Shown: one piece after another, positions 1 through 64,000 of the stretch
How the letters are laid out: the number at the start of each line of letters is the position of its first letter
Numbering within the stretch: position 1 is the first letter of the stretch
From: Chloroflexi bacterium OLB13
Lineage (GTDB): Bacteria > Chloroflexota > Anaerolineae > Aggregatilineales > Phototrophicaceae
Direction: 5' to 3'
Assembly: GCA_001567485.1 (NCBI GenBank)
Contig: JZRA01000068.1
Coordinates: 62,001 to 126,000 of the forward strand
DNA: 64,000 nt
The notes under the pieces: generated by a model
The model's database searches: none
What the model was told of the DNA's origin: nothing
The model's input: only the letters and a program-made list of their open reading frames with translations
Translations under genes and position numbers: made by a program

Positions 1-887
1 TAGAGGTCGCCGCCCACCTTGGAGGCCGGCTTGAGCATCGCGGCGATGCTGAATCCGTCCGGGTTGGGCAGCGTGAGCGGAAGCATCCCGGTCTGCACTT
101 CCGACGCCAGCTCCATGTCACGGCGGATACTCTCGCTGTCGACCTGCTGTTCGTGTAACCGGTCGATCTCGATGACGGTCGTCAACTGCTCAACGAGGCT
201 TTCGAAGATCTGGATGTCGCCCGCGTTGTAGGTATGCGGTGTTTCGCGCGCCGCCATTCCGATGTATACCGGACGGCTCGCGTCGGTGAGCAGCCGCCGG
301 CCGATGAACGACTTGAATCCACCGCCGGGGATCATGCGGTTGCACTGATCGGGCGTATCGCAGCGCAGCAAGCCGTCGCTGCGGATTAGAGCATGTAAGA
401 TCGACGCTTCTTGGAAGTTGGTGAACCCATTCTGCGTCCACATGAACCGCACGTAGCCATCGCGGCCAAGCCCGACAAATGCCACGTCCAATTCGACGGT
501 ATCGCACGCCATCGCCATCAGCTCGATACAGATCTGTTCGGCACCCAACGGAGACCGCATCAGCAGCGCCGCCTTGTGCATCAGCCCAAGCCGGTTCCAC
601 GCCGTGACGAGCTGCTCGACAAGGCGCTGTGTGCGGACTTCCACCGTGGCCGCCGCCTGTAGTGTCACCGCCCAGCCTTTCAGCACGGCATTGGCCGACA
701 CACGCAGATCAGTGCTGCGCATCCGTCCGATGAGCCACGCGCCCGGAACCATCTCGTGACAAACCGCGAGGGCATCGGTCGTGGGCATGTCGTCGCCATA
801 GGCCACATAGAGCACGTCACCAAAAAGCTCGTTCCAAATGGGCCTGAGGCCGGTTAACTGGTGCTCAATCTCGTTCTGATCAGACAT
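1..887 (-). CDS. SpoIIE/RsbU-type PP2C Ser phosphatase, 3' end cut by window edge
   Basis: Reading the reverse strand from ATG at 887 gives an open frame that runs off the window (295 codons seen). The first part (about residues 70-240) looks like a GAF-type sensor region. It is followed by a helical linker and the start of an RsbU/SpoIIE catalytic domain: a segment reading SEVQTGMLP and then PASKVGGDL, the family signature that carries the first metal-binding Asp. Such enzymes dephosphorylate anti-sigma antagonists or other Ser-phosphorylated partners. The start overlaps the stop of the upstream response regulator by 8 bases, so the two are translationally coupled and probably form one signalling pair. 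The rest of the catalytic domain cannot be seen. Confidence 0.8.
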   Translation of the reverse strand, partial: MSDQNEIEHQLTGLRPIWNELFGDVLYVAYGDDMPTTDALAVCHEMVPGAWLIGRMRSTDLRVSANAVLKGWAVTLQAAATVEVRTQRLVEQLVTAWNRLGLMHKAALLMRSPLGAEQICIELMAMACDTVELDVAFVGLGRDGYVRFMWTQNGFTNFQEASILHALIRSDGLLRCDTPDQCNRMIPGGGFKSFIGRRLLTDASRPVYIGMAARETPHTYNAGDIQIFESLVEQLTTVIEIDRLHEQQVDSESIRRDMELASEVQTGMLPLTLPNPDGFSIAAMLKPASKVGGDL

Positions 888-1263
888 CAGGAAGCTCGAG
901 AGCGGTCTCTATTGCGCGGATCAAATCTATACGGCTGAAGGGTTTGAAGAGCAGTGACGTTGCACCCAAGCGGCGCGCCTCGTTGAAGAAGTTCTCGTCA
1001 CTGGTCGCTGAGATCACAATAAACGGGACGTGTTCGAGGTCGGGAAGCTCGCGGGCGTATTGGAGCAGGACAAGGCCGTTCTCTCCGGGCATCATCAGAT
1101 CGACACAGATGACATCTGGAACCCATTTCGCTAAGGCTTCGCGGGCCTGCTTGACGTTGAAGCAAAGCCGCAGGTCGAACTTTGGCTGAAGCATCATCTT
1201 CATCACATCGTGCATGATGATGTCGTCGTCAACGATCATGACACGGCGCAAGGTGTCCGTCAT
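880..1263 (-). CDS. CheY-like response regulator receiver
   Basis: A 127-residue single-domain receiver. The acidic pocket is D12-D14, the phosphoacceptor is D55 in CVDLMMPG, the conserved Thr/Ser position is in ISATS (about 84-88) and the conserved Lys is K107 in LLFKPF. No output domain follows. It overlaps the downstream SpoIIE-type phosphatase by 8 bases, so phosphorylation of the receiver probably controls that enzyme in trans. The cognate histidine kinase is not in the window. The family call is secure; the partner is inferred from overlap. Confidence 0.9.
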   Translation of the reverse strand: MTDTLRRVMIVDDDIIMHDVMKMMLQPKFDLRLCFNVKQAREALAKWVPDVICVDLMMPGENGLVLLQYARELPDLEHVPFIVISATSDENFFNEARRLGATSLLFKPFSRIDLIRAIETALELPDV

Positions 1264-1430
1264 AGCCTCTCATCTCTGGTCGGCCAACCGCGCTGCATGG
1301 ATGCAACCGGCCGATCTAGAATCCCTCCGCCGCTGTGCACACAAAAACCACGAGTGCATAGCGCCCGAACACTATTGTAGCGTAACCTATATGTTATAGT
1401 GGAGTCGCTCTTTTGGTGAGGAGTACAGCA

Positions 1431-2831
1431 TTGAGATCGCCGGACGCGCGTGCTTTCATAGTTCTCCTCGTGTTTTTGTGCGGCGCGGCCTTCGCTCAAC
1501 AGCCACAGGCGCAGCGGGCGTCGTCAAATGGACTTAGCGTACCGGTGCCATTGGGTTATGTTTCGGCGCAGCTTGGCCCCGGCGCGATCGGCCTAACTGC
1601 GCCGGACAACGGCGGCGTGATCCTCGTCGAGGCGCTCGGACGCACCGCGGACGCCGCGGCAGTGATGGATCAAACGTTGAGCCGCATCGGCGCGCGCCGA
1701 TTTGACGATGGCCTAGCGGTCGAGGGCGGTTCCGGCGTCACAGCGGCCCTCTCGTACGAACGTGCCGGAGTCTTGGGCGCGCTGTATGCGGTCGATGCGA
1801 ATGGCACGCTCGTCGTGCTGCGAATTGAGCCGCTGACCCCGGAGACGGCGCACACCGCGCAGGCTGTCGCAGCGGGTGTGGCCTATCACGCGCCGGAGGC
1901 CACAGCTTCCGTCGCACGCTGTGGCAGCGCGGCGCTTCCGTTGGCGCTCACCACCAGCGGCGGATTGCGGGCGTGCTTCGGCCCGGAATTCTTGGCCGAG
2001 GAGAAAGGCCCGCACTCGATCGGCCTTTCTGACCTCGACGCAGGAATCGTCGTCACGATCTATGCGGCGGACGACCTCGCGCTCTTGCTCGGGCAGACGC
2101 CGTCCGACGTGGAATCGGCCGCGCAAGCGCTCGCGCAGAGCATGGAGCAGGCGGGTGTGCATGTGCTTTCCGGGGCGGCCAATGACAGGGGCGTGTTGTC
2201 GCTGCCGGTCTCGTATCCGGGCGTGGGCGCGGGACGTTTAATGCTGCGCGGCATCGACGGTGAGGTGATCGCGCTGTCGGCGCTGCTGCTTAACAGCCCG
2301 CCGGCCGACGCCTCACAGCGCCTCGACGCGATCTTCGACAGTGTCACCGTTAGGAATGCGGTGGACACGCCGGGCGTCGTCGTTTCGGCCCCGGTGGTCG
2401 TCTCGGCCGGACTGATCACGTTTGCCGTAGCGGATGGATGGCTCGTCGATACGATCAGTGACGACGTTGTACAGCTCACGCGATCAGACGACCGCGCGAT
2501 CCTACGCGTTACGTCAGCGCGAATCGGCCCGAACTGGAATGTCGATGCCTACGTGGCCGGCGTCCTGAGCAGCGCCGCGCAGTTTGCCGGTGACGACCGA
2601 TTCACGCGGGAGTCGGTGACACCGGTCGACACCGGCGATCCCTTGCGTTCGCTGGCGTACTACAATTCAGCCGTGGCGGCGCCGCGTGCTTCGAGCGCGC
2701 TGCAAACGGGATTCTTGACGTTCGAGCCGGACGTGCTGGCCGTGTTTCAAGCGCTCATCAGCGATCCATCGGCGTCCGCGATCGTGCGTGCAGACGTGTT
2801 CAAGATGATCGCCTCTGCCGAGCGCCGCTAG
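1431..2831 (+). CDS. Secreted protein of unknown function
   Basis: I do not recognise a family. TTG at 1431 is chosen because GAGGAG at 1418-1423 lies 7 bases upstream; an in-frame TTG at 1413 and GTG at 1416 lie before or within that site. The protein begins with a signal peptide (hydrophobic stretch FIVLLVFLCGAAFAQ, cleavage near AFA-QQ). The mature part of about 445 residues holds three similar-looking blocks with alternating beta strands. Each starts with a phrase of the type VPLGYVSAQLG or FAVADGWLVD, which recalls PsbP/Mog1-like folds. The gene is monocistronic and its stop codon shares the palindrome CTAG (2828-2831) with the stop of the convergent chrA-like gene. Confidence 0.7.
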   Translation: MRSPDARAFIVLLVFLCGAAFAQQPQAQRASSNGLSVPVPLGYVSAQLGPGAIGLTAPDNGGVILVEALGRTADAAAVMDQTLSRIGARRFDDGLAVEGGSGVTAALSYERAGVLGALYAVDANGTLVVLRIEPLTPETAHTAQAVAAGVAYHAPEATASVARCGSAALPLALTTSGGLRACFGPEFLAEEKGPHSIGLSDLDAGIVVTIYAADDLALLLGQTPSDVESAAQALAQSMEQAGVHVLSGAANDRGVLSLPVSYPGVGAGRLMLRGIDGEVIALSALLLNSPPADASQRLDAIFDSVTVRNAVDTPGVVVSAPVVVSAGLITFAVADGWLVDTISDDVVQLTRSDDRAILRVTSARIGPNWNVDAYVAGVLSSAAQFAGDDRFTRESVTPVDTGDPLRSLAYYNSAVAAPRASSALQTGFLTFEPDVLAVFQALISDPSASAIVRADVFKMIASAERR

Positions 2832-3979
2832 ATGGACACCAGCCCGATGGCCGACGCGATCACGCCGATCAACCCGCCGGCGAGGATCACGATAGTCGCG
2901 TTTACCTTGAAGCGCACCAGCAGGACGAGTGCGCCGAGGGCTAGCCCGGCCGTCAGCGGATCCACAATCGCGGCGATGCCCAGCTCGACGGTGACGGAAG
3001 CCATCAGCCCAACCGCCGCCGCGTTGACGCCATCGAGCAGCGCAGAAAACAGCTTGGAACGGCGCATGCGCGGGATCAGCGGGCTGCTGATCGCCACAAA
3101 GACGAAGCTGGGCAGGAAGATCCCGGCGGTTGCGACAATAGCGCCCGGCACGTCGGCCACCAGATAGCCGATGAACGTCGCAGTCGTTGACAACGGCCCT
3201 GGTGTGAACTGTCCGATGGCGACGGCATCGAGCAGCTGCTGGCTGGTGATCCACCCGTACGAGTCGACGAAGTCGCCCCGCAAGAACGCGAGCAGCACGT
3301 AGCCGCTGCCGTACAGCAGACCGCCCAGCTTCAAGAACGTCAGAAACAGCGTGCCGAGTGAGATCGGGATGAATGTCTGCGCTAGCGGGACGAGGCCCGG
3401 CAGCGGCAGGAACGCGATCAGCGCCAGCGTTCGTGTTTCCAGCCAGCGCCGGATCAGCACATACGCCGCACCCGCGCCGAACAGCAGCGCTAGTTCGTCA
3501 ACGCCGAAGAAGTACAGCATGACGACCGCGAATCCGGTCAGCCAGAGCAAGCGGTTCTTGAACGCCTTCGGCAGCAGCATGTAAACCGCGTTGGCGACCA
3601 CCGCGATGATGACCGGCTTGATGCCGTACAGCAGGGCATTGGCCGTCGGTGTTGTGCCGAAATGGACGTACAGCGCCGCCAGCGCCAGCACCATGAGGAA
3701 CGCCGGGGCGATAAAGCACACGCCGGCCGCTATCAGGCCGATCCACCCGGCTCGAACATAACCGAGATGGATCGCCATTTCGGTCGAGTTCGGGCCGGGG
3801 ATCAGGTTGGTCGCGCCCAGTAGATCGAGGAATTGGTCGTCGTCGAGCCACTGCTTGCGCTCGACCAGTTCATGCCGGAAGATGCCGATATGCGCGGCGG
3901 GGCCGCCGAAGGCTGTCGCGCCCAAGCGAAGAAACGTGAGCGCGACCTCGCGCACCGATTCGCGTGGCTTATCCGGCAT
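2828..3979 (-). CDS. chrA: ChrA-type chromate/anion transporter (CHR family)
   Basis: A 383-residue polytopic membrane protein with two homologous CHR halves, the usual length of the two-domain ChrA type. Typical motifs are FGGPAAHIG near the N-terminus, then NLIPGPNSTEMA, and FTPGPLSTTATFIGY in the second half. Known members export chromate or a related oxyanion in symport with sulfate or protons; the true substrate here is not shown. ATG at 3979 is preceded by GAGGAGGGG; a longer frame upstream lies inside the neighbouring gene and is rejected. It is the last gene of the reverse operon beginning at 7185, with 16 bases to the TIM-barrel gene. Confidence 0.85.
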   Translation of the reverse strand: MPDKPRESVREVALTFLRLGATAFGGPAAHIGIFRHELVERKQWLDDDQFLDLLGATNLIPGPNSTEMAIHLGYVRAGWIGLIAAGVCFIAPAFLMVLALAALYVHFGTTPTANALLYGIKPVIIAVVANAVYMLLPKAFKNRLLWLTGFAVVMLYFFGVDELALLFGAGAAYVLIRRWLETRTLALIAFLPLPGLVPLAQTFIPISLGTLFLTFLKLGGLLYGSGYVLLAFLRGDFVDSYGWITSQQLLDAVAIGQFTPGPLSTTATFIGYLVADVPGAIVATAGIFLPSFVFVAISSPLIPRMRRSKLFSALLDGVNAAAVGLMASVTVELGIAAIVDPLTAGLALGALVLLVRFKVNATIVILAGGLIGVIASAIGLVSI

Positions 3980-3995
3980 GCCCCTCCTCAATCCG

Positions 3996-4724
3996 CTAGA
4001 GCGAGTGCAGATAGCGCAAGCTGGCGACGACGGCCTCCAGCATGTCGGTGTCGCAGCGATCGAGTTCGACAAAGCCCCACGCGGCGCTTGAAGCCGACAT
4101 CGCCGCTGGCAGGTCGACCGCGCCTTCGCCGCAAGCGACCATCGCGTGTTCATAGGACTGGGCCGGGCCGTCTTTGAGGTGCAGCAGGGAAGCGCGCGCG
4201 CCAAAATCACGCACAACCTGCGCCGGATCAAGTCCGCCCACCTGCACCCAGTACAAATCAAGTTCGAAGCGGATGTCCGGTGCGGTCAGCTCGGCGACGT
4301 GATACAGGGCGGGCCGTCCCTCAACCGTCTGGATTTCCCACCAGTGGTTGTGATACCCGTAGCCGAAGCCTGCTTCTCGCGCGATTTCAGCGGACTGGTT
4401 GAGGTCGTCCGCTGCCCGTTTGATGCCATCCAGAGACGTGTACTGCTCCGGCGCGATGGCGGGGACGACAATCGTCGAGACGCCGAGCGCATGGGCCGCA
4501 TCGAGCCAGCGCTGGCGGTCGTCGCCGGCCAGCAGCGGCAGGTGGATGCTGGGACAAGCCAGCCCGTTCTGCCCAAAGATGGCGGCCGCCTGCTCGAACG
4601 GAACCGGCAGTCCCGCCCACGGCTCGACGCCCTGAGCGCCCGCTTTGGCGAGCGCGGCGATGATCGACTCGAATTCAGTTTCGAGCTGCTCGCGCAGCGA
4701 ATACAGCTGTACACCGATGTTCAT
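3996..4724 (-). CDS. Sugar phosphate isomerase/epimerase, xylose isomerase-like TIM barrel
   Basis: A 242-residue AP_endonuc_2/IolE-type TIM barrel. Conserved features are the N-terminal GVQLYSLR strand, the metal-site region YGYHNHWWE, the strand FELDLYWVQVGG and the final LLHLKDG. Members isomerise or epimerise keto-sugars and inositols with a divalent metal. The start overlaps the stop of the Gfo/Idh/MocA gene by 4 bases (ATGA), so the two are co-translated. That pairing is typical of inositol or rare sugar catabolism. The exact substrate cannot be told. Confidence 0.85.
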   Translation of the reverse strand: MNIGVQLYSLREQLETEFESIIAALAKAGAQGVEPWAGLPVPFEQAAAIFGQNGLACPSIHLPLLAGDDRQRWLDAAHALGVSTIVVPAIAPEQYTSLDGIKRAADDLNQSAEIAREAGFGYGYHNHWWEIQTVEGRPALYHVAELTAPDIRFELDLYWVQVGGLDPAQVVRDFGARASLLHLKDGPAQSYEHAMVACGEGAVDLPAAMSASSAAWGFVELDRCDTDMLEAVVASLRYLHSL

Positions 4725-5788
4725 GATTTGCCATCCATTCGGATCTCGCGGCCTGATTCGGCCGACTGGTATACCGCGTCGAGTATGGCGATGACCGCCA
4801 GCGACTGTTCAGGGGGCACCGGCGACGGACGCCCGTTGACGATAGCGTCGGCAAAGTCGATGCACTCCAGCGCGTGCGCCTCCAGCGGGGTCGGCAGGTA
4901 TTTGAGGTTGATATCATACTGCTGGCGCGGGTTTGACCCGCTGGTGTAGATCTCCGCCTTCGGGTAGTGACAGCCGCCTTTCGTGCCGTACAGCCACACC
5001 TGCATATCTTCATAGTGCGGGCCGTGCAGCGCCCACGAAAATTCCATCATCATGGTCGCGCCGTTGGCGAAGCGCACGAATCCGGCGGCCAATTCCTCAA
5101 CGTCCATCTCCGGCGGAATCGGTGTGCCGCCGCCCCACGGTGACCACGCGCCGGGCTGTTTGGACAGTTCACTGCGCGATATCCCGCTGACGGTGATCGG
5201 CTCCGGGCTGCCCATCAACCAGAACGCCGTGTCGAGCGCATGGACGCCGATGTCGATGCACGCGCCGCCGCCGGACTGCGCCTTGAGCACGAAACCCGGA
5301 CGAGTCGGGACGTTATTGCGGCGCAGATACCATGCCCGCGCGTGATACACGTCGCCCAGCACGCCCTTGTCGACCTCGTTTTTGAGCGCGATGGCGGCCG
5401 GCTGATAACGGTGATGCTGGGCGGTCATCAGCAGCTTGCCAGACCGGTCGCGCGCGGCGATCATGCGTTGGATTTCGGCGGGAGTCGGTGCGAGCGGCTT
5501 CTCGCAGATGACGTGCTTGCCCGCGTCGAGCGCTGCGATCGTCAGATCGGCGTGGTAGTTGCTGGGTGTGCAGATGTCGATGATGTCGATATCCGGCGCG
5601 GTAATCAAGTCCTGCGGCAGACGGGTGAGCCGGCGCACGTCCCACTTCGCGCCCCATGCTTCGAGCGCCTCGAGGTTGACGTCCGCGCCTGCGACGACCT
5701 CCGCGTGTGGAGACGCCGCCCAACCCGGCATGTGCGTATTCGCGATGCCGCCAACCCCGATAACGCCGACCTTCAACGTCTTCGTCAT
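4721..5788 (-). CDS. Gfo/Idh/MocA family NAD(P)-dependent oxidoreductase
   Basis: A 355-residue protein. The N-terminal Rossmann fold is shown by VGVIGVGGIANTHMPGW. CEKPLAPT carries the conserved EKP Lys, and the C-terminal domain holds GGACIDIGVHALD, with the conserved Asp and His of this family. Members oxidise or reduce ring or keto positions of sugars and inositols. It lies 5 bases after the ThuA-like gene and overlaps the TIM-barrel gene by 4 bases. ThuA, Gfo/Idh/MocA and isomerase together are a common set for breakdown of disaccharides or cyclitols through 3-keto intermediates. Confidence 0.9.
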   Translation of the reverse strand: MTKTLKVGVIGVGGIANTHMPGWAASPHAEVVAGADVNLEALEAWGAKWDVRRLTRLPQDLITAPDIDIIDICTPSNYHADLTIAALDAGKHVICEKPLAPTPAEIQRMIAARDRSGKLLMTAQHHRYQPAAIALKNEVDKGVLGDVYHARAWYLRRNNVPTRPGFVLKAQSGGGACIDIGVHALDTAFWLMGSPEPITVSGISRSELSKQPGAWSPWGGGTPIPPEMDVEELAAGFVRFANGATMMMEFSWALHGPHYEDMQVWLYGTKGGCHYPKAEIYTSGSNPRQQYDINLKYLPTPLEAHALECIDFADAIVNGRPSPVPPEQSLAVIAILDAVYQSAESGREIRMDGKS

Positions 5789-5793
5789 GGCGA

Positions 5794-6543
5794 TCAGTCT
5801 CCGGTGATCGGCGCGGTGTTGGCGAGCGGCTCAATCGGGGCCGACTTCACCGCGTCAAGGCGATAGCTCGAACCTGTCGGCGCGGCCCAGCGCACCGCGT
5901 TCTCGATCACGCGCAGCACGTCCGGCTGATAGTAAACGGGGTAGGTCTCGTGTCCGGGGCTGAAGTAGAACACCTTACCCCGTCCGCGATAGTAGCACAG
6001 GCCGCTGCGAAAGACCTCGCCGCCGGGATACCACGCGATAAAGACGGTTTCGTCGGGGGCGGGGACATCGAAGAACTCGCCATACATCTCATGCGCCGGG
6101 ATTTCGATGTATTCGTTCAAGCCGTCAACGATGGGGTGGCCGGGGTTGACGATCCAGTGCCGTTCCTTCTCATGCGCCTCGCGCCACTTGAGCGAGCAGG
6201 TCGTGCCCATCAGGCGCTTGAAGATCTTGCTGTAATGGCCGCTGTGCAGGACGATCAGGCCCATGCCTTGCAGCACCCGCTGATGCACCTTATCGACCAC
6301 GGCGTCGCTGACCTCGCCGTGCGCCATGTGGCCCCACCATGTCAGGACATCCGTGCTGGCGAGCACGTCATCGGTCAGGCCGTGCTCCGGGTCGTCGAGG
6401 ACGGCGGCGCGCGCCGCGAAGCCCGCGCCGTTCAGGTGGTCGATAATCGGCTGGTGGAGTCCATTAGGGTAAATGGCTTGAATGTGGGGCGAGCGACGTT
6501 CGTGACGGAACTCGTTCCAGACAGTGACGCGAACCGGTGTCAT
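5794..6543 (-). CDS. ThuA-like domain protein
   Basis: A 249-residue ThuA (class I glutamine amidotransferase-like) protein. It shows the N-terminal VWNEFRHER strand, the [14 protein letters not shown] segment, the [11 protein letters not shown] core and the C-terminal [13 protein letters not shown] motif. ThuA is needed for trehalose use through 3-keto sugars in rhizobia; here it is followed within 5 bases by an oxidoreductase of the partner type. It starts 6 bases after the stop of the lipoprotein gene, so all belong to one operon. The substrate is not known. Confidence 0.88.
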
Positions 6544-6549
6544 AGATGC

Positions 6550-7185
6550 CTACTCCGTGGCAAGCACATATTCGATCGAATTCACAATAGCCTCGATCAG
6601 CGGCTGATACCGATCGACCTCGTCGGTGCGTACGTACGCGAGAAGGTCGATGAAGGTCGACGAGAAATACGGGCGCGTCGATGCGTACACGGTGAAACCG
6701 TAACGCTCGCTGACGCCTTCCGAGGCGATGCCCTCTAGCGCGTTGATGACGGTCGCCGCCGGAGCGCCCATGGTCGTGTCGGGCAGCGCTCGCACCAGTT
6801 TGGCGTGATGGTCGGCGGCCGCTTCGGGCGGCGCGGTGGGGATGTCCAACGTGATCTGAAACACGATCTCGCCCGGTTGCAGCCCTTGGCCGAATAAGTT
6901 CTCGCCGGCGCTGGGCGTGCTGTAGAGGAAGATATTGTTGGGATCGGACACGACGACGCTCCAACCCTCGGGGTGGCGAAGCCGCCAGCCGGGTTGGGTC
7001 GGTGACGATTCATCGTACACCACCGGCAGGGAATCGTTGGTGGGTTCTTCCGTGACTTCCGGGGATGGCTCTGCCGTCACCTCAGGCGTGATCGTCGCGT
7101 TCCCGGTGGTGGGGGCGGGTGTTGCACACGCGATAAGCATACCCGCCGCGACGATCAGCAGCACCGACAGCTTGAGTTGTGGCAT
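6550..7185 (-). CDS. Lipoprotein, possible PsbP/Mog1-like domain
   Basis: A 211-residue lipoprotein. ATG at 7185 is chosen because it starts directly with a short signal peptide ending in the lipobox LIAC (lipidated C20); the frame open further upstream has no ribosome site. A Thr/Pro/Glu-rich spacer of about 35 residues follows. Next comes a globular domain with WRLRHPEGWSVV and later YGFTVYASTRPYFSST, a pattern seen in PsbP-like folds. It is the first gene of the reverse operon 7185-2828. Whether it binds the substrate of the sugar enzymes downstream is an open guess. Confidence 0.6.
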   Translation of the reverse strand: MPQLKLSVLLIVAAGMLIACATPAPTTGNATITPEVTAEPSPEVTEEPTNDSLPVVYDESSPTQPGWRLRHPEGWSVVVSDPNNIFLYSTPSAGENLFGQGLQPGEIVFQITLDIPTAPPEAAADHHAKLVRALPDTTMGAPAATVINALEGIASEGVSERYGFTVYASTRPYFSSTFIDLLAYVRTDEVDRYQPLIEAIVNSIEYVLATE

Positions 7186-7220
7186 GAGAGAAACCCGATA
7201 CGTGGCCGGCAAACGCGCCA

Positions 7221-7226
7221 AGTATA
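7221..7226 (-). promoter_or_regulatory. Possible -10 element for the lipoprotein-ThuA operon
   Basis: The reverse strand reads TATACT, a good sigma-70 -10 hexamer, 35 bases upstream of the ATG at 7185. No convincing -35 box sits 16-18 bases upstream, so this is only a candidate. Confidence 0.3.
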
Positions 7227-7278
7227 GTCAGGTTAGAGGCGTGCCGCTAGCCCATCACAGGCCGTTCTTGACGCCCAG

Positions 7279-8070
7279 CTAGTCACGCCGATCACGGGTG
7301 AGCTGATGAGCGAGGATGATCGGGATGAACGTCACGGCGATCACGAACAGCGCCGCGACGTTGGTCACCGGGCGGTCGCGCGGGCGCGTGAGCTGGCTGA
7401 AGATCCAGATCGGCAGCGTCTGTTGATTGCCGGCGGTGAACGTCGTCACGATGACCTCGTCGAACGACAGCGCGAACGCCAGCATGCCCCCTGCGACCAG
7501 CGCGGTGGTGATATTGGGCAGGATGATATAGCGGAACGTCTGAAACGACGACGCGCCGAGATCCATTGACGCCTCGACCTGTGAGTGCGCCGTGCGCCGC
7601 AGCCGTGCGACGACGTTGTTGTAAACGGTGACGATACAGAACGTTGCATGGCCGAGGATGATCGTCCACGTACTGAACGGCACGCCGAGGATGCTCACGG
7701 CGCTGCGCAGCGCGATGCCGGATACGATGCCGGGCAGGGCAATCGGCAGAATCACCAGCAGCGAGATCGAGTCGCGGCCGAAGAAGTTGGCGCGGGCGAG
7801 CGCCAGCGCGATCAGTGTGCCGAGGATGAGCGCCAGCAGCGTCGCGATCACGGCGACTTGCAGTGACAGCCCCAGCGCGCGCCAGAAGTCCTCACGGTTG
7901 AACAGCTCGCCAATCCACTGCGTTGTGAGGCCCGGCGGCGGAAAACGGAACGACGCCTCCTCCGTCGTGAACGCGTACAGGATAATGATGAGCAGCGGAA
8001 AATGCAGGAACACGAGCGCGCCGAACGCGCCCAACCGAACCCCCCAGCCTGCGCGCAGCCTAGAGTGCAT
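7279..8070 (-). CDS. potC: Polyamine ABC transporter permease, PotC type
   Basis: A 263-residue inner-membrane permease with six predicted helices and the binding-protein-dependent transport signature [20 protein letters not shown] (EAA loop that contacts the ATPase). Length and the order SBP, ATPase, permease, permease fit PotC/YdcV. Its start overlaps the end of the PotB-type gene by 11 bases. It is the last gene of the operon that starts at 12780. Putrescine or spermidine import is inferred from the linked aldehyde dehydrogenase and from the polyamine genes at 46628-48636. Confidence 0.88.
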
Positions 8071-9013
8071 TGAAGGCCCCTAGCCGCCGTGCGATCAGCA
8101 GATAAATGAGCATGATGACCACCGGCACGACCGTAAACGCCGCGGCCAACGGGATGTTTCCCGCCGTGCCTTGCTGCGCGTAGACGACCTGACCGATGAA
8201 GAAGCTGCTGTTGCCGATCACCTGCGGGATGATGTAGTCGCCCAACGTGAGCGAGAACGTGAAGATGCTCCCGGCGACCACACCGGGAAACGCCAGCGGC
8301 AGGATGATCCGCCGGAAGGTATAGCGCGGCCGTGCGCCGAGGTCGCTCGACGCCTCGACCAGCGAGTTCGGAACCCGTTCAAGCGCTGTCATAATCGGCA
8401 GCACCATGTAAGGCAGCCAGATATACACGAACACGAGAAACATGCCGAGGTAGCTGAATGACAGCGACGGCCCACCGATGCCGGGGATAGCGAGGATGCC
8501 GTCCAAGATGCCGCGCAGTCCGAGCAGGTCAAACACCCACGTGATGATGCCTTCCTGCGCAAGGATGATCTTCCATGTGTACACCCGAACGAGATAGCTC
8601 GACCACAACGGCAGCAGCACCGCGAGGTACAGAAAGGTCTTGAGCCGGGGCGGGGCGAACCGTGCGGTGTAGTACGCCAGCGGAAATGCGATCAGCGCGC
8701 CGGCCACTGTGACCGCTGCCGCCATAACGGTGGTACGCACGACGATGTCGATGTTCGCCGCGGTGAACAACTGCTCGTAGGTCGAAAGGCCGAACTCGCG
8801 GACGATGCGCCCGGTGAAGCCGTCAAGCCGGAAGAAGCTCTGCGCCAACAACGCCGACAGCGAGCCGAGATACACCACCACCATCCACGCCATCGGCACG
8901 GCCAACAGGCTGAACAGGGTGAGTGTCGGATGCCGGAAGAACCACGCGCTGACGCGGCGCAGTGGAGTCTGAGGCGGCTGCGGAACCTGACTGTCGAGCA
9001 TCACCGCCGACAT
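8060..9013 (-). CDS. potB: Polyamine ABC transporter permease, PotB type
   Basis: A 317-residue permease with a long first periplasmic loop and the EAA loop [23 protein letters not shown] at 9013 is chosen because GGGAG lies 8 bases upstream, inside the end of the ATPase gene, whose stop is one base away. The frame open further upstream overlaps the ATPase gene and has no support. It pairs with the PotC-type subunit to form the membrane channel. Confidence 0.88.
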
Positions 9014-9014
9014 G

Positions 9015-10073
9015 CTACGCTCCCGCCGTCGACAGCTCGCGCATCGCCGACTTGTGCCACACGGCGACCATCGGCGTCCCGCGCGCTGCAAAGGCTTCCT
9101 CGGCGCGCGTATCGAGGTTTTGTGAGACGACCTCAAGTTCTCCGCCGCCGTCCAGCGCCACGATGAACCGTGTCGTCATGCCCACGTAGATCACGTCGCG
9201 CACCGTGCCGGACGCCGCGAACTGATCGGGGTCGGGGGTCGTGCCCTGCGGAAGCAGCCGGATCTTCTCAGGGCGGATGCTCAACGCGGCCGGCCGCCCC
9301 ACGAGCCGCTGCGCGATGTCGTCGGTAAGGATATTGGTCGTGCCGACGAAGCCAGCCACAAACGCCGTCAGCGGGCGCTCGTACACATCCGCCGGCGCTC
9401 CGATCTGCTCGATGCGACCGTGGTTGAACACCGCGAGCCGGTCGCTCATCGTCAGCGCTTCTTCCTGATCGTGGGTGACGAAGATGAACGTGATCCCGAC
9501 CTCGCGCTGGATCGCCTTGAGTTCGATCTGCATCTGCTGGCGCAGCTTGAGATCGAGTGCGCCTAACGGCTCGTCCAGCAGCAGCACGCGCGGGCGGTTG
9601 ATCAGCGCGCGGGCGAGGGCGATACGCTGGCGCTGGCCGCCGGAAAGCTGCGAGGGCCGCCGCGCCTGCGTCCCCGGCAGCCGCACCATCTCAAGCATCT
9701 CACCAACACGGCGCTGGATTTCGTGCCTGTTGACCTTGCGGATCATCAGCCCATAGCCGACGTTCTGCTCGACCGTCATGTGCGGAAAGAGCGCGTAGTC
9801 TTGAAACACCGTATTGACGTCACGGTCAAATGGCGGTGTCGTGGTCACGTCACGCCCGTACAGCATCACCCGGCCGGCGGTCGGCTGTTCAAAACCCGCG
9901 ACGATCCGCAAACTGGTCGTCTTGCCGCTTCCAGACGGGCCGAGCATCGAAAAGAACTCGCCGTCGTAGATTTCGAGGTCGATGTAGTCGAGGGCTTTGA
10001 CCCCACCGAAGTGCTTGCTCACCCCCTTGAGCACGACGGCGGCTTCGGCGTCCGTCCGGGATGCTGCGCTCAT
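9015..10073 (-). CDS. potA: Polyamine ABC transporter ATP-binding protein, PotA type
   Basis: A 352-residue ABC ATPase. The Walker [12 protein letters not shown] lies near residue 45, the signature [15 protein letters not shown] near 140, and the Walker [13 protein letters not shown] follows at once with the switch His in FVTHDQEEA. After residue 240 comes a TOBE-type regulatory tail ([12 protein letters not shown]), as in PotA. The start overlaps the aldehyde dehydrogenase stop by 4 bases (ATGA). It energises import by the two permeases downstream. Confidence 0.93.
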
Positions 10074-11515
10074 GCGTTCTTGACCATGACGTGTTTGGTG
10101 ATCTTGTAGTCGGAGACCGCTTCGGCGGACAGGTCTTTCCCGAATCCAGACTGCTTGAATCCGCCGTGCGGCGTCTCGCTGGTGAGCGGGATGTGGTCGT
10201 TGATCCAGATCGTGCCGAATTCGAGGTCAGCCGCGATGCGCATCGCGCGGCCAACGTCCTTCGTCCACAGCGACGCGGCCAGACCGTAAGACACATCGTT
10301 TCCCAGCGCGACGGCGTCCTCGTCGCCATCGAACGGGCTGACGGTCAGCACCGGCCCGAACACCTCCTGCTGGATGATCTCGGACTTCTGGTCGGCGTCG
10401 ACGATCACGGTGGGTTCAAAGTAGTAGCCCGCCTCGCGCCCGGCCGGAACGCCACCGCCGGTCAGCACTTTTGCGCCGCTGGCCCTTGCGCGCTCGACAA
10501 ATCCGGCGACGCGATCACGCTGCACTGCGCTGATGAGCGGCCCCATCTGCACGCCGTCCTCATACTGTGATCCGACCTTGATGCCGCGCATCGCTTCGAC
10601 CAGCGCCTCGACCGCATGATTCATCTGACTGCGCTGCACGTAGAAACGGGTGGCGGCGGTGCAGTCTTGGCCGGTGTTGAACGTGCTCATGATCGACGCA
10701 TTGCCGACGGCCGCCTCAAGATCCGCATCGTCGAAAACGATGAACGGCGCCTTGCCGCCGAGTTCCAGATGCACCCGCTTGAGCGTGTCCGCCGCCGTCT
10801 TCATAATCTTCTTGCCGGTCGCGGTCGATCCAGTCAGGCTTACCATACGGACGAGCGGATGCTCCACAAGGGCTTGGCCGGTGTCGTTGCCCCCGCTGAT
10901 GACGTTGACGACGCCGTCAGGTATGCCGGCTTCTTGGATCAGCTCCGCCAGCATGAGCGACGTGAGCGGGGTCGTAGGCGCTGGTTTGAGCACGACTGTA
11001 CAGCCTGCCGCCAACGCCGGGCCGATCTTCCAAATCCCCATCATCAGCGGATAATTCCACGGTGCGATCTGGCCGACGACGCCGACTGGCTCGCGGCGGT
11101 AGATCGACGTGTAGCCCGCAAGGTACTCGCCCGCGGAGTAGCCGTGCGTATCACGCGCCGCGGCCGAGAAGAAGCGCAGGTTGTCGACGGCGAAGGGCAG
11201 GTCGGCGCCGATGCTGACGAACTCGTAAGGCTTGCCGGTGTTGTCCGATTCGACGCGGGCGAACTGCTCGGCATGGTTCGCCAGCAGGTCGGCGAGGCGA
11301 AACAGCGCCAACGACCGTTCCTTCGGCATCAGCTTCGACCAGCGCCCGTCGTAGAAGGCGTTGTGCGCGGCCTGCACCGCACGATCGACGTCGGCGCGCC
11401 CGGCCTCCGACACGGTTGCGATGGTCTTGCCTGTGGCAGGGTCTTCAATGTTCCGGCGCGCGCCGTCGGCGGCGTCCTGCCAGCGCCCGTCAATCCACAG
11501 CTTGAAGTCTGTCAT
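10070..11515 (-). CDS. Aldehyde dehydrogenase, gamma-aminobutyraldehyde/betaine aldehyde type
   Basis: A 481-residue NAD-dependent aldehyde dehydrogenase. The general base Glu is in LELGGKAPF and the catalytic Cys in [11 protein letters not shown]; the PWNYPL motif of the cofactor domain is present. It sits between the binding-protein gene and the ATPase gene of a polyamine-type transporter, the same association as E. coli ydcSTUV with patD, whose product oxidises 4-aminobutyraldehyde from putrescine. That function is the best guess; betaine aldehyde or related aldehydes are possible. The start is 104 bases after the binding-protein gene, across a strong hairpin. Confidence 0.85.
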
Positions 11516-11555
11516 CGTACGCTCCCAAAGCCTTACTTTTGAGAAGAACCGTTAA

Positions 11556-11587
11556 CCAAAGGATGCCCGGCGCGTGACCGGGCATCC
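11556..11587 (-). terminator. Intercistronic hairpin after the binding-protein gene
   Basis: On the reverse strand GGATGCCCGG (11587-11578) pairs perfectly over 10 bases with CCGGGCATCC (11570-11561) across a 7-base loop, followed by TTTGG. It lies between the solute-binding protein gene and the rest of the operon. It probably acts as a partial terminator or 3' mRNA stabiliser that keeps the binding protein in excess over the membrane subunits. Confidence 0.6.
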
Positions 11588-11619
11588 TCTGTGACTTTCG
11601 CGCGCATAGGCGCTGCGCG

Positions 11620-12780
11620 CTAACGACCGCCGATCACGGCGATGTAGCTCGTGACCCATTCGTAGTAAGGCACACACTGCACGTCGGTGCGGCCGTCCTG
11701 ACAGACGGCAGTCGGCGTGCGCCAGAAGCTGATCTGGTCGAAATTGCCGAGGCCGTTGACGTCACAGCCGGTATCGCCCAGCAGCTCGTTGCCTTCGCAC
11801 GCCGCGAGATTGACCGGCACGCTGCCGAACCATGCCGCCAGATCGCCTTGCAGCTTCGGATTGATCGACCACTCCAGCCACATATAGGCGCAGTTGGGAT
11901 GCGGCGCGTTCACGTGCATCATGGTCGTGTCCGCCCAGCCCGTCGCGCCCTCGACCGGGACAACGCTGGCGATGGGGACGCCGCTGGCGACGAGCAGGTT
12001 AACTTGGAATGGCCATGTGCTGCTGGCCGCGACGCCTTCGTTGGTGAAGTCGTCGATCTGGATGAACGCGTCATGCCAGTAGCGGCCGACCAGCGCGCGC
12101 TGCTGGCGCAGCAGGTCGAGCGCCGCGTTGAACTGATCGCGGTCGAGGCTGTACGGATCGGTGATGCCCAAGTCCGGGTTGTGGTACTTCAGGTACAGGG
12201 CGGCGTCCGCGATGTAGATCGGGCCGTCGTAAGCCTGAACACGCCCGGCGTTGGATTCGCCATCCGGCAGTGTCTGCTCCTCGAACACGACCGACCAACT
12301 GTCAGGCACGACATCGCCGAAGATCTCGGTGTTGTAGGCCAAGACGTTCGACCCCCACTGATACGGGACGCCGTAATGCACACCGTCAACGGTGAACCAC
12401 GGCGCATCTTGGAGCCGTTCGTCAATGGCGCTCCAACTGGGGATGAGATCGGTGTTGATCGGCTGAACACGCTCGCCGGCGATCAAACGCAGGCTGGCAT
12501 CGCCCGAAGCGGTCACGAGGTCGAACAGACCTTCGTTCATGAGCGCGACCATCTCATCCGAGGTTGCGGCGGTCTTGACGTTGACCATGCAGCCCGTTTG
12601 TTCTTCAAATTCGGTGACCCAGTCATACGCTGGATCGGTGTCGCCGCGTTCGATATAGCCGGCCCACGCAATAATATCGACCTGACCCTCGCCGGGGCCA
12701 ACCTCAGTCATCTGCGCGACAGCGGTAGGCGCCATGACGAAGAGCGCCGCCACCACGACAAAAAGCAAGAACTTCTTCAT
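11620..12780 (-). CDS. potD: Extracellular solute-binding protein, PotD/YdcS type
   Basis: A 386-residue secreted binding protein. ATG at 12780 is preceded by GAGGAG and opens directly into the signal peptide (MKKFLLFVVVAALFVMAPTA, cleavage near VAQ). The mature protein has spermidine/putrescine-binding features: VDIIAWAGYIERG with a long CMVNVKTAATSDEM segment, and GVPYQWGSNVLAYN. It is the first gene of the transporter operon. It catches the polyamine outside the membrane and delivers it to the PotB/PotC pair. Other small amines cannot be excluded. Confidence 0.85.
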   Translation of the reverse strand: MKKFLLFVVVAALFVMAPTAVAQMTEVGPGEGQVDIIAWAGYIERGDTDPAYDWVTEFEEQTGCMVNVKTAATSDEMVALMNEGLFDLVTASGDASLRLIAGERVQPINTDLIPSWSAIDERLQDAPWFTVDGVHYGVPYQWGSNVLAYNTEIFGDVVPDSWSVVFEEQTLPDGESNAGRVQAYDGPIYIADAALYLKYHNPDLGITDPYSLDRDQFNAALDLLRQQRALVGRYWHDAFIQIDDFTNEGVAASSTWPFQVNLLVASGVPIASVVPVEGATGWADTTMMHVNAPHPNCAYMWLEWSINPKLQGDLAAWFGSVPVNLAACEGNELLGDTGCDVNGLGNFDQISFWRTPTAVCQDGRTDVQCVPYYEWVTSYIAVIGGR

Positions 12781-12830
12781 GGTTATTCTCCTCGGATACC
12801 ACACACGTTCAAGTGTATGCGGATGCGTAG

Positions 12831-12860
12831 AAAATACTCCACGGGCAACGTGATTTGCAA
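12831..12860 (-). promoter_or_regulatory. Candidate promoter of the polyamine transporter operon
   Basis: The reverse strand has TTGCAA (12860-12855), an 18-base spacer and TATTTT (12836-12831), 50 bases upstream of the binding-protein ATG. It sits just downstream of the terminator of the preceding unit (12868-12910), a logical place for a new start. Confidence 0.45.
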
Positions 12861-12867
12861 CAATCAG

Positions 12868-12910
12868 GAAAAAGTCACCGGCCGCCCTGTGGACTTGAGG
12901 CGGCCGGTGA
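12868..12910 (-). terminator. Rho-independent terminator after the MmsA unit
   Basis: A 12-base perfect stem on the reverse strand (12910-12899 with 12886-12875), 12-base loop, followed by GACTTTTTCC. It closes the transcript that carries the MmsA-type dehydrogenase and the small gene at 12922, and separates it from the transporter operon. Confidence 0.8.
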
Positions 12911-12921
12911 ATGGAGTAGGG

Positions 12922-13272
12922 TTAGGACGCGGCGTATTCTGCGTGCTGCTTGCCGGTCTGTTCGAGCGACCGGGAGGCGGATCGCACGTTGATCTTCGGG
13001 GCCGCGTCACTGTAGAAGCGCGCGGCGACTGCGGCGGCTGCGGCCGCTGTGCCACCCGACGGCAGCGTATAATCCGCGCCGTTCAACCCCTCGATCGGCT
13101 CCAGCGTGATCTCGACGACGTTCTCGCGCCGAACCCGTTCGAGCTTCTGCTTGCGCTTCTCGCTGGCGGCCGCCCAGTCGGGCTTGCCTGCTGCCGCGTA
13201 CACGTCGGCTAGCTTGGCCTCAAGCTCAATGGCGAACGTCAACACCGAGCCGAAGGAATTGAGCACGGTCAT
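12922..13272 (-). CDS. Small hypothetical protein
   Basis: A 116-residue soluble protein directly abutting the MmsA-type gene (its ATG at 13272 touches the stop of that gene). The first half is helical and charged (SVLTFAIELEAKL then SEKRKQKLERVRREN), the middle has an Ala-run (GGTAAAAAAVAAR), and the end is polar. No family is recognised; the N-terminal helix faintly recalls ferritin-like bundles. It is followed by a strong terminator. Its position suggests co-expression with semialdehyde oxidation, but no function can be given. Confidence 0.6.
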   Translation of the reverse strand: MTVLNSFGSVLTFAIELEAKLADVYAAAGKPDWAAASEKRKQKLERVRRENVVEITLEPIEGLNGADYTLPSGGTAAAAAAVAARFYSDAAPKINVRSASRSLEQTGKQHAEYAAS

Positions 13273-14724
13273 CTACAGCCACCGTTCGATGACGATCTTG
13301 CGCTCGGTGTAGAACTCGATGCTGTCGCTGCCCTGACCGTGCAGGTCGCCGAAGAACGAGTCCTTCTGCCCGCCGAATGGGAACGACGCCGACGGCGCGG
13401 CGACACCGATGTTCACGCCGATGTTGCCGGCGTTCACGCGATACTTGAACTCACGCGCATAACCGCCGCTGCTGGTGAAGATGCTCGCGGCGTTGCCATA
13501 GTGGCTGCTGTTGATGACCTCCACCGCTTCGTCGAAATCGTCGGCGCGCATCAGCGAGAGCACCGGCCCGAAGATCTCCTCGGTAGCGACGGTCGTGCCG
13601 GGCTTCACCTCGCCGAGGATCGTCGGGCCGACGAACGTGCCGTTCTCGTAGCCTTCGACCTTGTGGCCGCGCCCGTCGAGGATGACTTCTGCGCCTTCTT
13701 CCACGCCGCGCGCGATCATGCGCTCGATGCGCTCGCGCGATGCGGCGCTGATTACCGAACCCATCTGCGTCTGCTCGTTAAGGCCATAGCCGACGCGCAG
13801 CTTGCTGGCCTGCTTGACCAGTTCGTCGCGCAGCTTGTCGTACGCCTCGCCGACGCCGACGACCACTGCTGCGGCGAGGCAGCGCTGACCGGCACAGCCG
13901 TAGGCCGCGCCGAGGATGTTACGCACGCTGGCTTCCATGTTCGCATCGGGCATGACGGCGATGTAATTCTTCGCGCCGCCCTGCGCCTGAACGCGCTTGC
14001 CGTGCCGCGTGCAGGTCTCGTAGACGATCTTGGCGACCGGCGTGCTGCCGACGAAGCTCACACCGGTGACGCCGGGGTGTTCCATCAGCGCCATGGACGA
14101 CGTGACGCCGCCCTGCACGAGGTTGACCACACCGGGCGGTAGGTCGAGTTCGTCGAGGAGTTCATACAGAAGCTGCGCGCTGACTGGCGTCTGCGGCGAC
14201 GGCTTGAGGATGAACGTGTTGCCGCAGGTGATGGCGGTCGGCAGGAACCACAGCGGCACCATGTTGGGGAAGTTGAACGGCGTGATCGCCGCGAATACGC
14301 CTGCCGGCTGCCGCAGTGTCGTCTCGTCGATCCCGCTGGATACGTCTTCCATCCCGTCCGAGCGCATCAGGAACGGCACGCCGATCCCGTAGTCGATCGC
14401 CTCGACCGCGCGCCGTACCTCGCCACGCGCCTCGTCGATCGTCTTGCCATTCTCGCGCACCACCATATCGGCCAGCTTGTCGAAGTTGGCTTCCATCAAC
14501 ACTTTGAAATGGTGCATGTACTGGGCGCGCACCATGACCGGCGTGGCGCGCCATTCCGCGAATCCTTCGCGGGCTGCCTTGACCGCCCGATCGACGTCGG
14601 CGGCTGTAGAATCTGGACATTCGGCTAGCGTCTCGCACGTCGCAGGGTCAATCACGGGTATCGTTGCGGACGCTGCCGACTCTACCCATTCCCCTCCGAT
14701 ATAGTTCTGCAGTCGTTTTGTCAT
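13273..14724 (-). CDS. mmsA: CoA-acylating (methyl)malonate-semialdehyde dehydrogenase
   Basis: A 483-residue aldehyde dehydrogenase of the MmsA family. Signs are the N-terminal NYIGGEWVES, ITPFNFPNMVPLWF in the cofactor domain, QGGAKNYIAVMPDA where other aldehyde dehydrogenases have the ELGGK Glu, and the catalytic Cys in GCAGQRCLAAA. MmsA lacks the usual Glu base and transfers the acyl group to CoA. ATG at 14724 has GAGAGGAA 8 bases upstream. Its likely substrates are malonate or methylmalonate semialdehyde. With the aminotransferase next to it, a beta-alanine route from polyamines is possible. Confidence 0.9.
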   Translation of the reverse strand: MTKRLQNYIGGEWVESAASATIPVIDPATCETLAECPDSTAADVDRAVKAAREGFAEWRATPVMVRAQYMHHFKVLMEANFDKLADMVVRENGKTIDEARGEVRRAVEAIDYGIGVPFLMRSDGMEDVSSGIDETTLRQPAGVFAAITPFNFPNMVPLWFLPTAITCGNTFILKPSPQTPVSAQLLYELLDELDLPPGVVNLVQGGVTSSMALMEHPGVTGVSFVGSTPVAKIVYETCTRHGKRVQAQGGAKNYIAVMPDANMEASVRNILGAAYGCAGQRCLAAAVVVGVGEAYDKLRDELVKQASKLRVGYGLNEQTQMGSVISAASRERIERMIARGVEEGAEVILDGRGHKVEGYENGTFVGPTILGEVKPGTTVATEEIFGPVLSLMRADDFDEAVEVINSSHYGNAASIFTSSGGYAREFKYRVNAGNIGVNIGVAAPSASFPFGGQKDSFFGDLHGQGSDSIEFYTERKIVIERWL

Positions 14725-14832
14725 TGTGCTATTCCTCTCTATCAATAGTCGTTCGGTGGCGCGTGCTCAGCGGACGTGCGCATCATTATACAGCGCACGT
14801 TTGGCCTACGCACGGGGGTTTCGTCGCGTGTG

Positions 14833-16119
14833 TTACGACTGTGTCGAGGCCGCCGCGTCCACCGCCTCGCCCAGCGCGTCGCGGAAGATCGCCAGCGCCT
14901 CCTCGACCTGCTCGTCGGTCACGATCAGCGGCGGGATCCAGCGGACGACGTTTTCGTATGTCCCGCAGGTCAGCAGCAGCAGTCCTCGCTTGAGACAGCC
15001 CGCCGCGGCCGCCTTGCAGATGAGCTTGTCTGGCTTGCCATCCGCGGTCGTGAACTCGACGCCGACCATCAGGCCGCGCCCGCGCACATCGCCGATCACC
15101 GGGAACTCCGCCTGAAGCTCGCGCAGTCCACTCACCAGCGTTGCGCCGCGCGCCGCCGCGTTATCCGCCAGCTTTTCCTCGACAATGACGTTGACCGTCT
15201 CCAGCGCGGCGGCCATCACGACCGCTGATCCGCCGCCGTACGTCCCGCCGTGCGAACCGGTCACCCAGCGCTCCATGATGGCGCGCGGCGCCGCGACGCC
15301 GCTGATCGGCAGGCCGCTGCCCAAGCCCTTCGCCATGATGACGATGTCCGGCTCGATACCGGCGTGCTCGAAGCAGAACAGCTTGCCGGTGCGCCCGAAG
15401 CCGGTCTGCACCTCGTCGGCGACGAACATGATCCCGTGCTGTGAACACAGCGCGCGCAGTTCCTTGAGGAAGTCGACCGGGGCGGGGACATAACCGCCTT
15501 CGCCCAGCACCGGCTCGATAATGATCGCGGCGGTATCGTCAGGCGAGGTTTGCGCCTTGAGGAGGTAATCCAACTGCTTGAGGCAAAACGCGGTCGCCTC
15601 GTCGTCGCTCATGCCGAGGTAGTAGCTGTACGGAAATGGCGCGACGACGATCCCTGACGGGAGCGGATGGTACTTGTACTTGTAGACTGTCTTCGAGGTC
15701 GTCATCGCCATCGTCTGCGCGGTGCGGCCGTGAAAACTGCCCTGAAACACGATGATGTTGGTGCGCGCGGTGGCATGACGGGCGAGCTTCACCGCGCCCT
15801 CGGTGGCCTCGGCGCCGCTGTTGGAGAAGAAGAACGAGTCGATTGACGGGGGCGTGACCGCGTTCAGCGCGTCGCTGAGGGCGGCCGTCAGCGGGTTGAT
15901 CACGACGTTCATCTGCGCGAAGAGCAGTTTTTCGGCCTGCGCTTGGATCGCCTTGACGACTCTGGGATGACAGTGGCCCGTATTGGTGACGCCGATCCCG
16001 CAGGTGAAGTCCACGTACCGCCGACCCGCTGAATCGTACAGGTAGATGCCTTCGCCGCGCACCGGCGCCATGTGTGTGAGATGCGACCAGATAGGCGAGA
16101 GGTGGTCTGTCGTGCTCAT
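14833..16119 (-). CDS. Class III aminotransferase (GABA or beta-alanine/putrescine type)
   Basis: A 428-residue PLP-dependent aminotransferase of subgroup II. It shows SNSGAEATEGAVKLAR (cofactor phosphate site), the SFHGRTAQTMAMT segment, FVADEVQTGFGRTG with the PLP-ring Asp, and the Schiff-base Lys K264 in MAKGLGSGLP. Close relatives use 4-aminobutyrate with 2-oxoglutarate or pyruvate. Between the semialdehyde dehydrogenases on both sides it would turn GABA into succinate semialdehyde, or beta-alanine into malonate semialdehyde. ATG at 16119 has GGGAG upstream. Confidence 0.88.
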   Translation of the reverse strand: MSTTDHLSPIWSHLTHMAPVRGEGIYLYDSAGRRYVDFTCGIGVTNTGHCHPRVVKAIQAQAEKLLFAQMNVVINPLTAALSDALNAVTPPSIDSFFFSNSGAEATEGAVKLARHATARTNIIVFQGSFHGRTAQTMAMTTSKTVYKYKYHPLPSGIVVAPFPYSYYLGMSDDEATAFCLKQLDYLLKAQTSPDDTAAIIIEPVLGEGGYVPAPVDFLKELRALCSQHGIMFVADEVQTGFGRTGKLFCFEHAGIEPDIVIMAKGLGSGLPISGVAAPRAIMERWVTGSHGGTYGGGSAVVMAAALETVNVIVEEKLADNAAARGATLVSGLRELQAEFPVIGDVRGRGLMVGVEFTTADGKPDKLICKAAAAGCLKRGLLLLTCGTYENVVRWIPPLIVTDEQVEEALAIFRDALGEAVDAAASTQS

Positions 16120-16138
16120 GACGGAAGCTCCCTTGAAG

Positions 16139-16167
16139 TTGGCTAGTCAAAGCGGCGTCGCTACAAT
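16139..16167 (+). promoter_or_regulatory. Promoter of the SSADH-type gene
   Basis: TTGGCT (16139-16144), a 17-base spacer and TACAAT (16162-16167), 60 bases upstream of the ATG at 16228, in the divergent region between the aminotransferase and this dehydrogenase. Confidence 0.6.
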
Positions 16168-16227
16168 AGAAAGCCTGATTGTAAACCGCGCTCCCCGTTT
16201 TCACACGCGAGACAGGAGATCCTATCG

Positions 16228-17601
16228 ATGCGAACTGACATTCTCAGCCCCTATGACGGCGCGGTTGTGGGAAGTGTGATCGAGTCGACCGAGCAGGGGG
16301 TACGGGACTCGATCGCGCGCGCCGAGGAAATCCGCCCCAATCTGGCCGCGATGCCGGCGCACCGCCGGTCGGCGATTCTGCGCCGTGTCAGCGAATTAGT
16401 CGACGCGAGCGCCGGCGAACTTGCGCTGATGATGACGCGTGAAAGCGGCAAGCCGATGCGCTACACCCGTGGCGAGGTCTCGCGCGCGGTCGAGACGTTC
16501 GCGTTCGCTGCTGAGGAAGCCAAGCGAATCCACGGCGAGACCGTGCCGCTTGACGCGGCCAAAGGCGGTGTGGGCAAGGTGGGCTATTACGTGCGTGTCC
16601 CTGTCGGCGTCGTGGCCGCCATCACGCCGTTCAACTTCCCGCTGAACCTCGTGGCGCATAAAGTCGCGCCGGCGATTGCGGCCGGGTGCCCGATTGTACT
16701 CAAGCCGGCGCCGGCCACGCCGCTGACGGCGCTGCGGCTGGCGGAGATGTTCGCAGAGGCCGGACTGCCCGACGGCGCGTTCTCGGTCGTGGTCGGCGGG
16801 ACGGATGTCGGCCGGTGGCTGACGACCGACCCACGCATCGCCATGATCACGTTCACCGGAAGCCCGCCGGTGGCGCGGGCGATCAGCGAGGTTGCCGGTC
16901 TGCGCCGCACGACGTTTGAGCTGGGCGGTAACGCCGCGGCCGTCGTGGACAACACTATTGAGCTGGACAGCGTGGTCGATAAGCTCGTGACCGGCGCGTT
17001 CGCCTACAGCGGACAGGTGTGTATCAGCGTTCAGCGAATCTACGTGCACCGGTCGCGCTACGATTCGTTCCTCGCTGATTTCACTGCGCGTACCCGGCGG
17101 CTCAAGATGGGCGATCCGCTTGAAGACAGCACGGAACTCGGGCCGGTCATCTCCGATCAGGCGGCCGACCGCATCGAGGCGTGGGTGAACGAAGCGCGCG
17201 ATGCCGGGGCGCAGGTAGAGACGGTTGCGCCGCGCGCTGGCCGAATGCTCGCGCCATCCATCCTGACCCAGTCGACGCGCGATATGAAGGTGATGCGCGA
17301 GGAGGTGTTCGGGCCGGTGGTCAACGTGCTGCCGTTCGACGACTTCGACGACGCCCTCGCGCAGGTCAACGACAGCGCGTTCGGGCTGCAAGCCGCCGTC
17401 TTCACCCGTGACCTGAACCGCGCTATGCGTGCCGTGCAAGCCCTCGAGGTCGGCGGCGTAATGCTCAACGATACGCCGACGTTCCGCGTTGATCACATGC
17501 CATACGGCGGCAATAAGGCGAGCGGGGTAGGGCGCGAAGGCCCGCGCTTCGCCGTCGAGGACATGACGACGCTGAAGATGATCGTGTTCAACATGGCGTA
17601 A
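16228..17601 (+). CDS. Aldehyde dehydrogenase, succinate-semialdehyde/NADP type
   Basis: A 457-residue aldehyde dehydrogenase. ITPFNFPLNL and KPAPATPL mark the cofactor domain, the base Glu is in TFELGGNAA and the catalytic Cys in SGQVCISVQR; GGNKASGVGREG lies near the C-terminus. The QVCIS form is common in semialdehyde, lactaldehyde and phosphonoacetaldehyde dehydrogenases. Divergent from a GABA-type aminotransferase, so oxidation of succinate semialdehyde to succinate is the leading guess. AGGAGAT lies before the ATG, and a promoter is visible upstream. Confidence 0.85.
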   Translation: MRTDILSPYDGAVVGSVIESTEQGVRDSIARAEEIRPNLAAMPAHRRSAILRRVSELVDASAGELALMMTRESGKPMRYTRGEVSRAVETFAFAAEEAKRIHGETVPLDAAKGGVGKVGYYVRVPVGVVAAITPFNFPLNLVAHKVAPAIAAGCPIVLKPAPATPLTALRLAEMFAEAGLPDGAFSVVVGGTDVGRWLTTDPRIAMITFTGSPPVARAISEVAGLRRTTFELGGNAAAVVDNTIELDSVVDKLVTGAFAYSGQVCISVQRIYVHRSRYDSFLADFTARTRRLKMGDPLEDSTELGPVISDQAADRIEAWVNEARDAGAQVETVAPRAGRMLAPSILTQSTRDMKVMREEVFGPVVNVLPFDDFDDALAQVNDSAFGLQAAVFTRDLNRAMRAVQALEVGGVMLNDTPTFRVDHMPYGGNKASGVGREGPRFAVEDMTTLKMIVFNMA

Positions 17602-17615
17602 ACCGGCAGCAGAAC

Positions 17616-17663
17616 GTGATGCGTGAGTGAGCAGGGCCACAGCGCCTTCTCATCACGCATCAC
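17616..17663. repeat. Long inverted repeat between convergent genes
   Basis: GTGATGCGTGA (17616-17626) and its exact complement TCACGCATCAC (17653-17663) flank a 26-base loop between the SSADH-type gene and the convergent kinase gene. An 11-base stem here may end both transcripts, although no T-run follows. Confidence 0.5.
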
Positions 17664-17682
17664 TTGTGCAGAACACCGGGCG

Positions 17683-20600
17683 CTATCGTCGCACGGACGA
17701 CGCGATCGTCCAGCCTTCGAACGGGTTGCGCGGCCGATCGACGCGGATGTAAACCCACTCGCCGCCCTCGGCCTCGGCCATCACGTAGACCTCTTGCCCC
17801 GCGCTCGCTGCGCCGACTCGGCTGAAGCCCGCGCCGGGGAACAGGCGGATGTTCGCGTTGGCGATCATTTCGCCGCGTGGCACGGCATCCGTCACCGCCG
17901 ACGCCGTGCGATACAGCGACCGCACCGTGATGTTGTTGAGGCAAATGGTCGAGCCGGGCGAGGCTTCGATCCCGACGAACCCGCTGAAATACTCGTCTTC
18001 GAACAGCTCGTATTCGCTGATTTGCAGGCCATCGAAGAACGTGCGAATCTTCTCGTTGTCGACTTCGGCACGCAGCACACCCCATTGACCGCTGCGGATG
18101 TTGACCGGGTACTCGCCCATGCCGAGTGATTGGCCGGTGGCGCGCAGCGTGAACTGCGACACGTTGCTGGCGCTGGCGTCGATCCGGTGCCGGATTCCGG
18201 TGCCGTCCTGCTGCATGCGCGTGATGATGTCGAACTGCCCGGCCTGATTGGTGCGGTACTGGAACTCGACCACGACCTCGTAGCTGCGCCAGCTCTCAGA
18301 CCCGAAGGTGAGCAGGGCGCTCTCTTCGCCGCCGACGCTGCACAACGTTGATTCTTCGTTGAACGGGCGGATTTCCCAGCCGCGCCGGGTGATGGCGTCA
18401 ATCTCGGAGTCAAAGCCGGACTGCGCCATAATTTGCAAGAAGCCCGGATCGCCGCTGAGCGGGTCGGTGTCGGTCGTCCCCGGCGCGGCGAGGGGCAGCG
18501 CGTTCACGTTGCCTTCGATGCGATAGCCGGTCGACTCGCGCAGAACCCAACCGTCACGGTCGCGCAGTTGAACCTTGTACCACTGACCGTCGGTCGTGAC
18601 GCCCAACACGACAAGCCGCGCGTTGGTCACATTGATCGCGGTCGCGGTCTGCCGCGGATTGTTGTAGATCAACAGCGGCCGCGTGCCGATTGCCATATAT
18701 ACGACGCTCGCGGCGGTTGGGCCTGCGGTGGGCGTCTGGGTCGGCGCCAGTGTCGGTGAGGGGGTGATCGTCGGCGGCACGGCCGTGACAGTTGGCGCGG
18801 CCGCGATCAGTGTGGGCAGCGGTTGAATAACGGCAATTACCTTGGGATCTGGGCGCCACGCCGCGCCGGTGTCATCGGTGCTGAACGTCAACTGCTTCAA
18901 CTCGCCGCTGCTGAGGTCGATCTGCCACAGGTCGAAGAGAGTGGAGTCTCCCCGCAGCGACTCGAAGATCGCCACCGATCCATCAGGCGCGACCGCCGGA
19001 TAGCCTTCTTCAAGAGTCGGCGTGTCCGTTAGCTTCGTAATCGTGCCGTTGTCCAACCGGTACGTGTAAAGATCGAAGCCGGCGTCATAGCCCTGATACA
19101 GGATCGCGCTTCCGTCTGGCAGCCATGTGGGATAGAACGCGCTTTGCGTGAGCACCTCTTGGTCGCTGCCGTCAAAATTCATCAGGCCCAAGCTGTTGAC
19201 GCCGGTTCGGGCTGTCGTGAATGCGATCTGCCGGCCGTCGGGTGACCACTTCGGCTCGTAGTCAAATCCCTGCGAATACGTCAGCCGCGTCAGGCCGGTG
19301 CCATCGGCACGGACGAGATAGATCTCCGACCCGGTCGGTTCGTCGGTGCGCGCTGAGAACACGATGTATTGACCATCAGGCGACCATGCGGGGCCGGATG
19401 GGATAGTGACGTCGGGTTGGCCGATGATCTTGCGCAATCCACCGCCGTCCGGTTGGATCGCCCACAGTTCTGCCACACCGTCATACGTCCCGACGAATGC
19501 GATTTCCGAGCCATCGGGCGCCCATGTCGGGCCGGTCTCGCTAAATACCGCGTCCGTGAGCTGATGAACAATCGTGCCTGTCCGGTCGGTCAGGTACAAG
19601 TCCATCGTGCCGGCGCGGCGCGACGCATACACGATCTCCAGCGCGGCAAAGTCGACCGTAGGCGAGGGCGTGACGGTCGGCGTCTCTGTGGGCGTATCGG
19701 TTGACGTTGCCGTGGGCGTTTTCGTTGCAGTCGGACTCGGCGTGATCGTCGCGGTCGCGGTGTTGGTCGCCGTCGCTGTGGCGGTGAAGGTCGGCGTGGC
19801 GGTCGCGGTATCGGTTGCGGTCGCCGTCGCGGTGTCGGTCGCCGTCGCGGTGTCGGTTGAGGTTGCCGTTGGCGGAACCTCGGTGGTTGTCGCAGTGGGC
19901 GTATCGGTTTGCGTGGCAGTCGCCGTGTTTGTCGCTGTATCTGTCGCCGTCGCGGAGGGAGTCGCCGTGTTGGTCGCCGTCCTCGTCGCAGTATCGGTCG
20001 CTGTGCTAGTTGACACTACCGTATTTTGTGGCGTATCGGTCGCGATGAGTACGAGGCCGCCTTCGGAGGTTGATGTCCCGCCGGGTGGTGCGGAAGGTGT
20101 TGGTGTGGCTGTATCTTGCGGCGTATCGGTCGCGATGAGCACGAGGCCGCCCTCGGAGGTTGACAGCGTGCCAATCAGCGCGACGTTTGTTGCGGTCGTG
20201 CTTTGTGACTGTGGCGTATCGGTGAGCGCCGGTGTATCCGTGCTCGCCACGCCCTCGGTAATGACCGTTGGCGGCACGACGATTGCGGAGGTATCGGTCG
20301 CGGTGGGGCGAACGTCCGCGTCGGTCGCGGTCGGGGTTGGCGTCTCCGTCTCGATGATCGTCAAGCCGCTGCTGGGTGTATCACTCACGTTGGCGACCAC
20401 GACCGGCTGCTCGTTACCACGGTTTCCAAGCAGAACAATCAGGATGGCGGCCAGCAGCACGATCACCACCAGTACGAGGTAGGTGATCGGATTTTTGTAG
20501 ATTGGAGTGGGCTGGGTAAGGCCGACCTGCTGCGAGGGCGGCGGCGTATGACCCGCGCCGGCGCCGCCAACCGTGCTGGAACGCGCCCCGGAGCGCTGTG

Positions 20601-21555
20601 CCGACGATCCACCGGGAGTGATCGGGGTCAGCGGGGCCAGACCGGGCGGACGCAGGCTGCGCGTCGGGATTTTGCTGGTGAAGAACGCGGTCGCTTCCCC
20701 TTTGGCGCCCTCAATCGCCGCCTCGAAAGACAGCGCGAACGCGGCCACCGACGGGAAGCGGTCTTCCGGTTCCTTCGACAGCGCGCGATCCAACACGATA
20801 TTGACCGCAGGTGGCAAGTCCGCGCGGTACGACTGAGCCGGCGTCGGCTGTTCGTGCAGGTGCTTGTGCAGCAGTTCGTACGGCGTGGCAGCTTCAAACG
20901 GAACGCGGCCCGTAATCATCGCGTAAACGAGGACGGCGAGCGCATACTGATCGGCGGCGGGTGTCAGCTCCTTGCCAGCCCACTGTTCCGGCGGCATGTA
21001 CGCGGGCGTGCCCATCGCCATGCCGGTGCCGGTCAGGCCGGACTGTGCGCCCATCAGCTTGGCGATGCCGAAGTCGACAAGGTAGCCATTCCCTTGATTG
21101 TCGAACATCACGTTGCTGGTCTTGATGTCGCGGTGGATCACACCCTGATTGTGCGCGTAGGCGAGGGCGCTGCTCAACTGCGCGACGAGCATCGCGGTCT
21201 CGCCCAGCGACGGCAGGATTTGCTGATTCTTATCATCGCGCTGATTGAGCCGTTGGGCCAGTGTGCCGCCGGTCAGCAGGCGCATAACGAGATAGCTCGT
21301 GCCCTGCTGCGTGCCGTAATCGAAAATGCTGACGATGTGCGGATGTTCCAGCGCGGCGGCGGTCTGTGCCTCGCGGTTGAAGCGCTCGACATAGCCGTGT
21401 TCGTTCGCCAGACTTGACGGCAGAACCTTGACGGCGACTTCTCGCTTCAAACTAGTTTGGAAGCCGCGATACACCGCGCCCATGCCGCCCACTCCGAGCA
21501 GCTCGCGCAGTTCATATTGGCCTAGCATGTGCCCAACAAGGTTCTCGTGGGCCAT
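17683..21555 (-). CDS. Receptor Ser/Thr kinase with TolB-like propeller and SH3-like repeats
   Basis: A 1290-residue one-pass membrane kinase. Residues 14-290 form a PknB-type kinase with all key residues: glycine loop G21-G26, K43, HRD with D143, DFG at D161, then GTPAYMPPEQW. One membrane helix lies near 357-377. Outside follow a Thr/Pro-rich linker (about 395-660), TolB/WD40-like blades (repeated WSPDG and WAPDGSEIAF), an SH3-like region (YKVQLRDRDGWVLRES), a LamG-like region and a last SH3-like domain. ATG at 21555 has GGGGGAA upstream. It follows the sister kinase by 74 bases in the same direction. It could sense wall fragments or polymers and phosphorylate FHA partners at 32994-38694. 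Confidence 0.9.
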   Translation of the reverse strand: MAHENLVGHMLGQYELRELLGVGGMGAVYRGFQTSLKREVAVKVLPSSLANEHGYVERFNREAQTAAALEHPHIVSIFDYGTQQGTSYLVMRLLTGGTLAQRLNQRDDKNQQILPSLGETAMLVAQLSSALAYAHNQGVIHRDIKTSNVMFDNQGNGYLVDFGIAKLMGAQSGLTGTGMAMGTPAYMPPEQWAGKELTPAADQYALAVLVYAMITGRVPFEAATPYELLHKHLHEQPTPAQSYRADLPPAVNIVLDRALSKEPEDRFPSVAAFALSFEAAIEGAKGEATAFFTSKIPTRSLRPPGLAPLTPITPGGSSAQRSGARSSTVGGAGAGHTPPPSQQVGLTQPTPIYKNPITYLVLVVIVLLAAILIVLLGNRGNEQPVVVANVSDTPSSGLTIIETETPTPTATDADVRPTATDTSAIVVPPTVITEGVASTDTPALTDTPQSQSTTATNVALIGTLSTSEGGLVLIATDTPQDTATPTPSAPPGGTSTSEGGLVLIATDTPQNTVVSTSTATDTATRTATNTATPSATATDTATNTATATQTDTPTATTTEVPPTATSTDTATATDTATATATDTATATPTFTATATATNTATATITPSPTATKTPTATSTDTPTETPTVTPSPTVDFAALEIVYASRRAGTMDLYLTDRTGTIVHQLTDAVFSETGPTWAPDGSEIAFVGTYDGVAELWAIQPDGGGLRKIIGQPDVTIPSGPAWSPDGQYIVFSARTDEPTGSEIYLVRADGTGLTRLTYSQGFDYEPKWSPDGRQIAFTTARTGVNSLGLMNFDGSDQEVLTQSAFYPTWLPDGSAILYQGYDAGFDLYTYRLDNGTITKLTDTPTLEEGYPAVAPDGSVAIFESLRGDSTLFDLWQIDLSSGELKQLTFSTDDTGAAWRPDPKVIAVIQPLPTLIAAAPTVTAVPPTITPSPTLAPTQTPTAGPTAASVVYMAIGTRPLLIYNNPRQTATAINVTNARLVVLGVTTDGQWYKVQLRDRDGWVLRESTGYRIEGNVNALPLAAPGTTDTDPLSGDPGFLQIMAQSGFDSEIDAITRRGWEIRPFNEESTLCSVGGEESALLTFGSESWRSYEVVVEFQYRTNQAGQFDIITRMQQDGTGIRHRIDASASNVSQFTLRATGQSLGMGEYPVNIRSGQWGVLRAEVDNEKIRTFFDGLQISEYELFEDEYFSGFVGIEASPGSTICLNNITVRSLYRTASAVTDAVPRGEMIANANIRLFPGAGFSRVGAASAGQEVYVMAEAEGGEWVYIRVDRPRNPFEGWTIASSVRR
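19660..20030. repeat. Low-complexity DNA coding the Thr/Pro/Ala linker of the first kinase
   Basis: Degenerate short repeats (units such as GTCGCGGT and GTATCGGT) encode about 120 residues of T-A-T-D-T type linker. The reverse frames are open by chance because of this composition and give false Val-rich proteins. Confidence 0.85.
20030..20163. repeat. 44-bp direct repeat in the kinase linker
   Basis: 20030-20073 and 20120-20163 are 44-base copies with two mismatches (both C/T), 90 bases apart. They encode two copies of STSEGGLVLIATDTPQ. This looks like a recent in-frame tandem duplication within the extracellular linker. Confidence 0.85.
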
Positions 21556-21629
21556 CGTTCCCCCAGATGTTACCGTGCCCCGCACATTAGTTTAACGCAA
21601 CCGGATTGCCCGGCAAGCGGTCATCCTCG

Positions 21630-24605
21630 CTAGGGCACAACCGGCAGCAGCACCGGTCGGCTCATCGTAATTCGTTCGACAACCCATCCGAGCGTGCCGT
21701 CGCTCAATTCGACCTGCCACCATGTGAACGCATCGGCCACTTCTGGCCCGCCGACAACCTGCACCTGCGTTCCCGATTCGAGCGTAGCGAGAACCTCGCC
21801 AGATACGCGGGCGGTCGCGCGGACGGCGACTGGACGGTCGATGTTTGGGCCGACTACAGCTGGACATCCAACCGTGACCGCAGCGCCGCAGTCACCTTGG
21901 CGTGGTTCACCGAGGTTGAGCAGTAGTTCAAAGCGACCAGTGGTGTTGCCTGCCGCGCCGCGGTAGCGGGTCGTGACTACTCGATATGTGCCATCTTCCG
22001 GCAGCCAGACGCCCGCAAGCTGACTGCGTGTCGCGTCCGAGAGCGAGATGTCGTCGTTCTCGGCGATCTTGCTACCGCTCGGCGCGTACAGCTCAAGGTA
22101 CGGGTCGAGGTTGCCGTCCAGCGCAGTCATCGTGATCGTCACGGTCGTTCCCTGACGCCCCTCGAACCAGTACGCCCGCATGGGGAAGGTCGAGTCGATA
22201 GTGTTGAACTGCGCCACGTCGACTTGCAGTTCGCCTTCGTTCAAGATCGAGACATCATAGGGGGCTGCATCGCCGGCCGTCAGGATCAGCACGTAATTCC
22301 CCGCCGTGTTGCCAGATTCGCCGCGGAACCGTTCAAGCTCAACTCGATACGTGCCTGCATCTTGAATCTGAAGATGCTCGACTACACTGTTGCTGGTTGA
22401 TACGCTGGCATCGTCGTTTTCCGCGATAAGCACGCCAGACGGGTTGATGACTCGCAGGTAGGTATCGAGATTGCCGCTGGTGGCATACACCGCAAGGCTG
22501 ATCTCGTCGCCGCTTTGCGCCTCGAATGCGTAGACTGCGCCGGGCATCTGGTCACCGAGCGTCCCGGTGGCTGGCTCACCCACCACGAGGACTGCAGTCG
22601 GCTGAGCGCTCTCATCCACCAGTGACAGCGTGAACTCGCCGATGGTGTTGCCCCGGGCGCCGAACAAGCGCGCGACAACGACCGTGTATTGGCCGTCGAC
22701 CGGAAGCTCGTAACTGAAGATGCCGGCGTTACGGGTGGTCTGCGCGAGGTCATCATTCTCGACCAGAACCGTGCCGTCCGGGCCGATGAGTGTCAGCACA
22801 AGGTCGAGGTTGGCCGCATCGTCGGTCTTTTCCGCAACAATGCTGACTACTTGGCCGGCCGTGCCATCAAACGGGAAGCGGTATTCTGGCGCGCTGTCCG
22901 TGATCGCATCATTCAGCGCTGAACCGAACGTGAGGCCGGTGCGAATGATCGGCTCTGGCGTTGGCGTGGGGGGCGGGGTGTTGGTCGCCGGCGGCGTCTC
23001 GGTGAGCGTCGCGGTTGGCGTGATCGACGGCGTGTGCGTCTCGGTGGGTTCCGGCGATGGCGTGATGGTGCTGGTCGCCGTCGGCGTATCCGTCGGGGCG
23101 TCGGTGGGTGTCAAGGATGGCGTGAACGTCTCGGTCGCCGTCGCCGTATGCGTTGGCGTCGTGGTGGCCGTAGCGGTCGGCGTCTCCGTTGGCGTCGCGG
23201 TCGGCGTATCGGTTGCGGTCTCGGTCGGCGTTGCCGTGAACTGCGACGCGATCAGCGTTTGCTGCTGGGCCGTGCCGGTAAACGCCGCGGCGACCGGGTC
23301 TTGCCTGCCACCCAGCGCCAGCACACCGACGACCGCCACTGCGACGACGGTGACGAGGATCGCGGCAATCACCGGAATCGGCAGTCCGAAGCTGCGCTTG
23401 GGCTGCTGAGGTGGAACGGCATAACCGCCGGTGTACGCTGCGCTCGGCGGGCCGCCTGCCTGCCCATACGGCGTCGGTGTGGATCCGGTGGGGTAGTACG
23501 GTGGCTGAGTTGGCGGCTGTCCGCCATAGCCACCCTGCGGCGTCGGCTGCTGCCCGTATCCGCCGGGCGCGGTCGGTGGCTGGCCGTAACCCCCGCTTGG
23601 AGGCGGCGCGTATTCGCCCGATGGCGGTGTGCCAGAAGTCGGCCCGGTCATCGGCTGCGGCGCGAACTCCTCGCCGTATGGGGTCGGCGTCATGCCGGAG
23701 GGGCGCGGCTTCTCTGAACGGAGCTTGTACGAGAAGAAGTTGGTCATCTCGCCTTGCATGCCCTCGATCGCACCCTCGAAGGACTGCGCGAACTGTGTGA
23801 CGTTCGGGAAGCGTTGGGCCGGCTCTTTCGCCATCGCACGGCTCAACACGATCATGACGGCGGTCGGGATATCGCCGCGGAGTGTCGTCAGCGGCGTTGG
23901 CTCTTCGTGAAAGTGCTTGTACATGAGCTGTGCGGCGCTGTCGGCCTCGAACGGCAGCCGGCCTGCGATAGTCTGGTAGATCGAGACTGCGAGCGCGTAT
24001 TGATCGGCCGCTGGCGTGAGTTCGCGCCCGGCCCACTGCTCCGGCGGCATGTAGGATGGGCTGCCCATCGCGACACCGGTGCCGGTGAGCGCGGTGGTCG
24101 CGCCCATGAGCTTTGCGATCCCGAAGTCGGTGACGTACGACCGGCCCTGATTGTCGAACATGATGTTGGCCGGTTTGATGTCACGGTGCAGCACGCCCTC
24201 GTTGTGGGCATAGTCAAGCGCGCTGGCGATCTGGTTGAGCATGTCGGAGACTTCGCCCAATGACGCGCGCGCCTGCTTCTGTTCTTCTCGCTGGGCAAGC
24301 CGTGCTGACAGCGAGCCGCCGCGCAGTAGGGCCATCACCAGATAACTGACATCCCCCTGCGTGCCATAGTCGTAAATGCGCACGATGTGCGGATGCTCAA
24401 GGGCGGCCGCTGTACGCGCCTCGCGGATGAAGCGCTCGACGTATCCCGGCTCGCTCGCAAGCGCGCGGGGAAGGACTTTCACAGCGACCTGACGATCAAG
24501 ACCGGTTTGATAGGCGCGGTACACCGATCCCATACCACCGACACCGAGCAGCTCGCGCAACTCGTACTGACCGAACGTTCGCCCGCTCAGATTCTCAAAG
24601 CCCAT
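21630..24605 (-). CDS. Receptor Ser/Thr kinase with three PPC-like domains and SH3-like tail
   Basis: A 991-residue one-pass membrane kinase. The kinase domain (about 14-290) is complete: G21-G26 loop, K43, HRD with D142, DFG at D160, GSPSYMPPEQW. A Pro/Gly/Tyr-rich cytosolic stretch (300-405) leads to a membrane helix near 408-432. Outside lie a Thr/Pro linker, three pre-peptidase C-terminal-like beta domains (about 545-890; repeated phrases LDLVLTLIGPDG, LDTYLRVINPSG, LDPYLELYAPSG each followed by AENDD or VENDD) and an SH3-like end (WWQVELSDGTLGWV). Its kinase domain is very close to that of the gene downstream, so the two arose by duplication. It is divergent from the WXG100 genes. Confidence 0.9.
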   Translation of the reverse strand: MGFENLSGRTFGQYELRELLGVGGMGSVYRAYQTGLDRQVAVKVLPRALASEPGYVERFIREARTAAALEHPHIVRIYDYGTQGDVSYLVMALLRGGSLSARLAQREEQKQARASLGEVSDMLNQIASALDYAHNEGVLHRDIKPANIMFDNQGRSYVTDFGIAKLMGATTALTGTGVAMGSPSYMPPEQWAGRELTPAADQYALAVSIYQTIAGRLPFEADSAAQLMYKHFHEEPTPLTTLRGDIPTAVMIVLSRAMAKEPAQRFPNVTQFAQSFEGAIEGMQGEMTNFFSYKLRSEKPRPSGMTPTPYGEEFAPQPMTGPTSGTPPSGEYAPPPSGGYGQPPTAPGGYGQQPTPQGGYGGQPPTQPPYYPTGSTPTPYGQAGGPPSAAYTGGYAVPPQQPKRSFGLPIPVIAAILVTVVAVAVVGVLALGGRQDPVAAAFTGTAQQQTLIASQFTATPTETATDTPTATPTETPTATATTTPTHTATATETFTPSLTPTDAPTDTPTATSTITPSPEPTETHTPSITPTATLTETPPATNTPPPTPTPEPIIRTGLTFGSALNDAITDSAPEYRFPFDGTAGQVVSIVAEKTDDAANLDLVLTLIGPDGTVLVENDDLAQTTRNAGIFSYELPVDGQYTVVVARLFGARGNTIGEFTLSLVDESAQPTAVLVVGEPATGTLGDQMPGAVYAFEAQSGDEISLAVYATSGNLDTYLRVINPSGVLIAENDDASVSTSNSVVEHLQIQDAGTYRVELERFRGESGNTAGNYVLILTAGDAAPYDVSILNEGELQVDVAQFNTIDSTFPMRAYWFEGRQGTTVTITMTALDGNLDPYLELYAPSGSKIAENDDISLSDATRSQLAGVWLPEDGTYRVVTTRYRGAAGNTTGRFELLLNLGEPRQGDCGAAVTVGCPAVVGPNIDRPVAVRATARVSGEVLATLESGTQVQVVGGPEVADAFTWWQVELSDGTLGWVVERITMSRPVLLPVVP
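22955..23245. repeat. Low-complexity DNA coding the linker of the second kinase
   Basis: Degenerate GGCGT/GTCGGCGT-type units encode the extracellular Thr/Pro linker of the kinase (PTATPTETPTATAT style). There are no palindromic repeats or unique spacers, so it is not a CRISPR array. Confidence 0.8.
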
Positions 24606-25481
24606 ACGTGCCCTCTAGCTGGATGCGTTGTGTATGTTCCCGTCCTGATCGTACTCAATGTTACCGTAGAACGGGCACTTTACACGGCCTATCACGAAAC
24701 ATTAAAGACAGATTAGCACAGCTTTCGCTTACGCGCACGATGTCGCGGCGGTTTGACGGCGGCCTGCTCTCAGCGTGGGTTCACTTTGCGGTGAAGCGTT
24801 GGCGGGTATGCTCGACCGCCGGCGACCGGGGTGAGCAGCCGCCCGCGGGTTGAGTTCGACACTGCTGCGACACGCGTGAACGTGGCACGGTTTTGGACGC
24901 CGTTGGTTCTCGAAAAGTTCCTGCGTGCGCGTATGTGCATGAGCGCATGTGATCGGATGTCGCGACAACCTTACCGATGAGGAAAGCCGCGGATGGATTG
25001 GGCGCAATCTCGACCGATCCGTTTTGGGAACACACAGTGCAGCCGAGTTCGCGGTGTGTCAATGTGCGGTCACGTATAAGCGCAGCAATTGCGCTGCAAA
25101 CTCATCAGGCGGTCGGAATGAGTTGGGCGATGAAGCACGGTGTGTGGTGACTGGACGCGTTCACAGCGTAGGGCAAGCGCCGGTTTATAGGGTGAACGGG
25201 TCGAAATGTCTGGAAGTCCACACAAATCCGCGACCATTTCTTAGAAACGAATCAGGCGCAATTACGGACAAGTATTGAGCCATCAGGTACTTCTTTCACC
25301 CTGTGAGGGTTTCGGAAATCGGCTGTGATTCGATAGTATTGAACCGATCCCGTAACTGAGGGAGCGCTAAATCTGGTAGATGATGACCTACTTACGGGGA
25401 AACACTAACCCATACCTCATTGTCGAAAAATAAGTACAGGGTTAAGAGACTAGCCCCTATGGTACGTTAGTCCCCGCCTAC
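24606..25481. other. Long non-coding interval between kinase and WXG100 genes
   Basis: About 880 bases with no supportable gene on either strand. Only short frames with poor coding character are present. The composition is more AT-rich toward 25300-25480 than in neighbouring genes. It must hold the kinase promoter (not identified with confidence) and ends in the WXG100 promoter. A small ACCCT-GTG-AGGGT hairpin lies near 25300. No tRNA or known riboswitch was recognised. Confidence 0.6.
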
Positions 25482-25510
25482 TTGACAGGTTTTGTTTCTC
25501 AGCATACGCT
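25482..25510 (+). promoter_or_regulatory. Promoter of the WXG100 operon
   Basis: Consensus TTGACA (25482-25487), 17-base spacer, TACGCT (25505-25510), then a leader of about 60 bases to the first ATG at 25577. Drives the four small secreted-type proteins as a unit separate from the ATPase gene. Confidence 0.6.
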
Positions 25511-25576
25511 AATGTTCGAACCATCCCCACACCGACATGCAGCAATCGTGCTGCAGGGATCAAAAGGAGAGGCACG

Positions 25577-25873
25577 ATGGATAAGGTTCAGATGAAATAT
25601 GAGGAACTGGAGCAGATCGCTACTCGCCTTGCCGAGTGGTCGAGCCGCACCCAAGCTGCCGGGCAGAAATTCCGCCAACAGTTTCAGGTTCTGCAGGGCG
25701 GTGGCTGGATCGGCCGCGGCTTCGATAAGTTCGCCGACGAGTCTGAGAGCCTGCTCCTGCCCGCCGTTCAGAAGTTGGAAGATGCACTCGAGCAGGTCTC
25801 GAACATCATCCGCCAGTCCGTCGAACGCATGCAGCAGGCCGAAGAAGAAGCGCGCGGGCGCTTCAACTTCTAA
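25577..25873 (+). CDS. WXG100-type protein 1 (ESAT-6-like)
   Basis: 98 residues, all helix with a central turn holding W44-I45-G46 (GGGWIGRG), the WxG hallmark at its normal place and the normal length for the family. WXG100 proteins form four-helix dimers exported by type VII systems. There is no Y-x-x-x-D/E tail; the C-terminus is QAEEEARGRFNF. A good ribosome site (AAGGAGAGG) precedes the ATG. It is the first of four small genes, 31 bases before the next. Likely partner: protein 2, which has the RDxD tail but no Trp. Confidence 0.9.
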   Translation: MDKVQMKYEELEQIATRLAEWSSRTQAAGQKFRQQFQVLQGGGWIGRGFDKFADESESLLLPAVQKLEDALEQVSNIIRQSVERMQQAEEEARGRFNF

Positions 25874-25904
25874 CACCAACCGGAATTAGAGAGGAGAAAC
25901 CACG

Positions 25905-26201
25905 ATGGCCGACAAGATCCAGATGGATTACGACGCCGTACAGCAGATGGCAGAGATCGCCAAGCAGACGGCAGACGAACTGGAAGAAATGGTGGGATCG
26001 ATCAAGGCGATCAGCGATCAACTCGATGGCGGTGTCATGCTTGGCCGTGCGGGCCGCGTGCTGTCCGATGGTCTTGGTGAGCGCCTCGCCCCGGCGGTGT
26101 CGCGCTTGGCTCAGAAGTTCAGCGAAGTCTCGCTCGATCTGGTTGGCGCGCTGACCGACCTGCGCGACTCGGATCAGGCCGCTGGCGGCTTCTTCGGTTA
26201 A
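25905..26201 (+). CDS. WXG100-like protein 2 with degenerate WxG
   Basis: 98 residues, helix-turn-helix like protein 1. In the turn, GGVMLGRAG replaces GGGWIGRG, so the Trp is lost while the Gly stays. Near the C-terminus L86-RDS-D90 aligns with Y87-RDG-D91 of protein 4, the place of the YxxxD export motif in known substrates. GAGGAG precedes the ATG. The pairing with protein 1 is inferred from gene order and from the complementary motifs. Confidence 0.85.
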   Translation: MADKIQMDYDAVQQMAEIAKQTADELEEMVGSIKAISDQLDGGVMLGRAGRVLSDGLGERLAPAVSRLAQKFSEVSLDLVGALTDLRDSDQAAGGFFG

Positions 26202-26225
26202 CACGGGACAGAGGAGGACTACACC

Positions 26226-26555
26226 ATGTTCGGAATTCTGCTTAGCTTCGTTCGCAGTCAGGTCGACAACCTGCTGCAAAATGCCACCAAAGAGGTGGAT
26301 CGCCTGCAAGACGAGGTCCTCAGCGGACTGCGTAATGCGATGAACCCGCTCTCTGGCGGGGGGTGGACCGGCCAAGGCGCCGAGAAGTTCTACGATGAGA
26401 TGGAGAGTGTGGTGTTCCCGGAGATCATGTCGATCATGACCGGCGGCATCAGCTTCGTGGGCGCGTTCCAGAACGCGGCCAACATCATCGAGCAGGCCGA
26501 TGAAGCCATCAGTGGCCTAATCGGCGGCGTTGTCGACGCGTTCGACATCTTCTAA
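26226..26555 (+). CDS. WXG100-type protein 3
   Basis: 109 residues. The helical hairpin has W47-T48-G49 in SGGGWTGQG. It is slightly longer than the others and ends in a glycine-containing hydrophobic tail (SGLIGGVVDAFDIF). It starts 24 bases after protein 2 with GAGGAGG upstream. It repeats the type of protein 1, so the operon appears to carry two WxG/non-WxG pairs. Function as secreted partner or chaperone is by family only. Confidence 0.88.
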   Translation: MFGILLSFVRSQVDNLLQNATKEVDRLQDEVLSGLRNAMNPLSGGGWTGQGAEKFYDEMESVVFPEIMSIMTGGISFVGAFQNAANIIEQADEAISGLIGGVVDAFDIF

Positions 26556-26595
26556 ATCAACCGGACGAGAACAGGCAAAGGACTAGGAGGCCCCC

Positions 26596-26895
26596 ATGGC
26601 AAGCCCAGATGTGAGTATGAACATCCCCGATGTCGAGAGCATGGCCAAGACGTTCGACACCATGGCCGACGTCGCCAAGGCGATCTCGAAGGCGCTGAAG
26701 ATCATCATCACCACCCTGAAGGCGATGGCGTTCATCAGCATGGGCGCAACGACCGCGCTCGAGCAGTTCCTGTCCCGCATTCAGCCGCGCATCGAGAAAC
26801 TCGGTGAGAAGTTCGAGGAACTCAGCGGCGATCTGGACGGCGCGATCCGCAGCTACCGCGACGGTGACAACACCGGGTCGCAGCGCTTCGCCTAA
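26596..26895 (+). CDS. WXG100-like protein 4 with YxxxD tail
   Basis: 99 residues, helical hairpin. No Trp at the turn (MAFISMGATT). The second helix closely matches that of protein 2: KLGEKFEELSGDLDGAI against RLAQKFSEVSLDLVGAL. It ends with Y87-R-D-G-D91, an exact YxxxD motif of the kind that targets type VII substrates. AGGAGG lies before the ATG and a strong terminator follows the stop. It is the best candidate in the operon for carrying the export signal of a heterodimer. Confidence 0.85.
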   Translation: MASPDVSMNIPDVESMAKTFDTMADVAKAISKALKIIITTLKAMAFISMGATTALEQFLSRIQPRIEKLGEKFEELSGDLDGAIRSYRDGDNTGSQRFA

Positions 26896-26915
26896 GCGAC
26901 CACGCGCACGACACG

Positions 26916-26944
26916 AAGAGACCGGCCCTCGAAGCCGGTCTTTT
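26916..26944 (+). terminator. Terminator of the WXG100 operon
   Basis: AGACCGGC (26919-26926) pairs with GCCGGTCT (26934-26941) over a 7-base loop, followed directly by TTT. A-U pairs extend the base. It separates the WXG100 genes from the convergent pseudokinase gene. Confidence 0.85.
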
Positions 26945-26988
26945 CGTTTGCGTATCTCGCTGTGTAGGGGTGAAGTTCGTAGTTCGGG

Positions 26989-28074
26989 CTAACCGAGCAG
27001 CGCCGTCAGCAGCTGAAGCAGCACGATCAGAAGCGTGCCGATAATCGCCGCGGTAATCAACATCCGCCGCGTGATCCGCCGCTTCTTGCGTTCAGGCGGG
27101 GCGTCGCCGTACAGACGCCGGATCTCGTGCGCGAATGTCGGGACATCCTGCTGGCGCATTTCCGGGCGGGCGGCAAGCGCGTTGCCCACGAATACGGACG
27201 TCTCGCGGTAGTTCTTGCCTTCGGGTGAGATGGGCAGGTCACTGCGATGCAGCGCGGCCACCATACCCTCGATCACTTCGCGCCGAACCATGTCCAACCC
27301 GCGCGAACGAGACGGATAGGCAGGGCGTCCTGCCAGCATCTCGTAAAACAACGCGCCCAGACCGTACACATCCGTACTCCGGGTTGGCGGCTGACCCCGA
27401 ACAAGCTCAGGAGCTGTATAGGAGATGCCAGAGATCAGCTCGGCGGCGCTGGCGCTGGTGACCGGATACCCGAAGTCCATCAGGATCGGACGCGGGATGT
27501 CATCCTGATCGTTGCGGACATAGACGGCGGCCGGGCTGATGTTGAGGTGCAGCGTATCGTTCTCGTGCATGAAGGCTACGGCGTCCGCGACCTGCATCAT
27601 GATCCACGCCGCGTGTTGATACCACGGCTGCGGCTGGCTGTGCAGAAGGTCGCTGAGGAAACGGCCGTGCACGTACTCAAACACCATGTAGTACTTGGTC
27701 TCGTTTTGGAAGCCGACCTTGCCGTAAGGCCGTTCCGCTACTGACGCCGTGCGGTACGGCGCGACGAGAACCGGCAGGGCGTAATGCTGCCGCTTGCCGA
27801 CGAGCTTCAGCAGGGTCTTGGCTTCATGGCGGAGCTTATCCTGCGCGACCGGCGTGCTGTGCGCGACTTTCGCCAGCAGGCGATCTTCGCCGCGCTTGGC
27901 CTCGTAGATAGCGGCGGTACGGGTGACGGTCAACCGGCGCAGAATTTCCATGTCGCCGAGCGTGTCACCGGTGTCCAGCACAAGGGGCTTCTCCTCGGCT
28001 AAACAGTTCTGCTCTGTGCACCACAGGTTGCCATCTGGAGAAATGCGCTCACAGAATGTGCAGACATACTTCAT
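26989..28074 (-). CDS. Membrane pseudokinase with N-terminal zinc-binding motif, EssB-like in layout
   Basis: 361 residues. Four Cys (C5, C8, C19, C24) form a probable zinc site. A kinase fold spans about 40-325, and K69, the DFG at D200 and the APE-like APEL are kept. HRDIKPxN has become HLNISPAA, losing the catalytic Asp (N178), Lys and Asn, and no glycine loop is visible, so it should not transfer phosphate. A basic stretch and one membrane helix (338-360) end the protein. AAGGAGGT precedes the ATG at 28074. Firmicute type VII systems use EssB/YukC, a membrane pseudokinase, as a core part; this gene, divergent from the EccC-type gene, may fill that place. Confidence 0.8.
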   Translation of the reverse strand: MKYVCTFCERISPDGNLWCTEQNCLAEEKPLVLDTGDTLGDMEILRRLTVTRTAAIYEAKRGEDRLLAKVAHSTPVAQDKLRHEAKTLLKLVGKRQHYALPVLVAPYRTASVAERPYGKVGFQNETKYYMVFEYVHGRFLSDLLHSQPQPWYQHAAWIMMQVADAVAFMHENDTLHLNISPAAVYVRNDQDDIPRPILMDFGYPVTSASAAELISGISYTAPELVRGQPPTRSTDVYGLGALFYEMLAGRPAYPSRSRGLDMVRREVIEGMVAALHRSDLPISPEGKNYRETSVFVGNALAARPEMRQQDVPTFAHEIRRLYGDAPPERKKRRITRRMLITAAIIGTLLIVLLQLLTALLG

Positions 28075-28094
28075 GGGAACCTCCTTGTAACGCT

Positions 28095-28123
28095 TTGACA
28101 AGGATTCGGAATGGCGACACAAT
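28095..28123 (+). promoter_or_regulatory. Promoter of the EccC-type gene
   Basis: TTGACA (28095-28100), 17-base spacer, CACAAT (28118-28123), in the divergent region. The -35 is consensus and the -10 moderate. The start would fall near 28130, with a leader of about 70 bases. Confidence 0.5.
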
Positions 28124-28134
28124 AGACTCATCTA

Positions 28135-28163
28135 AAGGTACTCATCCACCGCATGCGTGTCAA
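28135..28163 (-). promoter_or_regulatory. Promoter of the pseudokinase gene
   Basis: On the reverse strand TTGACA (28163-28158), 17-base spacer, TACCTT (28140-28135). It faces the EccC promoter with the two -10 boxes only about 12 bases apart, so the two transcripts may compete or be co-regulated. Confidence 0.55.
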
Positions 28164-28200
28164 GCAAGCGTAGAGTTCCGTTGAGCTGAGGGAGACATCA

Positions 28201-31200
28201 ATGGCGACGCAGTCCCAGCCTGTCTTGATCAACCGGCCACCGCGCATCCAGCCCGACCTACCGCAGGCCGAGTTTGAAGTTCCGCCGCCGCCGGAGCTGG
28301 AACTTGGAAACATCACGCTGATTCAGTCGTTTCTCCCGTTAATCACCATTATCGGGTATGTCATCGTTTCCGCAACTGGCAGCGGGCGCAACCTCGCGCT
28401 GATCATCCCGATGGGCTTGTCGGTCGTGGCGTCGTCTGGCCTCGCGTTTTTGGACGTACATCCGCGAGACGCGTGAACAACAGCGCCAGCGGGAGAGCTA
28501 CGAGGCGCGCTTGGCAACGCTTCGCCGTGAGATGGAGGGGTATCACGATCAGCAGCGCACGTTTTACTACTACAACTATCCCAACATGGAACGTGTGCTG
28601 GCGATTGCCGAGAATCAAGAGCGCGGAACGAAGGACAATCGTTCCGGTACGCGCCTTTGGGAGCGCCGCACCACCGACCCCGACTTCGGCGCTGTCCGTC
28701 TTGGCGTCGGCACGCAGCCCTCGACGGTCAAATACACATTCCAAGCCGAGGCCAACAACGAAGATCCGATGATGTACGCGGCGATGAAGCTCGCCGAGGA
28801 CTCGCTGAACGTGACGGACATCCCCGTTGCGATCCCGCTGCGCCCGTACAGCACCGACCCCAACGCGACCGATGGCATCGTCGGCCGTCATTCGATTGGC
28901 GTTACCGGCTCGAATCCGCAAGAGGTGTACGACTTCGTGCGGGCGCTGCTGGTCAACTTCACGGCATTCCATGCGCCGACCGATACACGCCTATATGTGT
29001 TTGGCGACCCGAGCGACGAGACGAATTGGAACTGGGCGCGTTACCTGCCGCACAGCAACTCCGGCAATAAGACCGAGCCGGGCGACCAGTTGTGCTTCAG
29101 CCCGCGCCAGTCCGCGGTCGAATCGTTCTGGGACATGATGATTAAGAGCGATCTCGAGCGTCGCTTGGTTCGCTTGGCTGATGACTCCAGCACCGACGTG
29201 ACCCTGCCGTTCCTGTTGGTCGTGGTTGACCAGCTTTCGATCGAGAGCAACCCGAACAGCATCGCGAAAGGCGCCGACACGCAGGAAGCGGCCTCGCTGA
29301 TCTTCCGGCGCGGCCAAGAACTCGGCGCGACGATCATCTTCCTCGTGCCGGACGCGAAGTACATCCCGAGTCAATGCGAGACGGTGATCGAGGTTGACTC
29401 CGAACCCAACTTGCGCGGCGAGGTCTCCGCCTACGGCCAGAAGCAGGGCACGCTGTTCCGCTACACCGAGGTCGGCGTGAACACTCGCCGTGTCATCGGC
29501 GTGGCCGACACGTTGAAGGCCGAGACCGCGATGAGCACCTTCTCGCTCAAGCTGAGCAACCTGTCGGTGCGGTCGACGTTCGGCACCGCCGGCTTGCCCA
29601 ACGACGTGCGTCTGCTCAACCTGCACGACCACATTATGCCCGAACGGCTCGACGCTTCGGCGGACGGGATATGGGAGAAGTGGCGCAAGAGCCGCGAGGC
29701 CACCGCGGCGGAATGGCTTCGCGTTCCGATTGGCTTCTTGCCGGGACCAAAGCGGCGCGATCTGTTGTTCAGCGCCAACGGCGACGGCGTTCACGGCATG
29801 ATCGCTGGCACGACCGGTTCCGGCAAGTCGGAGCTGTTGATTACGCTGATCCTCGGCATGGCGATGAAGTACGACCCCAGCGTGATCAACTTCGTGCTGG
29901 TCGACTACAAGGGCGGTACCGCGTTCAAGATGTTCGAGCGTTTGCCGCATGTGGTGAACCTCGTCACCAGCTTGCAGGGCAACGCGGGAGCCCGCACGTT
30001 CATCGCGCTGCAATCCGAAATGAAGCGTCGCGCGAAGATGCTGGCCGATCAGGGCGTTCCGCACATCGTGGACTACCGCGAAAAGGGGTATCACCGCACC
30101 GATCTGCCGATGGCGCCGGAGACGAAGGTCAAGCACAAACCGTTCCCGTTCTTGTTTGTCATCATCGACGAGTTCGCGGAAATGGTGAAGGAGATGCCGC
30201 AGTTCAAGGCGGATCTTGACTCCGTCACCCGCCTCGGCCGCGCTTACGGCGTCACGCTCATCCTCGCGACACAGCGCCCGACCGGCGCGGTCACGGATCA
30301 GATGCGCGCCAACATCAAGTTCAAAATCTGCCTGCGCGTAGAAACCGCCGAAGACAGCCGTGAGCTGCTGCGCGCCTCGGACGCGGCCTTCCTGCCTACC
30401 GGCGTGCCGGGCCGCGCGTACCTGATGGTCGGCAACGACAGCCCGCAGCTGATGCAGGTCGCATACGCCAGCTACAACTACATCCCCCCGACCGCCGACT
30501 CGATCGAGGAAGAGAAGCCACCGGTCATCAAGTGGTTCGACCGGCCCAAGAAGAAGGAAAAGAAATCAGCGAGCGCGGCCAGCTTGCGTACCGTGGCCGA
30601 CCGCGTTGTCGAGATTTGCGCCGCGCTGGCGATTGAGAAGCCAGATGTGGTCGAACAGGAGAAGCCGTGGCCTGATCCGCTTCCGGTGCAGCTTCCGCTG
30701 AATGCCGAGTACATCACGTCGGCGATGCAGCGCATGCCGAAGGTCTCCGACATCTTCGCCGATGAGGAGAAAGAGCCTGAGATCGAGGCGGCGGATGAAG
30801 TCGTGGACGATAACCCGATGTTCCCCCTCAGCCGCAACCTGAAGCCGTGGATCGACGAGATCATGCGGCAAGCCAGCGGGCGCTCCAACGGCGTGACCGA
30901 GACCACGACCATGATGGCCGATGGCTCGGAACGCTGGCCGCACGTGGATTGGTCGAGTGATGAGGCGCTCTCAGGACGCATCGGCATGATCGACGATCCG
31001 TACCATGCGCGCCAGCTTCCGCTCGACCTCGACCTGAAGGCGGGCAGCGTGCTGGTTTACGGGGCGTCAGGCAAGGGTAAGACGGGCTTCCTGCGCACAC
31101 TGATCACCAGCCTTGCCGTGCGGCACTCGCCCGATGCGCTGTGGATCTACGCGTTCGACTTCGGCGGCGGCGGCTTGACCCCGATCGAGAACCTGCCACA

Positions 31201-32992
31201 CGTCGGCGCGGTGATCGACAGCGAGGAGAACGAGCGGGTGACGCGCCTGCTTAACCGCTTGAAGCAGTGGGTGCGCGAGCGCGCCGAGTTGTTCGGCGGC
31301 GACAGCCTCAGCGTTTACAACCGCACGCATCCCAACGCGCAACAGCCGGCGGTGCTGGTCGTTCTCGACAACTACGCCGAATTCCGGCAGCGTTACGAGG
31401 ACGCCGGCGTCGAACTGGCGTCGCTTCTGCGCGAGGGCGCCAGCAAGGGTATATTCTTCGCGGTCACAGCCGATCAGCTCTCGACCGTGCCCGGCCGTAT
31501 TGCCGGCTTATTCAACCAGCGCCTGTCGCTCAAGCTCTCCGATCCGAGCGAGTACAGCGGGATCGTCGGGCGTGTGCCAGCGGATCTCGACGACATCCCC
31601 GGCCGGGGGTACATCCCGTTTGAGCGCGCCGTGCTTGAGTGCCACATCGCGAAGCCGCTCAGCATCGACCTGCGCACCGCCGAGGGTGAGCCAGCGGACG
31701 AAAGCGTTCAACTCGCAGCGTTGGCTGAGGCGATGAACACGGCGTGGACGGGGCAGCGCCCACAGCCGGTCGAGACCCTCGAGTCGATTGTCGCGCTGCG
31801 TGACATGACGCCGTTGGCATCCGAGCGCCGGATCGAGATCATGCTGGGCAAGGCGCTCCATGATCTACAGCCGATTGCGCTCAACCTGAAGGAGCAGGGG
31901 CCGCATTTGGTGATTGGCGGCTCACCGCTCAGCGGACGCACCACGACCCTACGCTCGATGGTTCTCAGCCTTGCCGACCGGTATGCTCCCGACCGGCTTG
32001 GCATCATCCTGATCGACGCCCAGAAGCGGATGTTCGAGTTTGCAGAAGGGAAGTCGCTCGCGAACCTGCCGCACGTGCGCGCTGCCATCAGCGAGCAGAA
32101 CCGTGAGATGATCGACCCGCTGATCGAATCCCTGCGCGCGTTGTATACGTCCGAAGGCTCCGCCAACCGGCCAGAGCTGTTCATCTTCATCGACAACTAC
32201 GACGACTTCAGCGATCTGTTCGACCGCAAGGCCAAGCCGTTGACCGACTTGGCGAACCTCGCGCGGCGTTACGGTTCGGACGGCCTGCACTTTGTGATCG
32301 GGATGGGCGCGTCACCCACCGAAGACCTGCTCAAAGTGATCACACGGTCAAAGGTAGGCTTAGCGCTCGACCCGGAGGCGGCAGGCAAGGCTCCGTTCAA
32401 CCTGACGGCGGCGGGTAAGCTGGCGCGCAACACGTATCCCGTTGGCCGCGGCTTCTTGATCGGGTCGGGCCGCTTCACGATCGTGCAGATCAGCACGCCG
32501 TATCCCATCGAGAACGCCGATGAGATTCAGGACTCCACCGAGCTGCAGGCGATGATCAACGTCCAGTTGGGTCAGTACGTCGATGATGTCATGGCGAAGT
32601 GGGATGGAGCGCCGCAGTGGGATTTCCAGATCAAGGCGCCGGAACCCGGTGAATCGAACGGCGCCGCGCCGGAGCGTAAGTCAAGCGGTGGCGGATCGTC
32701 CGCATCGGGTGCAGCCTCCGGCCCGGTATTACCGGCGGAGTATGCGGCGAAGCTGCGCGACGCGCTGAAAGAGATCGCGCCAATCGCCGGGATCGACATG
32801 GCCGTGATTAGCCAGCTCGAAGGGGCCGATCTCCTTCGCATGGCGTCGTCGTTCGAGGACATGGTCGACCTCGTGGCGCTGGCCGCCGAGGCCAAAGTCA
32901 AGCCGGAGGCGCTGCTGCCGGTGTTCATGGGGTACGGCATGACCGAAGAGGACGCGCGCAAGGCGCTGGGCCTGAGCACGGAGAAGGCATAG
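28201..32992 (+). CDS. EccC/EssC-type FtsK-SpoIIIE triple ATPase, frameshifted at a T-run
   Basis: The motor of a type VII-like secretion system. ATG at 28201 has GAGGGAG upstream. Two membrane helices lie at about 38-60 and 65-84. The frame breaks at TTTTT (28447-28451): removing one T joins it seamlessly to the long frame, giving 1596 residues. Module 1 has a full Walker A (K542) and DE (D656-E657). Module 2 keeps Walker A (K960), but the Glu is N1057. Module 3 has Arg in place of the Walker Lys (R1246) and DN (D1331). The family uses module 1 for work and the others to bind substrate. The C-terminal 90 residues are helical and follow a Gly/Ser linker. If the extra T is real, the gene makes only a 91-residue membrane stub. 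Confidence 0.9.
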
Positions 32993-32993
32993 C

Positions 32994-33620
32994 ATGAACG
33001 ACTACATTACGATGATGATCTCGTCGGATCAGTTCGACGACAAACCCAATCACAACGTCGAAGTGCTGGCCGATGTGCCGATCAAGACGATCATCTACGA
33101 AATCCAGAAGGAGTTTCAGCTCAAGGGCGCGTTTGCGCTTTGGACGCGCAACGGCAAGCAGGAACTGGACGCCAACCGGACTCTGCGCGAGCTGAATATC
33201 TCGAAGGGCGCCGAGTTAGAGTTTGGCCGGCGCGCGATGCGTATTCCACCGGGCGCAGAGGAGATCACCGGCACGCAGCGCGGTGTACTCAAGGTTGAGG
33301 GGACGACCCGCTCGTTCATGCTGGCGTGGCAGCCCGCGCTGATCGGCCGCAGCACCGACGCGGCGAGCGCGGCCCAGCTTGCGATCGACCTGCGCGATCT
33401 TGACTCGAACAAGACGGTGTCGCGCCAGCACGCCCGCATCAACGAGGCTGAAGGCGAGTACTTGATCCAGCGCGTCGCGGAGAACAATCAACTCATCGTC
33501 GACAACAAGCCGTTGGGGTATCTGGCTCCGGTTCCGCTGAAGCCCGGAAGCGTGATCAAGCTCGGCAACGTGTCGCTGGTGTTCCAGATCGAAGAGATCG
33601 CGGACGAACTGCTGGTCTGA
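32994..33620 (+). CDS. Ubiquitin-like (YukD/EsaB type) and FHA domain fusion
   Basis: 208 residues. Residues 1-80 have a ubiquitin-like pattern (ITMMISSDQF, then IKTIIYEIQKEF and TLRELNISKGAELEF), as in YukD/EsaB and the N-terminus of EccD. Residues 98-198 form an FHA domain with the phosphothreonine-binding residues G118-R119-S120, S143-R144-Q145-H146 and N164-N165. It lies one base after the EccC-type stop, so it is co-translated. It probably links the secretion ATPase to Thr-phosphorylated partners made by the nearby kinases. No membrane helix, so it is cytosolic. Confidence 0.85.
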   Translation: MNDYITMMISSDQFDDKPNHNVEVLADVPIKTIIYEIQKEFQLKGAFALWTRNGKQELDANRTLRELNISKGAELEFGRRAMRIPPGAEEITGTQRGVLKVEGTTRSFMLAWQPALIGRSTDAASAAQLAIDLRDLDSNKTVSRQHARINEAEGEYLIQRVAENNQLIVDNKPLGYLAPVPLKPGSVIKLGNVSLVFQIEEIADELLV

Positions 33621-33632
33621 TGTCCGGTTCGT

Positions 33633-35605
33633 TCACCCCGAAGGCGACGGCTCAGCGGTTGGCTCAGCCGTCGCTTCGCTTTCTGGCGTACCCGGCGTCG
33701 TGCTGCCGTCAGGTGTTGCGGGCAGCGGCGGCGGAATGATCGTCGGAACGTCGTTGGGATCGCCGAGGAAGCGAACCGCGTCGGACTCGATCAGCCCCGC
33801 CGAAATCCAGCCTTCGCCCCGGCGTGAACGGATCTTGTACCAGTTTTTGTCCGGCGAGACGCCCGTCACGACTACCAGCTCGCCTTTTGGCACCGGCGAA
33901 CGCAGCGGCGCGTCGGGATCGGCGGTGCTGTACACACGAATCCCAACGTCGATCAACACCTCGAACTGCGGCTGAACGTCCTCGATCAGCCACCAGAAGC
34001 GCCGGCCCGCGAGCACATCTGGCGCTAGATAGACCAGCACATAGTGACTGCCCGCGTCCAGCGGATTAGGCTTTGTAATGTTGTCGTAACGGCGCTGGAT
34101 CATGCCCTGATAAATCTCGATTGGGGGCGCGTTCGGGACATCGTAGCTGGTGACCGTCACCAAATCGAGCGCGCTCTCAGGCGTGCCTTGCAGAACCCAA
34201 TAGTCCACGCTGAAGGTTGACGTCGGCGTGGGCGGCAGGGTAGGGCTGGGCGGCGGGGTGTTGGTCGGTGTCGCTGACGGCTCAGGCGTGTCAGTTGCCG
34301 TGGGCAGCGCGGTCGGTGACGCGGTGGGCGTGGCGCTAGAAGTCGCCGTCGCGGTCGCTGTTGGCGTCGCGGTCGCGGTGGGTGATCCCGTTGCGGACGC
34401 GGTGCGCGTCGGTGACGCGGTGCGGGTCGGCGATGCGGTCGGAGTCTTGGTGTTCGTTGCTGTGGCCGTGGGCGTCGCGGTTGCGGTCGCGTGGCGGATG
34501 GACGCCGTGTCGGACGATGAGTCGGCTCGGAGGTGTCGGTCGCCGTCGCCGTATCGGTCGGAGTCGCGGTGCGGGTCGCCGTTCGAGTCGGGACGCTCGT
34601 ATCAGTCGCGGTTGGAGAGGGAGACGGCGTATCTGACGGAAGGACTTCGATGCCACCAGCGGCGTGTGTCTGAGTCTGCGCCGCGGCGATCTCCGTAGTC
34701 AGGGCAGCGGTGGTCGGCACGGGCAGCACGGGGGCCAATGTGTTTGCGCCGCCGCGCCCCGCGAGCACGGCCACCGCGCCAATCGCCACCAGCAGGACGG
34801 CCAGCAGCCCTAACAGCGGCCACAGCCAGCGGCGCTGCGGCTTGACCGTCCGCGTCGAGCCGATAATCACCGTGACGTTGTCGGGCGCGCCGCCCCGCAG
34901 GGTCAAGTCGATGAGCGTCTTGACGGCGCGCTCCGGTGGCTGCTTGGTGACCGTCTCCTGAATGACTTTTTCGCTGATGACATCCCACAGACCATCGCTG
35001 CACAGGATGAACACGTCGCCGGGTTCGACCGTCATCGGCTTATAGATCGTGTCCAACTCGAAGGGATGCCCGATGAAGGCTGTGATGTTCATATTGCGCG
35101 AGGCCGATGCTTGTTCCGGCGTGATCTCGCCGCGTTCCAGCATCGCCGCGTTGACGCTCTGGTCTTTGCTGACCATGGTCATCGTCTCGCCGCGCAGCAG
35201 ATACACGCGCGAGTCGCCGAGATTAAAAACCAGCGCGGTACCGTCTGACCGGATCACGACACCGGCGGCGGTCGTGCCGATATACACCATGCCGAGTGAG
35301 GTGGCGGCTTTGCGCACTTCGGCGTGGGCCGCTTCGAGCGCCTGCTGCACGCGGGCCTGCGTGTCTAGCTCGCTGTTGTTCTCGTCATAGTACGTCTTGA
35401 AGAAGAACTCGACGGCAGTACGGCTCGCGAGATCGCCTTTGCCGACGCCGCCCATGCCGTCACAGACCAGCAGGACAGCGCCGAAACGCGATTCTGGCGA
35501 TCCCGGCTCAGGCAGCAGCCAACGCATACTGTCCTCGTTGCGCTGCCGTTTGCGACCGACATCGGTTCCACCGGTGATCGTGAACGAGATCGCTTTGGGA
35601 TCCAA
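33633..35605 (-). CDS. PP2C Ser/Thr phosphatase with membrane helix and SH3-like tail, frameshifted in linker
   Basis: Residues 1-240 form a PP2C domain with all metal ligands: RNEDS (D25), VCDGMGG (D49), LCSDGLWD and [10 protein letters not shown] membrane helix lies near 258-280, then a Thr/Pro linker. Within 34490-34540 the frame slips: adding one base restores a T-A-T-P linker and leads into the frame ending at 33633, with an SH3-like domain ([19 protein letters not shown]). The repaired protein has about 657 residues; the Arg/Pro-rich end otherwise read is out of frame. It starts 5 bases after the VWA/FHA gene. It should reverse the action of the locus kinases. Confidence 0.85.
34230..34640. 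repeat. Low-complexity linker-coding DNA in the phosphatase gene
   Basis: Short GTCGCGGT/GGTGACGCG-type units encode the Thr/Pro/Ala linker between membrane helix and SH3-like domain. The frameshift of the gene lies inside it, where base-calling or slippage errors are likely. Confidence 0.75.
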
Positions 35606-35610
35606 GACGC

Positions 35611-38600
35611 TTAGCCTCTCCGCGTGAAGGCGATCACGGTGGTGCCGCCCAGTTTGATGACATCTCCTTCGCTCAACGGGACGCGTCCTGTGATATTCGC
35701 GCCATCATTGACGGTGGTTCCAAGCTGGCTGCCCGAGTCGATCACGTACCACGTATTGCGGTCGTAGATCAGTTCGCAGTGCGCGCGCGACAGGTTCTTA
35801 TCGCCGTCGATGTTGAGGTCGTTATTGCGCGGCCCCGATCGCCCGATATAGAACGGTGACTTGCTCAATGTGATGGTGCGCCCGACGAGCGACTCGTCGC
35901 GTGATTCACGGATGATGAGGTATCCGCTGACGACAGGCGCCGCGCCGGTGGCCTCCCCGATGTCGATAGCGGCATTCGTCGCGAACGAATCTGGCCCGCC
36001 CGGCCGAATCGTCGGTTCATCCAAGAAGTTTGGCTTTGTGTCTGCCCCGGCTTGCTTGACTGGCCCGGCCGGTGGAGTCGTCTTGGGTTGATCGCCCGAC
36101 GGCTTGGGCGCTTGCGGCATTTGCGGGATGATGAATGCGCCAGTCTGCGAGGGCAGCGACGCGGAGGTGTTCTGCCGCTTTGAACGCTCGCGGCGGCCGC
36201 TGAGCAACAGCCACACCAATACGCCGACGAGGATCAGCACGATCAGCCCGACGACAGCGCCGAGGATCGGATTCTCGCGGATGCGGTCGACAAGGCCCGG
36301 CGGCGTCGGCGTTGCGGTCGGTTCGGGTTTTGTCCATCGGAATGTGATACTCGCCGTCGCTAATTCGTTGTTTTTGTCGTCAAAGGCGGCCAGTGTCAGC
36401 GTATATTCGCCAGATGGCACCTCGGACATGCTGATCGTCCGGAACGTCTCCTCGCTCGGGATGAAGCTCTGCTCCGTGATGATGTTGCTGCCTGAGCGTT
36501 GTACGAGAACCAGCGTATAGCGGTCGACGGCGTCCGGGTTGCTGCTGACGTATTCGACACGCAGTGACTGCGTGGCGGCATCCTCGACCGGCGGGTTGAG
36601 CGTCAGGTTGACCACGACCGGCGTAACGGTTGGCGTCGGTGTAATGGTCGGCGTCAGCGTTTCAGTCGGGGTCTGGCTGGGCGTCGGCGTCGAGGTGCGC
36701 GGGTCGGTGAACTGCCGCACCTGCCGGTCGACCACGCGGCCGTCGAGGTTGATCGCCTTGATGCTGAACGTGTACTGCTGTTGACCGATCAACTTGCTGC
36801 CGGGCGTGTAGGTCACGACCTCATCAACCGGCACAGAGATGGTATCGACCAGCAGGTTGTTGGAGTCGAGGACGTCGATCTCGATCGTATCGATACGTTC
36901 AGGGTTCTCGTAGGCGATGCGCAGCACGAACTGCTGCGTGTTTGCGTCGAACGTAACGGCGTCGATGGCCGCGCGGATGATGACCTCGGTCGGCGTGGGC
37001 GTGATGGACGGGGTCACTGTGAACGTCGGCGTCGGACTCAGGATCGGGACGTACGTAAATTCCTGCGTACTCTCGTTCAGAACCGAGCCACCGCCATCGA
37101 GCGCCTGAACCCGCACGGTGTAGCGCGCGCCCGGCTTAAGCCCGGCATCGCGCCCGGCGAACAACACCTGATCGCTCAGTGACGGAGGTTCGATACTCCG
37201 GACAAGCGTGTTGTTCTCATCGAAGATGGAGATCCGGATACGGGCGATCTCCGCGATCTCGCGATACAGCAGATTGACCATGACCTCGTCGGTATCACGG
37301 TTATACTGAATGCTGTCGATGTTGGCGCTGCGGGGGCGCGGGGTTGGCGTTATCGTAGGCGACGGGGTGAACGTCGCGGTGCGCGTGAATGTTGCAGTTG
37401 GGCGCGGCACACGCACGGTGCGTTCGGCATCGGCGGCGGTGGTGCCGTCGCGGCGGATGGCGCGCACGGTGATCTCGACATTACCATCCGGCGCGTTGGC
37501 GGCGCTAAACGAGATCGGGCCGCTGATGGGTGCGTTCTGCACGAAGGAGGCGATTGTGCCGCCATCTCGATCAACAGCCTCGACGCGGTATTCTTCGATC
37601 TGGTCTTCGCCTGCCGCGCTCAGCACGAACGTGATCGTATCGGTTACGGGGTCGAACGTCGCGCTGTCGATGTTGACTTCCGGGGCGATCTCCGGCGTTG
37701 GCGTCGCCGGGATGCACTCGAAATTCGTGACAAAGTTGATGCTGTCTGCGAGCGAAGCGCCGCCTACACCGCCCGCCTGAACCAGCAGGGTTGCCGTGTG
37801 CTGTCCGCGCGTGATGCAGACATCACCGCGCGCGACGCGCTGATTGCGCAGCGATGCGACGATTCGCTCGAACATCGCGGGAAGGGCGTCCAGATTGCCG
37901 AACACCGCGAGGCCGTTAGATGAGTCGGTGATGCGCTGAAGCTCGCCTTGAGCGATGGGAATCCCACCGGTGAGGCCAATGGCATAGACGTTGACCGGGT
38001 TGGCGACGTCGGACGCGCGTGCGACGACCTCGTCCAGCGTGCGCGAACTGCACGGGTCGAGTTCACCGCCGGCGATCAATTCGTCACGACCGTCCGTAAA
38101 CAACATGACCGAGCGCCGGTTCGGCAGCGGGATTTCAGTCGCTTTTTGCATGGCAGCGAACGTGGCGTCGAAGAGGCAGGTACCGGCATTGGGGTCGTTA
38201 GGGTTGGCAGGTGCGTACTGCGCAATCGTGTTGATCACGCCGTTCTTGTCTTGCGAGAAGTCGGTCGCCGTCGAGATTTGACGGTTGAAGGTCATTACCG
38301 AGAAACGGGTGCCATCCGGCAGGTTCTGGACGGCGGTAATCGCGGCTTGGCGCATCGTATCTGCCGCCCCGCCCATCGACCCTGACGCGTCGAGCACGAT
38401 CACGACGAACAGCGGCGAGTTGGTTTCTTCAACGCGCGCTTCGGTTCGTGTGCCGTCCTCAAGCTGGATGATCGCCTGCCGCGCGCTGCCCGGATCGATC
38501 GCGTCACCGTTGGCATCGTTGACGGTAAAGAATAGGCCGAGCGATGTCGCTTCGTTTGGCCCGTCGGTGACCTCGGCGAACGACACGTTGATTGCGACGG

Positions 38601-38694
38601 GGTTGTTTTGCTGTGCTGCGCCGGGTGACGCCATGATGAAGAATCCCGCGGCAAGCGCATAGAACCACGTAGTGATTCGGGTTAGCCGACGCAC
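35611..38694 (-). CDS. VWA-FHA membrane protein of the type VII-like locus
   Basis: 1027 residues. A signal peptide (cleavage near GAAQQ) is followed by a von Willebrand A domain with a full MIDAS (D102-A-S104-G-S106), then three to four Ig-like beta domains split by Thr/Pro linkers (TPTFTVTPSITPTPT style). A membrane helix lies at about 808-831. The cytosolic tail ends in an FHA domain (about 925-1025) with G951-R952-S953 and S969-R-A-H972. DEPTIRPGG in the tail may be a phospho-site. So the protein can bind ligands outside and phosphothreonine inside. It is first in a two-gene unit with the PP2C phosphatase, and convergent with the EccC and Ubl-FHA genes. Confidence 0.88.
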   Translation of the reverse strand: MRRLTRITTWFYALAAGFFIMASPGAAQQNNPVAINVSFAEVTDGPNEATSLGLFFTVNDANGDAIDPGSARQAIIQLEDGTRTEARVEETNSPLFVVIVLDASGSMGGAADTMRQAAITAVQNLPDGTRFSVMTFNRQISTATDFSQDKNGVINTIAQYAPANPNDPNAGTCLFDATFAAMQKATEIPLPNRRSVMLFTDGRDELIAGGELDPCSSRTLDEVVARASDVANPVNVYAIGLTGGIPIAQGELQRITDSSNGLAVFGNLDALPAMFERIVASLRNQRVARGDVCITRGQHTATLLVQAGGVGGASLADSINFVTNFECIPATPTPEIAPEVNIDSATFDPVTDTITFVLSAAGEDQIEEYRVEAVDRDGGTIASFVQNAPISGPISFSAANAPDGNVEITVRAIRRDGTTAADAERTVRVPRPTATFTRTATFTPSPTITPTPRPRSANIDSIQYNRDTDEVMVNLLYREIAEIARIRISIFDENNTLVRSIEPPSLSDQVLFAGRDAGLKPGARYTVRVQALDGGGSVLNESTQEFTYVPILSPTPTFTVTPSITPTPTEVIIRAAIDAVTFDANTQQFVLRIAYENPERIDTIEIDVLDSNNLLVDTISVPVDEVVTYTPGSKLIGQQQYTFSIKAINLDGRVVDRQVRQFTDPRTSTPTPSQTPTETLTPTITPTPTVTPVVVNLTLNPPVEDAATQSLRVEYVSSNPDAVDRYTLVLVQRSGSNIITEQSFIPSEETFRTISMSEVPSGEYTLTLAAFDDKNNELATASITFRWTKPEPTATPTPPGLVDRIRENPILGAVVGLIVLILVGVLVWLLLSGRRERSKRQNTSASLPSQTGAFIIPQMPQAPKPSGDQPKTTPPAGPVKQAGADTKPNFLDEPTIRPGGPDSFATNAAIDIGEATGAAPVVSGYLIIRESRDESLVGRTITLSKSPFYIGRSGPRNNDLNIDGDKNLSRAHCELIYDRNTWYVIDSGSQLGTTVNDGANITGRVPLSEGDVIKLGGTTVIAFTRRG

Positions 38695-38746
38695 AGAACC
38701 CCCCTTTGCGACATCAATGTCTCGAACCTGCGGTACACTTATTGCG

Positions 38747-38776
38747 AGTATATCATCAGTTCAAAAATGACCGCAA
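38747..38776 (-). promoter_or_regulatory. Promoter of the VWA-FHA/PP2C unit
   Basis: Reverse strand: TTGCGG (38776-38771), 18-base spacer, TATACT (38752-38747), about 50 bases before the ATG at 38694. Confidence 0.5.
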
Positions 38777-38815
38777 TCGGCCCACGTTGAGCGTGGTGTT
38801 TGTTGAGGAGGGAAA

Positions 38816-40798
38816 ATGACCGTTGAGAACCGCTACGCCGCGGATAAAGCGTCGGCCTTCACAACCGACCTCGCGCAGTTGGTCTATGTCTCGCGGCTGC
38901 TCGGATCCGATCAATCGCTCGTGCTGTTCGGCGGCGGCAACACGTCGGTCAAAGTGACTGAGACCGATCTGTACGGGGAACCGGAGGCGCGCATCTACGT
39001 TAAAGGCAGCGGGCATGATCTCGCGACCATTCGCGAGGAGGGATTTGCGCCGCTCCGGCTGATCGAAACGGGGCGGCTCGCGGAGCTGCCGGCGTTGAGC
39101 GATGCCGAAATGGTGGATGCGCTCGCCTCATACAAGATCAGGGCCGCGGCGCCTGCGCCGTCGGTGGAGGCCGTGCTGCATGCCGCGCTGCCGGGCAAGT
39201 TCGTGCTGCACACACACGCAGACGCCGTCGTCACGATCACAAACACGCCGAGCGGTGAGCGATTTATCCGTGAAATCTACGGGGAACATGCGCTGATCGT
39301 GCCGTATGTTATGCCGGGGTTCACCTTAGCGCGAACGGTCGTCGAATTGTGGCGCGCCCATGCGACCGATTCGACCGATGTCGTCGTGCTGATGAACCAC
39401 GGTGTATTCACATGGGGCGACACCGCCAAGGACGCCTACGATCGCATGATTAGCGTGGTGCAGCAGGCGGAACAGTTCTTGGCCGACCATGGCGCCTACG
39501 AGTGGCCGTACAGCAGCAGTGATCCACTGATCGACCGGGTGCTGCTGCAAGCCGATCTGCGTAAGCGGATCAGCCAAGCCGCCGGTGCGCCGATGCTGCT
39601 CACGTACTATCCGTCATCCAAAGGGTTCGGGCTGATGAAGCTGGACAACGCCGCCGAATTGGCGACGCGCGGCCCGCTGACGCCCGATCACGTCATCCGC
39701 ACCAAGCGCGTCCCGTTGATCGGGCGCGACGTCGAGCAGTATGTCACGGCGTATCGCGACTATTTCGACGCGCACTCGGAAGATTCGGGGCGCACGCTGG
39801 AGATGCTTGACCCTGCGCCGCGCGTCGTGCTCGACCCGGAGTTGGGCATGATGAGCGCTGGTCGCACGATGGCCGAGGCGGAGCTGGCCGGACGCATCGC
39901 GTCACAGACGATCGTCGCGATCGTGCGCGCAGAGGCGCTTGAAAAGTGGCAGCCACTCGCGTCGCAGCACATTTTCGACGTCGAATACTGGGAACTGGAA
40001 CAAGCCAAGCTCAAGTCGACTGTGACGCGCCGTGAATTTGAGGGCGAGGTCGCGCTGGTGACAGGCGGGGCAAGCGGCATCGGCAAGGCCATCGTCGACC
40101 GGCTGCTCGAACTCGGCGCTGCGGTGATCGCGCTCGACATCGACCGTTCGGTCTACGACAACGTCCACGTCGAAAGCCCGGAATACCTCGGGATCGGCGT
40201 CGACTTGACCGACAGCCAAAAGACACGCGAGGCGCTGCACTACGCGATGTGGGTGTTCGGTGGGCTGGATATGGTGGTGCTGAACGCCGGCATCTTCCCG
40301 CCATCGTCGCAGATCGCCGATCAAGACGCGGACGTGTGGAAGCGCGCGTTCGATGTCAACGTTAACTCCAACATGGAACTGCTCAAGGCGACCTATCCAC
40401 TGCTGAAGCTCGCGCCGCGCGGTGGCCGGGTAGCCGTGGTCGGCAGTAAGAACGTGCCCGCGCCGGGGCCGGGCGCCTCCGCCTATTCGGCGTCGAAAGC
40501 GGCGCTTAACCAGCTTGCGCGCGTGGCGGCGCTGGAGTGGGGCAAGGACGGTATCCGGGTCAATATCGTGCATCCCAATCAGGTATTCGACACGGCGCTG
40601 TGGACGGATGAGATCATCGCCGCCCGCGCTGCACAGTACGGCCTCACGGTCGATGCCTATCGCACCAACAACGTCCTGCGCGCCGACGTCAACAGCCGTG
40701 ACGTTGCGCGGGCGGTCGCTGCGCTTCTCGGCCCGGACTTCAGCCGGACAACCGGCGCGCAGGTTCCGGTCGACGGTGGAAACGAGCGCGTGATCTAA
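38816..40798 (+). CDS. Bifunctional class II aldolase / short-chain dehydrogenase (RhaE/RhaD-like)
   Basis: 660 residues in two enzymes. Residues 1-395 are a class II aldolase (GGGNTSVK near 40, metal His in LHTHADAVV and MNHGVFTWG). Residues 410-660 are a short-chain dehydrogenase with GGASGIGKAI, NAGIFPP and the catalytic YSASKAA. This fusion is known for rhamnulose-1-phosphate aldolase joined to lactaldehyde dehydrogenase. Substrate choice here is not certain, since no rhamnose isomerase or kinase lies in the window. GAGGAGGG lies before the ATG. It is monocistronic. Confidence 0.85.
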   Translation: MTVENRYAADKASAFTTDLAQLVYVSRLLGSDQSLVLFGGGNTSVKVTETDLYGEPEARIYVKGSGHDLATIREEGFAPLRLIETGRLAELPALSDAEMVDALASYKIRAAAPAPSVEAVLHAALPGKFVLHTHADAVVTITNTPSGERFIREIYGEHALIVPYVMPGFTLARTVVELWRAHATDSTDVVVLMNHGVFTWGDTAKDAYDRMISVVQQAEQFLADHGAYEWPYSSSDPLIDRVLLQADLRKRISQAAGAPMLLTYYPSSKGFGLMKLDNAAELATRGPLTPDHVIRTKRVPLIGRDVEQYVTAYRDYFDAHSEDSGRTLEMLDPAPRVVLDPELGMMSAGRTMAEAELAGRIASQTIVAIVRAEALEKWQPLASQHIFDVEYWELEQAKLKSTVTRREFEGEVALVTGGASGIGKAIVDRLLELGAAVIALDIDRSVYDNVHVESPEYLGIGVDLTDSQKTREALHYAMWVFGGLDMVVLNAGIFPPSSQIADQDADVWKRAFDVNVNSNMELLKATYPLLKLAPRGGRVAVVGSKNVPAPGPGASAYSASKAALNQLARVAALEWGKDGIRVNIVHPNQVFDTALWTDEIIAARAAQYGLTVDAYRTNNVLRADVNSRDVARAVAALLGPDFSRTTGAQVPVDGGNERVI

Positions 40799-41010
40799 AG
40801 TGACGAGAAGTTGAAAGTGGCAAGTGCTGCGTGATGGGTAAAAACCACGCTTGTCGCTCAATGCACTCTACGTCATTGGGGATCCGGTCTCTCCACTCTT
40901 GAACGAGGGGTTACGGCGTGACCGGTTGCGCAGTGCTGTGCGCTGGGATATTCTCTTACGCGAGGCGGCCCGACCTTTTCCGTCAATATGACAACTTGCT
41001 TGGAGGATAT

Positions 41011-42288
41011 ATGCGAAAGCTATCACTTGTCCTGCTGCTGCTTGCTGCGCTGGTTATGAGCGTTGCGGCACAAGACGCCGTTGAACTCCGTATGGTCTGG
41101 TATAACGATGGCAACGAAGGTGAAGTCGTAAGAGACCTTCTAGATCGGTTTGAGGCGGATAACCCTGATATCAAGGTCGTGATCGAGACGGTTGGCTACT
41201 CGGACGGTATCTTGCAGCAGCTTCCGCTTCAGGTGCAGGCCGGCGAAGCGCCGGATTTGGCGCGCCTGACGCAGTTCGCACAGCTGCGGGACTACTACCT
41301 CGACCTGACGCCGTATCTCAGTGATGCCGAGACGTTCGCGTCCTATTTCCCGGCCCCGCTGCTCGCGGCCTTCCGCCCCGATGGCGACGAGACGGGGATC
41401 TACGGCATCCCGACTCAGTTGACGGTCACCGGCCCCTATATCAACCGGACGCTGTTCGAACAGGCCGGCGTTGAAGTGCCGAGCGATACGTCCGACGCCG
41501 TCACGTGGCGGGAGTGGGTGGACGCGGCGCAGGCCGTCGCCGAGGCGACCGGCACGGACTATGCGGTTGCGATTGATCGCAGCGGCCACCGTATCGCCGG
41601 CCCGATGATCAGCAGCGGCGCGACGATCATCGACTCGGAAGGCACCGTCACCATCGACAGCGAAGGCTTCCGTGCGTTCGCTGAGGAGCTGAAGCGGTGG
41701 CATGATGAAGGTTTGACCCCGACCGATGTTTGGCTCGGCAGCGGCGGCAACTACGCGCCTGCCACCAACTACTTCCTGAACGGTCAGGTCGTGCTGTACA
41801 TGGCCGGCTCATGGCAGATCGGCAACTTCGACGCCAACATCGGCGACGCGTTCGATTGGGAAGCGGTTCCCAACCCGTCTGGCCCCGGCGGCAGCACGGG
41901 CATGCCGGGCGGCGCCACGCTGATGGCGTTCGCCAGCACCGAGCATCCGGCGGAAGTCGCGCGTGTCATGGAATACCTCGCCTCGCCTGAGGTGTACGCG
42001 GAATTCACGGCCCGCACGCTGTTTATCCCCGGACACCTCGCGCTTCCTGAGTTCGAATACGTGACCGAAAGCGAATCCGCGGCGGCGGCCCTCAACGTGT
42101 TCGTGGCCGAAGTCCCCAAGCTGGCCGATCAGGCATGGGCGCTTCAGCTTTACGCGCACTTCACACCGCTAGCGAACTCAATGCGCGACCGCCTGACTCA
42201 GTACATGATCGGCGAACTATCGCTCGATGACGCAATCGCGCGTATCCAGCAGGACATCGACGAGGCAATCGCGGCGGCCGGCGGCTAA
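41011..42288 (+). CDS. Sugar ABC transporter substrate-binding protein (family 1)
   Basis: 425 residues. ATG at 41011 has TTGGAGG upstream and opens into a signal peptide (MRKLSLVLLLLAALVMSVAA). The mature part has the family 1 pattern: WYNDGNEGEVVRDLLDRFEADNP, then GIPTQLTVTGPYINRTLFEQAG and YMAGSWQIGNF. It delivers a sugar, likely an oligosaccharide given the downstream GH31 enzyme, to the two permeases that follow. No ATPase gene is present in this cluster, so a shared MsmK/UgpC-type ATPase from elsewhere is expected. Confidence 0.9.
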   Translation: MRKLSLVLLLLAALVMSVAAQDAVELRMVWYNDGNEGEVVRDLLDRFEADNPDIKVVIETVGYSDGILQQLPLQVQAGEAPDLARLTQFAQLRDYYLDLTPYLSDAETFASYFPAPLLAAFRPDGDETGIYGIPTQLTVTGPYINRTLFEQAGVEVPSDTSDAVTWREWVDAAQAVAEATGTDYAVAIDRSGHRIAGPMISSGATIIDSEGTVTIDSEGFRAFAEELKRWHDEGLTPTDVWLGSGGNYAPATNYFLNGQVVLYMAGSWQIGNFDANIGDAFDWEAVPNPSGPGGSTGMPGGATLMAFASTEHPAEVARVMEYLASPEVYAEFTARTLFIPGHLALPEFEYVTESESAAAALNVFVAEVPKLADQAWALQLYAHFTPLANSMRDRLTQYMIGELSLDDAIARIQQDIDEAIAAAGG

Positions 42289-42323
42289 GTCTGGCGGGCT
42301 GCGCAACGCGTAAGTAGTCTGTC

Positions 42324-42359
42324 CCATGCGGGGACGCCCGATCAGGCGCCCCCGCATGG
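42324..42359 (+). terminator. Intercistronic hairpin after the sugar-binding protein gene
   Basis: A stem of 14 pairs and one mismatch (42324-42338 with 42345-42359, 6-base loop) follows the stop. No T-run, so it is more likely a 3' stabiliser or partial terminator that raises binding protein over permease levels. Confidence 0.55.
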
Positions 42360-42431
42360 CCGTTCATATCACAGTTGCGATGGATGCGGCTGCCATAGAA
42401 CTTACATCAAGAAGGAAAGGTTGATCAGGGT

Positions 42432-43448
42432 ATGGCCGAAGGAGGTGGAATCCGCGGCGAGTACCGGGTTCGTAGAACGCTCGGGGACGTCGTTTTCAAC
42501 AGCGTCGTGGATTTCTTCGACGGGCTTTTTCGGCCGATACAGGCGCTTATCGGCTCGAAGCGGATGCCCTACGTCTTCGTCCTGCCGAACCTGCTGGTCT
42601 TCGTAATCTTCATCTTGATCCCGATGATATTGAACTTCTCGTATGCGTTTACCGGGGGGCAGCAGTTCTTTCTCGCGGATCGCACGCCCGTCGGGGGTGA
42701 TAATTTCGCCCATTTATTTGACTGCGGAAATTTCCTCGATCCTAATACGTGCCGCGAAGACACGTTCTGGATCGCGATGTTCAATACGGTCTGGTTCGTC
42801 GTGCTGCAAGTCGGGGCGCTCGTCGTGGTTTCGCTTGGAACCGCCCTCGTGCTGAACCAGAAGGTCAAAGCGCGCGCGTTCTTTCGCAGCGTGTTCTTTT
42901 ATCCGGTGCTGCTCTCACCGGTGGTCGTCGCGCTGATCTGGCGTTGGATCCTTCAAAACGACGGCCTTCTGAATGCGCTCATCGTCGCGTTCGGCGGCGA
43001 ACGGCTGCCGTTCCTTGTCAGCGTGGGATGGACGCGGTTCTGGGTGGTGTTTATCAGCGTCTGGTCACAGATGGGGTTCTACACACTCATCCTGCTGGCG
43101 GGGTTGCAGTCGATCCCGACCGAACTGTACGAGGCGTCGTCCATCGACGGAGCGAACCGCTGGCAGGCGTTCCGCCGGATCACGCTGCCGCTGCTGATGC
43201 CGACGATGCTGGTTGTGCTGGTTCTTTCCGTGATTCGCGCGGTTCAGTCGTTCGATATCGTGTACGCGTTCTCCAACGGCGGCCCCGGAACGGCGACGAC
43301 CTTCATGGTTCAGTACATCTTCAACACCGCTTTTATGCCGCCGAACCAATACGGGCTTGCGGCCGCTGCCTCGCTCGTGCTTGCGTCGATCCTCCTGATC
43401 CTGACGCTGATTCAACTGCGGGTTGGGCGTCAATCCGAACTGGCTTAG
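42432..43448 (+). CDS. Sugar ABC transporter permease, MalF/UgpA type
   Basis: 338 residues, six membrane helices, with the EAA loop EASSIDGANRWQAFRRITLP. The first helix follows a soluble N-terminus of about 50 residues. An insertion with two Cys (FDCGNFLDPNTCRED) in the first outer loop could form a disulfide. It is 13 bases before the partner permease. Confidence 0.9.
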   Translation: MAEGGGIRGEYRVRRTLGDVVFNSVVDFFDGLFRPIQALIGSKRMPYVFVLPNLLVFVIFILIPMILNFSYAFTGGQQFFLADRTPVGGDNFAHLFDCGNFLDPNTCREDTFWIAMFNTVWFVVLQVGALVVVSLGTALVLNQKVKARAFFRSVFFYPVLLSPVVVALIWRWILQNDGLLNALIVAFGGERLPFLVSVGWTRFWVVFISVWSQMGFYTLILLAGLQSIPTELYEASSIDGANRWQAFRRITLPLLMPTMLVVLVLSVIRAVQSFDIVYAFSNGGPGTATTFMVQYIFNTAFMPPNQYGLAAAASLVLASILLILTLIQLRVGRQSELA

Positions 43449-43460
43449 GAGGACGCGACG

Positions 43461-44513
43461 ATGGGCGCCATAGGGAAATTCTTGGGCCGCACTCACGGCA
43501 AACGCGGGCCGGATTGGGCTGACTACGTGACATATCTCTACCTGATCCTCGGCACGGTTCTGATGTTCGGGCCGGTCATGTGGCTGGTGACGTCGTCGTT
43601 CAAGCAGCAGTCCGACCTGCTGCGGTTTCCGCCCCGGCTCCTCCCGTATCGGCAGGAAATGGTCGAGGTGTCGGGCTATGACGAGCCGCTTCCGCTGTAT
43701 GTCGTTGTGTTCGAGGACGGGACAACCCGTGAGCTGGCGCGTGTTCGGCGCGTCGGCATTGAAGGACACCACGTCGATCCGGCCAACCCTGAGGAGATCA
43801 TCAAAGTCAACATCAATCAGACGACGCCGGTCGAGCAGGTGGTCTTTTCGTTCGACAACTACATCCGGGGGATCGAGCGTTTCAACTTCCTGCGGTACTT
43901 TGTGAATACGGTAACAGTCACGGCGGTCGCCACGGCCCTGACGCTGTTGGTTAACAGCATGGCGGCGTTCGCGCTCAGCAAGTATCAGTTCCGGGGGCGA
44001 AACAGCATCTTCGTGCTGATGATCTCGACGCTGCTGGTGCCCCTCTCGGTCATTTTGATCCCGCTGCTGCTGACGATTAGGAGTGTGGGCTGGTTTGACA
44101 GCCTCATCGGCGTGATCATACCGAGCATCGCCACACCGACCGGCGTTTTCCTGCTGCGGCAGTATATGCTGACCATCCCGGACGAGCTGTTGGAGTCGGC
44201 GCGCTTGGACGGCGCGAGCGAGTGGCGCATCTACCTTCAAGTCATCTTGCCGTTGGCGCGGCCGGCGCTGGCGGTTTTGGCGATCTTTAGCGTCATGTGG
44301 CGCTGGAACGACTTTCTGTGGCCGCTGATCGTGCTGCAATCCAGCGAGTACAAGACGCTTCAAGTCGGGTTGAGCAGCTTCAGCGGCGAACTCCAAACAC
44401 AGTGGGACACGCTCTTGGCGATGACCGTGCTGACCCTGCTGCCCGTAACAGTGGTATTCGCGTTTCTTCAGAAGTACATTACCACAGGGATTGCTACAAC
44501 TGGGATGAAGTGA
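43461..44513 (+). CDS. Sugar ABC transporter permease, MalG/UgpE type
   Basis: 350 residues, with the EAA loop ESARLDGASEWRIYLQVILP and the C-terminal end TTGIATTGMK typical of this subunit. Between helices 1 and 2 there is a long outer loop of about 75 residues (from RFPPRLLPYRQ to NYIRGIERF), larger than in MalG. It forms the channel with the gene upstream and is followed within 3 bases by the GH31 gene. Confidence 0.9.
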   Translation: MGAIGKFLGRTHGKRGPDWADYVTYLYLILGTVLMFGPVMWLVTSSFKQQSDLLRFPPRLLPYRQEMVEVSGYDEPLPLYVVVFEDGTTRELARVRRVGIEGHHVDPANPEEIIKVNINQTTPVEQVVFSFDNYIRGIERFNFLRYFVNTVTVTAVATALTLLVNSMAAFALSKYQFRGRNSIFVLMISTLLVPLSVILIPLLLTIRSVGWFDSLIGVIIPSIATPTGVFLLRQYMLTIPDELLESARLDGASEWRIYLQVILPLARPALAVLAIFSVMWRWNDFLWPLIVLQSSEYKTLQVGLSSFSGELQTQWDTLLAMTVLTLLPVTVVFAFLQKYITTGIATTGMK

Positions 44514-44516
44514 CCT

Positions 44517-46589
44517 ATGCGTCCAATACCGGTATCGCAAGGGCAGCTTGACTCGGTCGATAAGAATCATCTCGTCCTCACGGGGGGGCGTGGTGAAGCG
44601 CTGCGGATCACCCCACTGGCCGACGATGTCGTGCGCGTGCAGTTCATGCCAGACGGCGCGCCGCGCTCGACGCGGACGTGGACGGTTGTCAATCGTGACG
44701 GCTCGATGCCGCGAGAGGGGCGTAATCGGGATGCGCCGTGCGCGTTCGCGCCAGCGCCGTTCACGTGGATCGACAACGCGTTGTTCTCGGCGCGGCTGCG
44801 CGTGCAGGTGAACCCGGAGACGTTCGCGCTATCGTGGTCGGTCGCGGGCAAGCAGATTTTCCGCGATCTCCCTGACCGCGCCTACACCTACGACTGCGCC
44901 GGTCAGTCCGTATGGCACTACCTCGAAATGAACCCCAACGAGCGCTACTACGGGTTCGGTGAGCGTACGGGCCGGCTTGAGAAATCCGGGCGGCGGCTGC
45001 GCCTCAAGATGGTTGATGCGCTGGGGTATGACGCCGAGACCTCTGACCCGCTGTACAAGCACATCCCGTTCCACATCATCCTCAACACCCAATACAACGT
45101 CGCGTTCGGGATATTCCATGACAACGCGCACAGCGGCGAATACGACAACGGCGCGGAGATCGACGCCTTCTGGGGATCGTACCGGTCGGTTCGCTTTGAC
45201 GGTGGCGACCTTGACTACTACGTGATTTACGGCCCAACGATGGCCGAGGTGCTGGACAAGTACACACGGCTGACAGGCCGGCCCGCCGAGATGCCGGGAT
45301 GGGCGCTCGGTTACTTGGGGTCGGCGATGAAGTACACCGAAGCGGAGGATGCCGATGCGCAGTTACGGCGCTTCCTGATCGACTGCGAAAAGCACGAAAT
45401 CCCGGTGAGCGGGTTCCACCTGTCGTCAGGCTACACGACCGATGCGCTGGGACGCCGCCGCACCTTCTGCTGGAACACCGACAAGATCCCCGATCCAGCG
45501 GGCCTCGCGGCCGAGTTCAACAAACGCGGTGTTCGCCTCGCCGCGAACGTCAAGCCGTACATCCTTGAGTCGCACCCGAAGTTTGCGTCGCTGCGTCGCT
45601 CTGGGGCGCTCATCAAAGAACTCGAAAGCGAGCGGCCGCAGATCGCTATGGCATGGCCCGGCGGACGTAACGAAAAAGCGCCGTGCGCGTACATCGACTT
45701 CACGTCCGAAGCGGGCTACAACTGGTGGGTCGAGCAGGCGACCGAAACGCTGCTCAAGTTCGGGATTTCCGCGCTGTGGAACGACAACAACGAGTTTCAG
45801 CTTCCTGACGATGCGGCCCGCTGCGCCGGATTCGGTGAAACGCTGGCGCTCGGCGAAATCCGACCCGTGCAGACGCTGCTCATGGCGCATGCGAGTTACA
45901 CGGCGACCGCCCAGCACGATCCCTCTCAGCCGCCGCTGGTGCTGACGCGCGCGGGAAGCGCAGGGATCCAACGCTATGCGCAGACGTGGACGGGCGACAA
46001 CCGCACGTCGTGGCATACGCTCAAGTTCAATATCCCGATGGGACTAGGCCTCAGCTTGAGCGGCGTGCCGAACTGGGGGCATGATGTCGGCGGGTTCGAC
46101 GGCCCGCCGCCCAGCCCCGAACTGCTCGTACGGTGGGCGCAGGCCGGCGCGCTGACCCCGCGCTTTACGATCCACAGCTGGAACACGGACGGCAGCGTGA
46201 CTTCCCCGTGGATGTACCTCGACGTGCTGCCGCTGGTGCGCGACGCCATCCGGCTTCGGATGCGGTTCATGCCGTACCTCAAGCAGCGCATGCTGGCCGC
46301 GTCGGTGCGCGGCGAGCCGATCAATGCGCCGACCGTCTTTTATCACTCTGACGACCCGAACACCTACGATCAATCGTTCGAGTTCATGGTCGGGCCGGAT
46401 GTGTTGGTCGCGCCGGTGTACGAAGCAGGCGCCGATCATCGCACGGTGTATCTGCCGGCGGGCCGCCGTTGGGTCGACTGGCATACCGGCGACAGCTACG
46501 TGGGCGGCCGGACGACAACCGTGCCGGCCCCGCTCGAACGCCTGCCGCTGTTCGTGGCCGAGGGCGGAATTCTGCTGACATCGGTGTAG
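44517..46589 (+). CDS. Glycoside hydrolase family 31 (alpha-glucosidase/alpha-xylosidase type)
   Basis: 690 residues, cytoplasmic (no signal). The N-terminal beta domain ends with YYGFGERTG. The barrel carries the nucleophile D423 in ALWNDNNEF, matching the WxDMNE motif, and the acid/base region WTGDNRTSWHTL; the LGYLGSAMKY segment starts the barrel. Retaining exo-alpha-glycosidases of this family release glucose or xylose from imported oligosaccharides. It starts 3 bases after the permease stop, so it acts on what that transporter brings in. Specificity cannot be decided. Confidence 0.9.
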   Translation: MRPIPVSQGQLDSVDKNHLVLTGGRGEALRITPLADDVVRVQFMPDGAPRSTRTWTVVNRDGSMPREGRNRDAPCAFAPAPFTWIDNALFSARLRVQVNPETFALSWSVAGKQIFRDLPDRAYTYDCAGQSVWHYLEMNPNERYYGFGERTGRLEKSGRRLRLKMVDALGYDAETSDPLYKHIPFHIILNTQYNVAFGIFHDNAHSGEYDNGAEIDAFWGSYRSVRFDGGDLDYYVIYGPTMAEVLDKYTRLTGRPAEMPGWALGYLGSAMKYTEAEDADAQLRRFLIDCEKHEIPVSGFHLSSGYTTDALGRRRTFCWNTDKIPDPAGLAAEFNKRGVRLAANVKPYILESHPKFASLRRSGALIKELESERPQIAMAWPGGRNEKAPCAYIDFTSEAGYNWWVEQATETLLKFGISALWNDNNEFQLPDDAARCAGFGETLALGEIRPVQTLLMAHASYTATAQHDPSQPPLVLTRAGSAGIQRYAQTWTGDNRTSWHTLKFNIPMGLGLSLSGVPNWGHDVGGFDGPPPSPELLVRWAQAGALTPRFTIHSWNTDGSVTSPWMYLDVLPLVRDAIRLRMRFMPYLKQRMLAASVRGEPINAPTVFYHSDDPNTYDQSFEFMVGPDVLVAPVYEAGADHRTVYLPAGRRWVDWHTGDSYVGGRTTTVPAPLERLPLFVAEGGILLTSV

Positions 46590-46627
46590 AATCGAATTGT
46601 AATCACGAGTCGACAAGGGGTGATCGT

Positions 46628-47527
46628 GTGACGGACTCCACGAGGATTGCGCTGGTGCAGACCCGTTGGCTGGGTTCGCGTGCAGCAATGAAGGCTGAAT
46701 ACGACCTGCTGATCGGCGACGCGGTGGCGCTCGGCGCGCGCTGGGTGTGTTTGCCAGAGCTTTCGCTATCTCCATATTTCCCCGTCCAGCGCGACCCGAA
46801 CGGCTTCGAGTGGGCCGAATCGCTGGACACTGGCGAATCGGCACAGTTTTTCGCTGAGGCGGCGCGGGGCCACGACGTCACGTTGATCGGGAGTCTGTTC
46901 GAACACAGCGCCGACGGCACGTATCGCAACACGGCGGTGATCTACGGCCCCAGCGGCGACCGGATCGGACTCACGCGCAAAGTGCATATCCCGTCCGGCG
47001 AGGGGTATCACGAGACCGACTTCTTCGCGGGCGCGGACGAATATCCGGTGCATGACGTCCATGGCGTGCCGACCGCCGTGCCGACGTGTTATGACCAGTG
47101 GTTTCCAGAGCTTGCGCGCATCTACGCGCTCAATGGCGCGGCGTTCATCTTCTATCCGACCGCGATTGGCAGCGAGCCGACCGATCCCGAATTCGACTCG
47201 CAGGCGGCATGGACGACTGTCATGCGCGGTCATGCCGTCGCCAACGGCGTATACGTCGGCGCGGCGAACCGGGTCGGCGAGGAGCATGGACTGACGTTTT
47301 ACGGCAGCAGCTTCGTGTGCGACCCGACCGGACAGGTGCTTGTGCAGGCCGGCCGTGATACCCGTGAAGTGATCGTCGCCGATATCGACATGGCGGTGTT
47401 GAGACGGATGCGCGCGTTGTTCCCACTGCTGCATCAGCGCAAACCCAAGCTGTACGGCCGGATCGTCGAGCCGACCGCCACGGAGATCCCCGAACGCTGG
47501 CGCAGCAGCGAACGACTCGACCCGTGA
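46628..47527 (+). CDS. aguB: N-carbamoylputrescine amidase
   Basis: 299 residues of the nitrilase superfamily. The triad is E44 (CLPELSLSPYF), K118 (TRKVHIPSG) and C154 (VPTCYDQWFPE). Length and these motifs match AguB, which cleaves N-carbamoylputrescine to putrescine, CO2 and ammonia. GTG at 46628 is chosen because AGGGGTGAT lies 6 bases upstream and the family N-terminus (RIALVQTRW) starts just after it. It is followed at once by the agmatine deiminase gene, which supplies its substrate. Confidence 0.92.
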   Translation: MTDSTRIALVQTRWLGSRAAMKAEYDLLIGDAVALGARWVCLPELSLSPYFPVQRDPNGFEWAESLDTGESAQFFAEAARGHDVTLIGSLFEHSADGTYRNTAVIYGPSGDRIGLTRKVHIPSGEGYHETDFFAGADEYPVHDVHGVPTAVPTCYDQWFPELARIYALNGAAFIFYPTAIGSEPTDPEFDSQAAWTTVMRGHAVANGVYVGAANRVGEEHGLTFYGSSFVCDPTGQVLVQAGRDTREVIVADIDMAVLRRMRALFPLLHQRKPKLYGRIVEPTATEIPERWRSSERLDP

Positions 47528-48636
47528 TGCCTCCGCCGCCACTTCCGCGTGCGCCCGCCGCCGACGGGTATTGGATGCCCGCCGAATGGGAGCCGCATGC
47601 GGGCTGTTGGATGCTGTTTCCATACCGGCCGGATAACTGGCGCGAGTCGGCGGGGCCGGCGCAAGCCGCGTTCGCGCGGGTCGCCGCGCAAATCAGCCGC
47701 TTCGAACCGGTCACCGTGGGCGTCAGTGCGGCTCTCGCAAACCGTGCGCGGTCGCTTCTGCCGTCGTCCGTCCAGCTGGTGGACATTGAATCGGACGACG
47801 CGTGGATGCGTGACGTCGGCCCGACGTTCGTCATCAACGCGAGCCGTGACGTGCGCGGTGTCGACTGGCGGTTTAACGCTTGGGGCGGGACGGCGAAAGG
47901 CTTGTATGCGCAGTGGGATCGGGACGACCGGGTCGCGGCAGAGGTCTGTATGCGGGCCGATGTGCCGTACTACCGCGCCGAGTTCGTGATGGAAGGCGGC
48001 GCGATTCACGTAGATGGGCAGGGCACGGCGTTGGCGACCCGTCAGTGTTTGCTCAACCCGAACCGGGGCAGCCGGCTGACCGAGAGCCTCGTCGAACGCC
48101 GACTGCGCGATTACACCGGCGTGCGGCGCGTCATCTGGTTGGACGAGGGCATCCAATTTGATGAGACCGACGGACATATCGACAATCTGGCGTGCTTCGT
48201 CGCGCCGGGGCACGTTGTCCTCGCGTGGTGCGACAACCCGCGCGATCCGCAGTATCGCATCTCACGCAGCGCGTTCGAGGTGCTCGCCGATGCGACCGAT
48301 GCGAACGGCCGGCGTCTGATGGTGTCGCGGCTTCCGCTGCCTGAGCCGCTTTCGATGACCGCGCAAGAGGCCGCCGGGATTGTGGAAGTTGAGGGCACGA
48401 AGCCGCGGCGTGCCGGTGATCGGCTGGCGGCGAGTTATGTCAATTTCTACATCGCCAATCACGCCGTGATCGTGCCGCAGTTTGGCGATGTCAACGATGG
48501 CGCGGCGGTGCGTATCCTCGCTGGCCTGTTTCCCAATCGCCAGATCGTGCCAGTGGCCGGGCGTGAAATCTTGCTCGGCGGCGGATGCGTCCACTGCATC
48601 ACGCAGCAGCAGCCCGCCGGGAGAGTCGCCGCGTAG
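47527..48636 (+). CDS. aguA: Agmatine deiminase
   Basis: 369 residues of the agmatine/peptidylarginine deiminase family. It shows MPAEWEPHAGCWMLFPYRPDNWR near the start (first 18 residues of this motif are diagnostic), DDAWMRDVGP, EGGAIHVDGQG, DGHIDNLACF and the nucleophile C357 in GGGCVHCITQQQP. It turns agmatine into N-carbamoylputrescine and ammonia. ATG at 47527 overlaps the last base of aguB; GTG at 47524 is an alternative. With AguB it makes putrescine, linking to the polyamine genes at 7279-17601. Confidence 0.92.
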   Translation: MPPPPLPRAPAADGYWMPAEWEPHAGCWMLFPYRPDNWRESAGPAQAAFARVAAQISRFEPVTVGVSAALANRARSLLPSSVQLVDIESDDAWMRDVGPTFVINASRDVRGVDWRFNAWGGTAKGLYAQWDRDDRVAAEVCMRADVPYYRAEFVMEGGAIHVDGQGTALATRQCLLNPNRGSRLTESLVERRLRDYTGVRRVIWLDEGIQFDETDGHIDNLACFVAPGHVVLAWCDNPRDPQYRISRSAFEVLADATDANGRRLMVSRLPLPEPLSMTAQEAAGIVEVEGTKPRRAGDRLAASYVNFYIANHAVIVPQFGDVNDGAAVRILAGLFPNRQIVPVAGREILLGGGCVHCITQQQPAGRVAA

Positions 48637-48939
48637 GTGATCGGCTCGTGTATCAACCGCCGTGTGATGCGCGGCTTGCCGATGGATTCAATTGGACTCA
48701 CAACGCCGAGTCGATTGCCGTCCTATACTTCGGTTAAGTTCATACGCGCAGACCGTATTTTATTCGACTCACGCACGGCCTCACATTGATCACCTTCGCC
48801 GCCGTCCAACCGGATCTGTCTTATGCAGTCGGAGTGGGGCGGACGTTTGGTGTGCCCGTAGGCACGACGTGAAACGTATGCTATAACCGCCGGGATCGCC
48901 ATCAGCCCAAATGTCAGCCACAGTCGTGTAGGACAATCC
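48637..48939. other. Intergenic stretch, nothing recognised
   Basis: About 300 bases between aguA and the MFS gene. No coding frame with gene-like character, no clear terminator hairpin with T-run, and no well-spaced promoter; isolated TATACT and TATAAC hexamers occur without a matching -35. Confidence 0.5.
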
Positions 48940-50178
48940 ATGTCAATCGCAACCGCAGCACGGCGCGCCCCGATATCGTACCGTGGAGCGAAGCATGTCG
49001 CGCTCTACCTGATCAACTACGGAGCGCGCGGCTTTTATGCGCCATTTATCTCGCTGTATCTGGTGTCGATTGGATACTCACCGGTCGATCTCGGTCTGCT
49101 GGCCGGTTTGAGCGCGATCGTCCGAATCGTAGTCGTGCCGGCGTACAGCGCTTGGGTTGATCGGTTGGGCGCGCATCGCAGGCTGTTGAACGTGCAGTTG
49201 GCGATTGCCGGTTTCGCGTCGCTGACGATGGTCTTGTGGCCCAACCGGACGTGGCTGGACGCTATGTACGTCACACGTGATGCAGTGGATGTCCCCGGCT
49301 CCGCCTTGATGTCACAGCTCGTCCTCAGCGGTGATCCCAATCACGGCTCGACGTTCTTCGCACGTCTGCGCGCCATGGGGTCGCTGGGCTGGGCGATTGC
49401 GTCGATCAGCGCAGGCTGGGTGATCGGAGTCGGCGGGTACACGCTGCTGATTCTGCTGGCCGGTATCCTCAATATCATCTCACTGCCGCTGCTGCGGATC
49501 CTACCGGAACGTACAGCGACACTGAATACGCGCATCGAGAAGCCGCCCAAGCGAAAGCCGGCGTTCTGGCTGATGATGTTCAGCAACTTCTTGTACTATG
49601 TGTGCACCAACGCAGTCTTCGTGTTCTTGTGGGTCTATCTTATGGACTACCTCGCCATGGATGACGGGGCGGTCGGTCTTGTCGCCGCGGCGCTCGGACT
49701 GTTTGAAATCCCGTGGATGATCTACATGAACCGGATTTACCAGCGCATTTCGCCGCGCCGTGCGCTCGCGTTCGGGATTGCCGGGCAGGCGCTGTTCGCG
49801 CTGGCCCTCGCGTTCCTGACCGGCCCTGTGCTGCTGGTTCCGTTGATCGCCTTGCGCGGTGTGTTCTACGCCATGCACAACATCTCGCTAACCCTACTGG
49901 TGACGGAGATCAGCCATCCGACCAATGTAGCGACCAATCAGGCGCTCGCTTGGGTGACGATCCCGGCCATTGCGGCGGTGCTTACGGGGCCGCTGGCAGG
50001 CTGGATGTACGAAAACATCGACGCACGGTTCATGTTCACCGTGTCGGCTCTGGTTGGGCTGGTCGCGTCGCTTATCCTACTGCTGGGGCGCAGGATGATT
50101 GCGGAGGCGACGGCAGATCGTCAGGCGCTTAGGAACGCGGCGCTGTCGGTGCCGATGGGCGTCGGCAAGGCGCGCTAA
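48940..50178 (+). CDS. MFS transporter
   Basis: 412 residues, twelve predicted helices. The first half has SLYLVSIGYSPVDLGLLAGL and the loop 2-3 region; the second half starts after the basic loop KPPKRKPAFW. It is not close to a family I can name; LacY/NucG-like sugar or nucleoside proton symporters share the layout. Substrate unknown. Its stop codon overlaps that of the convergent LLM gene by 3 bases. Confidence 0.8.
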   Translation: MSIATAARRAPISYRGAKHVALYLINYGARGFYAPFISLYLVSIGYSPVDLGLLAGLSAIVRIVVVPAYSAWVDRLGAHRRLLNVQLAIAGFASLTMVLWPNRTWLDAMYVTRDAVDVPGSALMSQLVLSGDPNHGSTFFARLRAMGSLGWAIASISAGWVIGVGGYTLLILLAGILNIISLPLLRILPERTATLNTRIEKPPKRKPAFWLMMFSNFLYYVCTNAVFVFLWVYLMDYLAMDDGAVGLVAAALGLFEIPWMIYMNRIYQRISPRRALAFGIAGQALFALALAFLTGPVLLVPLIALRGVFYAMHNISLTLLVTEISHPTNVATNQALAWVTIPAIAAVLTGPLAGWMYENIDARFMFTVSALVGLVASLILLLGRRMIAEATADRQALRNAALSVPMGVGKAR

Positions 50179-51200
50179 TCGCGCAGCGAAGCGAACGCCT
50201 CGATGGACTGACGCCACCCGTTGTCTGCCTCGCCGGGGACGAACGGCAGGTAATAACTGACACGATCCAACAGCCCGTGATAGCGTTCGGAAATCATGTG
50301 TGGCAGTTCCGCCCACGATCCCCGCACGATCATCTCATCGGTGACGGACTCGGGCAGCACGTCTGCCATCGTATCCCATTCACCGCGCCGCGCCATGCGG
50401 CTCAGGCCGTACTGGATGTCCTCCCAGCCGTGTTGTTCTGCGACCACGCGATAGGCCGGGGTGCTGAGGTAGAACGCGATCTGCGAGCGGACGTGCCGTT
50501 CGGCTTTGCGCGCAAAGGCCGCGTCGTCCATCGGCACGGCAAAGACGGCGCTGTTGATCGTCACGTCCTTGCGCGTACGTCCCGATTCGGCCAAGCCGGA
50601 CTCGACGTTGGGCAGCACGACCTCGCGCAGGTAGCGGGTGGTATGCAGCGCGTGGACGAACGCGCCGTCAGCAGATCGACCGACCAGCCGCAGCATGTGA
50701 GGGTTGACCGCCGCTAAGTACACGGGAATCGGCCCGAAGGCATGCGGGGCAGGGGAGAAGAACGGCGGCATCAGGTCGATGCGGTAAAATTCGCCCCGAT
50801 GCGCAAGGGGGGCGCCGGTTTGCCACGTGTCCCAGACGGCGCGCATCACGGCGATGGATTCCTCGATTTTGGCGACTGGCCGTTCCCACTTCACGCCAAA
50901 GCGGCGCTCGTTGTGCGCGCGCACCTGCGGCCCCAGCCCAAGCACGAACCGCCCACCGCTGAGGTCTGCGAGCGCATGCGCGGTGTAGGCGAGGACGGTT
51001 GGCGTGCGCGGGAACGCGACGGCGATGGCTGACCCGATTGTGACGCGCGTGCTGTGCTCAGCGGCAAGCGTCAGCGCAGCGAACGGATCGGCGTTGGTTT
51101 CGCCGACCCAGAAGCCGTCGAAGCCGATCGACTCCGACGCACGCACCAGCGCGGGGATTTCTGTTGGGCGGTACGATAACACGACGACATCGAACTTCAT
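50175..51200 (-). CDS. LLM-class (luciferase-like, F420-type) oxidoreductase
   Basis: 341 residues. The TIM barrel starts with FDVVVLSYRPTEIPALVR, then GFDGFWVGETNADPF, SAIAVAFPRTPTVLAYTA and GGRFVLGLGPQVRAHNERRFG, the phrases of F420-dependent members. ATG at 51200 is preceded by GGGAGAGGG. Such enzymes transfer hydride between F420 (or FMN) and alcohols or unsaturated bonds; substrate unknown. Whether this organism makes F420 is not shown here. Confidence 0.87.
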   Translation of the reverse strand: MKFDVVVLSYRPTEIPALVRASESIGFDGFWVGETNADPFAALTLAAEHSTRVTIGSAIAVAFPRTPTVLAYTAHALADLSGGRFVLGLGPQVRAHNERRFGVKWERPVAKIEESIAVMRAVWDTWQTGAPLAHRGEFYRIDLMPPFFSPAPHAFGPIPVYLAAVNPHMLRLVGRSADGAFVHALHTTRYLREVVLPNVESGLAESGRTRKDVTINSAVFAVPMDDAAFARKAERHVRSQIAFYLSTPAYRVVAEQHGWEDIQYGLSRMARRGEWDTMADVLPESVTDEMIVRGSWAELPHMISERYHGLLDRVSYYLPFVPGEADNGWRQSIEAFASLRD

Positions 51201-51422
51201 GCGACCCTCTCCCGACGATGATTCAAGACTACAACTCACTCGTGTTATTACAATAAAGTTACAATTGAGCACTCAAAGAAAAATTGAGGAAGAATAAATG
51301 GTCTCACAAACAGCACCTTAACCTAAATCAAACCTATAGTCCGCGTTATTGGAGGTACCAAAGTACTTGGGTTAAGCTATTCATACTCATCGAGCATGCT
51401 CTTGTGCGGGAGACAACACAAA

Positions 51423-54044
51423 ATGTCACCTCAGCGGTTGAAAAAGGATTTGGTCGTAATCAGCAGCGCCGGCCATGATGCTGAGTTCGCCCACCGGTTA
51501 AAAGAAGCGTTAAGCGACATTTACGAGGTGTGGTATTACAAAGACTCCATGCCCGTCGAGCATAACGGCTGGGATGAGAAGATCGATGAGGCGTTGAAGA
51601 AAGCGCGATTCTTTATTGGCGTCCTTTCGAGTGCTTCGGTGAAGTCCGAATACGTCCGGCAGGAATGGCGCTGGGCCGTCACTGAAGGCAAACACAATCA
51701 CGGCCTGATCTTCATGACGGTACAGGCCGAGCCGGCCGATCCCGGTCATCTCTACGGCGGCTACACATGGACGGACTTCTATAATCGTCCGTTCGACGTC
51801 GCCCTTGCGGAACTGCGCAGCCGGATGCGCCATGCCCTGCGCCGCAAGATTACCGCAGCGGTCGATGCCGTGTCCAATACCGACCCGCATCGGACGTATC
51901 TGCGCACGCTGTGGAGCCGTATCTCTACCATGCTGCATCACCTCATCATCTCGTCGCTTGAGGCGGATCCGATCGACCTTGAAATGGACAGCGTGGACGA
52001 TGTTGTGGACGACAATGCGCGCACGCAGCCGTTCGTCGACCTGATGTTCAAGCGCATTGGCTATGGAGAGGAGTTCGCGACACTGGGCGATGCGTTCGCG
52101 TTCTATGAGCGCCGTCTGCTCTTGCTCGGTATGCCGGGAAGCGGCAAGACCGTAACCGGCCTGATGCTGATCCGTGACGCGATCTTGGATCGTCTGGACA
52201 ACCCCGATGCGCCGATCCCTATTCTGGCGAACATTCAGAGCTGGGATGGGCGCACGCCGCTCGTCGATTGGCTCAACAGCTATCCGTACACGCCGCGAGA
52301 CACGATCGATCTGGCGGAGAGTGGCAAAGCGCTGATCTTCTTCGATGGGCTGGACGAGTTGAGCGATCACACCGTGATGTCCAGCACCGAAGATCCGTAT
52401 CGTATCCACCGTCAGTTCATGGCGCAGATTCCGCGGAACTGCCCCGTGCTGGTGACCTGCCGCAACGAGGATTATGAGCGCATCAGGTCTCGTATTCCGC
52501 TCAATGGCGGCGTGCTGCTGTCCCCCCTGAACAATGACCAGATCCGCCGGTTCTTGGGTCGTGTCCCCGAACTGTTCGAGCTGGTTCAGGATGACCCCGA
52601 CCTGATGAACATGATGCGCACACCGCTCATCGCCTCGCTGTTCGCGTTTACGTGCGAACGCATGTCGCCGGAAAATCGTGATCGTCTCATCAACAACAAG
52701 AACAACGCGCAGTTGTTTCGCGAGGAGTTGATTGCCGCATATATCATGGAACTGTACAAATTCGAACGCCGCCGCCGCCCTGAGAACACGCTGCCCGTTC
52801 CGGTGCTTCGCCTGATGGAAGCACTCGGACGCGTGGCGATGCGGAATGCGGCCAACTTCATGTCGCGCACCAACTTGTTGTCCGAAGGTGACCTCAATCT
52901 GCTCAGCGCCAATGTCGAGGAGCGCCGCAAGATCAAAGAAATCGCGCTTCAATTGGGCTTGCTGCAGCGGGTGTCGACCAGTCGCTATAAGTTCATTCAC
53001 CTGATGGTGCGGGATACGCTGGCGTTCTACTACAGCATTAAACACTGGCGTGAACCCAGTGAATACATGGATCGCTACTGGAGTCCGGCCCTCGCGCTGG
53101 GCCGAATCAAGGATCCACGGGCCACGCGTGTTCTGCGCACCATTCTCAAGGAAGTGCAGTCGGCTATCGTGCGCCGCCACGTTGCGCAGGCGTTCGGCTA
53201 CAACAACGACCGCAAGAGCGTCCCTGATTTGGTGAAACTGCTGGCAGATCCTGAGGACGACGTGCAGGCCGCTGCGGTCGAGTCGCTGGGGGCGATCGGT
53301 GATCCATCGGCGTTTGACTATGTGCTGCCGCTGCTGCGGCGCAGCACAAGCCCAGCGGTCTTGCAGAATGCATGCAGGGCGCTCGGGGCGTTCGGCGATA
53401 CGCGCGCCGTCGAGTATCTCATCGACATGCTGAACAACGAGCACGTTTCGGTCGTGCAGCAGGCAGCGCTCGCGCTGGCACAACTCAAGGCCACACAGGC
53501 GGCCCCGGCCTTGCGCAAGAAACTGTCGACGCCGGAGCACGGCGCGACCTCGACGGTGATTGAAGTGCTCGGACGGCTGAACGATGGTGAGAGCGTGTCG
53601 CATCTGGTGCGGCTGTTGTCGACCGAAACCGCCAACAAGATTCAGGACTGCATTGTGGATGCGCTGCGCCGTATCGCAAGCCCAGACGCCGTTCCGGCGT
53701 TGTGCGATAAACTTGCGTCGACGGAGGAACGGTCGCCTGACTTCCGCGCGAAGGTTGCCGAGGCACTAGGCGCAATTGGCGACACGCGAGCGATCCCGAT
53801 GCTGCTCGAAGCCATCACCAAAGAGGTGCACGAGGCGACTTATTCGTACAATGCGATGCGAGAGGCGCTGCTCAAGCTGGGACACACAAACATCCCGGAA
53901 CCGGAGTACTTTGCGGAGGACGTAGACAGCCGCCTGAATGACACCAACGTCGAAGACCTCATCGACATCAGCCCGAACGTGCGCTGGGATGCGGCTGATG
54001 ACGAAGACAGCGACACAGATAGGTCGCGTGGCACGCCGCTGTAA
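51423..54044 (+). CDS. TIR-NACHT-HEAT protein, STAND/NLR-like immune candidate
   Basis: 873 residues. TIR domain about 7-135 with the catalytic-type Glu E81 in SVKSEYVRQEW (S-x-x-S-x-Y-x-x-x-E pattern of NADase TIRs). NACHT ATPase about 230-400 with Walker A G236-T243 (GMPGSGKT) and Walker B FFDGLDEL (D308, D311-E312). About 540-820 forms HEAT repeats (ADPEDDVQAAAVESLGAIGD and similar). ATG at 51423 has GGGAG upstream; ATG at 51396 has none. By analogy with bacterial STAND proteins, the repeats would sense a phage ligand, NACHT oligomerise, and TIR consume NAD. The gene stands alone after an AT-rich leader, which fits acquisition by transfer. Confidence 0.88.
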   Translation: MSPQRLKKDLVVISSAGHDAEFAHRLKEALSDIYEVWYYKDSMPVEHNGWDEKIDEALKKARFFIGVLSSASVKSEYVRQEWRWAVTEGKHNHGLIFMTVQAEPADPGHLYGGYTWTDFYNRPFDVALAELRSRMRHALRRKITAAVDAVSNTDPHRTYLRTLWSRISTMLHHLIISSLEADPIDLEMDSVDDVVDDNARTQPFVDLMFKRIGYGEEFATLGDAFAFYERRLLLLGMPGSGKTVTGLMLIRDAILDRLDNPDAPIPILANIQSWDGRTPLVDWLNSYPYTPRDTIDLAESGKALIFFDGLDELSDHTVMSSTEDPYRIHRQFMAQIPRNCPVLVTCRNEDYERIRSRIPLNGGVLLSPLNNDQIRRFLGRVPELFELVQDDPDLMNMMRTPLIASLFAFTCERMSPENRDRLINNKNNAQLFREELIAAYIMELYKFERRRRPENTLPVPVLRLMEALGRVAMRNAANFMSRTNLLSEGDLNLLSANVEERRKIKEIALQLGLLQRVSTSRYKFIHLMVRDTLAFYYSIKHWREPSEYMDRYWSPALALGRIKDPRATRVLRTILKEVQSAIVRRHVAQAFGYNNDRKSVPDLVKLLADPEDDVQAAAVESLGAIGDPSAFDYVLPLLRRSTSPAVLQNACRALGAFGDTRAVEYLIDMLNNEHVSVVQQAALALAQLKATQAAPALRKKLSTPEHGATSTVIEVLGRLNDGESVSHLVRLLSTETANKIQDCIVDALRRIASPDAVPALCDKLASTEERSPDFRAKVAEALGAIGDTRAIPMLLEAITKEVHEATYSYNAMREALLKLGHTNIPEPEYFAEDVDSRLNDTNVEDLIDISPNVRWDAADDEDSDTDRSRGTPL

Positions 54045-54148
54045 TGGGCGGTGATCATGGCGCTGTGATGTCTGCGTCTTGCGGTTCTGCGTGAAAATCG
54101 GCACAATAGTTGCTATTCCGCAGCGAAATCACGCGAGGTTGGCGGCCC

Positions 54149-54667
54149 ATGGCAAAGATTGGCTTGTTCTTTGGAAGCAGCACCGGCAAGACCGAGGCGG
54201 TTGCGTACCAGATCAAATCTGAGTTCGACAAGTTTGAAAAGGACATGGTCGAAGTACACAATATCGGCGCCTCGACGCCTGAACAAGTGCTGAAGTTCAA
54301 GAACATCATCATTGGTATTCCGACATGGAATACGGGCGAGTTGCAGGACGACTGGGATGTGTTCTTCCCCCGACTGCGCGAGATGGATTTCTCAGGCCAT
54401 AAGGTCGCCTTCTTCGGGCTGGGAGATCAGAACGGCTACGGCTTCAACTTCCTCGATGCGATGGGGATCGTCGCGGACGAAGTCCTCATGCAAGGCGGCG
54501 ATGTGTTCGGGCTGTGGCCGAACAAGTCGTATGAGTTCGAAGAGTCGAAGGCGCAGGTTGAAGACCACTTTATTGGCCTCGGGATCGATGAAGAGGGCCA
54601 GCAGGGGATGACGCCTGAGCGCCTTGGAGCTTGGGTAACACAGGTCAAGGAAGAGTTTGGCTTGTAA
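54149..54667 (+). CDS. fldA: Flavodoxin, long-chain type
   Basis: 172 residues. FMN phosphate loop GSSTGKTEAVA at residues 8-18, the 50s loop GIPTWNTGELQDDW and the 90s loop FFGLGDQNGYGFNFLDAMG, with the insertion typical of the long-chain type. It carries electrons at low potential in place of ferredoxin. ATG at 54149 opens directly into MAKIGLFFG; the frame further upstream is dropped. A hairpin follows the stop. Confidence 0.93.
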   Translation: MAKIGLFFGSSTGKTEAVAYQIKSEFDKFEKDMVEVHNIGASTPEQVLKFKNIIIGIPTWNTGELQDDWDVFFPRLREMDFSGHKVAFFGLGDQNGYGFNFLDAMGIVADEVLMQGGDVFGLWPNKSYEFEESKAQVEDHFIGLGIDEEGQQGMTPERLGAWVTQVKEEFGL

Positions 54668-54695
54668 AGCCAACTCAACTGATATTGCAGTATTC

Positions 54696-54728
54696 AAACG
54701 CCCTTACCCCCTGACGGTAGGGGCGTTT
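54696..54728 (+). terminator. Terminator hairpin after the flavodoxin gene
   Basis: AAACGCCCTTACC (54696-54708) pairs with GGTAGGGGCGTTT (54716-54728) over 13 bases with one G-T pair, 7-base loop. The A and T ends make it work in either direction. It ends only 17 bases before the next ATG. Confidence 0.65.
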
Positions 54729-54745
54729 GCGCTATCATTACCCGT

Positions 54746-56598
54746 ATGACTACCCCGAAGCGCGGCCTCAATACTCGGACATGGATCGTTGGCGCGTTGA
54801 TTCTCGTGGCCGGCACGCTCGGCTTTGCAGGCGCGTTGTCGCTTGTGTCGAGTATGCAGCAGATCAGCACTGATCCACAGCCGACCCTGCTGACCAACAC
54901 TGCGGAAGTGATCGTTCAGCCTGTGGGCCGCGTCGTGGACGATCGGTTCGCGGTCAGCTATGACGACTCGCCGCGTGAGATCGTGATTACATACGCCGGT
55001 GCGACCTATATTCAGCCGTTCTTGGAAAACATAGACATCGCGCCCGGCGACACCGTCGTTATCGCTTCGCCCGACGGCGTCCAGCGTTACACGTATGATT
55101 CGGCATCGGCCGGACAGTGGGCCTATCCGATTGACGGCGATACGGCCGTGGTTACGCTGACAAGTTCGGGCGGTGACCACGCGGGCCACACCGGCGTGCT
55201 GATCTCGCGGGTAGGGCAGGGATTCTCCGCGACCGAGTTTGCTCAAAGCCTCTGCGGCTCGAATGATTTGGCCGATGTCGCGTGCAGCGCGTCGAGCTTC
55301 CCAATTGAGTACGGGCTGCGCCAGCCGGTCGCGCGGCTGTTCTACACCAACGGCGGCGGTCAGTACGTCTGCACGACATGGCGCGTCACCCCCGGCAACT
55401 TCATGCTCACCAACCAACACTGTATTCCGAATCAGGCCGTCTTGAATACGGCGATTGTCCGCTTCAACTTCCAATCGGCCGGCTGTGGCGCCGGATCCAT
55501 CGAACCTTACGTCGAGGTGCGCGGTGGATCGCTGATCTACGTCAATGCGACCTACGACGTCGCGCTGTACTCGCTGCGGGAGTCAGACTTCCCGCTGGTT
55601 CAGCAGTTCGGTTATCTGGAGCTGGATACGTCTGCGCCGTCCGCCAATGAGACGATCTTCATCCCGCAGCATCCGGCCGGTCTGCCGAAGATGTTCGGAC
55701 TCAACAGCACGTCGGACGGCGGGCGCTGCCGCGTGATCGTCCCGTCGACCGCCGGATACGCGGCCAACTCGGATCTTGCCTACACATGCGATACACGGGG
55801 CGGCAGCAGCGGCTCGCCGGTTATCGCGCTCGATACCCTGCGAGTTGTCGGCCTCCACCATCTCGGCGCGGGCCGACCCGATGGATCGCAGTGTGGGCCG
55901 TCGCCGTACTACAATCAAGCCGTTCGCATCGACCAGATTTGGCCGCTGCTTGAGCCGTATCTTCCGCAGCCATTCGTGCCGCAGAGCACCGCCACGCCGA
56001 CCCCGACCGAGACGCTGACGCTGACGCCGTCGGCTACGTTTACCCCGACGCTGACGTTCACGCCATCGAATACGCCGACCCCGACCTTTACCCCGACTGT
56101 GACTCATACACCGACGACAACGCCGAACGTATCGCGCGCGAGCTGCTGGTCGATGGCGGATTTGAACTCCATTCCGACGCGTGGGTGCTGATCGACGGCA
56201 CGGATGGGGACGAAGTGCGCGACCGCAAGCAGCGTTCGGGCGGGTGGGCGTTCCAGCTCAAAGGCGGCGCAGGCGATAACGTCAAGCTCTTGCAAACCGT
56301 TGACGTATCGGGGATCACACCTGTTGAGGGGGATACACTTGAGTTCGTCGCGCATATCGACGTCCGAAAGCTTCCCGTGGGGTTTGCGATGCTGCGCGTT
56401 ACCTATGCGGACGGCGTGAGAGAGAAGGTCAAGATTCGCTTTGAATCCGCCGGACACTATGAGCCGCGTTCTGTGGTGATTCCGCTTCGCGCGGTTGCGC
56501 TCTCGCATTTGGTCGTGAAATTCCGCCACTGGAGTCAAGACAATGCGAAGGTCTGGATTGACGATGTACGGCTGGAGTGGATCAGCCCGCTATCGTAA
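54746..56598 (+). CDS. Trypsin-like secreted serine protease with C-terminal beta domain, frameshifted
   Basis: An N-terminal helix (residues 13-33) serves as signal or anchor. The protease domain (about 185-400) has the triad H225 (LTNQHC), D271 (YDVALYSL) and S355 (RGGSSGSPV), like lysyl/glutamyl endopeptidases. A Thr/Pro linker follows. Near 56100-56135 one base appears to be missing: the next frame continues as ARELLVDGGFELHSDAW into a carbohydrate-binding-like jelly-roll ending at 56598. Repaired, it has about 617 residues. Read as is, the product stops soon after the linker and keeps an intact protease. No ribosome site is evident before the ATG. Confidence 0.8.
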
Positions 56599-56611
56599 TC
56601 TAATGTAAATT

Positions 56612-56641
56612 TTGCTTAACGTCGGGCGACCGCTGTATACT
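56612..56641 (+). promoter_or_regulatory. Promoter of the acyl-CoA dehydrogenase gene
   Basis: TTGCTT (56612-56617), 18-base spacer, TATACT (56636-56641), 35 bases before the ATG at 56676. Confidence 0.6.
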
Positions 56642-56675
56642 GGCGCCGATAACGTTGTGTGAAAGGATTGTTGCC

Positions 56676-57854
56676 ATGAGCGCTGTTGAGCACATGTCGG
56701 CCGGCGTAAACTTCGCCCTCACTGACGACCAGTTGATGCTGCAAAAACTGGCGCGTGAGTTCACCGCGAAAGAGATTATCCCGGTCGCCGAGGAACACGA
56801 CCGTCACGCGAAGTTCCCGAAAGAGATCTTCCACAAGGCGCGTGAACTGGGCATCGCCAATATGAACATTCCGGCGGAGTACGGCGGCGTGGGCGCGTCG
56901 GTGTTCGAGGAAGTCCTCGTCAGCGAGGAGATGGCCTACGGATGCACCGGCATCAGCACCAGCGTCGGCACCAACGGCCTCGCCTCACTGCCGATTCTGT
57001 TGGCGGGTAACGAACAGCAGAAGCAGTACTGGTTGGGCGAACGCCTTGTCGATAAAGGTGAATTTTGCAGCTACGGCGTGACCGAAGCCGCTGCCGGCTC
57101 GAACGTCATCGGAATCGAGACGCGCGCCGAAAAGAAAGGCGCCGGGTGGGTGATTAACGGCAGCAAGACGTTCATCACCAACGCCAGCCACGCCAATTTC
57201 TTCACCGTGTTCGCCAAGACCGATCCGAACGCCGGCCATCGTGGAATGACGTGCTTTATCGTCGACCGCAATATGCCGGGGGTGAAGGTAGGCCGCAAGT
57301 TCGACAAGCTCGGTCAGCGCGCCAGCGACACGGCCGAGATCGTGTTTGAAAACGTCGAGGTTCCGGGCGAAAATCTGGTCGGCGGCGAGGGCAAGGGCTT
57401 TTACCTTGCGATGAAGGTGTTCGACTACAGCCGTCCGGGCGTCGCTGCCGCAGCGATAGGCTTACAGCGCCGCTGCCTCGACGAGTCCGTGAAGTACGCC
57501 AGCGAACGCATTGCGTTCGGCGTGCCGATCTATCAGCATCAGGCCATCGGGCATAAGATCGCGGATATGGCGATCAACTACAACGCCTCGCGCCTGCTGG
57601 TGTGGCAGTCGGCATGGCAGGCCGACGCGGGGATCCAAAATCCGGCTGTTCCGGCGTATGCTAAAGCCTTCGCGGCCGATATGGCGACCAAGGCTGCCGT
57701 CGACGCCGTGCAGGTGTTCGGCGGCTACGGATTCATGGAAGAATACCCGGTCGCCAAGCTGCTGCGCGATGTCAAGATCTTTCAGATCTACGAAGGCACG
57801 AGCGAGATTCAGCGCAACATCATTGTCCGGGAGCTGTTCCAAGGCAAGAAATAA
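56676..57854 (+). CDS. Acyl-CoA dehydrogenase
   Basis: 392 residues of the short/medium-chain type. FAD and substrate motifs: YGVTEAAAGSNV, ITNASHANFFTVFAKT, RMA-like RKFDKLGQRASDT, and the C-terminal QVFGGYGFMEEYPVAKLLRD, followed by IYEGTSEIQRNII whose Glu is the usual catalytic base. It takes two hydrogens from acyl-CoA, passing electrons to ETF. ATG at 56676 has AAAGGA upstream and a clear promoter. The next gene, an MFS transporter, starts 9 bases later. Confidence 0.93.
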   Translation: MSAVEHMSAGVNFALTDDQLMLQKLAREFTAKEIIPVAEEHDRHAKFPKEIFHKARELGIANMNIPAEYGGVGASVFEEVLVSEEMAYGCTGISTSVGTNGLASLPILLAGNEQQKQYWLGERLVDKGEFCSYGVTEAAAGSNVIGIETRAEKKGAGWVINGSKTFITNASHANFFTVFAKTDPNAGHRGMTCFIVDRNMPGVKVGRKFDKLGQRASDTAEIVFENVEVPGENLVGGEGKGFYLAMKVFDYSRPGVAAAAIGLQRRCLDESVKYASERIAFGVPIYQHQAIGHKIADMAINYNASRLLVWQSAWQADAGIQNPAVPAYAKAFAADMATKAAVDAVQVFGGYGFMEEYPVAKLLRDVKIFQIYEGTSEIQRNIIVRELFQGKK

Positions 57855-57863
57855 GGTCAAGAT

Positions 57864-59070
57864 ATGGCCGACTTGTCGACCCGCGCGTCGGACACCCCGG
57901 CGCGCGGGGTTTTTTCTGTCGTGTTGATGCTCACGGTGGCGCGCACGTGTGTCAACATGACGCGTCGCTTCACCTATACGTTCGTGCCAGAGATCGCGCG
58001 CTCGCTGGGCGTTGCCAACAGCGCGGTGCAGAATGCGATTGCGGCGCAAAGCGGCGTGTCGATCCTCAGCCCGTTCGCGGGCGGAATCGCTGACCGATTC
58101 GGCCGCAAGTATGTAATGGCCGGCGCGATGACGGCGTTCGGCATCCTTGCGCTGCTGGGCGCGGCCTTCGCGACTTACAGCGCGTTCTTCCTGATGATGA
58201 TCGGGTTCGGCCTCGGCAAGATGCTGTTCGACCCGGCCGCGCTGGCGTATCTCGGCGACCGTGTTCCGTTCGCAAGGCGCGCGACCGCGGTCGGGATTAA
58301 TGAGATGAGCTGGGGCGGCGCCCTGCTGATCGCCGCGCCGGTGACGGGCCTGCTGTTGGAACGATCGACGCTCTCGGCAGTGCTCGTGGCGTTGGGGATG
58401 GTGAACTTCGCCGGTGCGCTGGCTGTCGTTGTGCTGCTGCCGGCAGATCGGCCGTCCAACGAATCGCGGGCGCTGCGTGTGCGCATCCGTCCGTGGGCGG
58501 TGCTGCGTCATCCCGCCGTGGTCGCGTCCGCGCTCTATGCCGGGTTGAACGCAGCAGCGAACGAACTCGTGTTTATCAACTACGGCGCGTTCATGGATGC
58601 CAGCTTCGGACTGGCGCTGTCGGCGCTGGGGTTCGTGACCATCGCTATCTCGCTGGCGGAAGGCGTCGGCGAGGGGGTCGTCGCGACGCTCGGCGACCGG
58701 CTCGGGACGAAGCGGCTTGCCCTGACCGGACTCGCGATTGCGGCGGCGTGTTACGGTGCGCTTCCGCTGTTTGCCAGCTCGCTCACACTGGCTACCGTTG
58801 GCATCTTTTTTGTTGTTCCTCGGATATGAGGTCGCCGTTGTCGCTGCCATCCCGCTGTACACCGAGCTGGTTCCCGGCCAGCGCGCATCGGTGCTGGGCA
58901 CGATCATCGGGTTTATCGCGCTCGGTCGGTTCTCCGGCGGCGTGATCGGCGGCGCGTTGTATGCCGCGGGCGGCCCCGGCATCATCGCGGCTGCTGCGGG
59001 TGTGACGGCGCTGATTGCGATGTTTGTTCTGGCCCGATGGGTACGCGTCTCAACTGGAGGTAAGGAATGA
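57864..59070 (+). CDS. MFS transporter, frameshifted at a T-run
   Basis: The first frame gives ten helices of an MFS transporter (GGIADRFGRKYVMAGAMTA between helices 2 and 3) and breaks at TTTTTT near 58806-58811. Removing one T gives GIFLLFLGYEVAVV and the last helices, ending at 59070 with about 401 residues, the normal length. It is thus one gene with an extra T, as in the EccC-type gene. Drug efflux is the usual role of close families; substrate unknown. Its stop overlaps the next ATG by 4 bases. Confidence 0.82.
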
Positions 59071-59336
59071 CCACGAACGAAGCCGTCAAGCATCTCGACG
59101 CGGCCCGCGCCAGCGCTGAAGCCGCGATCCGTGCCGTCGAAAACCTGCTGGTTCCCCACGACTATCAAGATGTCGCCGCGCTGACGATTCGTGCGGCGGA
59201 GGCGCTGCTTGCCGCTGCGGCCCAGTTTCTCACCGAAGGCGACGAAGCGGCTTTCGACTCGATCAGCCGCAGCGAAGACCTGCTCGATGCGGTCTACGAG
59301 ACCATCACGGGCGATATGGACGCCGACGAGGACTAG
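59067..59336 (+). CDS. Small acidic helical protein, unknown
   Basis: 89 residues, strongly helical, Ala-rich and acidic at the end (GDMDADED). It begins by ATGA overlap with the MFS gene and its stop shares a base with the GTG start of the flavoprotein gene. The tight coupling supports a real gene. No family is recognised and no metal or catalytic motif is seen. Confidence 0.65.
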   Translation: MTTNEAVKHLDAARASAEAAIRAVENLLVPHDYQDVAALTIRAAEALLAAAAQFLTEGDEAAFDSISRSEDLLDAVYETITGDMDADED

Positions 59337-60571
59337 TGACCGGCACGGACATCGCCATCGTCGGGGCCGGGGCCGCGGGACTGATGGCGGCGATCTGGGC
59401 GGCGCGCACGCGGCCGAATGCACGAGTTACCGTCCTCGACGGCGCAGAACGGCTGGGCGCGAAAATCCTCGTTGCGGGCGGCGGCCGCTGCAATGTCACT
59501 CATGAGCGCGTCTCGCCGGAGGACTTCAACGGAGGATCGCGGCACGCCATTCGCAAAGTCCTGCTGCGATTTGACGTGCCGGAGACGGTGCGCTTCTTTG
59601 GAGACCTCGGGGTCACGCTCAAGCGCGAGCCGACCGGCAAGTTGTTTCCGACGACTGATCGTGCGCGGACGGTGCTTGATGCGCTGCTCGCGGGGGCGCG
59701 GGGAGCAGGCGTGATATTCGACTATCCACGGCGCGTCGAGGCTGTGGATTACAGCCACGGGTTGTTCGACCTGCGCGGGGCGTGGGGGAGCCTGACGGCC
59801 CGCCGTGTGATCCTTGCGACCGGCGGCCGCAGCGTGCCCAAGACCGGCAGCGACGGCCACGGCTATGTGCTGGCGCGGTCGCTCGGCCATACGCTGACGC
59901 CGCGCATTCTCCCGGCGCTGGTGCCGCTGCTGCTGCCGGCAGGTCACCCGCTGACCGGTCTCTCCGGCGTCAGCAGCGAGGTTGTGCTGGCGCTCACGCA
60001 GGACAGCGGACGCGCCCTCGTCACCGTCAGCGGGCCGATGTTGTGCACGCACTTTGGCATATCCGGCCCGGCCGTGCTCGACATCAGCCGGCACTGGCAG
60101 CCCGCAGCGCTTGACGCGCCATCCGTTCAGCTTATCGTCAACTGGCTGCCGGGAGAGTCGTTTGAGTCGGTGGATCGGGCGCTGGCGGCTCATCCCGGAT
60201 CAGCGCTCCGGTGGCTTGAGGGACGTCTGGTGGAACGTCTAGCCCGGACGCTGTGCGCCGCCGCTGAGGTTAACCCGTCTGAGCCGCTGTCAAGGCTGAC
60301 GCGCGATCAACGTCGCACGCTGGCCGCCGGCCTCACGCACTGCGTGCTGCCGGTCGAGGGGACGCGCGGCTTCCAATACGCGGAAGTCACGGCGGGCGGT
60401 GTTCCGCTGACCGAAGTCGATTTGAAGACGCTTGAATCGCGCTGCCAGCCCGGCCTGCATCTGTGCGGCGAAATCCTCGATGTCGATGGCCGGATCGGTG
60501 GGTTCAACTTTCAGTGGGCGTGGTCATCGGGTTATGTCGCCGGCTGCGCCGCTGCGGAAAGCCTCGCCTAG
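59336..60571 (+). CDS. BaiN/YhiN (HI0933) family flavoprotein
   Basis: 411 residues. The N-terminal FAD Rossmann motif is IAIVGAGAAGLMAA; the family signature GGGRCNVTH follows at about 48-56; VILATGGRSVPKTGSDGHGY lies mid-way; and the C-terminal GGFNFQWAWSSG closes the FAD site. Members include bile-acid dehydroxylation and aminoacetone-type oxidoreductases, mostly uncharacterised. GTG at 59336 is chosen because it opens one codon before the Rossmann strand and overlaps the previous stop by one base. Confidence 0.9.
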   Translation: MTGTDIAIVGAGAAGLMAAIWAARTRPNARVTVLDGAERLGAKILVAGGGRCNVTHERVSPEDFNGGSRHAIRKVLLRFDVPETVRFFGDLGVTLKREPTGKLFPTTDRARTVLDALLAGARGAGVIFDYPRRVEAVDYSHGLFDLRGAWGSLTARRVILATGGRSVPKTGSDGHGYVLARSLGHTLTPRILPALVPLLLPAGHPLTGLSGVSSEVVLALTQDSGRALVTVSGPMLCTHFGISGPAVLDISRHWQPAALDAPSVQLIVNWLPGESFESVDRALAAHPGSALRWLEGRLVERLARTLCAAAEVNPSEPLSRLTRDQRRTLAAGLTHCVLPVEGTRGFQYAEVTAGGVPLTEVDLKTLESRCQPGLHLCGEILDVDGRIGGFNFQWAWSSGYVAGCAAAESLA

Positions 60572-60582
60572 TCCCCTGTGTA

Positions 60583-61425
60583 TTAAAGCTCACCGACGGC
60601 CAACGGCTTGCTGGTTGGGGCGTCGCTGCCACCGCGCGGCTCGACCGAGATTCCCAACGCCGACACGCGATCCCACGGCTGAGCGACTTTGAACACCTTC
60701 GTCATGTCGCCTTCCGGATCGGTGTTAAACATGCCCGTGCTAACAGCGCCGTCAGGGCCGATGAGCCACAGCTGATACGTCTGATCGGGCGTCAGCGCCG
60801 GCAGGTCGTGCGTGACGATCACCGCCTCGTGCATCTCCGGTTGAAGCACGACCATCGCGCGCATTTCGCCGTCATCGCTCATCAACTCGACACGGCGGCT
60901 TTGGTTCTGCATGACGAGATCCACCGCCATCGCGAGGTCTGCGTACATCGAGTTGACCTGCTGCGTAAGATCGCTGCGCAGTGATTCGAGGTTGGCGCGC
61001 TCGCTGCGCAGGGCGTTGACCTCGCCGAACATATAGAGCGACAACGCCAGCAGGACGACGGCGGCAGTTGACGTAAGCCACAGCAGGGTGCTGCGCAAAT
61101 TCGACGAAGCCCGTGCGGGCTGTGGCAGCGGAACGATGCTGCTTGTGGGATCGTGCGCCTCGTGACTGGCGTGCGCAGCGGCGAGAATACGCGCTTTCAA
61201 GTCCGGCGGGGGCTGACGGCGCGGCACATCCGACAGCAGCACAGTCGCCTGAGCCGCGAAGCGCGCTGCTTCAGCACGAAGATCGGGGCGCTCTGCCAAG
61301 AGCGACTCGATGTCGGCGCTTTCACTGGAGTCCGCCGCGCCGAGGCTGAACGCCGCAAGATCGTCGTGCAGGGGGTCATCGCCGTTCCGGCCGGTACCGG
61401 GGTCGAGTCCGTCGTTCATGTGCAT
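60583..61425 (-). CDS. RskA-like anti-sigma factor
   Basis: 280 residues. A cytosolic N-terminus of about 110 residues with helical sigma-binding features (DLAAFSLGAADSSE, then LKARILAAA), one membrane helix at 112-134, a coiled coil (about 135-165) and an extracellular RskA domain (PDQTYQLWLIGPDG, SVEPRGGSDAPT). There is no HxxxCxxC zinc motif. It lies 97 bases after the ECF sigma gene on the same strand, so it should hold that sigma at the membrane until a signal triggers its release. Confidence 0.88.
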   Translation of the reverse strand: MHMNDGLDPGTGRNGDDPLHDDLAAFSLGAADSSESADIESLLAERPDLRAEAARFAAQATVLLSDVPRRQPPPDLKARILAAAHASHEAHDPTSSIVPLPQPARASSNLRSTLLWLTSTAAVVLLALSLYMFGEVNALRSERANLESLRSDLTQQVNSMYADLAMAVDLVMQNQSRRVELMSDDGEMRAMVVLQPEMHEAVIVTHDLPALTPDQTYQLWLIGPDGAVSTGMFNTDPEGDMTKVFKVAQPWDRVSALGISVEPRGGSDAPTSKPLAVGEL

Positions 61426-61439
61426 TGATACCCTTGCTC

Positions 61440-61461
61440 AGGGAATGAACCTGCATTCCCT
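61440..61461 (-). repeat. Inverted repeat between sigma and anti-sigma genes
   Basis: AGGGAATG (61440-61447) and CATTCCCT (61454-61461) form an 8-base hairpin with 6-base loop, just before the anti-sigma start. It may tune the ratio of the two products. Confidence 0.45.
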
Positions 61462-61522
61462 AGAACTATGTACGATGAAATCGGCCGATCAGATGAACGT
61501 CCAGCGGTCGGGCGGTGCGCAG

Positions 61523-62098
61523 TCATGTCGCGCTGTCCTCCGTCTGTTCAGCCCACAGATCGCGCAGCTTATGAAGCGCCGCACGAACGCGGCCTTTGAT
61601 CGTCCCCAACGGGATCGCGAGATGTTCGGCCATTTCGGAGTGGGACATATCCCGGAAGTACGCAAGCTCCAGCACCTGCCGCTGTTCGGGCGAAAGGCGG
61701 TTGAGCAGAGACTTTGCGAGCCGTTCGTCCGCCCACGTCGGCTCATCCATCGGCGCGACAGAGCCGAGCGTGTACAGTACGTCGTCGAGATCGACGGCGT
61801 GAGCAGCGGTGCGCCGGTTCTCGACGCGCAGGCGATCGATCGCGGTGAAGCGTGTGATCGTCAGCAGCCACGTTGACGGCTTGCCACGGTTGGCGTCCCA
61901 CAGATGCGCCTGAGTCCAGACTTTCAGAAACGCGTCTTGTGTCGCTTCTTCCGCTAGGGTCGAGTTCTGCAAAACGTGATAGGCGACGCTGTAGGCAGCC
62001 TTGCCGAACCGGTCGTACAGCAGCGCAAGGGCGGACTCGTCGCGCCTTTGCACGCGCACCATGAGGTCGGCGTCGGAGATACTCGGGTCGATAGGCAT
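61523..62098 (-). CDS. ECF RNA polymerase sigma factor, SigK-like
   Basis: 191 residues. Region 2 (about 15-85) has ALLYDRFGKAAYSVAYHVLQ and ATQDAFLKVW; region 4 (about 130-185) has LSPEQRQVLELAYFRDMSH and IPLGTIKGRVRAALHKLR, the DNA-recognition helix. It pairs with the RskA-like anti-sigma downstream. The reverse strand has TATACT (62137-62132) upstream, but an ECF-type own promoter was not recognised. Target genes are unknown. Confidence 0.92.
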   Translation of the reverse strand: MPIDPSISDADLMVRVQRRDESALALLYDRFGKAAYSVAYHVLQNSTLAEEATQDAFLKVWTQAHLWDANRGKPSTWLLTITRFTAIDRLRVENRRTAAHAVDLDDVLYTLGSVAPMDEPTWADERLAKSLLNRLSPEQRQVLELAYFRDMSHSEMAEHLAIPLGTIKGRVRAALHKLRDLWAEQTEDSAT

Positions 62099-62173
62099 CG
62101 GTTTACGTCAAACGTGAAGTTAGACTGGATGAGTATAGCACGGCGTACCGGTCAATTTCGGCGGATCGTCGTC

Positions 62174-62179
62174 TATAAT
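62174..62179 (+). promoter_or_regulatory. -10 element of the tatBC unit
   Basis: Perfect TATAAT 34 bases before the tatB start; the -35 region (GTCAAT with 17-base spacer) is weak. Confidence 0.5.
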
Positions 62180-62213
62180 GGCAAGCGTAGGTGAAGATCC
62201 GGCAGGAGACCGC

Positions 62214-62768
62214 ATGGAGCTGTTTGGCGTAGGCGGGTTCGAGTTCGCGCTCATCATCATCATCGCGCTGATCGTGGCGGGGCCGGCGCGCATGGCGGTC
62301 TGGGCGCGTAAGCTGGGGCAGTGGACGGGGCAGCTTCGCAACCTGTGGAAGACCGCCGCGACCCAACTTCAGCGCGAACTGGATGATGCCGGTGTCGACT
62401 TCAAGGTGCCGAAAGAACTGCCGACGCGCCGCGCGCTTATGGATGAGATCAACCGCAGCACGGCGGTGAGAGAACTCTCGCAGCCGATCAAAGAGGTTCA
62501 AAGCGTGCTTGAGGAGGGGCGTTCTGCAGCGGGGGAGCTGTCCGGCGCGCTGAGCAGCGTCGAACGCAAGATGCTCGAAGCGACGTCAGCCAACAATCCC
62601 TCGCTGGAGGAACTGTCGCGCCCCGCGCCCTCCAACGGATCGAAACCCCGCGACACCGAAGCGCCGACACACCAGCCAGACGGCTACGGCACATGGGGCA
62701 GTGACGCCAGCGAGACATCGCACGACGCGTCGTTCGGAACGTGGTCGCGGACGACCGGGGACACGTAG
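62214..62768 (+). CDS. tatB: Twin-arginine translocase subunit TatB
   Basis: 184 residues. One N-terminal membrane helix (ELFGVGGFEFALIIIIALIV), the GPARM hinge, then an amphipathic helix (WARKLGQWTGQLRNLWKTA) and a long polar tail, the TatB layout. ATG at 62214 has AGGAG 6 bases upstream; the frame extending to 62178 is dropped. TatC follows, and together they bind twin-arginine signal peptides. No separate TatA gene is in the window. Confidence 0.85.
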   Translation: MELFGVGGFEFALIIIIALIVAGPARMAVWARKLGQWTGQLRNLWKTAATQLQRELDDAGVDFKVPKELPTRRALMDEINRSTAVRELSQPIKEVQSVLEEGRSAAGELSGALSSVERKMLEATSANNPSLEELSRPAPSNGSKPRDTEAPTHQPDGYGTWGSDASETSHDASFGTWSRTTGDT

Positions 62769-62778
62769 GGATGTCAGC

Positions 62779-63576
62779 ATGGCTCGTTTGAAACTGCGGC
62801 GTACACCGCGCACCGCGCCACCTACGGCCGATCCTGAACGGCACATGGGCCTGCTCGATCATCTCAATGAGCTGCGTCAGCGCCTGACGAAAGCGTTTCT
62901 CGCCCTTGTCGTCGGAGTCGTCATCGGTCTGGTGTTCGCCAGCCCAGTCTTGGAATACCTGAAATCGCCCTACGGCCAGCAGTTCACGGTACTGGGGCCG
63001 ACCGGCGGCGTGGTCGCGTATTTTCGCGTGTCGCTGCTGATCGGCGGCATTCTGGCGATCCCGGTCATCACGTATCAGCTCTTGATGTTCGTGCTGCCCG
63101 GTTTGCTGCCGAACGAGAAGCGTATTGTGATGATGGCGCTTCCGGCGATTGTAGGGCTGTTCATCGTTGGGGTGCTGTTCGCGTGGTTCATCTTGATCCC
63201 GCCGGCGTTGGATTTTCTTGAGAATTTCGAGTCGGAGATCTTCCGCGCAGAGTGGACGGCGGATCAATATCTGGGGTTTGTGACGGCGTTGATCTTTTGG
63301 ATGGGGGTCGCGTTTGAGATCCCGCTGGTGTTTTTTGTCGTCGGGACGCTGGGGCTGATCGGGCCGGGCGCGCTCGCGTCACAGTGGCGGATCGCGATCG
63401 TTGGCGCGTCGGTTGCGGCCGCGCTAATTACGCCGACGGTCGATCCGGTCAACATGATGCTCGTGATGGGGCCGCTCATCGCGCTTTACGTGTTGAGCAT
63501 CGGGTTGGTCGCGGTCGGCAATCGCATCGGGATCGATCCGACCGGCCGCTCGGAACGCGTATCGCAGCCGTCGTGA
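62779..63576 (+). CDS. tatC: Twin-arginine translocase subunit TatC
   Basis: 265 residues with six membrane helices. Signature phrases are HLNELRQRLTKAF at the N-terminus, then LPNEKRIVMMALP, GLIFWMGVAFEIPLVFF-type core and VDPVNMMLVMGPLIALY near the end. ATG at 62779 is chosen over the frame opening at 62701, which lies inside tatB. TatC is the signal-peptide receptor of the Tat pathway. It starts 10 bases after tatB. Confidence 0.95.
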   Translation: MARLKLRRTPRTAPPTADPERHMGLLDHLNELRQRLTKAFLALVVGVVIGLVFASPVLEYLKSPYGQQFTVLGPTGGVVAYFRVSLLIGGILAIPVITYQLLMFVLPGLLPNEKRIVMMALPAIVGLFIVGVLFAWFILIPPALDFLENFESEIFRAEWTADQYLGFVTALIFWMGVAFEIPLVFFVVGTLGLIGPGALASQWRIAIVGASVAAALITPTVDPVNMMLVMGPLIALYVLSIGLVAVGNRIGIDPTGRSERVSQPS

Positions 63577-63603
63577 CCTGTTATGGCCCGTAATGTTCCG
63601 TGG

Positions 63604-63632
63604 TTGACATTCAAAAAGATTCAAACTACACT
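63604..63632 (+). promoter_or_regulatory. Promoter of the ABC exporter gene
   Basis: Consensus TTGACA (63604-63609), 17-base spacer, TACACT (63627-63632), giving a leader of about 100 bases before the ATG at 63739. Confidence 0.7.
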
Positions 63633-63738
63633 GACAGTTACGGAGTTTCGTCGCGCAGGACGATTGTCCCGCGTGCTGCCGTGCCTCGCGAGGCCCCCGC
63701 GCGCATCGCCAACAATCTAACAGCTTCAGGAGTAGTAC

Positions 63739-64000
63739 ATGGCGTTGAAGTCGGAATTCTTCGTTCAACCCGCGTATCCCTATGACCGGTCGAGGCCGAT
63801 TCGCTGGGTTTGGTCGCATATCTGGCGTTACAAGCGGTTGTTCTTGCAGTGCGTCGCCGGCTTCATCATCGGTTACACCAGCTTCAGCTATGCGCGTATT
63901 CTGATCGGACAGGCGGCAGACGCCATCATCAATGCCGACCCGGCCGCGCTCGCTTCGGCGGGCTTGGCCGTGCTGCTCATTCTCCTGCTCGACAGTCTCG
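63739..64000 (+). CDS. ABC exporter, N-terminal membrane part, cut by window edge
   Basis: 87 codons are visible. ATG at 63739 has CAGGAG upstream. The sequence starts with a soluble stretch, then WVWSHIWRYKRLFLQCVAGF and further hydrophobic segments, the opening of an ABC_membrane domain in which TM1 follows an amphipathic elbow helix. A fused ATPase domain beyond the window is expected from the family, so the call rests on the membrane part only. Confidence 0.7.
   Translation, partial: MALKSEFFVQPAYPYDRSRPIRWVWSHIWRYKRLFLQCVAGFIIGYTSFSYARILIGQAADAIINADPAALASAGLAVLLILLLDSL

What the first reader, a model, noticed from the sequence alone, without database searches (positions are those of the whole stretch)
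25577..33620. Minimal type VII-like secretion locus outside the classic phyla
Seen: four WXG100-type genes, an EccC-type triple ATPase, a Ubl/FHA protein and a membrane pseudokinase in 8 kb. Known: actinobacterial systems need EccB, EccD, EccE and a mycosin, and firmicute systems need EssA, EssB and EsaA. None of these except a possible EssB analogue is in the window. Inference: either the rest lies elsewhere or this is a distinct, reduced type VII architecture in Chloroflexota.
Basis: partly seen in the sequence, partly recalled or inferred. Interest (0 to 1): 0.88.

Follow-up and report, generated by a model that had tools for sequence, protein, structure and literature searches.

The report
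Chloroflexota type VII secretion subtype
This locus encodes an undescribed version of the bacterial type VII protein-export machine, shared by dozens of Chloroflexota bacteria, which lacks all the standard partner parts and whose central motor protein has, in some lineages, grown from three to seven motor domains.

Summary
Window 25577-33620 encodes four WXG100-family proteins, a tail-anchored pseudokinase, an EccC-type ATPase and a Ubl-FHA protein. One correction: EccC is split by a frame break, and the small ORF 28201-28476 is its transmembrane N-terminus.

The same ordered set sits beside EccC across Chloroflexota, including cultured Herpetosiphon. Its EccCs form one 79-member clade, apart from the ESX, Ess and other Chloroflexota EccCs sampled. 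EccB, EccD, EccE, mycosin, EssA, EssB and EsaA were not found in 11 cassette-bearing genomes; positive controls worked.

"Minimal" is wrong. The locus continues with a VWA-Ig-TM-FHA membrane protein, a PP2C phosphatase and two membrane Ser/Thr kinases. Relatives add WXG-domain candidate substrates and a probable EspG-like chaperone.

Best reading: a new type VII subtype exporting two WXG heterodimers plus WXG-domain effectors through EccC. Control by threonine phosphorylation is inferred.

Unexpectedly, about half the relatives carry a ~2,900-residue EccC, (D1-D2)x3-D3, with three intact ATPase sites. The copies group by lineage: three independent triplications, or one origin homogenised by gene conversion.

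Main limit: published T7SSc-j ATPases from Bacillota could not be placed in my tree.

The parts
25577..25873 (+). WXGa: WXG100 protein with WxG motif, 98 aa
   Evidence: TIGR03930 E 2.6e-15; WxG in 36 of 38 orthologues
25905..26201 (+). WXGb: WXG100-family partner without WxG, 98 aa
   Evidence: TIGR03930 E 9.6e-9; WxG in 1 of 38 orthologues
26226..26555 (+). WXGc: WXG100 protein with WxG motif, 109 aa
   Evidence: TIGR03930 E 1.1e-6; WxG in 37 of 38 orthologues
26596..26895 (+). WXGd: WXG100-family partner without WxG, with C-terminal YxxxD signal-like motif (YRDGD), 99 aa
   Evidence: TIGR03930 E 1.8e-5; [YF]xxx[DE] tail in 32 of 38 orthologues against 13.8 in shuffles
26989..28074 (-). PsK: zinc-ribbon-like N-terminus, pseudokinase domain, C-terminal TM helix (tail anchor). 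Start set by family alignment; the ORF runs to 28131
   Evidence: Pkinase E 4e-20; HRD Asp 0/73, catalytic-loop Lys 0/73, VAIK Lys and DFG Asp 73/73; AF2 pLDDT 91, PknB-like fold; TM at the C-end in 70/73
28201..28476 (+). EccC N-terminal part with two TM helices, separated from the rest by a frame break at the T run near 28448-28452
   Evidence: Fused to EccC in all ten close relatives and in L072; weak EssC N-terminal match
28448..32992 (+). EccC cytoplasmic part: D1 (intact Walker A/B), D2 and D3 (degenerate)
   Evidence: TIGR03928 2e-182, TIGR03924 1e-124, TIGR03925 3e-104; domain and motif scans; reading frame from 28448
32994..33620 (+). Ubl-FHA: YukD-like ubiquitin fold joined to a phosphothreonine-type FHA domain
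   Evidence: FHA E 7e-11; YukD in 23 of 34 family members, best 3.8e-7; AF2 pLDDT 91, FHA Z 14.8
33633..35605 (-). PP2C-type phosphatase, TM, low-complexity stalk and SH3 tail; broken into ORFs 34157-35605 and 33633-34208
   Evidence: PP2C_2 E 1e-13, SH3_3 4e-7; one 672-aa ORF in L072 covers both
35611..38694 (-). VWA-FHA: N-terminal hydrophobic signal, extracellular VWA and Ig-like repeats, TM, cytoplasmic FHA
   Evidence: VWA_2 3e-11, FHA 4e-14; VWA protein near 16 of 26 cassettes with enough flank; TM 813-831
21630..24605 (-). Ser/Thr kinase with intact HRDIKPAN and DFG, TM, extracellular PPC and SH3 domains (accessory)
   Evidence: Pkinase 6e-46; motifs and TM; related kinase at the same place in L072
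17683..21585 (-). Ser/Thr kinase with intact HRDIKTSN and DFG, TM, extracellular PD40 beta-propeller and SH3 (accessory, membership less sure)
   Evidence: Pkinase 1e-45, PD40 9e-26; motifs and TM

Best explanation
It is a type VII secretion system of an undescribed subtype. EccC is both membrane channel and motor: two TM helices per subunit, D1 the working ATPase, D2 and D3 degenerate and probably regulatory or substrate-binding. Four small helical-hairpin proteins form two pairs, each joining a WxG member (a, c) to a member without WxG (b, d). The c-d pair carries the classic two-part export signal, WxG on one partner and YxxxD/E on the other. In relatives, larger proteins with an N-terminal WXG domain are likely effectors, and a ~265-aa protein encoded directly after many of them is probably an EspG-like chaperone. 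The tail-anchored pseudokinase takes the place of EssB as a scaffold on EccC, and the Ubl-FHA protein the place of YukD/EsaB. Two membrane kinases, a PP2C phosphatase, and FHA domains on the Ubl protein and on the VWA-Ig-FHA envelope protein suggest that assembly is switched by threonine phosphorylation. Shown: gene content, conservation, absence of standard parts, motif states, EccC clade. Inferred: export, pairing, scaffold role, phospho-switch.
For: EccC and WXG100 family matches. Ordered core conserved: pseudokinase near EccC in 67/73 loci, Ubl-FHA in 63/66, at least three WXG genes in 42/57, full seven-part core in 33/51 loci with room. EccC clade of 79 rows with SH-aLRT 100 and long stem. 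WxG and YxxxD/E split between partners. Pseudokinase inactive in 73/73 but keeping the ATP-binding Lys and DFG Asp. Ubl and FHA folds. A VWA-FHA gene also stands beside the second, different type VII locus of the same genome. Standard parts absent with positive controls.
Against: No experiment shows secretion. The window's own EccC and PP2C genes each carry a frame break, so this copy could be broken, although the second EccC in the same assembly is broken too, which points to indel errors. VWA, PP2C and kinase genes are near only 16, 5 and 10 of 26 loci with enough flank. T7SSc-j ATPases were not in the tree, so separateness from those subtypes is untested. The chaperone assignment rests on 3 of 22 members.
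Confidence: 0.78

Rival explanations
1. It is an outlying member of an already named subtype (T7SSc to T7SSj), several of which also combine EccC with a kinase, a PPM phosphatase, FHA and VWA proteins.
For: Garrett 2024 describes TscD kinase, TscF phosphatase, TscE VWA, TsdI Ig-like envelope protein, TseJ FHA and the tail-anchored kinase-like TshM. Shared themes are clear.
Against: No published subtype has four WXG100 genes, a Ubl fused to FHA, a pseudokinase lacking all catalytic-loop residues, or a VWA joined to an FHA across the membrane. Those subtypes are described from Bacillota and Actinomycetota only. Other Chloroflexota loci with T7SSc-like content (L046, L047, L054, L062) fall in another part of the tree.
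Confidence: 0.17
2. A standard ESX or Ess system whose other parts lie elsewhere in the genome.
For: The window shows only part of the genome, which is 95.5% complete in 148 contigs.
Against: EccB, EccD, EccE, EssA, EssB, EsaA and mycosin above cut-off were not found in this genome or ten other cassette genomes, including a three-contig Herpetosiphon; controls rang.
Confidence: 0.03
3. A decayed copy, no longer functional in this organism.
For: Frame breaks in EccC and PP2C.
Against: Every other core gene is intact and conserved; the breaks fall in a homopolymer and a low-complexity stalk; EccC on contig C36 of the same assembly has two breaks as well. Relatives are intact.
Confidence: 0.08
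4. Not a secretion system: the EccC-like motor and WXG proteins serve envelope signalling or another task.
For: Kinase, phosphatase, VWA and FHA content suggests signalling; no substrate was tested.
Against: EccC with WXG100 pairs, a YukD-like domain, WXG-domain candidate effectors and a probable EspG-like chaperone are the hallmarks of type VII export.
Confidence: 0.04

Closest known systems
T7SSc-T7SSj subtypes (Garrett, Higginson and Palmer 2024, PMC11217815)
   Same: EccC/EssC ATPase plus WXG100 and usually a YukD-like protein, with kinases, PPM phosphatases, FHA, VWA or Ig-like envelope proteins in place of ESX or Ess parts.
   Different: Here there are four WXG100 genes in two unlike pairs, Ubl fused to FHA, a catalytically dead tail-anchored pseudokinase, VWA and FHA in one transmembrane protein, and a Chloroflexota host. 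None of those subtypes is reported with a seven-domain EccC.
T7SSh TshM and T7SSc TscD kinase components
   Same: Membrane-anchored kinase-fold protein encoded with the ATPase; TshM too has a single C-terminal TM helix and no extracellular domain.
   Different: TscD keeps its kinase active site; the present family has lost HRD Asp, Lys and Asn in 73 of 73.
T7SSb (Ess/Yuk): EssB/YukC pseudokinase, YukD, EssC
   Same: Pseudokinase with one TM helix, YukD-like fold and EssC-like motor; NCBIfam EssC is the best profile for P0007.
   Different: No EssA, EsaA or EssB; no profile similarity of the pseudokinase to EssB; EccC has no N-terminal FHA domains, which here sit on other proteins.
T7SSa (ESX)
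   Same: EccC with no N-terminal FHA, unlike WXG pairs, YxxxD/E tail signal, possible EspG-like chaperone.
   Different: No EccB, EccD, EccE or mycosin; the Ubl is soluble and FHA-linked, not fused to a polytopic protein.

Membership tests
Type VII secretion systems in general | Membrane-bound EccC/EssC ATPase of FtsK/SpoIIIE type | tested here: met
   TIGR03928, TIGR03924, TIGR03925 matches; two N-terminal TM helices and D1-D2-D3
Type VII secretion systems in general | WXG100-family proteins encoded with the ATPase | tested here: met
   Four TIGR03930 matches, one above the curated cut-off; conserved across loci
Type VII secretion systems in general | ATPase-dependent export of WXG proteins | not testable with these tools
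   Needs secretion assays
T7SSa (ESX) | EccB, EccD, EccE and mycosin | tested here: not met
   No match above cut-off in 11 cassette genomes, positive controls ring
T7SSb (Ess/Yuk) | EssA, EssB, EsaA | tested here: not met
   No match in 11 cassette genomes; B. subtilis control rings for all three, plasmid control for EsaA
T7SSb (Ess/Yuk) | EssC with N-terminal FHA domains | tested here: not met
   EccC begins with the TM region, as in relatives
EssB/YukC family | Sequence-level membership (PF10140) | tested here: not met
   No PF10140 match genome-wide; profile comparison probability 0.13%, against only two EssB sequences
Pseudokinases | Kinase fold with lost catalytic residues | tested here: met
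   PknB-like fold; HRD Asp, Lys and Asn absent in 73/73
T7SSc-T7SSj | Phylogenetic place of the ATPase within a named subtype | not tested
   No Bacillota T7SSc-j ATPase could be fetched; plasmid searches gave mainly T7SSa and T7SSb types
T7SSc-T7SSj | The subtype's own component set | tested here: not met
   Component lists of the paper against the conserved set here; compared by domain content, not by sequence

The most novel reading that the evidence does not exclude
In this secretion system the central motor EccC has been lengthened by tandem triplication of its D1-D2 unit, giving (D1-D2)x3-D3 with three intact ATPase sites per subunit, and this happened independently in three Chloroflexota lineages that converge on the same seven-domain form. 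A stacked multi-motor secretion ATPase on a membrane base whose only conserved multi-pass part is EccC would be a new mechanical design for type VII export.
Probability: 0.55. Interest if true: 0.85.

Novelty: new variant of a known kind. Interest (0 to 1): 0.74.

Why it matters
Type VII secretion is described almost entirely from Actinomycetota and Bacillota. This gives a third phylum its own conserved subtype with a defined part list, and it occurs in cultured strains (Herpetosiphon species, Candidatus Oscillochloris fontis), so it can be tested. It separates what the type VII systems compared here share (EccC, WXG pairs, a Ubl domain) from what is lineage-specific. The recurrent pseudokinase, FHA, kinase and phosphatase parts make phosphorylation control testable. 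The seven-domain EccC gives a natural experiment on how many motor domains the channel can use and why.

Tried and rejected
Standard parts elsewhere in the genome: rejected with positive controls. The many mycosin-profile hits in these genomes are generic subtilases below the cut-off; controls such as Thermus and Methanosarcina ring the same way. ORF 28201-28476 as a separate small membrane protein: rejected, it is the EccC N-terminus. A single origin of the seven-domain EccC: rejected by AU tests on D1 (p 3e-62) and D2 copies (p 1e-8), unless gene conversion homogenised the copies within each lineage, which the tests cannot exclude. Homology of the pseudokinase to EssB: no signal (only two EssB sequences, so weak). 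EspG relation of the ~265-aa family: 3 of 22 members match PF14011 (best 7.7e-5), no PDB profile hit; kept as probable. T7SSc-j reference ATPases from plasmids: none found. No paper in the library describes this system in Chloroflexota; two mention type VII or WXG100 genes in the phylum in passing (PMC3482391 table, PMC3935865; searches). Fold search of the Ubl-FHA model listed mainly FHA chains; the Ubl half rests on YukD profiles and the predicted strand order.
Full report
WHAT IS IN THE WINDOW. The window is bases 62001-126000 of contig C68 of a 4.22 Mb, 148-contig genome, 95.5% complete, in Chloroflexota by its nearest relatives (an Anaerolineae genome, L072, and a Phototrophicales genome, L082). 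Four small proteins match the WXG100 model TIGR03930; the first and third carry a WxG motif and the second and fourth do not. P0007 matches the EssC, EccCa and EccCb models. The small ORF 28201-28476 is not a separate gene: in ten close relatives and in L072 its two TM helices are the start of EccC, and in the window a one-base frame break in a run of T separates the two. The PP2C gene at 33633-35605 is also broken, in a low-complexity stalk. A second EccC in this assembly, on contig C36, has two breaks. Sequencing or assembly indels are the simplest reading, but a real mutation is not excluded.

THE SET IS CONSERVED. A survey of 301 Chloroflexota genomes and a scan of one genome for each of 84,980 species were made; the scan brought in the 80 best loci, and all but two record titles name Chloroflexota (Anaerolineae, Ardenticatenia, Thermoflexus, Chloroflexales, Herpetosiphon). 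Gene calls and profiles of my own give the recurrent order WXGa-WXGb-WXGc-WXGd, pseudokinase, EccC, Ubl-FHA. Counting only loci with enough sequence, the pseudokinase is near EccC in 67 of 73, Ubl-FHA in 63 of 66, three or more WXG genes in 42 of 57 and the whole seven-part core in 33 of 51. The pseudokinase gene is often on the opposite strand, as in the window, and elsewhere in line with EccC.

THE LOCUS IS LARGER THAN REPORTED. Next to the core the window has a VWA-Ig-TM-FHA protein (35611-38694), a PP2C phosphatase with TM and SH3 tail (33633-35605), and two membrane Ser/Thr kinases with intact HRD and DFG motifs and extracellular sensor-like domains (17683-21585, 21630-24605). L072 shows the phosphatase and VWA-FHA genes at the same place and a related kinase upstream. 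Across loci with long flanks a VWA protein is near 16 of 26, a kinase near 10 and a PP2C near 5, so the VWA protein is a frequent part and the others are accessory or located elsewhere. A VWA-FHA gene also stands next to the different type VII locus on contig C36, which strengthens the link between this protein kind and type VII systems in the phylum.

STATE OF THE PARTS. Pseudokinase: in 73 sequences the HRD Asp, the catalytic-loop Lys and Asn are absent in all, while the VAIK Lys and DFG Asp are present in all; 66 have an N-terminal CxxC...C...C motif and 70 end in a TM helix; the AlphaFold2 model (pLDDT 91) has a PknB-like fold. Ubl-FHA: FHA residues GR and SRxHA are conserved; YukD matches 23 of 34 members; the FHA half matches phosphothreonine-binding FHA domains at Z 14.8. 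WXG proteins: among 38 ordered quartets WxG is present in 36 (a), 1 (b), 37 (c), 0 (d); the YxxxD/E-type tail (Y or F) is present in 32 of 38 d proteins against a shuffled mean of 13.8 and maximum of 22. This is the known two-part type VII signal split over two partners. EccC: D1 has intact Walker A and the catalytic Glu; D2 and D3 lack that Glu in nearly all.

NO STANDARD PARTS. Searches of this genome and ten other cassette genomes found no EccB, EccD (63), EccE (67; two sub-cut-off fragments inside giant ORFs of Herpetosiphon), EssB (47), EsaA (65) or EssA (66), and only generic subtilases below the mycosin cut-off (64). Nocardia and Mycolicibacterium plasmids, a Limosilactobacillus plasmid and B. 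subtilis served as positive controls.

THE TREE. In a tree of 108 EccC/EssC N-terminal-to-D1 sequences the 79 system members form one clade (SH-aLRT 100, stem 1.29; a quick search), apart from three ESX, two Ess, two other plasmid sequences and 22 other Chloroflexota EccCs. Those other Chloroflexota EccCs include loci with VWA, kinase and PP2C genes like T7SSc (L046, L047, L054), so the phylum holds several type VII kinds. T7SSc-j ATPases from Bacillota could not be fetched and are missing from the tree.

THE LONG EccC. Complete EccCs of the system come in sharply distinct forms: D1-D2-D3 (34), (D1-D2)x3-D3 (31) and one (D1-D2)x2-D3 (L081). Each D1 copy of the long form keeps both Walker motifs in 32 of 32, while the D2 copies and D3 lack the Glu in nearly all. 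The long form needs three changes on the EccC tree. In the D1 and D2 trees the copies group by lineage, not by position, and holding the second and third copies together is rejected. Three independent triplications explain this directly; one origin with gene conversion inside each lineage, plus losses, is the alternative.

SUBSTRATES. Relatives often encode 280-620-aa proteins with an N-terminal WXG100 domain, Gly-rich linker and variable C-terminus; all 26 tested match WXG100. In 23 of 32 cases a ~265-aa family protein is encoded directly after one; three of 22 match the EspG chaperone family. The window has none, but this genome has a WXG-domain protein on contig C65.

MECHANISM. The most likely working is export through an EccC hexamer that is both motor and channel, with WXG pairs as signal-bearing substrates or carriers, the pseudokinase and Ubl-FHA as EccC-bound scaffold and regulator, and kinases, phosphatase and FHA domains as a phosphorylation switch. 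The hexamer is carried over from ESX knowledge, and a phosphorylation switch is proposed for other subtypes in PMC11217815. Both are inferences here.

WHAT IS KNOWN. The closest published systems are T7SSc-j (PMC11217815), which share the themes but not the part set. Type VII or WXG100 genes in Chloroflexi were noted in passing in 2012 and 2014 (PMC3482391, PMC3935865). I found no description of this system or of the long EccC in the library searched, which holds open-licence papers only.

Noticed in passing
L132 9656-18532 and 30 other loci: EccC of about 2,900 residues with the D1-D2 unit three times and one D3; one five-domain intermediate in L081 1437-8033. Copies group by lineage, suggesting three independent triplications.
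   Followed up: yes
L056 (contig C36 of the same genome), 1-8183: A second type VII locus of another kind in this genome: frame-broken EccC at the contig end, two WXG-like genes, a tail-anchored kinase, and a VWA-FHA protein.
   Followed up: partly
L056 9213-13313: Genes for a phage-tail-like contractile injection system (tail sheath, Pvc16, AAA ATPase) lie next to that second type VII locus.
   Followed up: no
L162 1084-2883 (contig C65 of the same genome), protein start inside the ORF: A WXG-domain protein with Gly-rich linker and an unknown C-terminal domain, a candidate substrate encoded away from the secretion locus.
   Followed up: partly
L046, L047, L054, L062: Other Chloroflexota type VII loci with VWA, Ser/Thr kinase-SH3, PP2C-PASTA and TM-FHA genes, resembling T7SSc in content; their EccCs are a separate clade.
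   Followed up: partly
L132 20896-21693 and 31 related genes: A ~265-aa family encoded directly after WXG-domain candidate substrates; three of 22 members match the EspG chaperone profile.
   Followed up: partly
window 28448-28452 and 34157-34600: Frame breaks in EccC (run of T) and in the PP2C stalk; the same assembly also breaks the C36 EccC, so indel errors are likely.
   Followed up: partly

What the first reader, a model, noticed from the sequence alone, without database searches (positions are those of the whole stretch)
25577..26895. Four WXG100-type proteins arranged as two complementary pairs
Proteins 1 and 3 have WxG (WIG, WTG) and no YxxxD. Proteins 2 and 4 have lost the Trp but share a second helix and the tail LRDSD or YRDGD, aligned at the place of the YxxxD export signal. 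Order is A-B-A-B. In known pairs such as CFP-10/ESAT-6 one partner carries the signal. Here the duplication may give two different heterodimers, with only protein 4 keeping a true Tyr.
Basis: partly seen in the sequence, partly recalled or inferred. Interest (0 to 1): 0.72.

Follow-up and report, generated by a model that had tools for sequence, protein, structure and literature searches.

The report
Two paired secretion-helper proteins, duplicated
A bacterium of the phylum Chloroflexota carries four small type VII secretion (WXG100-like) proteins that, across 61 related gene clusters, always occur in the same order and co-evolve as two separate pairs (1 with 2, 3 with 4), so this barely studied secretion system appears to use two different two-protein export units instead of one.

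Summary
Window 25577-26895 holds four consecutive genes for helical-hairpin proteins of about 100 residues, each with its own ribosome-binding site. They lie beside a type VII secretion (T7SS) locus (pseudokinase, EssC-type ATPase, YukD-FHA protein). The same P1-P2-P3-P4 order recurs in 61 distinct loci, all apparently Chloroflexota. Trp of WxG is kept in P1 (60/61) and P3 (61/61). P2 has Leu/Met there (LxG) and P4 mostly Phe (FxG). Distance-matrix co-evolution, controlled for the other two proteins, singles out P1-P2 and P3-P4 (partial r 0.62 each; other pairs at most 0.24). A read-through P3-P4 ortholog model folds as one four-helix bundle (pLDDT 80, pTM 0.69), with P3's Trp loop bridged to P4's N-terminus. 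Best reading: two distinct, polarised heterodimers in a Chloroflexota T7SS not covered by T7SSa-j, probably from duplication of one A-B pair (the tree favours this, not significantly). Binding and export are inferred, not shown.

The parts
25577..25873 (+). P1: A-type WXG100 protein, 98 aa; WIG hinge; C-terminal MQQAE..A...F
   Evidence: Pfam WXG100 44.4 bits, TIGR03930 56.4 bits; orthologs in 61 loci
25905..26201 (+). P2: B-type partner, 98 aa; MLG (LxG in relatives) in place of WxG; C-terminal LRDSD..A...F
   Evidence: Pfam WXG100 28.1 bits; co-evolves with P1, partial r 0.62
26226..26555 (+). P3: A-type protein, 109 aa; WTG hinge; C-terminal IEQAD..I...I; extended N-terminal helix
   Evidence: TIGR03930 28.7 bits, below cut-off; profile match to P1 E 2e-14; Trp 61/61
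26596..26895 (+). P4: B-type partner, 99 aa; FIS/FxG hinge; C-terminal YRDGD......F (YxxxD)
   Evidence: profile match to P2 E 4e-14; aromatic or His at the Tyr place 59/61, Asp 58/61; co-evolves with P3
26913..26947 (.). 14-bp hairpin between the convergent P4 and pseudokinase genes; likely terminator
   Evidence: RNA fold of 26905-26955: -27.2 kcal/mol, z -6.6; the consensus terminator scan did not list it
26989..28131 (-). Kinase-fold protein with a C-terminal hydrophobic helix; catalytic HRD Asp lost in 32/32 homologs; candidate EssB/YukC-like pseudokinase
   Evidence: Pfam Pkinase; motif check; co-evolves with EssC, partial r 0.89
28201..28476 (+). N-terminal membrane segment of EssC (RPPRIQP...LPLITIIGYVI), in a different frame from the rest of EssC in this window
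   Evidence: continuous with EssC in six relatives
28511..32992 (+). EssC/EccC-type FtsK/SpoIIIE ATPase
   Evidence: Pfam FtsK_SpoIIIE, 3 stretches; TIGR03928 608 bits, TIGR03925 349 bits
32994..33620 (+). YukD/EsaB-like ubiquitin fold joined to an FHA domain
   Evidence: FHA 42.8 bits; YukD 17.9 bits, below cut-off

Best explanation
The four genes encode two distinct A:B heterodimers of WXG100-type helical hairpins (P1:P2 and P3:P4) that serve the adjacent Chloroflexota type VII secretion system. In each antiparallel four-helix bundle the A partner gives the WxG hinge and the B partner gives the C-terminal export arm beside it (P4: YxxxD; P2: Met/LeuxxxD). Each dimer therefore has one complete 'Trp + export arm' end and one end without Trp, and would engage EssC in one preferred orientation. 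P1-like (and once P4-like) heads are also found at the N-termini of larger candidate effectors, so P1:P2 may be the general or effector-linked export unit and P3:P4 a second, specialised one. Shown: conservation, order, motifs, pairwise co-evolution, and a plausible P3:P4 bundle. Inferred: heterodimerisation, secretion, orientation and division of labour.
For: 61 distinct loci with invariant P1-P2-P3-P4 order; incomplete cases lie at contig or locus ends. In the class sample every genome with the EssC also has P4 (18 of 18). Partial mirror-tree r: P1-P2 0.62 and P3-P4 0.62, against 0.00-0.24 for the other four pairs, including the equally adjacent P2-P3 (0.16). This holds in subsets and with other distances, with EssC and the pseudokinase included (0.65 and 0.51), and in 926 of 1000 column bootstraps. 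Profile similarity: P1-P2, P1-P3 and P2-P4 closest. Motif counts. The AF2 P3-P4 ortholog chain gives pLDDT 80, pTM 0.69, four long helices, and a two-residue bridge between P3 Trp-Val 51-52 and P4 Tyr-Met 137-138. VIA-align lays it over both modules of EspB PE-PPE (4wj1, Z 11.8, 185 residues, 4.1 A; 7p13, Z 11.7, 158 residues, 2.8 A). Adjacent WxG/export-arm logic from PMC10765036 and PMC3935865.
Against: No experiment. Only P3-P4 was modelled with confidence; the four-module competition failed (pLDDT 46), and 1+2, 1+4, 2+3 and homodimers were not modelled. Unrelated four-helix bundles (ferritins) score equally in the fold comparison. Mirror-tree correlation is indirect. P1 and P3 also carry an acid motif, so the one-armed polarity may be less strict than stated.
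Confidence: 0.75

Rival explanations
1. P1 works as an EsxA-like homodimer (as in Bacillota), and P2, P3 and P4 are secondary partners or chaperones for effectors (like Lap proteins or EsxB/C/D), not fixed partners of P1 and P3.
For: P1 is closest to homodimeric EsxA structures (3zbh, 3gvm) and passes TIGR03930. P1-like heads occur on large candidate effectors.
Against: P1 and P2 co-evolve strongly and specifically. The four genes are never separated in 61 loci. WXG100 genes encoded in tandem form heterodimers as a rule (PMC3935865).
Confidence: 0.12
2. All four proteins form one hetero-tetramer or higher assembly (for example a pore or filament, as reported for EsxE/EsxF in PMC7810871) rather than two independent dimers.
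For: Invariant four-gene set; P3 and P4 have hydrophobic stretches (P3 N-terminus, P4 hinge).
Against: Cross-pair co-evolution is low (0.00-0.24). The four-module model was uninformative.
Confidence: 0.08
3. The pair structure reflects shared inheritance rather than binding: P1-P2 and P3-P4 moved or recombined as two-gene blocks.
For: Co-evolution measures cannot tell binding from joint transfer.
Against: P2 and P3 lie as close to each other as P1 and P2 (24 against 31 nt in the window), the order never varies, and the result holds within a narrower core set.
Confidence: 0.05

Closest known systems
CFP-10/ESAT-6 (EsxB/EsxA) pairs of mycobacterial T7SSa
   Same: tandem genes of about 100-aa helical hairpins; one partner with YxxxD; next to an EccC-type ATPase
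   Different: both mycobacterial partners keep WxG (established knowledge); here the B partners have lost the Trp and there are two different pairs in one gene set
PE/PPE and EspB (PE-PPE fold)
   Same: WxG on one hairpin and YxxxD on the other, as in P3/P4; the P3-P4 model overlays EspB across both modules
   Different: no PE or PPE family match at E up to 1 for P1-P4; short proteins without long C-terminal domains
EsxA/YukE homodimers of T7SSb
   Same: P1 and P3 are nearest to EsxA among solved structures; EssC, YukD-like and pseudokinase neighbours
   Different: single-gene homodimer there, two A-B pairs here
T7SSc-T7SSj variants (PMC11217815)
   Same: kinase/phosphatase/FHA/vWA-rich loci with TsxA, TsxB and TsxC; T7SSe and T7SSg carry two WXG100 proteins
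   Different: that survey covers Bacillota and Actinomycetota, with four ATPase domains per TsxC; here four WXG100-type proteins, and in most relatives a ~2900-aa EssC with about seven P-loops
LXG/Lap and EsaD/EsxB-C-D partner proteins
   Same: small hairpins, one with an FxxxD arm, assist a larger toxin (PMC10765036)
   Different: here the quartet belongs to the conserved core, not to one effector

Membership tests
WXG100 superfamily (PF06013) | score above Pfam gathering cut-off | tested here: inconclusive
   P1 44.4 and P2 28.1 bits pass 27.3; P3 21.4 and P4 18.8 do not
WXG100 superfamily (PF06013) | WxG at the hinge | tested here: inconclusive
   P1 60/61 and P3 61/61 yes; P2 (L/M) and P4 (F/M/I) no
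WXG100 superfamily (PF06013) | helix-turn-helix hairpin of about 100 residues | tested here: met
   P3 and P4 orthologs modelled as hairpins with good confidence; lengths 98-109 aa; P1 and P2 by homology
WXG100 superfamily (PF06013) | C-terminal HxxxD/ExxhxxxH (PMC3935865) | tested here: met
   P1 56/61, P2 47/61, P3 61/61, P4 49/61 for positions 0, +4 and +11
CFP-10/ESAT-6-type heterodimer | tandem genes forming a 1:1 heterodimer | not testable with these tools
   tandem genes and pair-specific co-evolution only; binding needs the bench
CFP-10/ESAT-6-type heterodimer | WxG in both partners | tested here: not met
   P2 and P4 lack Trp at the hinge in all 61
PE/PPE | PE and PPE family domains | tested here: not met
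   no PE or PPE match for P1-P4 at E up to 1
Type VII secretion system | EssC/EccC-type membrane ATPase | tested here: met
   TIGR03925 349.3 bits over its cut-off 346.55; TIGR03928 608 bits, below its own cut-off; membrane segment upstream
Type VII secretion system | YukD/EsaB ubiquitin-like protein | tested here: inconclusive
   YukD 17.9 bits, below cut-off 27
T7SSb | EsaA, EssA and EssB components | not tested
   a pseudokinase with EssB-like features is present; EsaA and EssA were not searched

The most novel reading that the evidence does not exclude
Chloroflexota have their own T7SS class whose core needs two orthogonal export heterodimers, each with a single asymmetric Trp/export-arm end; the two pairs are read by different parts of an EssC that is enlarged (about seven P-loops) in most relatives.
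Probability: 0.3. Interest if true: 0.75.

Novelty: new variant of a known kind. Interest (0 to 1): 0.58.

Why it matters
T7SS biology rests on two phyla, where the core export substrate is one homodimer or one heterodimer. A phylum-wide system with two conserved pairs, in which Trp and the aromatic export arm are split between partners, would let one test directly which half of the bipartite signal docks on EssC and whether the pairs have separate jobs. Cultured hosts exist (Herpetosiphon; loci L034, L035, L046, L049).

Tried and rejected
Four-module AF2 competition on L029, where all four genes happen to share a frame (stops read as Gly): only 8 rows, pLDDT 46, pTM 0.29, not interpretable. 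A first 145-row alignment for it put paralogs on top of each other and was dropped. Gene tree: the (P1,P3)|(P2,P4) split has the best likelihood, also without hinge columns, but the AU test does not reject the alternatives (p 0.11-0.36); earlier quick trees gave about 97% SH-aLRT but their search was poor. Foldseek gave no match below E 0.001; in VIA-align ferritin-like bundles rank as high as EspB. Coincidence was rejected by conservation. The consensus promoter/terminator scan found nothing, although a strong hairpin follows P4. P4 profile against PDB sequences found only designed coiled coils and weak EsxA matches.

Full report
What is there. The four ORFs are at 25577-25873, 25905-26201, 26226-26555 and 26596-26895 on +, with gaps of 31, 24 and 40 nt and an AGGAG-like site before each ATG. 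A 14-bp hairpin follows P4 (z -6.6), where it meets the convergent kinase-like gene. Next come EssC (28511-32992) and a YukD-FHA protein. A PP2C phosphatase (34157-35605, -), a vWA-FHA protein (35611-38694, -) and two large kinases lie around them. The window lies in a 4.2-Mb genome. Its 'same class' relatives include contigs that give the same quartets as named Anaerolineae records (for example L020 and L041), so the host is most likely an anaerolinean Chloroflexota (inference).

Is it more than chance? Searching with P4 orthologs over 84,980 species' contigs gave 38 loci; the record titles name Chloroflexota groups (Anaerolineae, Ardenticatenia, Caldilineales, Chloroflexales, Herpetosiphon), one being titled only 'bacterium'. 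With the genome searches there are 61 distinct quartets in one order and strand. Newly fetched loci without a full quartet are short or cut by contig ends. All 18 genomes of the first class sample with an EssC of this kind also have P4.

Motifs. Hinge: P1 W 60/61 (one F), P3 W 61/61, P2 L 58 or M 3, P4 F 59 (one I, one M). Acid at +4: P1 56/61, P2 52/61, P3 61/61, P4 58/61. Position 0 in P4: Y 37, F 10, H 9, W 3, L 2. But the export motif in its general form (Poulsen et al. 2014, PMC3935865) is on all four; only the aromatic residue is P4's own.

Paralogy. Profile-profile E-values: P1-P2 3e-17, P1-P3 2e-14, P2-P4 4e-14, P2-P3 3e-10, P1-P4 9e-7, P3-P4 1e-3. This fits an old A-B pair (P1-P2) copied to give a faster-diverging P3-P4. 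The tree agrees but is not decisive.

Who pairs with whom? Pairwise distances over 47 non-redundant loci were correlated with the other two proteins held constant: P1-P2 0.62 (taxon bootstrap 0.55-0.68), P3-P4 0.62 (0.54-0.70), P2-P4 0.24, P1-P3 0.19, P2-P3 0.16, P1-P4 0.00. The ranking holds with other distances, ranks and subsets and in 926 of 1000 column bootstraps. With EssC and the pseudokinase added (21 loci) three modules appear: P1-P2 0.65, P3-P4 0.51, EssC-pseudokinase 0.89. P2-P3 are just as adjacent, so adjacency alone does not explain the pairs.

Structure. A chain of P3 and P4 from L055, where both genes share a frame (stop read as Gly, the stretch around residues 99-131 of low confidence), was modelled from 92 rows: pLDDT 80.1, pTM 0.69, main helices 2-50, 54-98, 140-178, 181-218. 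The only strand pair joins residues 51-52 (Trp-Val of P3's WxG) with 137-138 (Tyr-Met of P4's N-terminus). That is what the head-to-tail packing of WXG100 dimers would give, and it puts P3's Trp loop by P4's termini, where the YxxxD arm lies. EspB PE-PPE chains give the longest alignments in the list (184-185 residues), but simple four-helix proteins reach the same Z, so the fold match is supportive only.

How it probably works. In known systems the WxG of one protomer and the export arm of the other form one surface (PMC10765036). With Trp only on A and the aromatic-acid arm on B (P4), each heterodimer has one complete end. I propose that P1:P2 and P3:P4 are two export units with one preferred orientation each. 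P1-type heads on larger proteins (332-494 aa) suggest that effectors borrow the A1 fold and may pair with P2; one P4-headed protein with a lipase-like HSQGG motif suggests the same for P3. The division of labour is speculation.

Relation to known systems. It is a T7SS by EssC and neighbours. It does not match T7SSa or T7SSb in WXG100 complement, nor the T7SSc-j set, which was drawn from two other phyla (PMC11217815). The literature mentions only a smaller number of Chloroflexota WXG100 sequences (PMC10765036, PMC3935865) and WXG100-calpain proteins in Herpetosiphon (PMC4631099). I found no paper in the held library on a Chloroflexota T7SS; subscription papers are not held, so this is not proof of absence. 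Verdict: new variant of a known kind.

Noticed in passing
window 28201-28511: The EssC membrane segment (28201-28476) and the rest of EssC are in different frames, while six relatives have one continuous frame; either a sequence error or a real lesion.
   Followed up: partly
L013, L015, L020, L022, L034, L037, L041, L042, L044, L045, L048, L055, L056, L061, L062, L065 and others: Most relatives have an EssC of about 2800-3000 aa with around seven P-loops (seven FtsK_SpoIIIE stretches in the one scanned), against about 1500 aa in the window, L029-L032, L038, L064 and L066.
   Followed up: partly
window 26989-28131 and 32 homologs: The kinase-like gene between P4 and EssC has lost the HRD catalytic Asp in 32/32 but keeps the Lys and DxG; it co-evolves with EssC (0.89), like an EssB-type pseudokinase.
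   Followed up: partly
L003 (own genome, contig C36): A second, simpler T7SS-like locus: an FMS (no Trp) and a WMG WXG100 gene beside a kinase and an EssC-like N-terminus.
   Followed up: partly
L002 (own genome, contig C65); L012, L013, L018, L020, L022, L025, L028, L057: Larger proteins with a P1-like WXG100 head and unassigned C-terminal parts, candidate T7SS effectors.
   Followed up: partly
L127:2514-3713 (-): A 399-aa protein with a P4-type head and a C-terminal part holding a lipase-like HSQGG motif; no Pfam match at E 0.01.
   Followed up: partly
L128:1277-2077 (-): An extra two-gene unit in a same-genus genome: a P4-like gene followed by a P1-like gene.
   Followed up: no
window 34157-38694 (-): PP2C phosphatase and a vWA-FHA protein beside the T7SS, as in kinase/phosphatase-rich T7SSc-j loci.
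   Followed up: no

Follow-up and report, generated by a model that had tools for sequence, protein, structure and literature searches.

A predicted membrane-anchored pseudokinase with a PknB-like fold as a probable scaffold subunit of a Chloroflexota T7SS

A gene on the minus strand of the window (the whole 64,000-nucleotide stretch of DNA that was analysed) encodes a protein that we interpret, with a probability of roughly 70%, as a catalytically dead scaffold, a membrane subunit of a Chloroflexota type VII secretion system (T7SS), and not as an enzyme. This reading draws on the loss of the Asp and Asn of the HRD loop, a PknB-like predicted fold, a C-terminal membrane helix and genomic linkage. 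The name PSK is used below for both gene and protein. T7SS have been described mainly in Actinomycetota and Bacillota, and published work on them mentions only a limited number of WXG100 sequences from Chloroflexota; a search of the open-access literature returned no description of a Chloroflexota T7SS or of the PSK family, and such descriptions may exist elsewhere. The PSK cluster would represent a syntenic Chloroflexota T7SS in which one membrane subunit is a dead kinase. T7SS with kinase-fold subunits in the membrane are already known, and PSK would add a dead-kinase variant with PknB as its closest match.

Sequence features and predicted fold of PSK

The gene and the elements recognized in its product are as follows.

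26989..28074, minus strand: PSK, one-pass membrane pseudokinase, 361 aa, begins MKYVCTFC
28003..28062, minus strand: four-Cys N-terminal motif CX2C-X10-CX4C, residues 5-24 (Cys 5, 8, 19 and 24), a putative zinc knuckle
27868..27870, minus strand: beta3 Lys69 (VAIK position), invariant in 50/50 relatives
27823..27825, minus strand: aC Glu84, invariant in 50/50 relatives
27604..27633, minus strand: signature PQPWYQHAAW, residues 148-157, strongly conserved, a candidate partner-binding surface
27526..27549, minus strand: degenerate catalytic loop HLNISPAA in place of HRDxKxxN, residues 176-183
27469..27477, minus strand: DFG motif, D200-G202, Asp invariant in 49/49 relatives
26995..27069, minus strand: C-terminal membrane helix, residues 336-360 (hydrophobic 338-356, 5-residue tail), after basic KKRRITRR

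By inspection of the sequence, AAGGAGG stands immediately ahead of the ATG. A longer form of 380 aa starting at 28131 was considered and is probably unused, because the relatives of PSK begin at the same MK as the 361-aa form.

Against Pfam, PSK matches PF00069 (Pkinase) with 72.9 bits, the curated cut-off being 31.7, and also PK_Tyr_Ser-Thr; against NCBIfam it reaches 79 bits with PknB_PASTA_kin, far under the equivalog cut-off of 450. A profile search of PDB sequences placed PknB ahead of other kinases. The AlphaFold2 model, built with 28 sequences (pLDDT 88.1, pTM 0.85), superimposes on PknB (3ori) in VIA-align with Z 27.5, rmsd 2.3, 248 aligned residues and 24% identity, and PknB precedes the other Hanks kinases in both VIA-align and Foldseek. 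As modelled, PSK is a full-size PknB-like Hanks-type kinase fold of ~290 aa. The sequence-only reading had proposed such a structure prediction with a fold comparison to EssB; the outcome is PknB-like, and EssB/YukC chains are absent among the best fold matches listed, although a remote likeness could lie further down.

Conservation was counted in 50 distinct PSK relatives, 49 of which could be scored at the HRD loop and the DFG motif. The HRD Asp is kept in none of the 49, being replaced by N, C, G, A or S; the catalytic Lys survives in a single relative (1/49), and no relative (0/49) has the Asn that binds Mg in this loop. The earlier claim that this loop reads HLNISPAA, with Asp, Lys and Asn all replaced, is therefore correct for residues 176-183 and, for Asp and Asn, extends to the whole family. 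The glycine loop is likewise missing, as had been stated: GxGxxG is absent and the corresponding stretch is RRLTVTRTAAIYEA. The same reading had named, as evidence against itself, a firm placing with active PknB kinases that have an alternative catalytic Asp. The fold of PSK does fall firmly with active PknB; its catalytic loop, however, has no such Asp: position 182, which is Asp or Glu in most relatives, is Ala in the window protein. The retention of the beta3 Lys, the aC Glu and the DFG Asp had gone unmentioned; a pure scaffold would not usually keep an invariant K-E-D triad.

The single membrane helix that had been described as ending the protein is a family trait, present in 46/46 complete relatives, the sole exception being a sequence that ends at a contig edge. 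Only a short tail follows it, as in the relatives, so that there is no extracellular domain; by the positive-inside rule, the kinase domain would be cytoplasmic. The signature PQPWYQHAAW lies at the beginning of the helix 152-171. The N-terminal zinc site proposed earlier stands only in part. The four Cys are present in PSK and all four are kept in 42/50 relatives, but the motif is lost in one clade of eight (8/50; L022, L023, L025-L030), and the site is thus not universal in the family. That clade mostly retains the flanking ITPxFxxWG pattern, and the segment may therefore do more than bind metal.

The gene cluster and its distribution

PSK lies in a cluster, 17683 to 38694, that comprises two kinases, four WXG100-type genes, PSK, EccC, UblFHA, an SH3-like ORF, a PP2C phosphatase and a VWA-FHA protein; the tested genes outside these limits are metabolic or transport genes.

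17683..21585, minus strand: Ser/Thr kinase, intact HRDIKTSN
21630..24605, minus strand: Ser/Thr kinase, intact HRDIKPAN
25577..25873, plus strand: WXG100 protein a (PF06013, 2e-11)
25905..26201, plus strand: WXG100 protein b (PF06013, 2.6e-6)
26226..26555, plus strand: WXG100-like protein c (PF06013 3.1e-4, TIGR03930 1.1e-6, both under cut-off)
26596..26895, plus strand: WXG100-like protein d (Pfam 0.002, second profile search 1.8e-5, both under cut-off)
28201..28476, plus strand: EccC N-terminus, with a hydrophobic membrane segment and without FHA, in another frame than the remainder in the assembly
28511..32992, plus strand: EccC/EssC FtsK/SpoIIIE ATPase body, three FtsK stretches (PF01580, 1.8e-66)
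32994..33620, plus strand: UblFHA, ubiquitin-like and FHA fusion (FHA, 7e-11)
34157..35605, minus strand: PP2C phosphatase of Stp1 type, with a probable frameshift in its C-terminal tract
35611..38694, minus strand: VWA and FHA protein, syntenic in many PSK loci

The EccC body scores 608 bits against TIGR03928, whose cut-off is 778. A one-base frame change near a T5 run, somewhere from about 28452 to 28511, breaks EccC in two; both parts are in a single frame in the same-genus relatives L038 and L039, and the assembly is probably at fault, though the mutation may be real. The PP2C ORF terminates in a Pro/Arg-rich tract that resembles a frame change in a repeat, and the overlapping SH3-like ORF (33633-34208) may be the true PP2C C-terminus. 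The EccB profile PF05108 had no match, but it had none in any control genome either. The kinase matches that PADLOC returned, to PD-T4-6 among others, are generic and no evidence of defence. Elsewhere in the source genome, a long protein (L153, G000:C65:7740-8000) begins with a WXG100 domain, continues with a linker rich in Gly and has additional C-terminal sequence, which makes it a candidate T7SS substrate; a further WXG100 pair is found at G000:C36 (L154).

PSK and EccC are divergent here, with starts at 28074 and 28201, as the sequence-only reading had it. The face-to-face promoters that it added find no support: with divergent starts the promoters would be back-to-back, and the promoter scan gave a single sigma70-like site, for EccC (28095-28123), with none upstream of PSK. 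Nor is the divergent promoter region a defining trait, because PSK and EccC are co-directional in other Chloroflexota, where the order VWA - WXG100 - PSK - EccC - UblFHA occurs in L071-L073, L076-L078, L081 and L082.

Relatives of PSK, most of them full-length, were found in 30 of the 151 genomes of the order; with this spread and the Pkinase score, chance is no explanation for the reading frame. A scan of GTDB contigs with the single protein found no relatives, and a broad alignment (A1) offered no conserved stretch usable for contig search; a narrower one (A2) yielded 27 named loci. These are titled Chloroflexota, Anaerolineae or related, except for one MAG labelled Bacteroidetes (L083), which carries a cluster of Anaerolineae-type sequence and is probably misbinned or mislabelled. 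By profile search, PSK also occurs in further classes of Chloroflexota, again as a neighbour of WXG100 and EccC. The same-genus genome G080 carries a second, divergent PSK-type gene (L131:4719-6122) near a PP2C and a small active kinase, and L079 has, in addition to PSK, a small kinase-like gene of the kind found near that second copy.

EccC is in the same cluster as PSK in 17/20 fetched loci and 23/27 named loci, two sets that overlap in some genomes. The linkage extends to the WXG100 and UblFHA genes and spans several families and classes; most often PSK directly adjoins the EccC N-terminus, and in most loci WXG100-like protein d adjoins PSK. Other kinases near EccC mostly have an intact HRD motif. 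EccC is present in 30/30 genomes with PSK as against 51/151 in the order overall (hypergeometric 3e-18, relatedness ignored), and PSK without EccC was not found among the 151 genomes. In two genomes scored as lacking PSK, the gene is cut at a contig end. In G006, G057 and G072, which have a close EccC and are 69-89% complete, no PSK was found beside it, and because of these three PSK may be dispensable somewhere and may not be needed in every such system. Giant EccC ORFs (about 2,850-2,960 aa) were observed at L074:1283-9844 and L125:10357-19227; they contain seven FtsK/SpoIIIE stretches, as against three in the EccC of the window. EccC is of similar size in several other PSK loci.

A second kinase family and a possible docking role

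Fifteen genomes of the order carry only a second EccC type, about 33-39% identical to the EccC of the window, and all 15 encode a kinase of another family, AKN (loci L132-L152), with an intact HRDxKPxN. AKN sequences from L112 (12695-13840), L118 and L124 have the layout of PSK, with kinase domain, linker and C-terminal membrane helix. In G001 and G143 about 1 kb separates the AKN gene from EccC, and in G108 about 4 kb; in the remaining genomes the AKN gene is farther away or on a different contig. The shared layout, the co-occurrence with the second EccC and the closeness to EccC in these three genomes raise the possibility, worth entertaining but doubtful, that PSK arose from AKN by loss of catalysis, both systems having had a common ancestral kinase subunit. 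The trees recover PSK and AKN as one clade each (support 100), and a sister grouping of the two is not rejected (p-AU 0.24 to 0.80, with unstable placements and long branches). In the careful tree, however, PSK groups with small phosphatase-linked kinases and not with AKN, a placement that long branches make unsafe, and the N-terminal Cys motif is absent from the AKN sequences of L112, L118 and L124. An AKN ancestry concerns the origin of PSK and is compatible with its being a scaffold today.

The likely partner of such a scaffold would be UblFHA. In the structure model of this protein, residues 1-85 adopt a SUMO/ubiquitin fold (Z about 12) and residues 92-203 an FHA fold, with Z 14.7 to a phosphothreonine-dependent FHA domain and Z 13.3 to the FHA domain of FhaA from its complex with MviN (3oun). 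In 22 UblFHA sequences the core residues Gly118, Arg119, Ser143 and Arg144 never vary, and at least 90% of the sequences also have His146 and Asn165. In T7SSb, the FHA region is fused to the ATPase EssC/YukB and binds the pseudokinase domain of EssB/YukC (PMC9600267), which is why the FHA domain of UblFHA suggests itself as the partner of PSK; in the Chloroflexota system EccC has no FHA, and this domain is instead carried by the ubiquitin-like protein. The T7SSa counterpart of the ubiquitin-like part is the EccD domain, which sits on the first EccC ATPase.

We therefore propose the following as a working model. PSK would be a phosphotransfer-dead, membrane-anchored kinase-fold subunit of the Chloroflexota T7SS, the cytoplasmic kinase domain of which serves as a docking platform, as that of YukC does; by binding the FHA domain it may hold UblFHA, thereby EccC, and perhaps the WXG100 cargo, at the membrane. 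The assembly could be gated by the two active-looking kinases of the cluster together with PP2C, in the manner of the MviN pseudokinase and FhaA. Binding between those two proteins depends on phosphorylation. Such gating may apply here because the FHA domain of UblFHA keeps its phosphothreonine-binding residues, whereas the FHA domains of EssC have lost the site (PMC9600267, PMC11217815). Examination of the alignment by eye revealed no conserved Thr on PSK that would explain phospho-dependent FHA binding.

The K-E-D triad invites a different view of what the domain does, namely that PSK binds ATP without hydrolysing it and acts as an allosteric switch, a conformational change gating EccC or UblFHA. 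We consider this fairly unlikely. In its favour, none of about 50 sequences departs from the beta3 Lys, the aC Glu or the DFG Asp although the catalytic residues are lost, a pattern suggestive of nucleotide binding that has been kept. EssB/YukC, by contrast, has neither the VAIK nor the DFG residues (PMC12599244) and does not bind ATP (PMC9600267). Against this, PSK has no glycine loop and has lost the Mg-binding Asn, so that any affinity could be low or Mg-independent, and the triad could also persist for the stability of the fold. It is likewise an unlikely, if attractive, proposition that a nucleotide site is under selection here, whether for an ATP-gated switch in EccC assembly or for an enzyme of kinase fold that carries out another reaction, such as AMPylation, on one of the T7SS components. 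Retained nucleotide binding, if true, would be the most interesting outcome.

Comparison with known kinase-fold subunits

A role comparable to that of EssB/YukC, the T7SSb subunit of Bacillota, had been suggested for PSK from the sequence alone, and this has been borne out: across Chloroflexota, a one-pass pseudokinase is tied to EccC and WXG100. That PSK works like EssB/YukC is well supported by genomic context and topology, as both are one-pass proteins with a cytoplasmic, catalytically degenerate kinase fold and both are encoded with EccC/EssC, WXG100 and ubiquitin-like genes. These shared features could also mean that PSK is a remote EssB/YukC ortholog, inherited with the EccC/WXG100 core and stripped of its extracellular domain, but such descent appears improbable. 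On sequence criteria PSK does not belong to the EssB/YukC family PF10140: hmmscan gave no match to this profile at E<=1, and it exceeded its cut-off in 0/101 genomes of the order, while the B. subtilis control was positive. The nearest match by sequence and fold is PknB, and the full-size domain differs from the kinase-fold domain of YukC, which has about 204 residues (PMC9600267). YukC has an extracellular domain (residues 244-384), whereas in PSK the membrane helix is at the very C-terminus and there is none. The residues lost are different as well: at three kinase motifs EssB reads LDMR, Ytfvlapd and TRG, the VAIK and DFG residues being gone (PMC12599244), whereas PSK keeps K-E-D and has the N-terminal four-Cys motif. 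The Pkinase/PknB match, the lack of a PF10140 match, the full-size fold, the missing extracellular domain and the loss of other residues favour a separate origin, and the independent recruitment of a kinase fold proposed by the sequence-only reading, from PknB-type kinases, is accordingly likely, though not proven. Hanks kinases are numerous in Chloroflexota (22 matches in the source genome), but it is hardly credible that PSK is just another kinase-like protein of regulation or sensing that lies near the T7SS by chance, since it forms a single, fully supported family, is linked to EccC over several families and classes and was not found without EccC in the order.

The closest published topology, compared by description only, is that of TshM of T7SSh, a putative kinase-like protein with a single C-terminal membrane helix and no extracellular domain, in a system whose ATPase also lacks FHA (PMC11217815). 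TshM differs in that it was described in Bacillota, where its gene lies close to those of a Tad pilus, and in that the ubiquitin-like protein of its system is separate and accompanied by an EspG chaperone (PMC11217815). Like PSK, the subunits TscD, TsdD and TseD of T7SSc-e are membrane-bound and of kinase fold, and T7SSc, like the PSK cluster, carries vWA and PPM phosphatase genes; they differ from PSK in the conserved active site of TscD and in the large C-terminal regions found in TscD and TsdD (PMC11217815). AKN, in being active, resembles TscD/TsdD/TseD more than PSK does, and the systems with PSK and AKN parallel T7SSb, with its inactive EssB, and T7SSc, with its active TscD. If this interpretation is true, T7SS took up kinase-fold subunits on more than one occasion, and the subunits also lost their activity repeatedly. 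With the PSK/AKN pair it becomes testable what the kinase fold does in T7SS, whether it phosphorylates or docks to partners of the FHA and ubiquitin-like kind.

Beyond T7SS, MviN (Rv3910) with FhaA resembles PSK with UblFHA in pairing a membrane pseudokinase with an FHA protein; unlike PSK, MviN is a peptidoglycan precursor flippase and not part of a T7SS. The PknB-type Hanks kinases remain the closest to PSK by sequence (79 bits) and fold (Z 27.5), from which PSK differs in lacking the glycine loop, the HRD Asp, the catalytic Lys and the Asn. By profile and fold PSK is a member of the Hanks superfamily, but it does not have the residues of an active enzyme.

What the first reader, a model, noticed from the sequence alone, without database searches (positions are those of the whole stretch)
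51423..54044. Lone TIR-NACHT-HEAT protein, possible phage defence
Intact TIR with a catalytic-type Glu, intact NACHT Walker motifs and HEAT repeats in place of the more usual TPR or LRR sensor. The gene has no partner and sits after an AT-rich leader between housekeeping genes, like a defence gene cassette.
Basis: partly seen in the sequence, partly recalled or inferred. Interest (0 to 1): 0.7.

Follow-up and report, generated by a model that had tools for sequence, protein, structure and literature searches.

The report
Solitary bacterial NLR-type immune receptor
An uncultured Anaerolineae bacterium carries a single gene built like the immune receptors of animals and plants (effector, switch, repeat sensor), but its effector domain has lost residues that its relatives almost never lack, so it may not act the way the rest of its family probably does.

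Summary
The reported protein is real. One intact ORF (51423-54044, 873 aa) has an N-terminal TIR, a complete NACHT switch and about nine HEAT repeats. Its predicted NACHT region matches animal NLR structures, and its TIR matches SPARTA, SARM1 and AbTir NADases. It belongs to a family of lone TIR-NACHT-HEAT genes in one order of Chloroflexota (Anaerolineae): strong matches in 22 of 154 genomes, often multi-copy, about 30% identical, absent beside the same flavodoxin gene in both congeners. That patchiness fits an accessory conflict gene. I found no defence-island enrichment around 23 family members, no relatives on phages or viral contigs, and no full-length ones on plasmids.

The catalytic Glu (E90, counted from the upstream ATG) is kept. 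But the pocket Asp, present in 61 of 65 other TIRs and needed in SARM1 (D594) and Cat1 (D33), is Tyr48; the Tyr/His of the FISY/FISH motif is Ser24; and the Phe before it is Val. NADase activity of this copy is therefore doubtful, although NACHT and winged-helix motifs are kept.

Closest validated system: the E. coli P4-satellite TIR-NLR (TIR-STAND-TPR). New variant of a known kind; phage defence is plausible and untested.

The parts
51201..51422 (+). AT-rich leader of the gene (41% GC; window 62.5%)
   Evidence: no sigma-70-type promoter match there
51408..51412 (+). GGGAG, probable ribosome-binding site for the start at 51423
   Evidence: sequence
51423..54044 (+). TIR-NACHT-HEAT protein gene, 873 aa (882 aa if started at ATG 51396; residue numbers in this report use the 882-aa form)
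51447..51815 (+). TIR domain, residues 18-140; folded alone with pLDDT 93
51465..51467 (+). Ser24, where 64 of 65 other TIRs have Tyr or His (FISY/FISH motif)
51537..51539 (+). Tyr48, where 61 of 65 other TIRs have Asp (SARM1 D594 and Cat1 D33 position)
   Evidence: function of the Asp
51663..51665 (+). Glu90, catalytic-type Glu aligned with SPARTA E77
52068..53075 (+). NACHT nucleotide-binding core, winged helix and helical domains, residues 225-560
52128..52151 (+). Walker A, GMPGSGKT
52332..52361 (+). Walker B, ..FFDGLDEL
52992..53006 (+). FIHLM motif of the winged-helix/helical region with the conserved His535
53076..53900 (+). HEAT repeat array, residues 561-835, probable sensor
53907..54041 (+). 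acidic C-terminal tail, low confidence (probably disordered)
   Evidence: pLDDT under 50

Best explanation
A single-protein bacterial NLR: an accessory conflict (most likely antiphage) receptor. Inferred cycle: the HEAT superhelix binds an invader product or a disturbed host protein; the NACHT module exchanges nucleotide and oligomerises; the clustered TIR domains then act. In most family members that output is probably NAD+ cleavage and arrest of the infected cell. In this copy the catalytic Glu remains but pocket residues are replaced, so its TIR output is probably weakened, changed in product, or reduced to assembly. Shown here by computation: domain order, preserved NACHT and winged-helix motifs, TIR fold, the pocket substitutions, the patchy multi-copy distribution. 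Inferred: ligand, oligomerisation, enzymatic output, phage defence.
For: Architecture. The full-length model's best Foldseek hits are animal NLRs (NLRP2, NLRP14, NLRP3, NLRP7), with plant RPP1 further down; residues about 163-600 align with NLRP and NLRC4 NACHT modules at Z about 15-17 (rmsd 5-9). The family profile also matches NLRP5 by sequence across NACHT to WHD, E 8e-6. The TIR model best matches SPARTA (Z 18.6, rmsd 2.1 over 131 residues), then SARM1, TIR-1 and AbTir NADases. Walker motifs and Glu invariant in the family. Accessory and often multi-copy: strong matches in 22 of 154 genomes, several each in G089, G068 and G070; not next to the flavodoxin in either congener. Fast evolution: mean family identity NACHT 47%, HEAT 32%; end branches near 2 for the window and its congener protein against a median of 0.67; unit duplications in relatives' HEAT arrays, 99 and 180 bp periods. 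Precedent: a single-gene TIR-STAND-TPR protein gives antiphage defence (PMC9122126).
Against: No defence-island association in 23 loci examined, no phage or viral-contig relatives. Pocket Asp, FISY Tyr and Phe replaced in this copy; 10 of 20 family-conserved TIR positions changed, against 9 of 42 in NACHT and 0 of 10 in WHD. No experiment on any family member is known to me.
Confidence: 0.68

Rival explanations
1. The TIR is a fully working NADase and the substitutions are harmless: an ordinary abortive-infection receptor that depletes NAD+.
For: Catalytic Glu and the pocket aromatic (W59; F or W in 62 of 65 other TIRs) kept; confident TIR fold closest to NADase TIRs. Cat1 D33A lost toxicity in cells but kept part of its activity in vitro.
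Against: SARM1 D594E lacks NADase activity, and Y568A and D594A reduce it; Cat1 D33A is non-toxic in cells; V21, S24 and Y48 are found at those positions in none of 65 other TIRs.
Confidence: 0.35
2. The TIR has become a non-catalytic assembly or signalling module, or makes a different product, so the protein works through a partner elsewhere in the genome.
For: Lineage-specific pocket loss with preserved NACHT/WHD motifs in an intact ORF with ordinary codon usage; a second TIR-NACHT exists in the same genome and a TIR-FGE protein in a congener.
Against: Catalytic Glu kept, which a pure scaffold would not need; no partner gene next to it.
Confidence: 0.4
3. Early decay: the gene is no longer under selection and the TIR is simply degrading.
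For: One of the longest branches and the highest number of deviations among 25 family members.
Against: Uninterrupted 873-codon frame, ordinary codon usage, Walker and WHD motifs kept; deviations concentrated in the TIR.
Confidence: 0.15
4. A STAND regulator of a cellular process (development, stress, cell death) unrelated to phages.
For: Lone gene among metabolic genes; no defence-island enrichment; STAND NTPases also have non-immune roles (general knowledge).
Against: Patchy, multi-copy, fast-diverging family, and TIR-STAND precedent in antiphage defence.
Confidence: 0.25

Closest known systems
TIR-NLR of P4-like satellites in E. coli (Rousset et al. 2022, PMC9122126)
   Same: Single gene, N-terminal TIR, central STAND NTPase, C-terminal helical repeats.
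   Different: Sensor is TPR there and HEAT here; carried on phage satellites there, chromosomal with no mobile context here; TIR pocket altered here. Its sequence was not retrieved, so no direct sequence comparison was made.
Bacterial NLR-related (bNACHT) proteins, e.g. bNACHT25 (PMC12169576)
   Same: Central NACHT with N-terminal effector; standalone.
   Different: bNACHT25/32 have a DNase effector and an NCH1 domain, clade 14 has SNaCT; here TIR and HEAT.
TIR NADases: SPARTA TIR-APAZ, SARM1, AbTir, Cat1
   Same: TIR fold and catalytic Glu.
   Different: Pocket Asp replaced by Tyr and FISY/FISH Tyr/His by Ser.
Animal NLRs (NLRP3, NLRP2, NLRC4) and plant RPP1
   Same: Predicted NACHT-WHD arrangement; order effector-switch-repeats (RPP1 also TIR first).
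   Different: LRR sensors there; the relation is of fold and distant sequence, not of system.

Membership tests
Bacterial NLR / bNACHT proteins | NACHT-clade STAND NTPase with Walker A and B | tested here: met
   Pfam NACHT above cutoff, invariant motifs, NLRP5 profile match, structure
Bacterial NLR / bNACHT proteins | N-terminal effector and C-terminal repeat sensor in one protein | tested here: met
   TIR 18-140, HEAT 561-835; that these act as effector and sensor is inferred
Bacterial NLR / bNACHT proteins | Antiphage activity | not testable with these tools
   needs phage challenge
TIR-NLR of Rousset et al. 2022 | TIR-STAND single-gene protein | tested here: met
TIR-NLR of Rousset et al. 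2022 | C-terminal TPR sensor | tested here: not met
   HEAT, no TPR match
TIR-NLR of Rousset et al. 2022 | Residence in phage/satellite hotspot | tested here: not met
   no phage or viral-contig relatives, no full-length plasmid relatives; metabolic neighbours
TIR NADase | TIR fold | tested here: met
TIR NADase | Catalytic Glu | tested here: met
   E90 aligned with SPARTA E77
TIR NADase | Pocket Asp (SARM1 D594, Cat1 D33) and Tyr/His of the FISY/FISH motif | tested here: not met
   Y48 and S24; roles
TIR NADase | NAD+ cleavage | not testable with these tools
   needs assay
Avs/AVAST | Similarity to known Avs proteins | tested here: inconclusive
   no Avs model matched in PADLOC at E 0.1, but absence of a match does not exclude distant relation

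The most novel reading that the evidence does not exclude
An order-restricted, expanding family of bacterial TIR-NACHT-HEAT receptors in which HEAT arrays are the diversified recognition surface, and in which one lineage has exchanged NADase output for a non-catalytic or chemically different TIR signal, comparable with the split between enzymatic and scaffold TIRs in animals.
Probability: 0.3. Interest if true: 0.6.

Novelty: new variant of a known kind. Interest (0 to 1): 0.42.

Why it matters
If it works as inferred, TIR effectors in bacterial NLRs are coupled to HEAT as well as TPR sensors, and Anaerolineae keep expanded, fast-changing receptor families outside defence islands, where island-based discovery would miss them. 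The pocket substitutions give a natural test of how far a TIR in an NLR can drift from NADase chemistry.

Tried and rejected
Defence island: PADLOC and Pfam on 70 neighbours of 10 relatives and on 132 neighbours of 13 more stretches, with PADLOC on 127 control proteins from the same genomes (control stretches chosen arbitrarily); no enrichment seen, so rejected (the tool lists only the first 25 families). Recent foreign acquisition by composition: codon usage and GC3 are ordinary, only the leader is AT-rich. Phage or viral carriage: none; plasmid hits are partial NACHT matches in cyanobacteria. Flavodoxin as a partner: it is conserved in the genus and family without this gene. Sigma-70-type promoter in the leader: none found. 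Literature string 'TIR-NACHT' gave one amphioxus paper only; the Cell 2023 bNACHT paper is not held. The VIA-align list for the whole model is dominated by HEAT/ARM rows, so the TIR was folded and searched alone. DNA-level tandem repeats in the window's own HEAT array: none of note.

Full report
What is there. The window lies in G000, a 4.2 Mb, 148-contig genome. Its congener G002 carries a 24,333-base contig that corresponds by length and match to the record JALONW010000011.1, 'Anaerolineae bacterium isolate Prado087', so the organism is placed in Chloroflexota, class Anaerolineae. Pfam finds TIR_2, NACHT and HEAT. No PADLOC or NCBIfam model describes the whole protein.

Structure. AlphaFold2 on an alignment of 13 family members gave mean pLDDT 77, with HEAT above 90 for most of its length and the last 45 residues below 50. 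Foldseek's best hits are animal NLRs, with plant RPP1 further down. VIA-align places residues about 163-600 on NLRP and NLRC4 NACHT modules at Z 15-17, rmsd 5-9, and the HEAT array on alpha-Rep proteins at Z about 20. The TIR folded alone reached pLDDT 93 and matches SPARTA TIR-APAZ best, Z 18.6, rmsd 2.1 over 131 residues; TIR-1, SARM1 and AbTir follow at Z 14.7-15.4.

Family. Close matches are not found: the best full-length relatives are about 27-33% identical. A TIR-NACHT profile finds strong matches (E 1e-100 or better) in 22 of 154 genomes of the order, up to several per genome. Full-length members in the named collection are all Anaerolineae, Ardenticatenia or unassigned Chloroflexi; NACHT-only relatives are wider. 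The tree puts the window protein with G002, G030 and G007 proteins (99/98), on long branches; many deeper forks are weak and long branches make the placement approximate. TIR-NACHT proteins without HEAT, some with C-termini that look transmembrane, and a kinase-NACHT occur in the order, so effector and sensor parts are probably exchanged around the NACHT.

Context. The flavodoxin downstream is conserved in the genus (70-73%) and in several family genomes, without this gene beside it: in G001 a transporter-permease-like gene precedes it, in G002 at least 356 bases of other sequence do. In G002 the flavodoxin to acyl-CoA dehydrogenase interval holds a TIR-FGE gene where the window has a trypsin-like and a hypothetical gene. 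So this neighbourhood varies between species. Neighbours of other members are ordinary genes, not visibly richer in defence models than controls.

The TIR pocket. Across 65 other TIRs from these genomes, the window protein alone has V at 21, S at 24 and Y at 48. Spacing from the motif Ser to this position (25 residues) and to the Glu (67) fits Cat1 S7, D33 and E74 (26 and 67) and SPARTA (27 and 69), and AbTir aligns WYD to WYY directly. In Cat1, D33A abolishes toxicity in cells and lowers activity in vitro (PMC12162218). SARM1 D594E lacks NADase activity (PMC9381744), and Y568A and D594A reduce it (PMC8266388). Equating the window residues with these is an inference from alignment. In a leave-one-out count on 25 members, the window protein deviates at 10 of 20 conserved TIR positions, 9 of 42 NACHT and 0 of 10 WHD; its relatives L014 and L009 also show divergent TIRs (9 and 6 of 20), so part of this is a subclade trait, but V21, S24 and Y48 are its own.

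Interpretation. What it works like: an NLR, by order of parts, fold and motif conservation. Membership: it meets the structural definition of a bacterial NLR, does not meet the TPR and phage-hotspot features of the Rousset TIR-NLR, and fails one tested feature of canonical TIR NADases. Defence against phage is the most likely role because of the distribution, divergence and precedent, but nothing here shows it. HEAT as the sensor is inferred from position and from its lower conservation and unit duplications in relatives; lower conservation of repeats is common and is weak evidence by itself.

Verdict. A sound observation with one important overstatement. A new variant of a known kind, moderately interesting.

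Noticed in passing
L060:1138-2511 (congener G002): TIR fused to a formylglycine-generating-enzyme-like (FGE-sulfatase) domain, between flavodoxin and acyl-CoA dehydrogenase genes; FGS domains are described in conflict systems of multicellular bacteria (PMC7159879).
   Followed up: partly
window 57864-59070: A major-facilitator transporter gene appears split by a frameshift near 58800 (two overlapping frames continue one another).
   Followed up: partly
L070:4412-6436 (own genome, contig C89): Second TIR-NACHT protein of the same genome, distant from this one and cut by the contig end.
   Followed up: partly
L011, L013 and L092 HEAT regions: HEAT arrays with DNA-level tandem repeats (99 to 198 bp periods, up to 92% matches), a sign of recent repeat-unit duplication in relatives; absent in the window gene.
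   Followed up: partly
L016-L019, L029, L023, L030: Related TIR-NACHT or NACHT proteins whose C-terminus looks transmembrane instead of HEAT, and a kinase-NACHT (L030).
   Followed up: no
L060:61-220: Sequence resembling a cobalamin riboswitch upstream of the flavodoxin in G002, recognised by eye only.
   Followed up: no
window 25221-25520: Second most AT-rich stretch of the window (about 45% GC), not examined.
   Followed up: no
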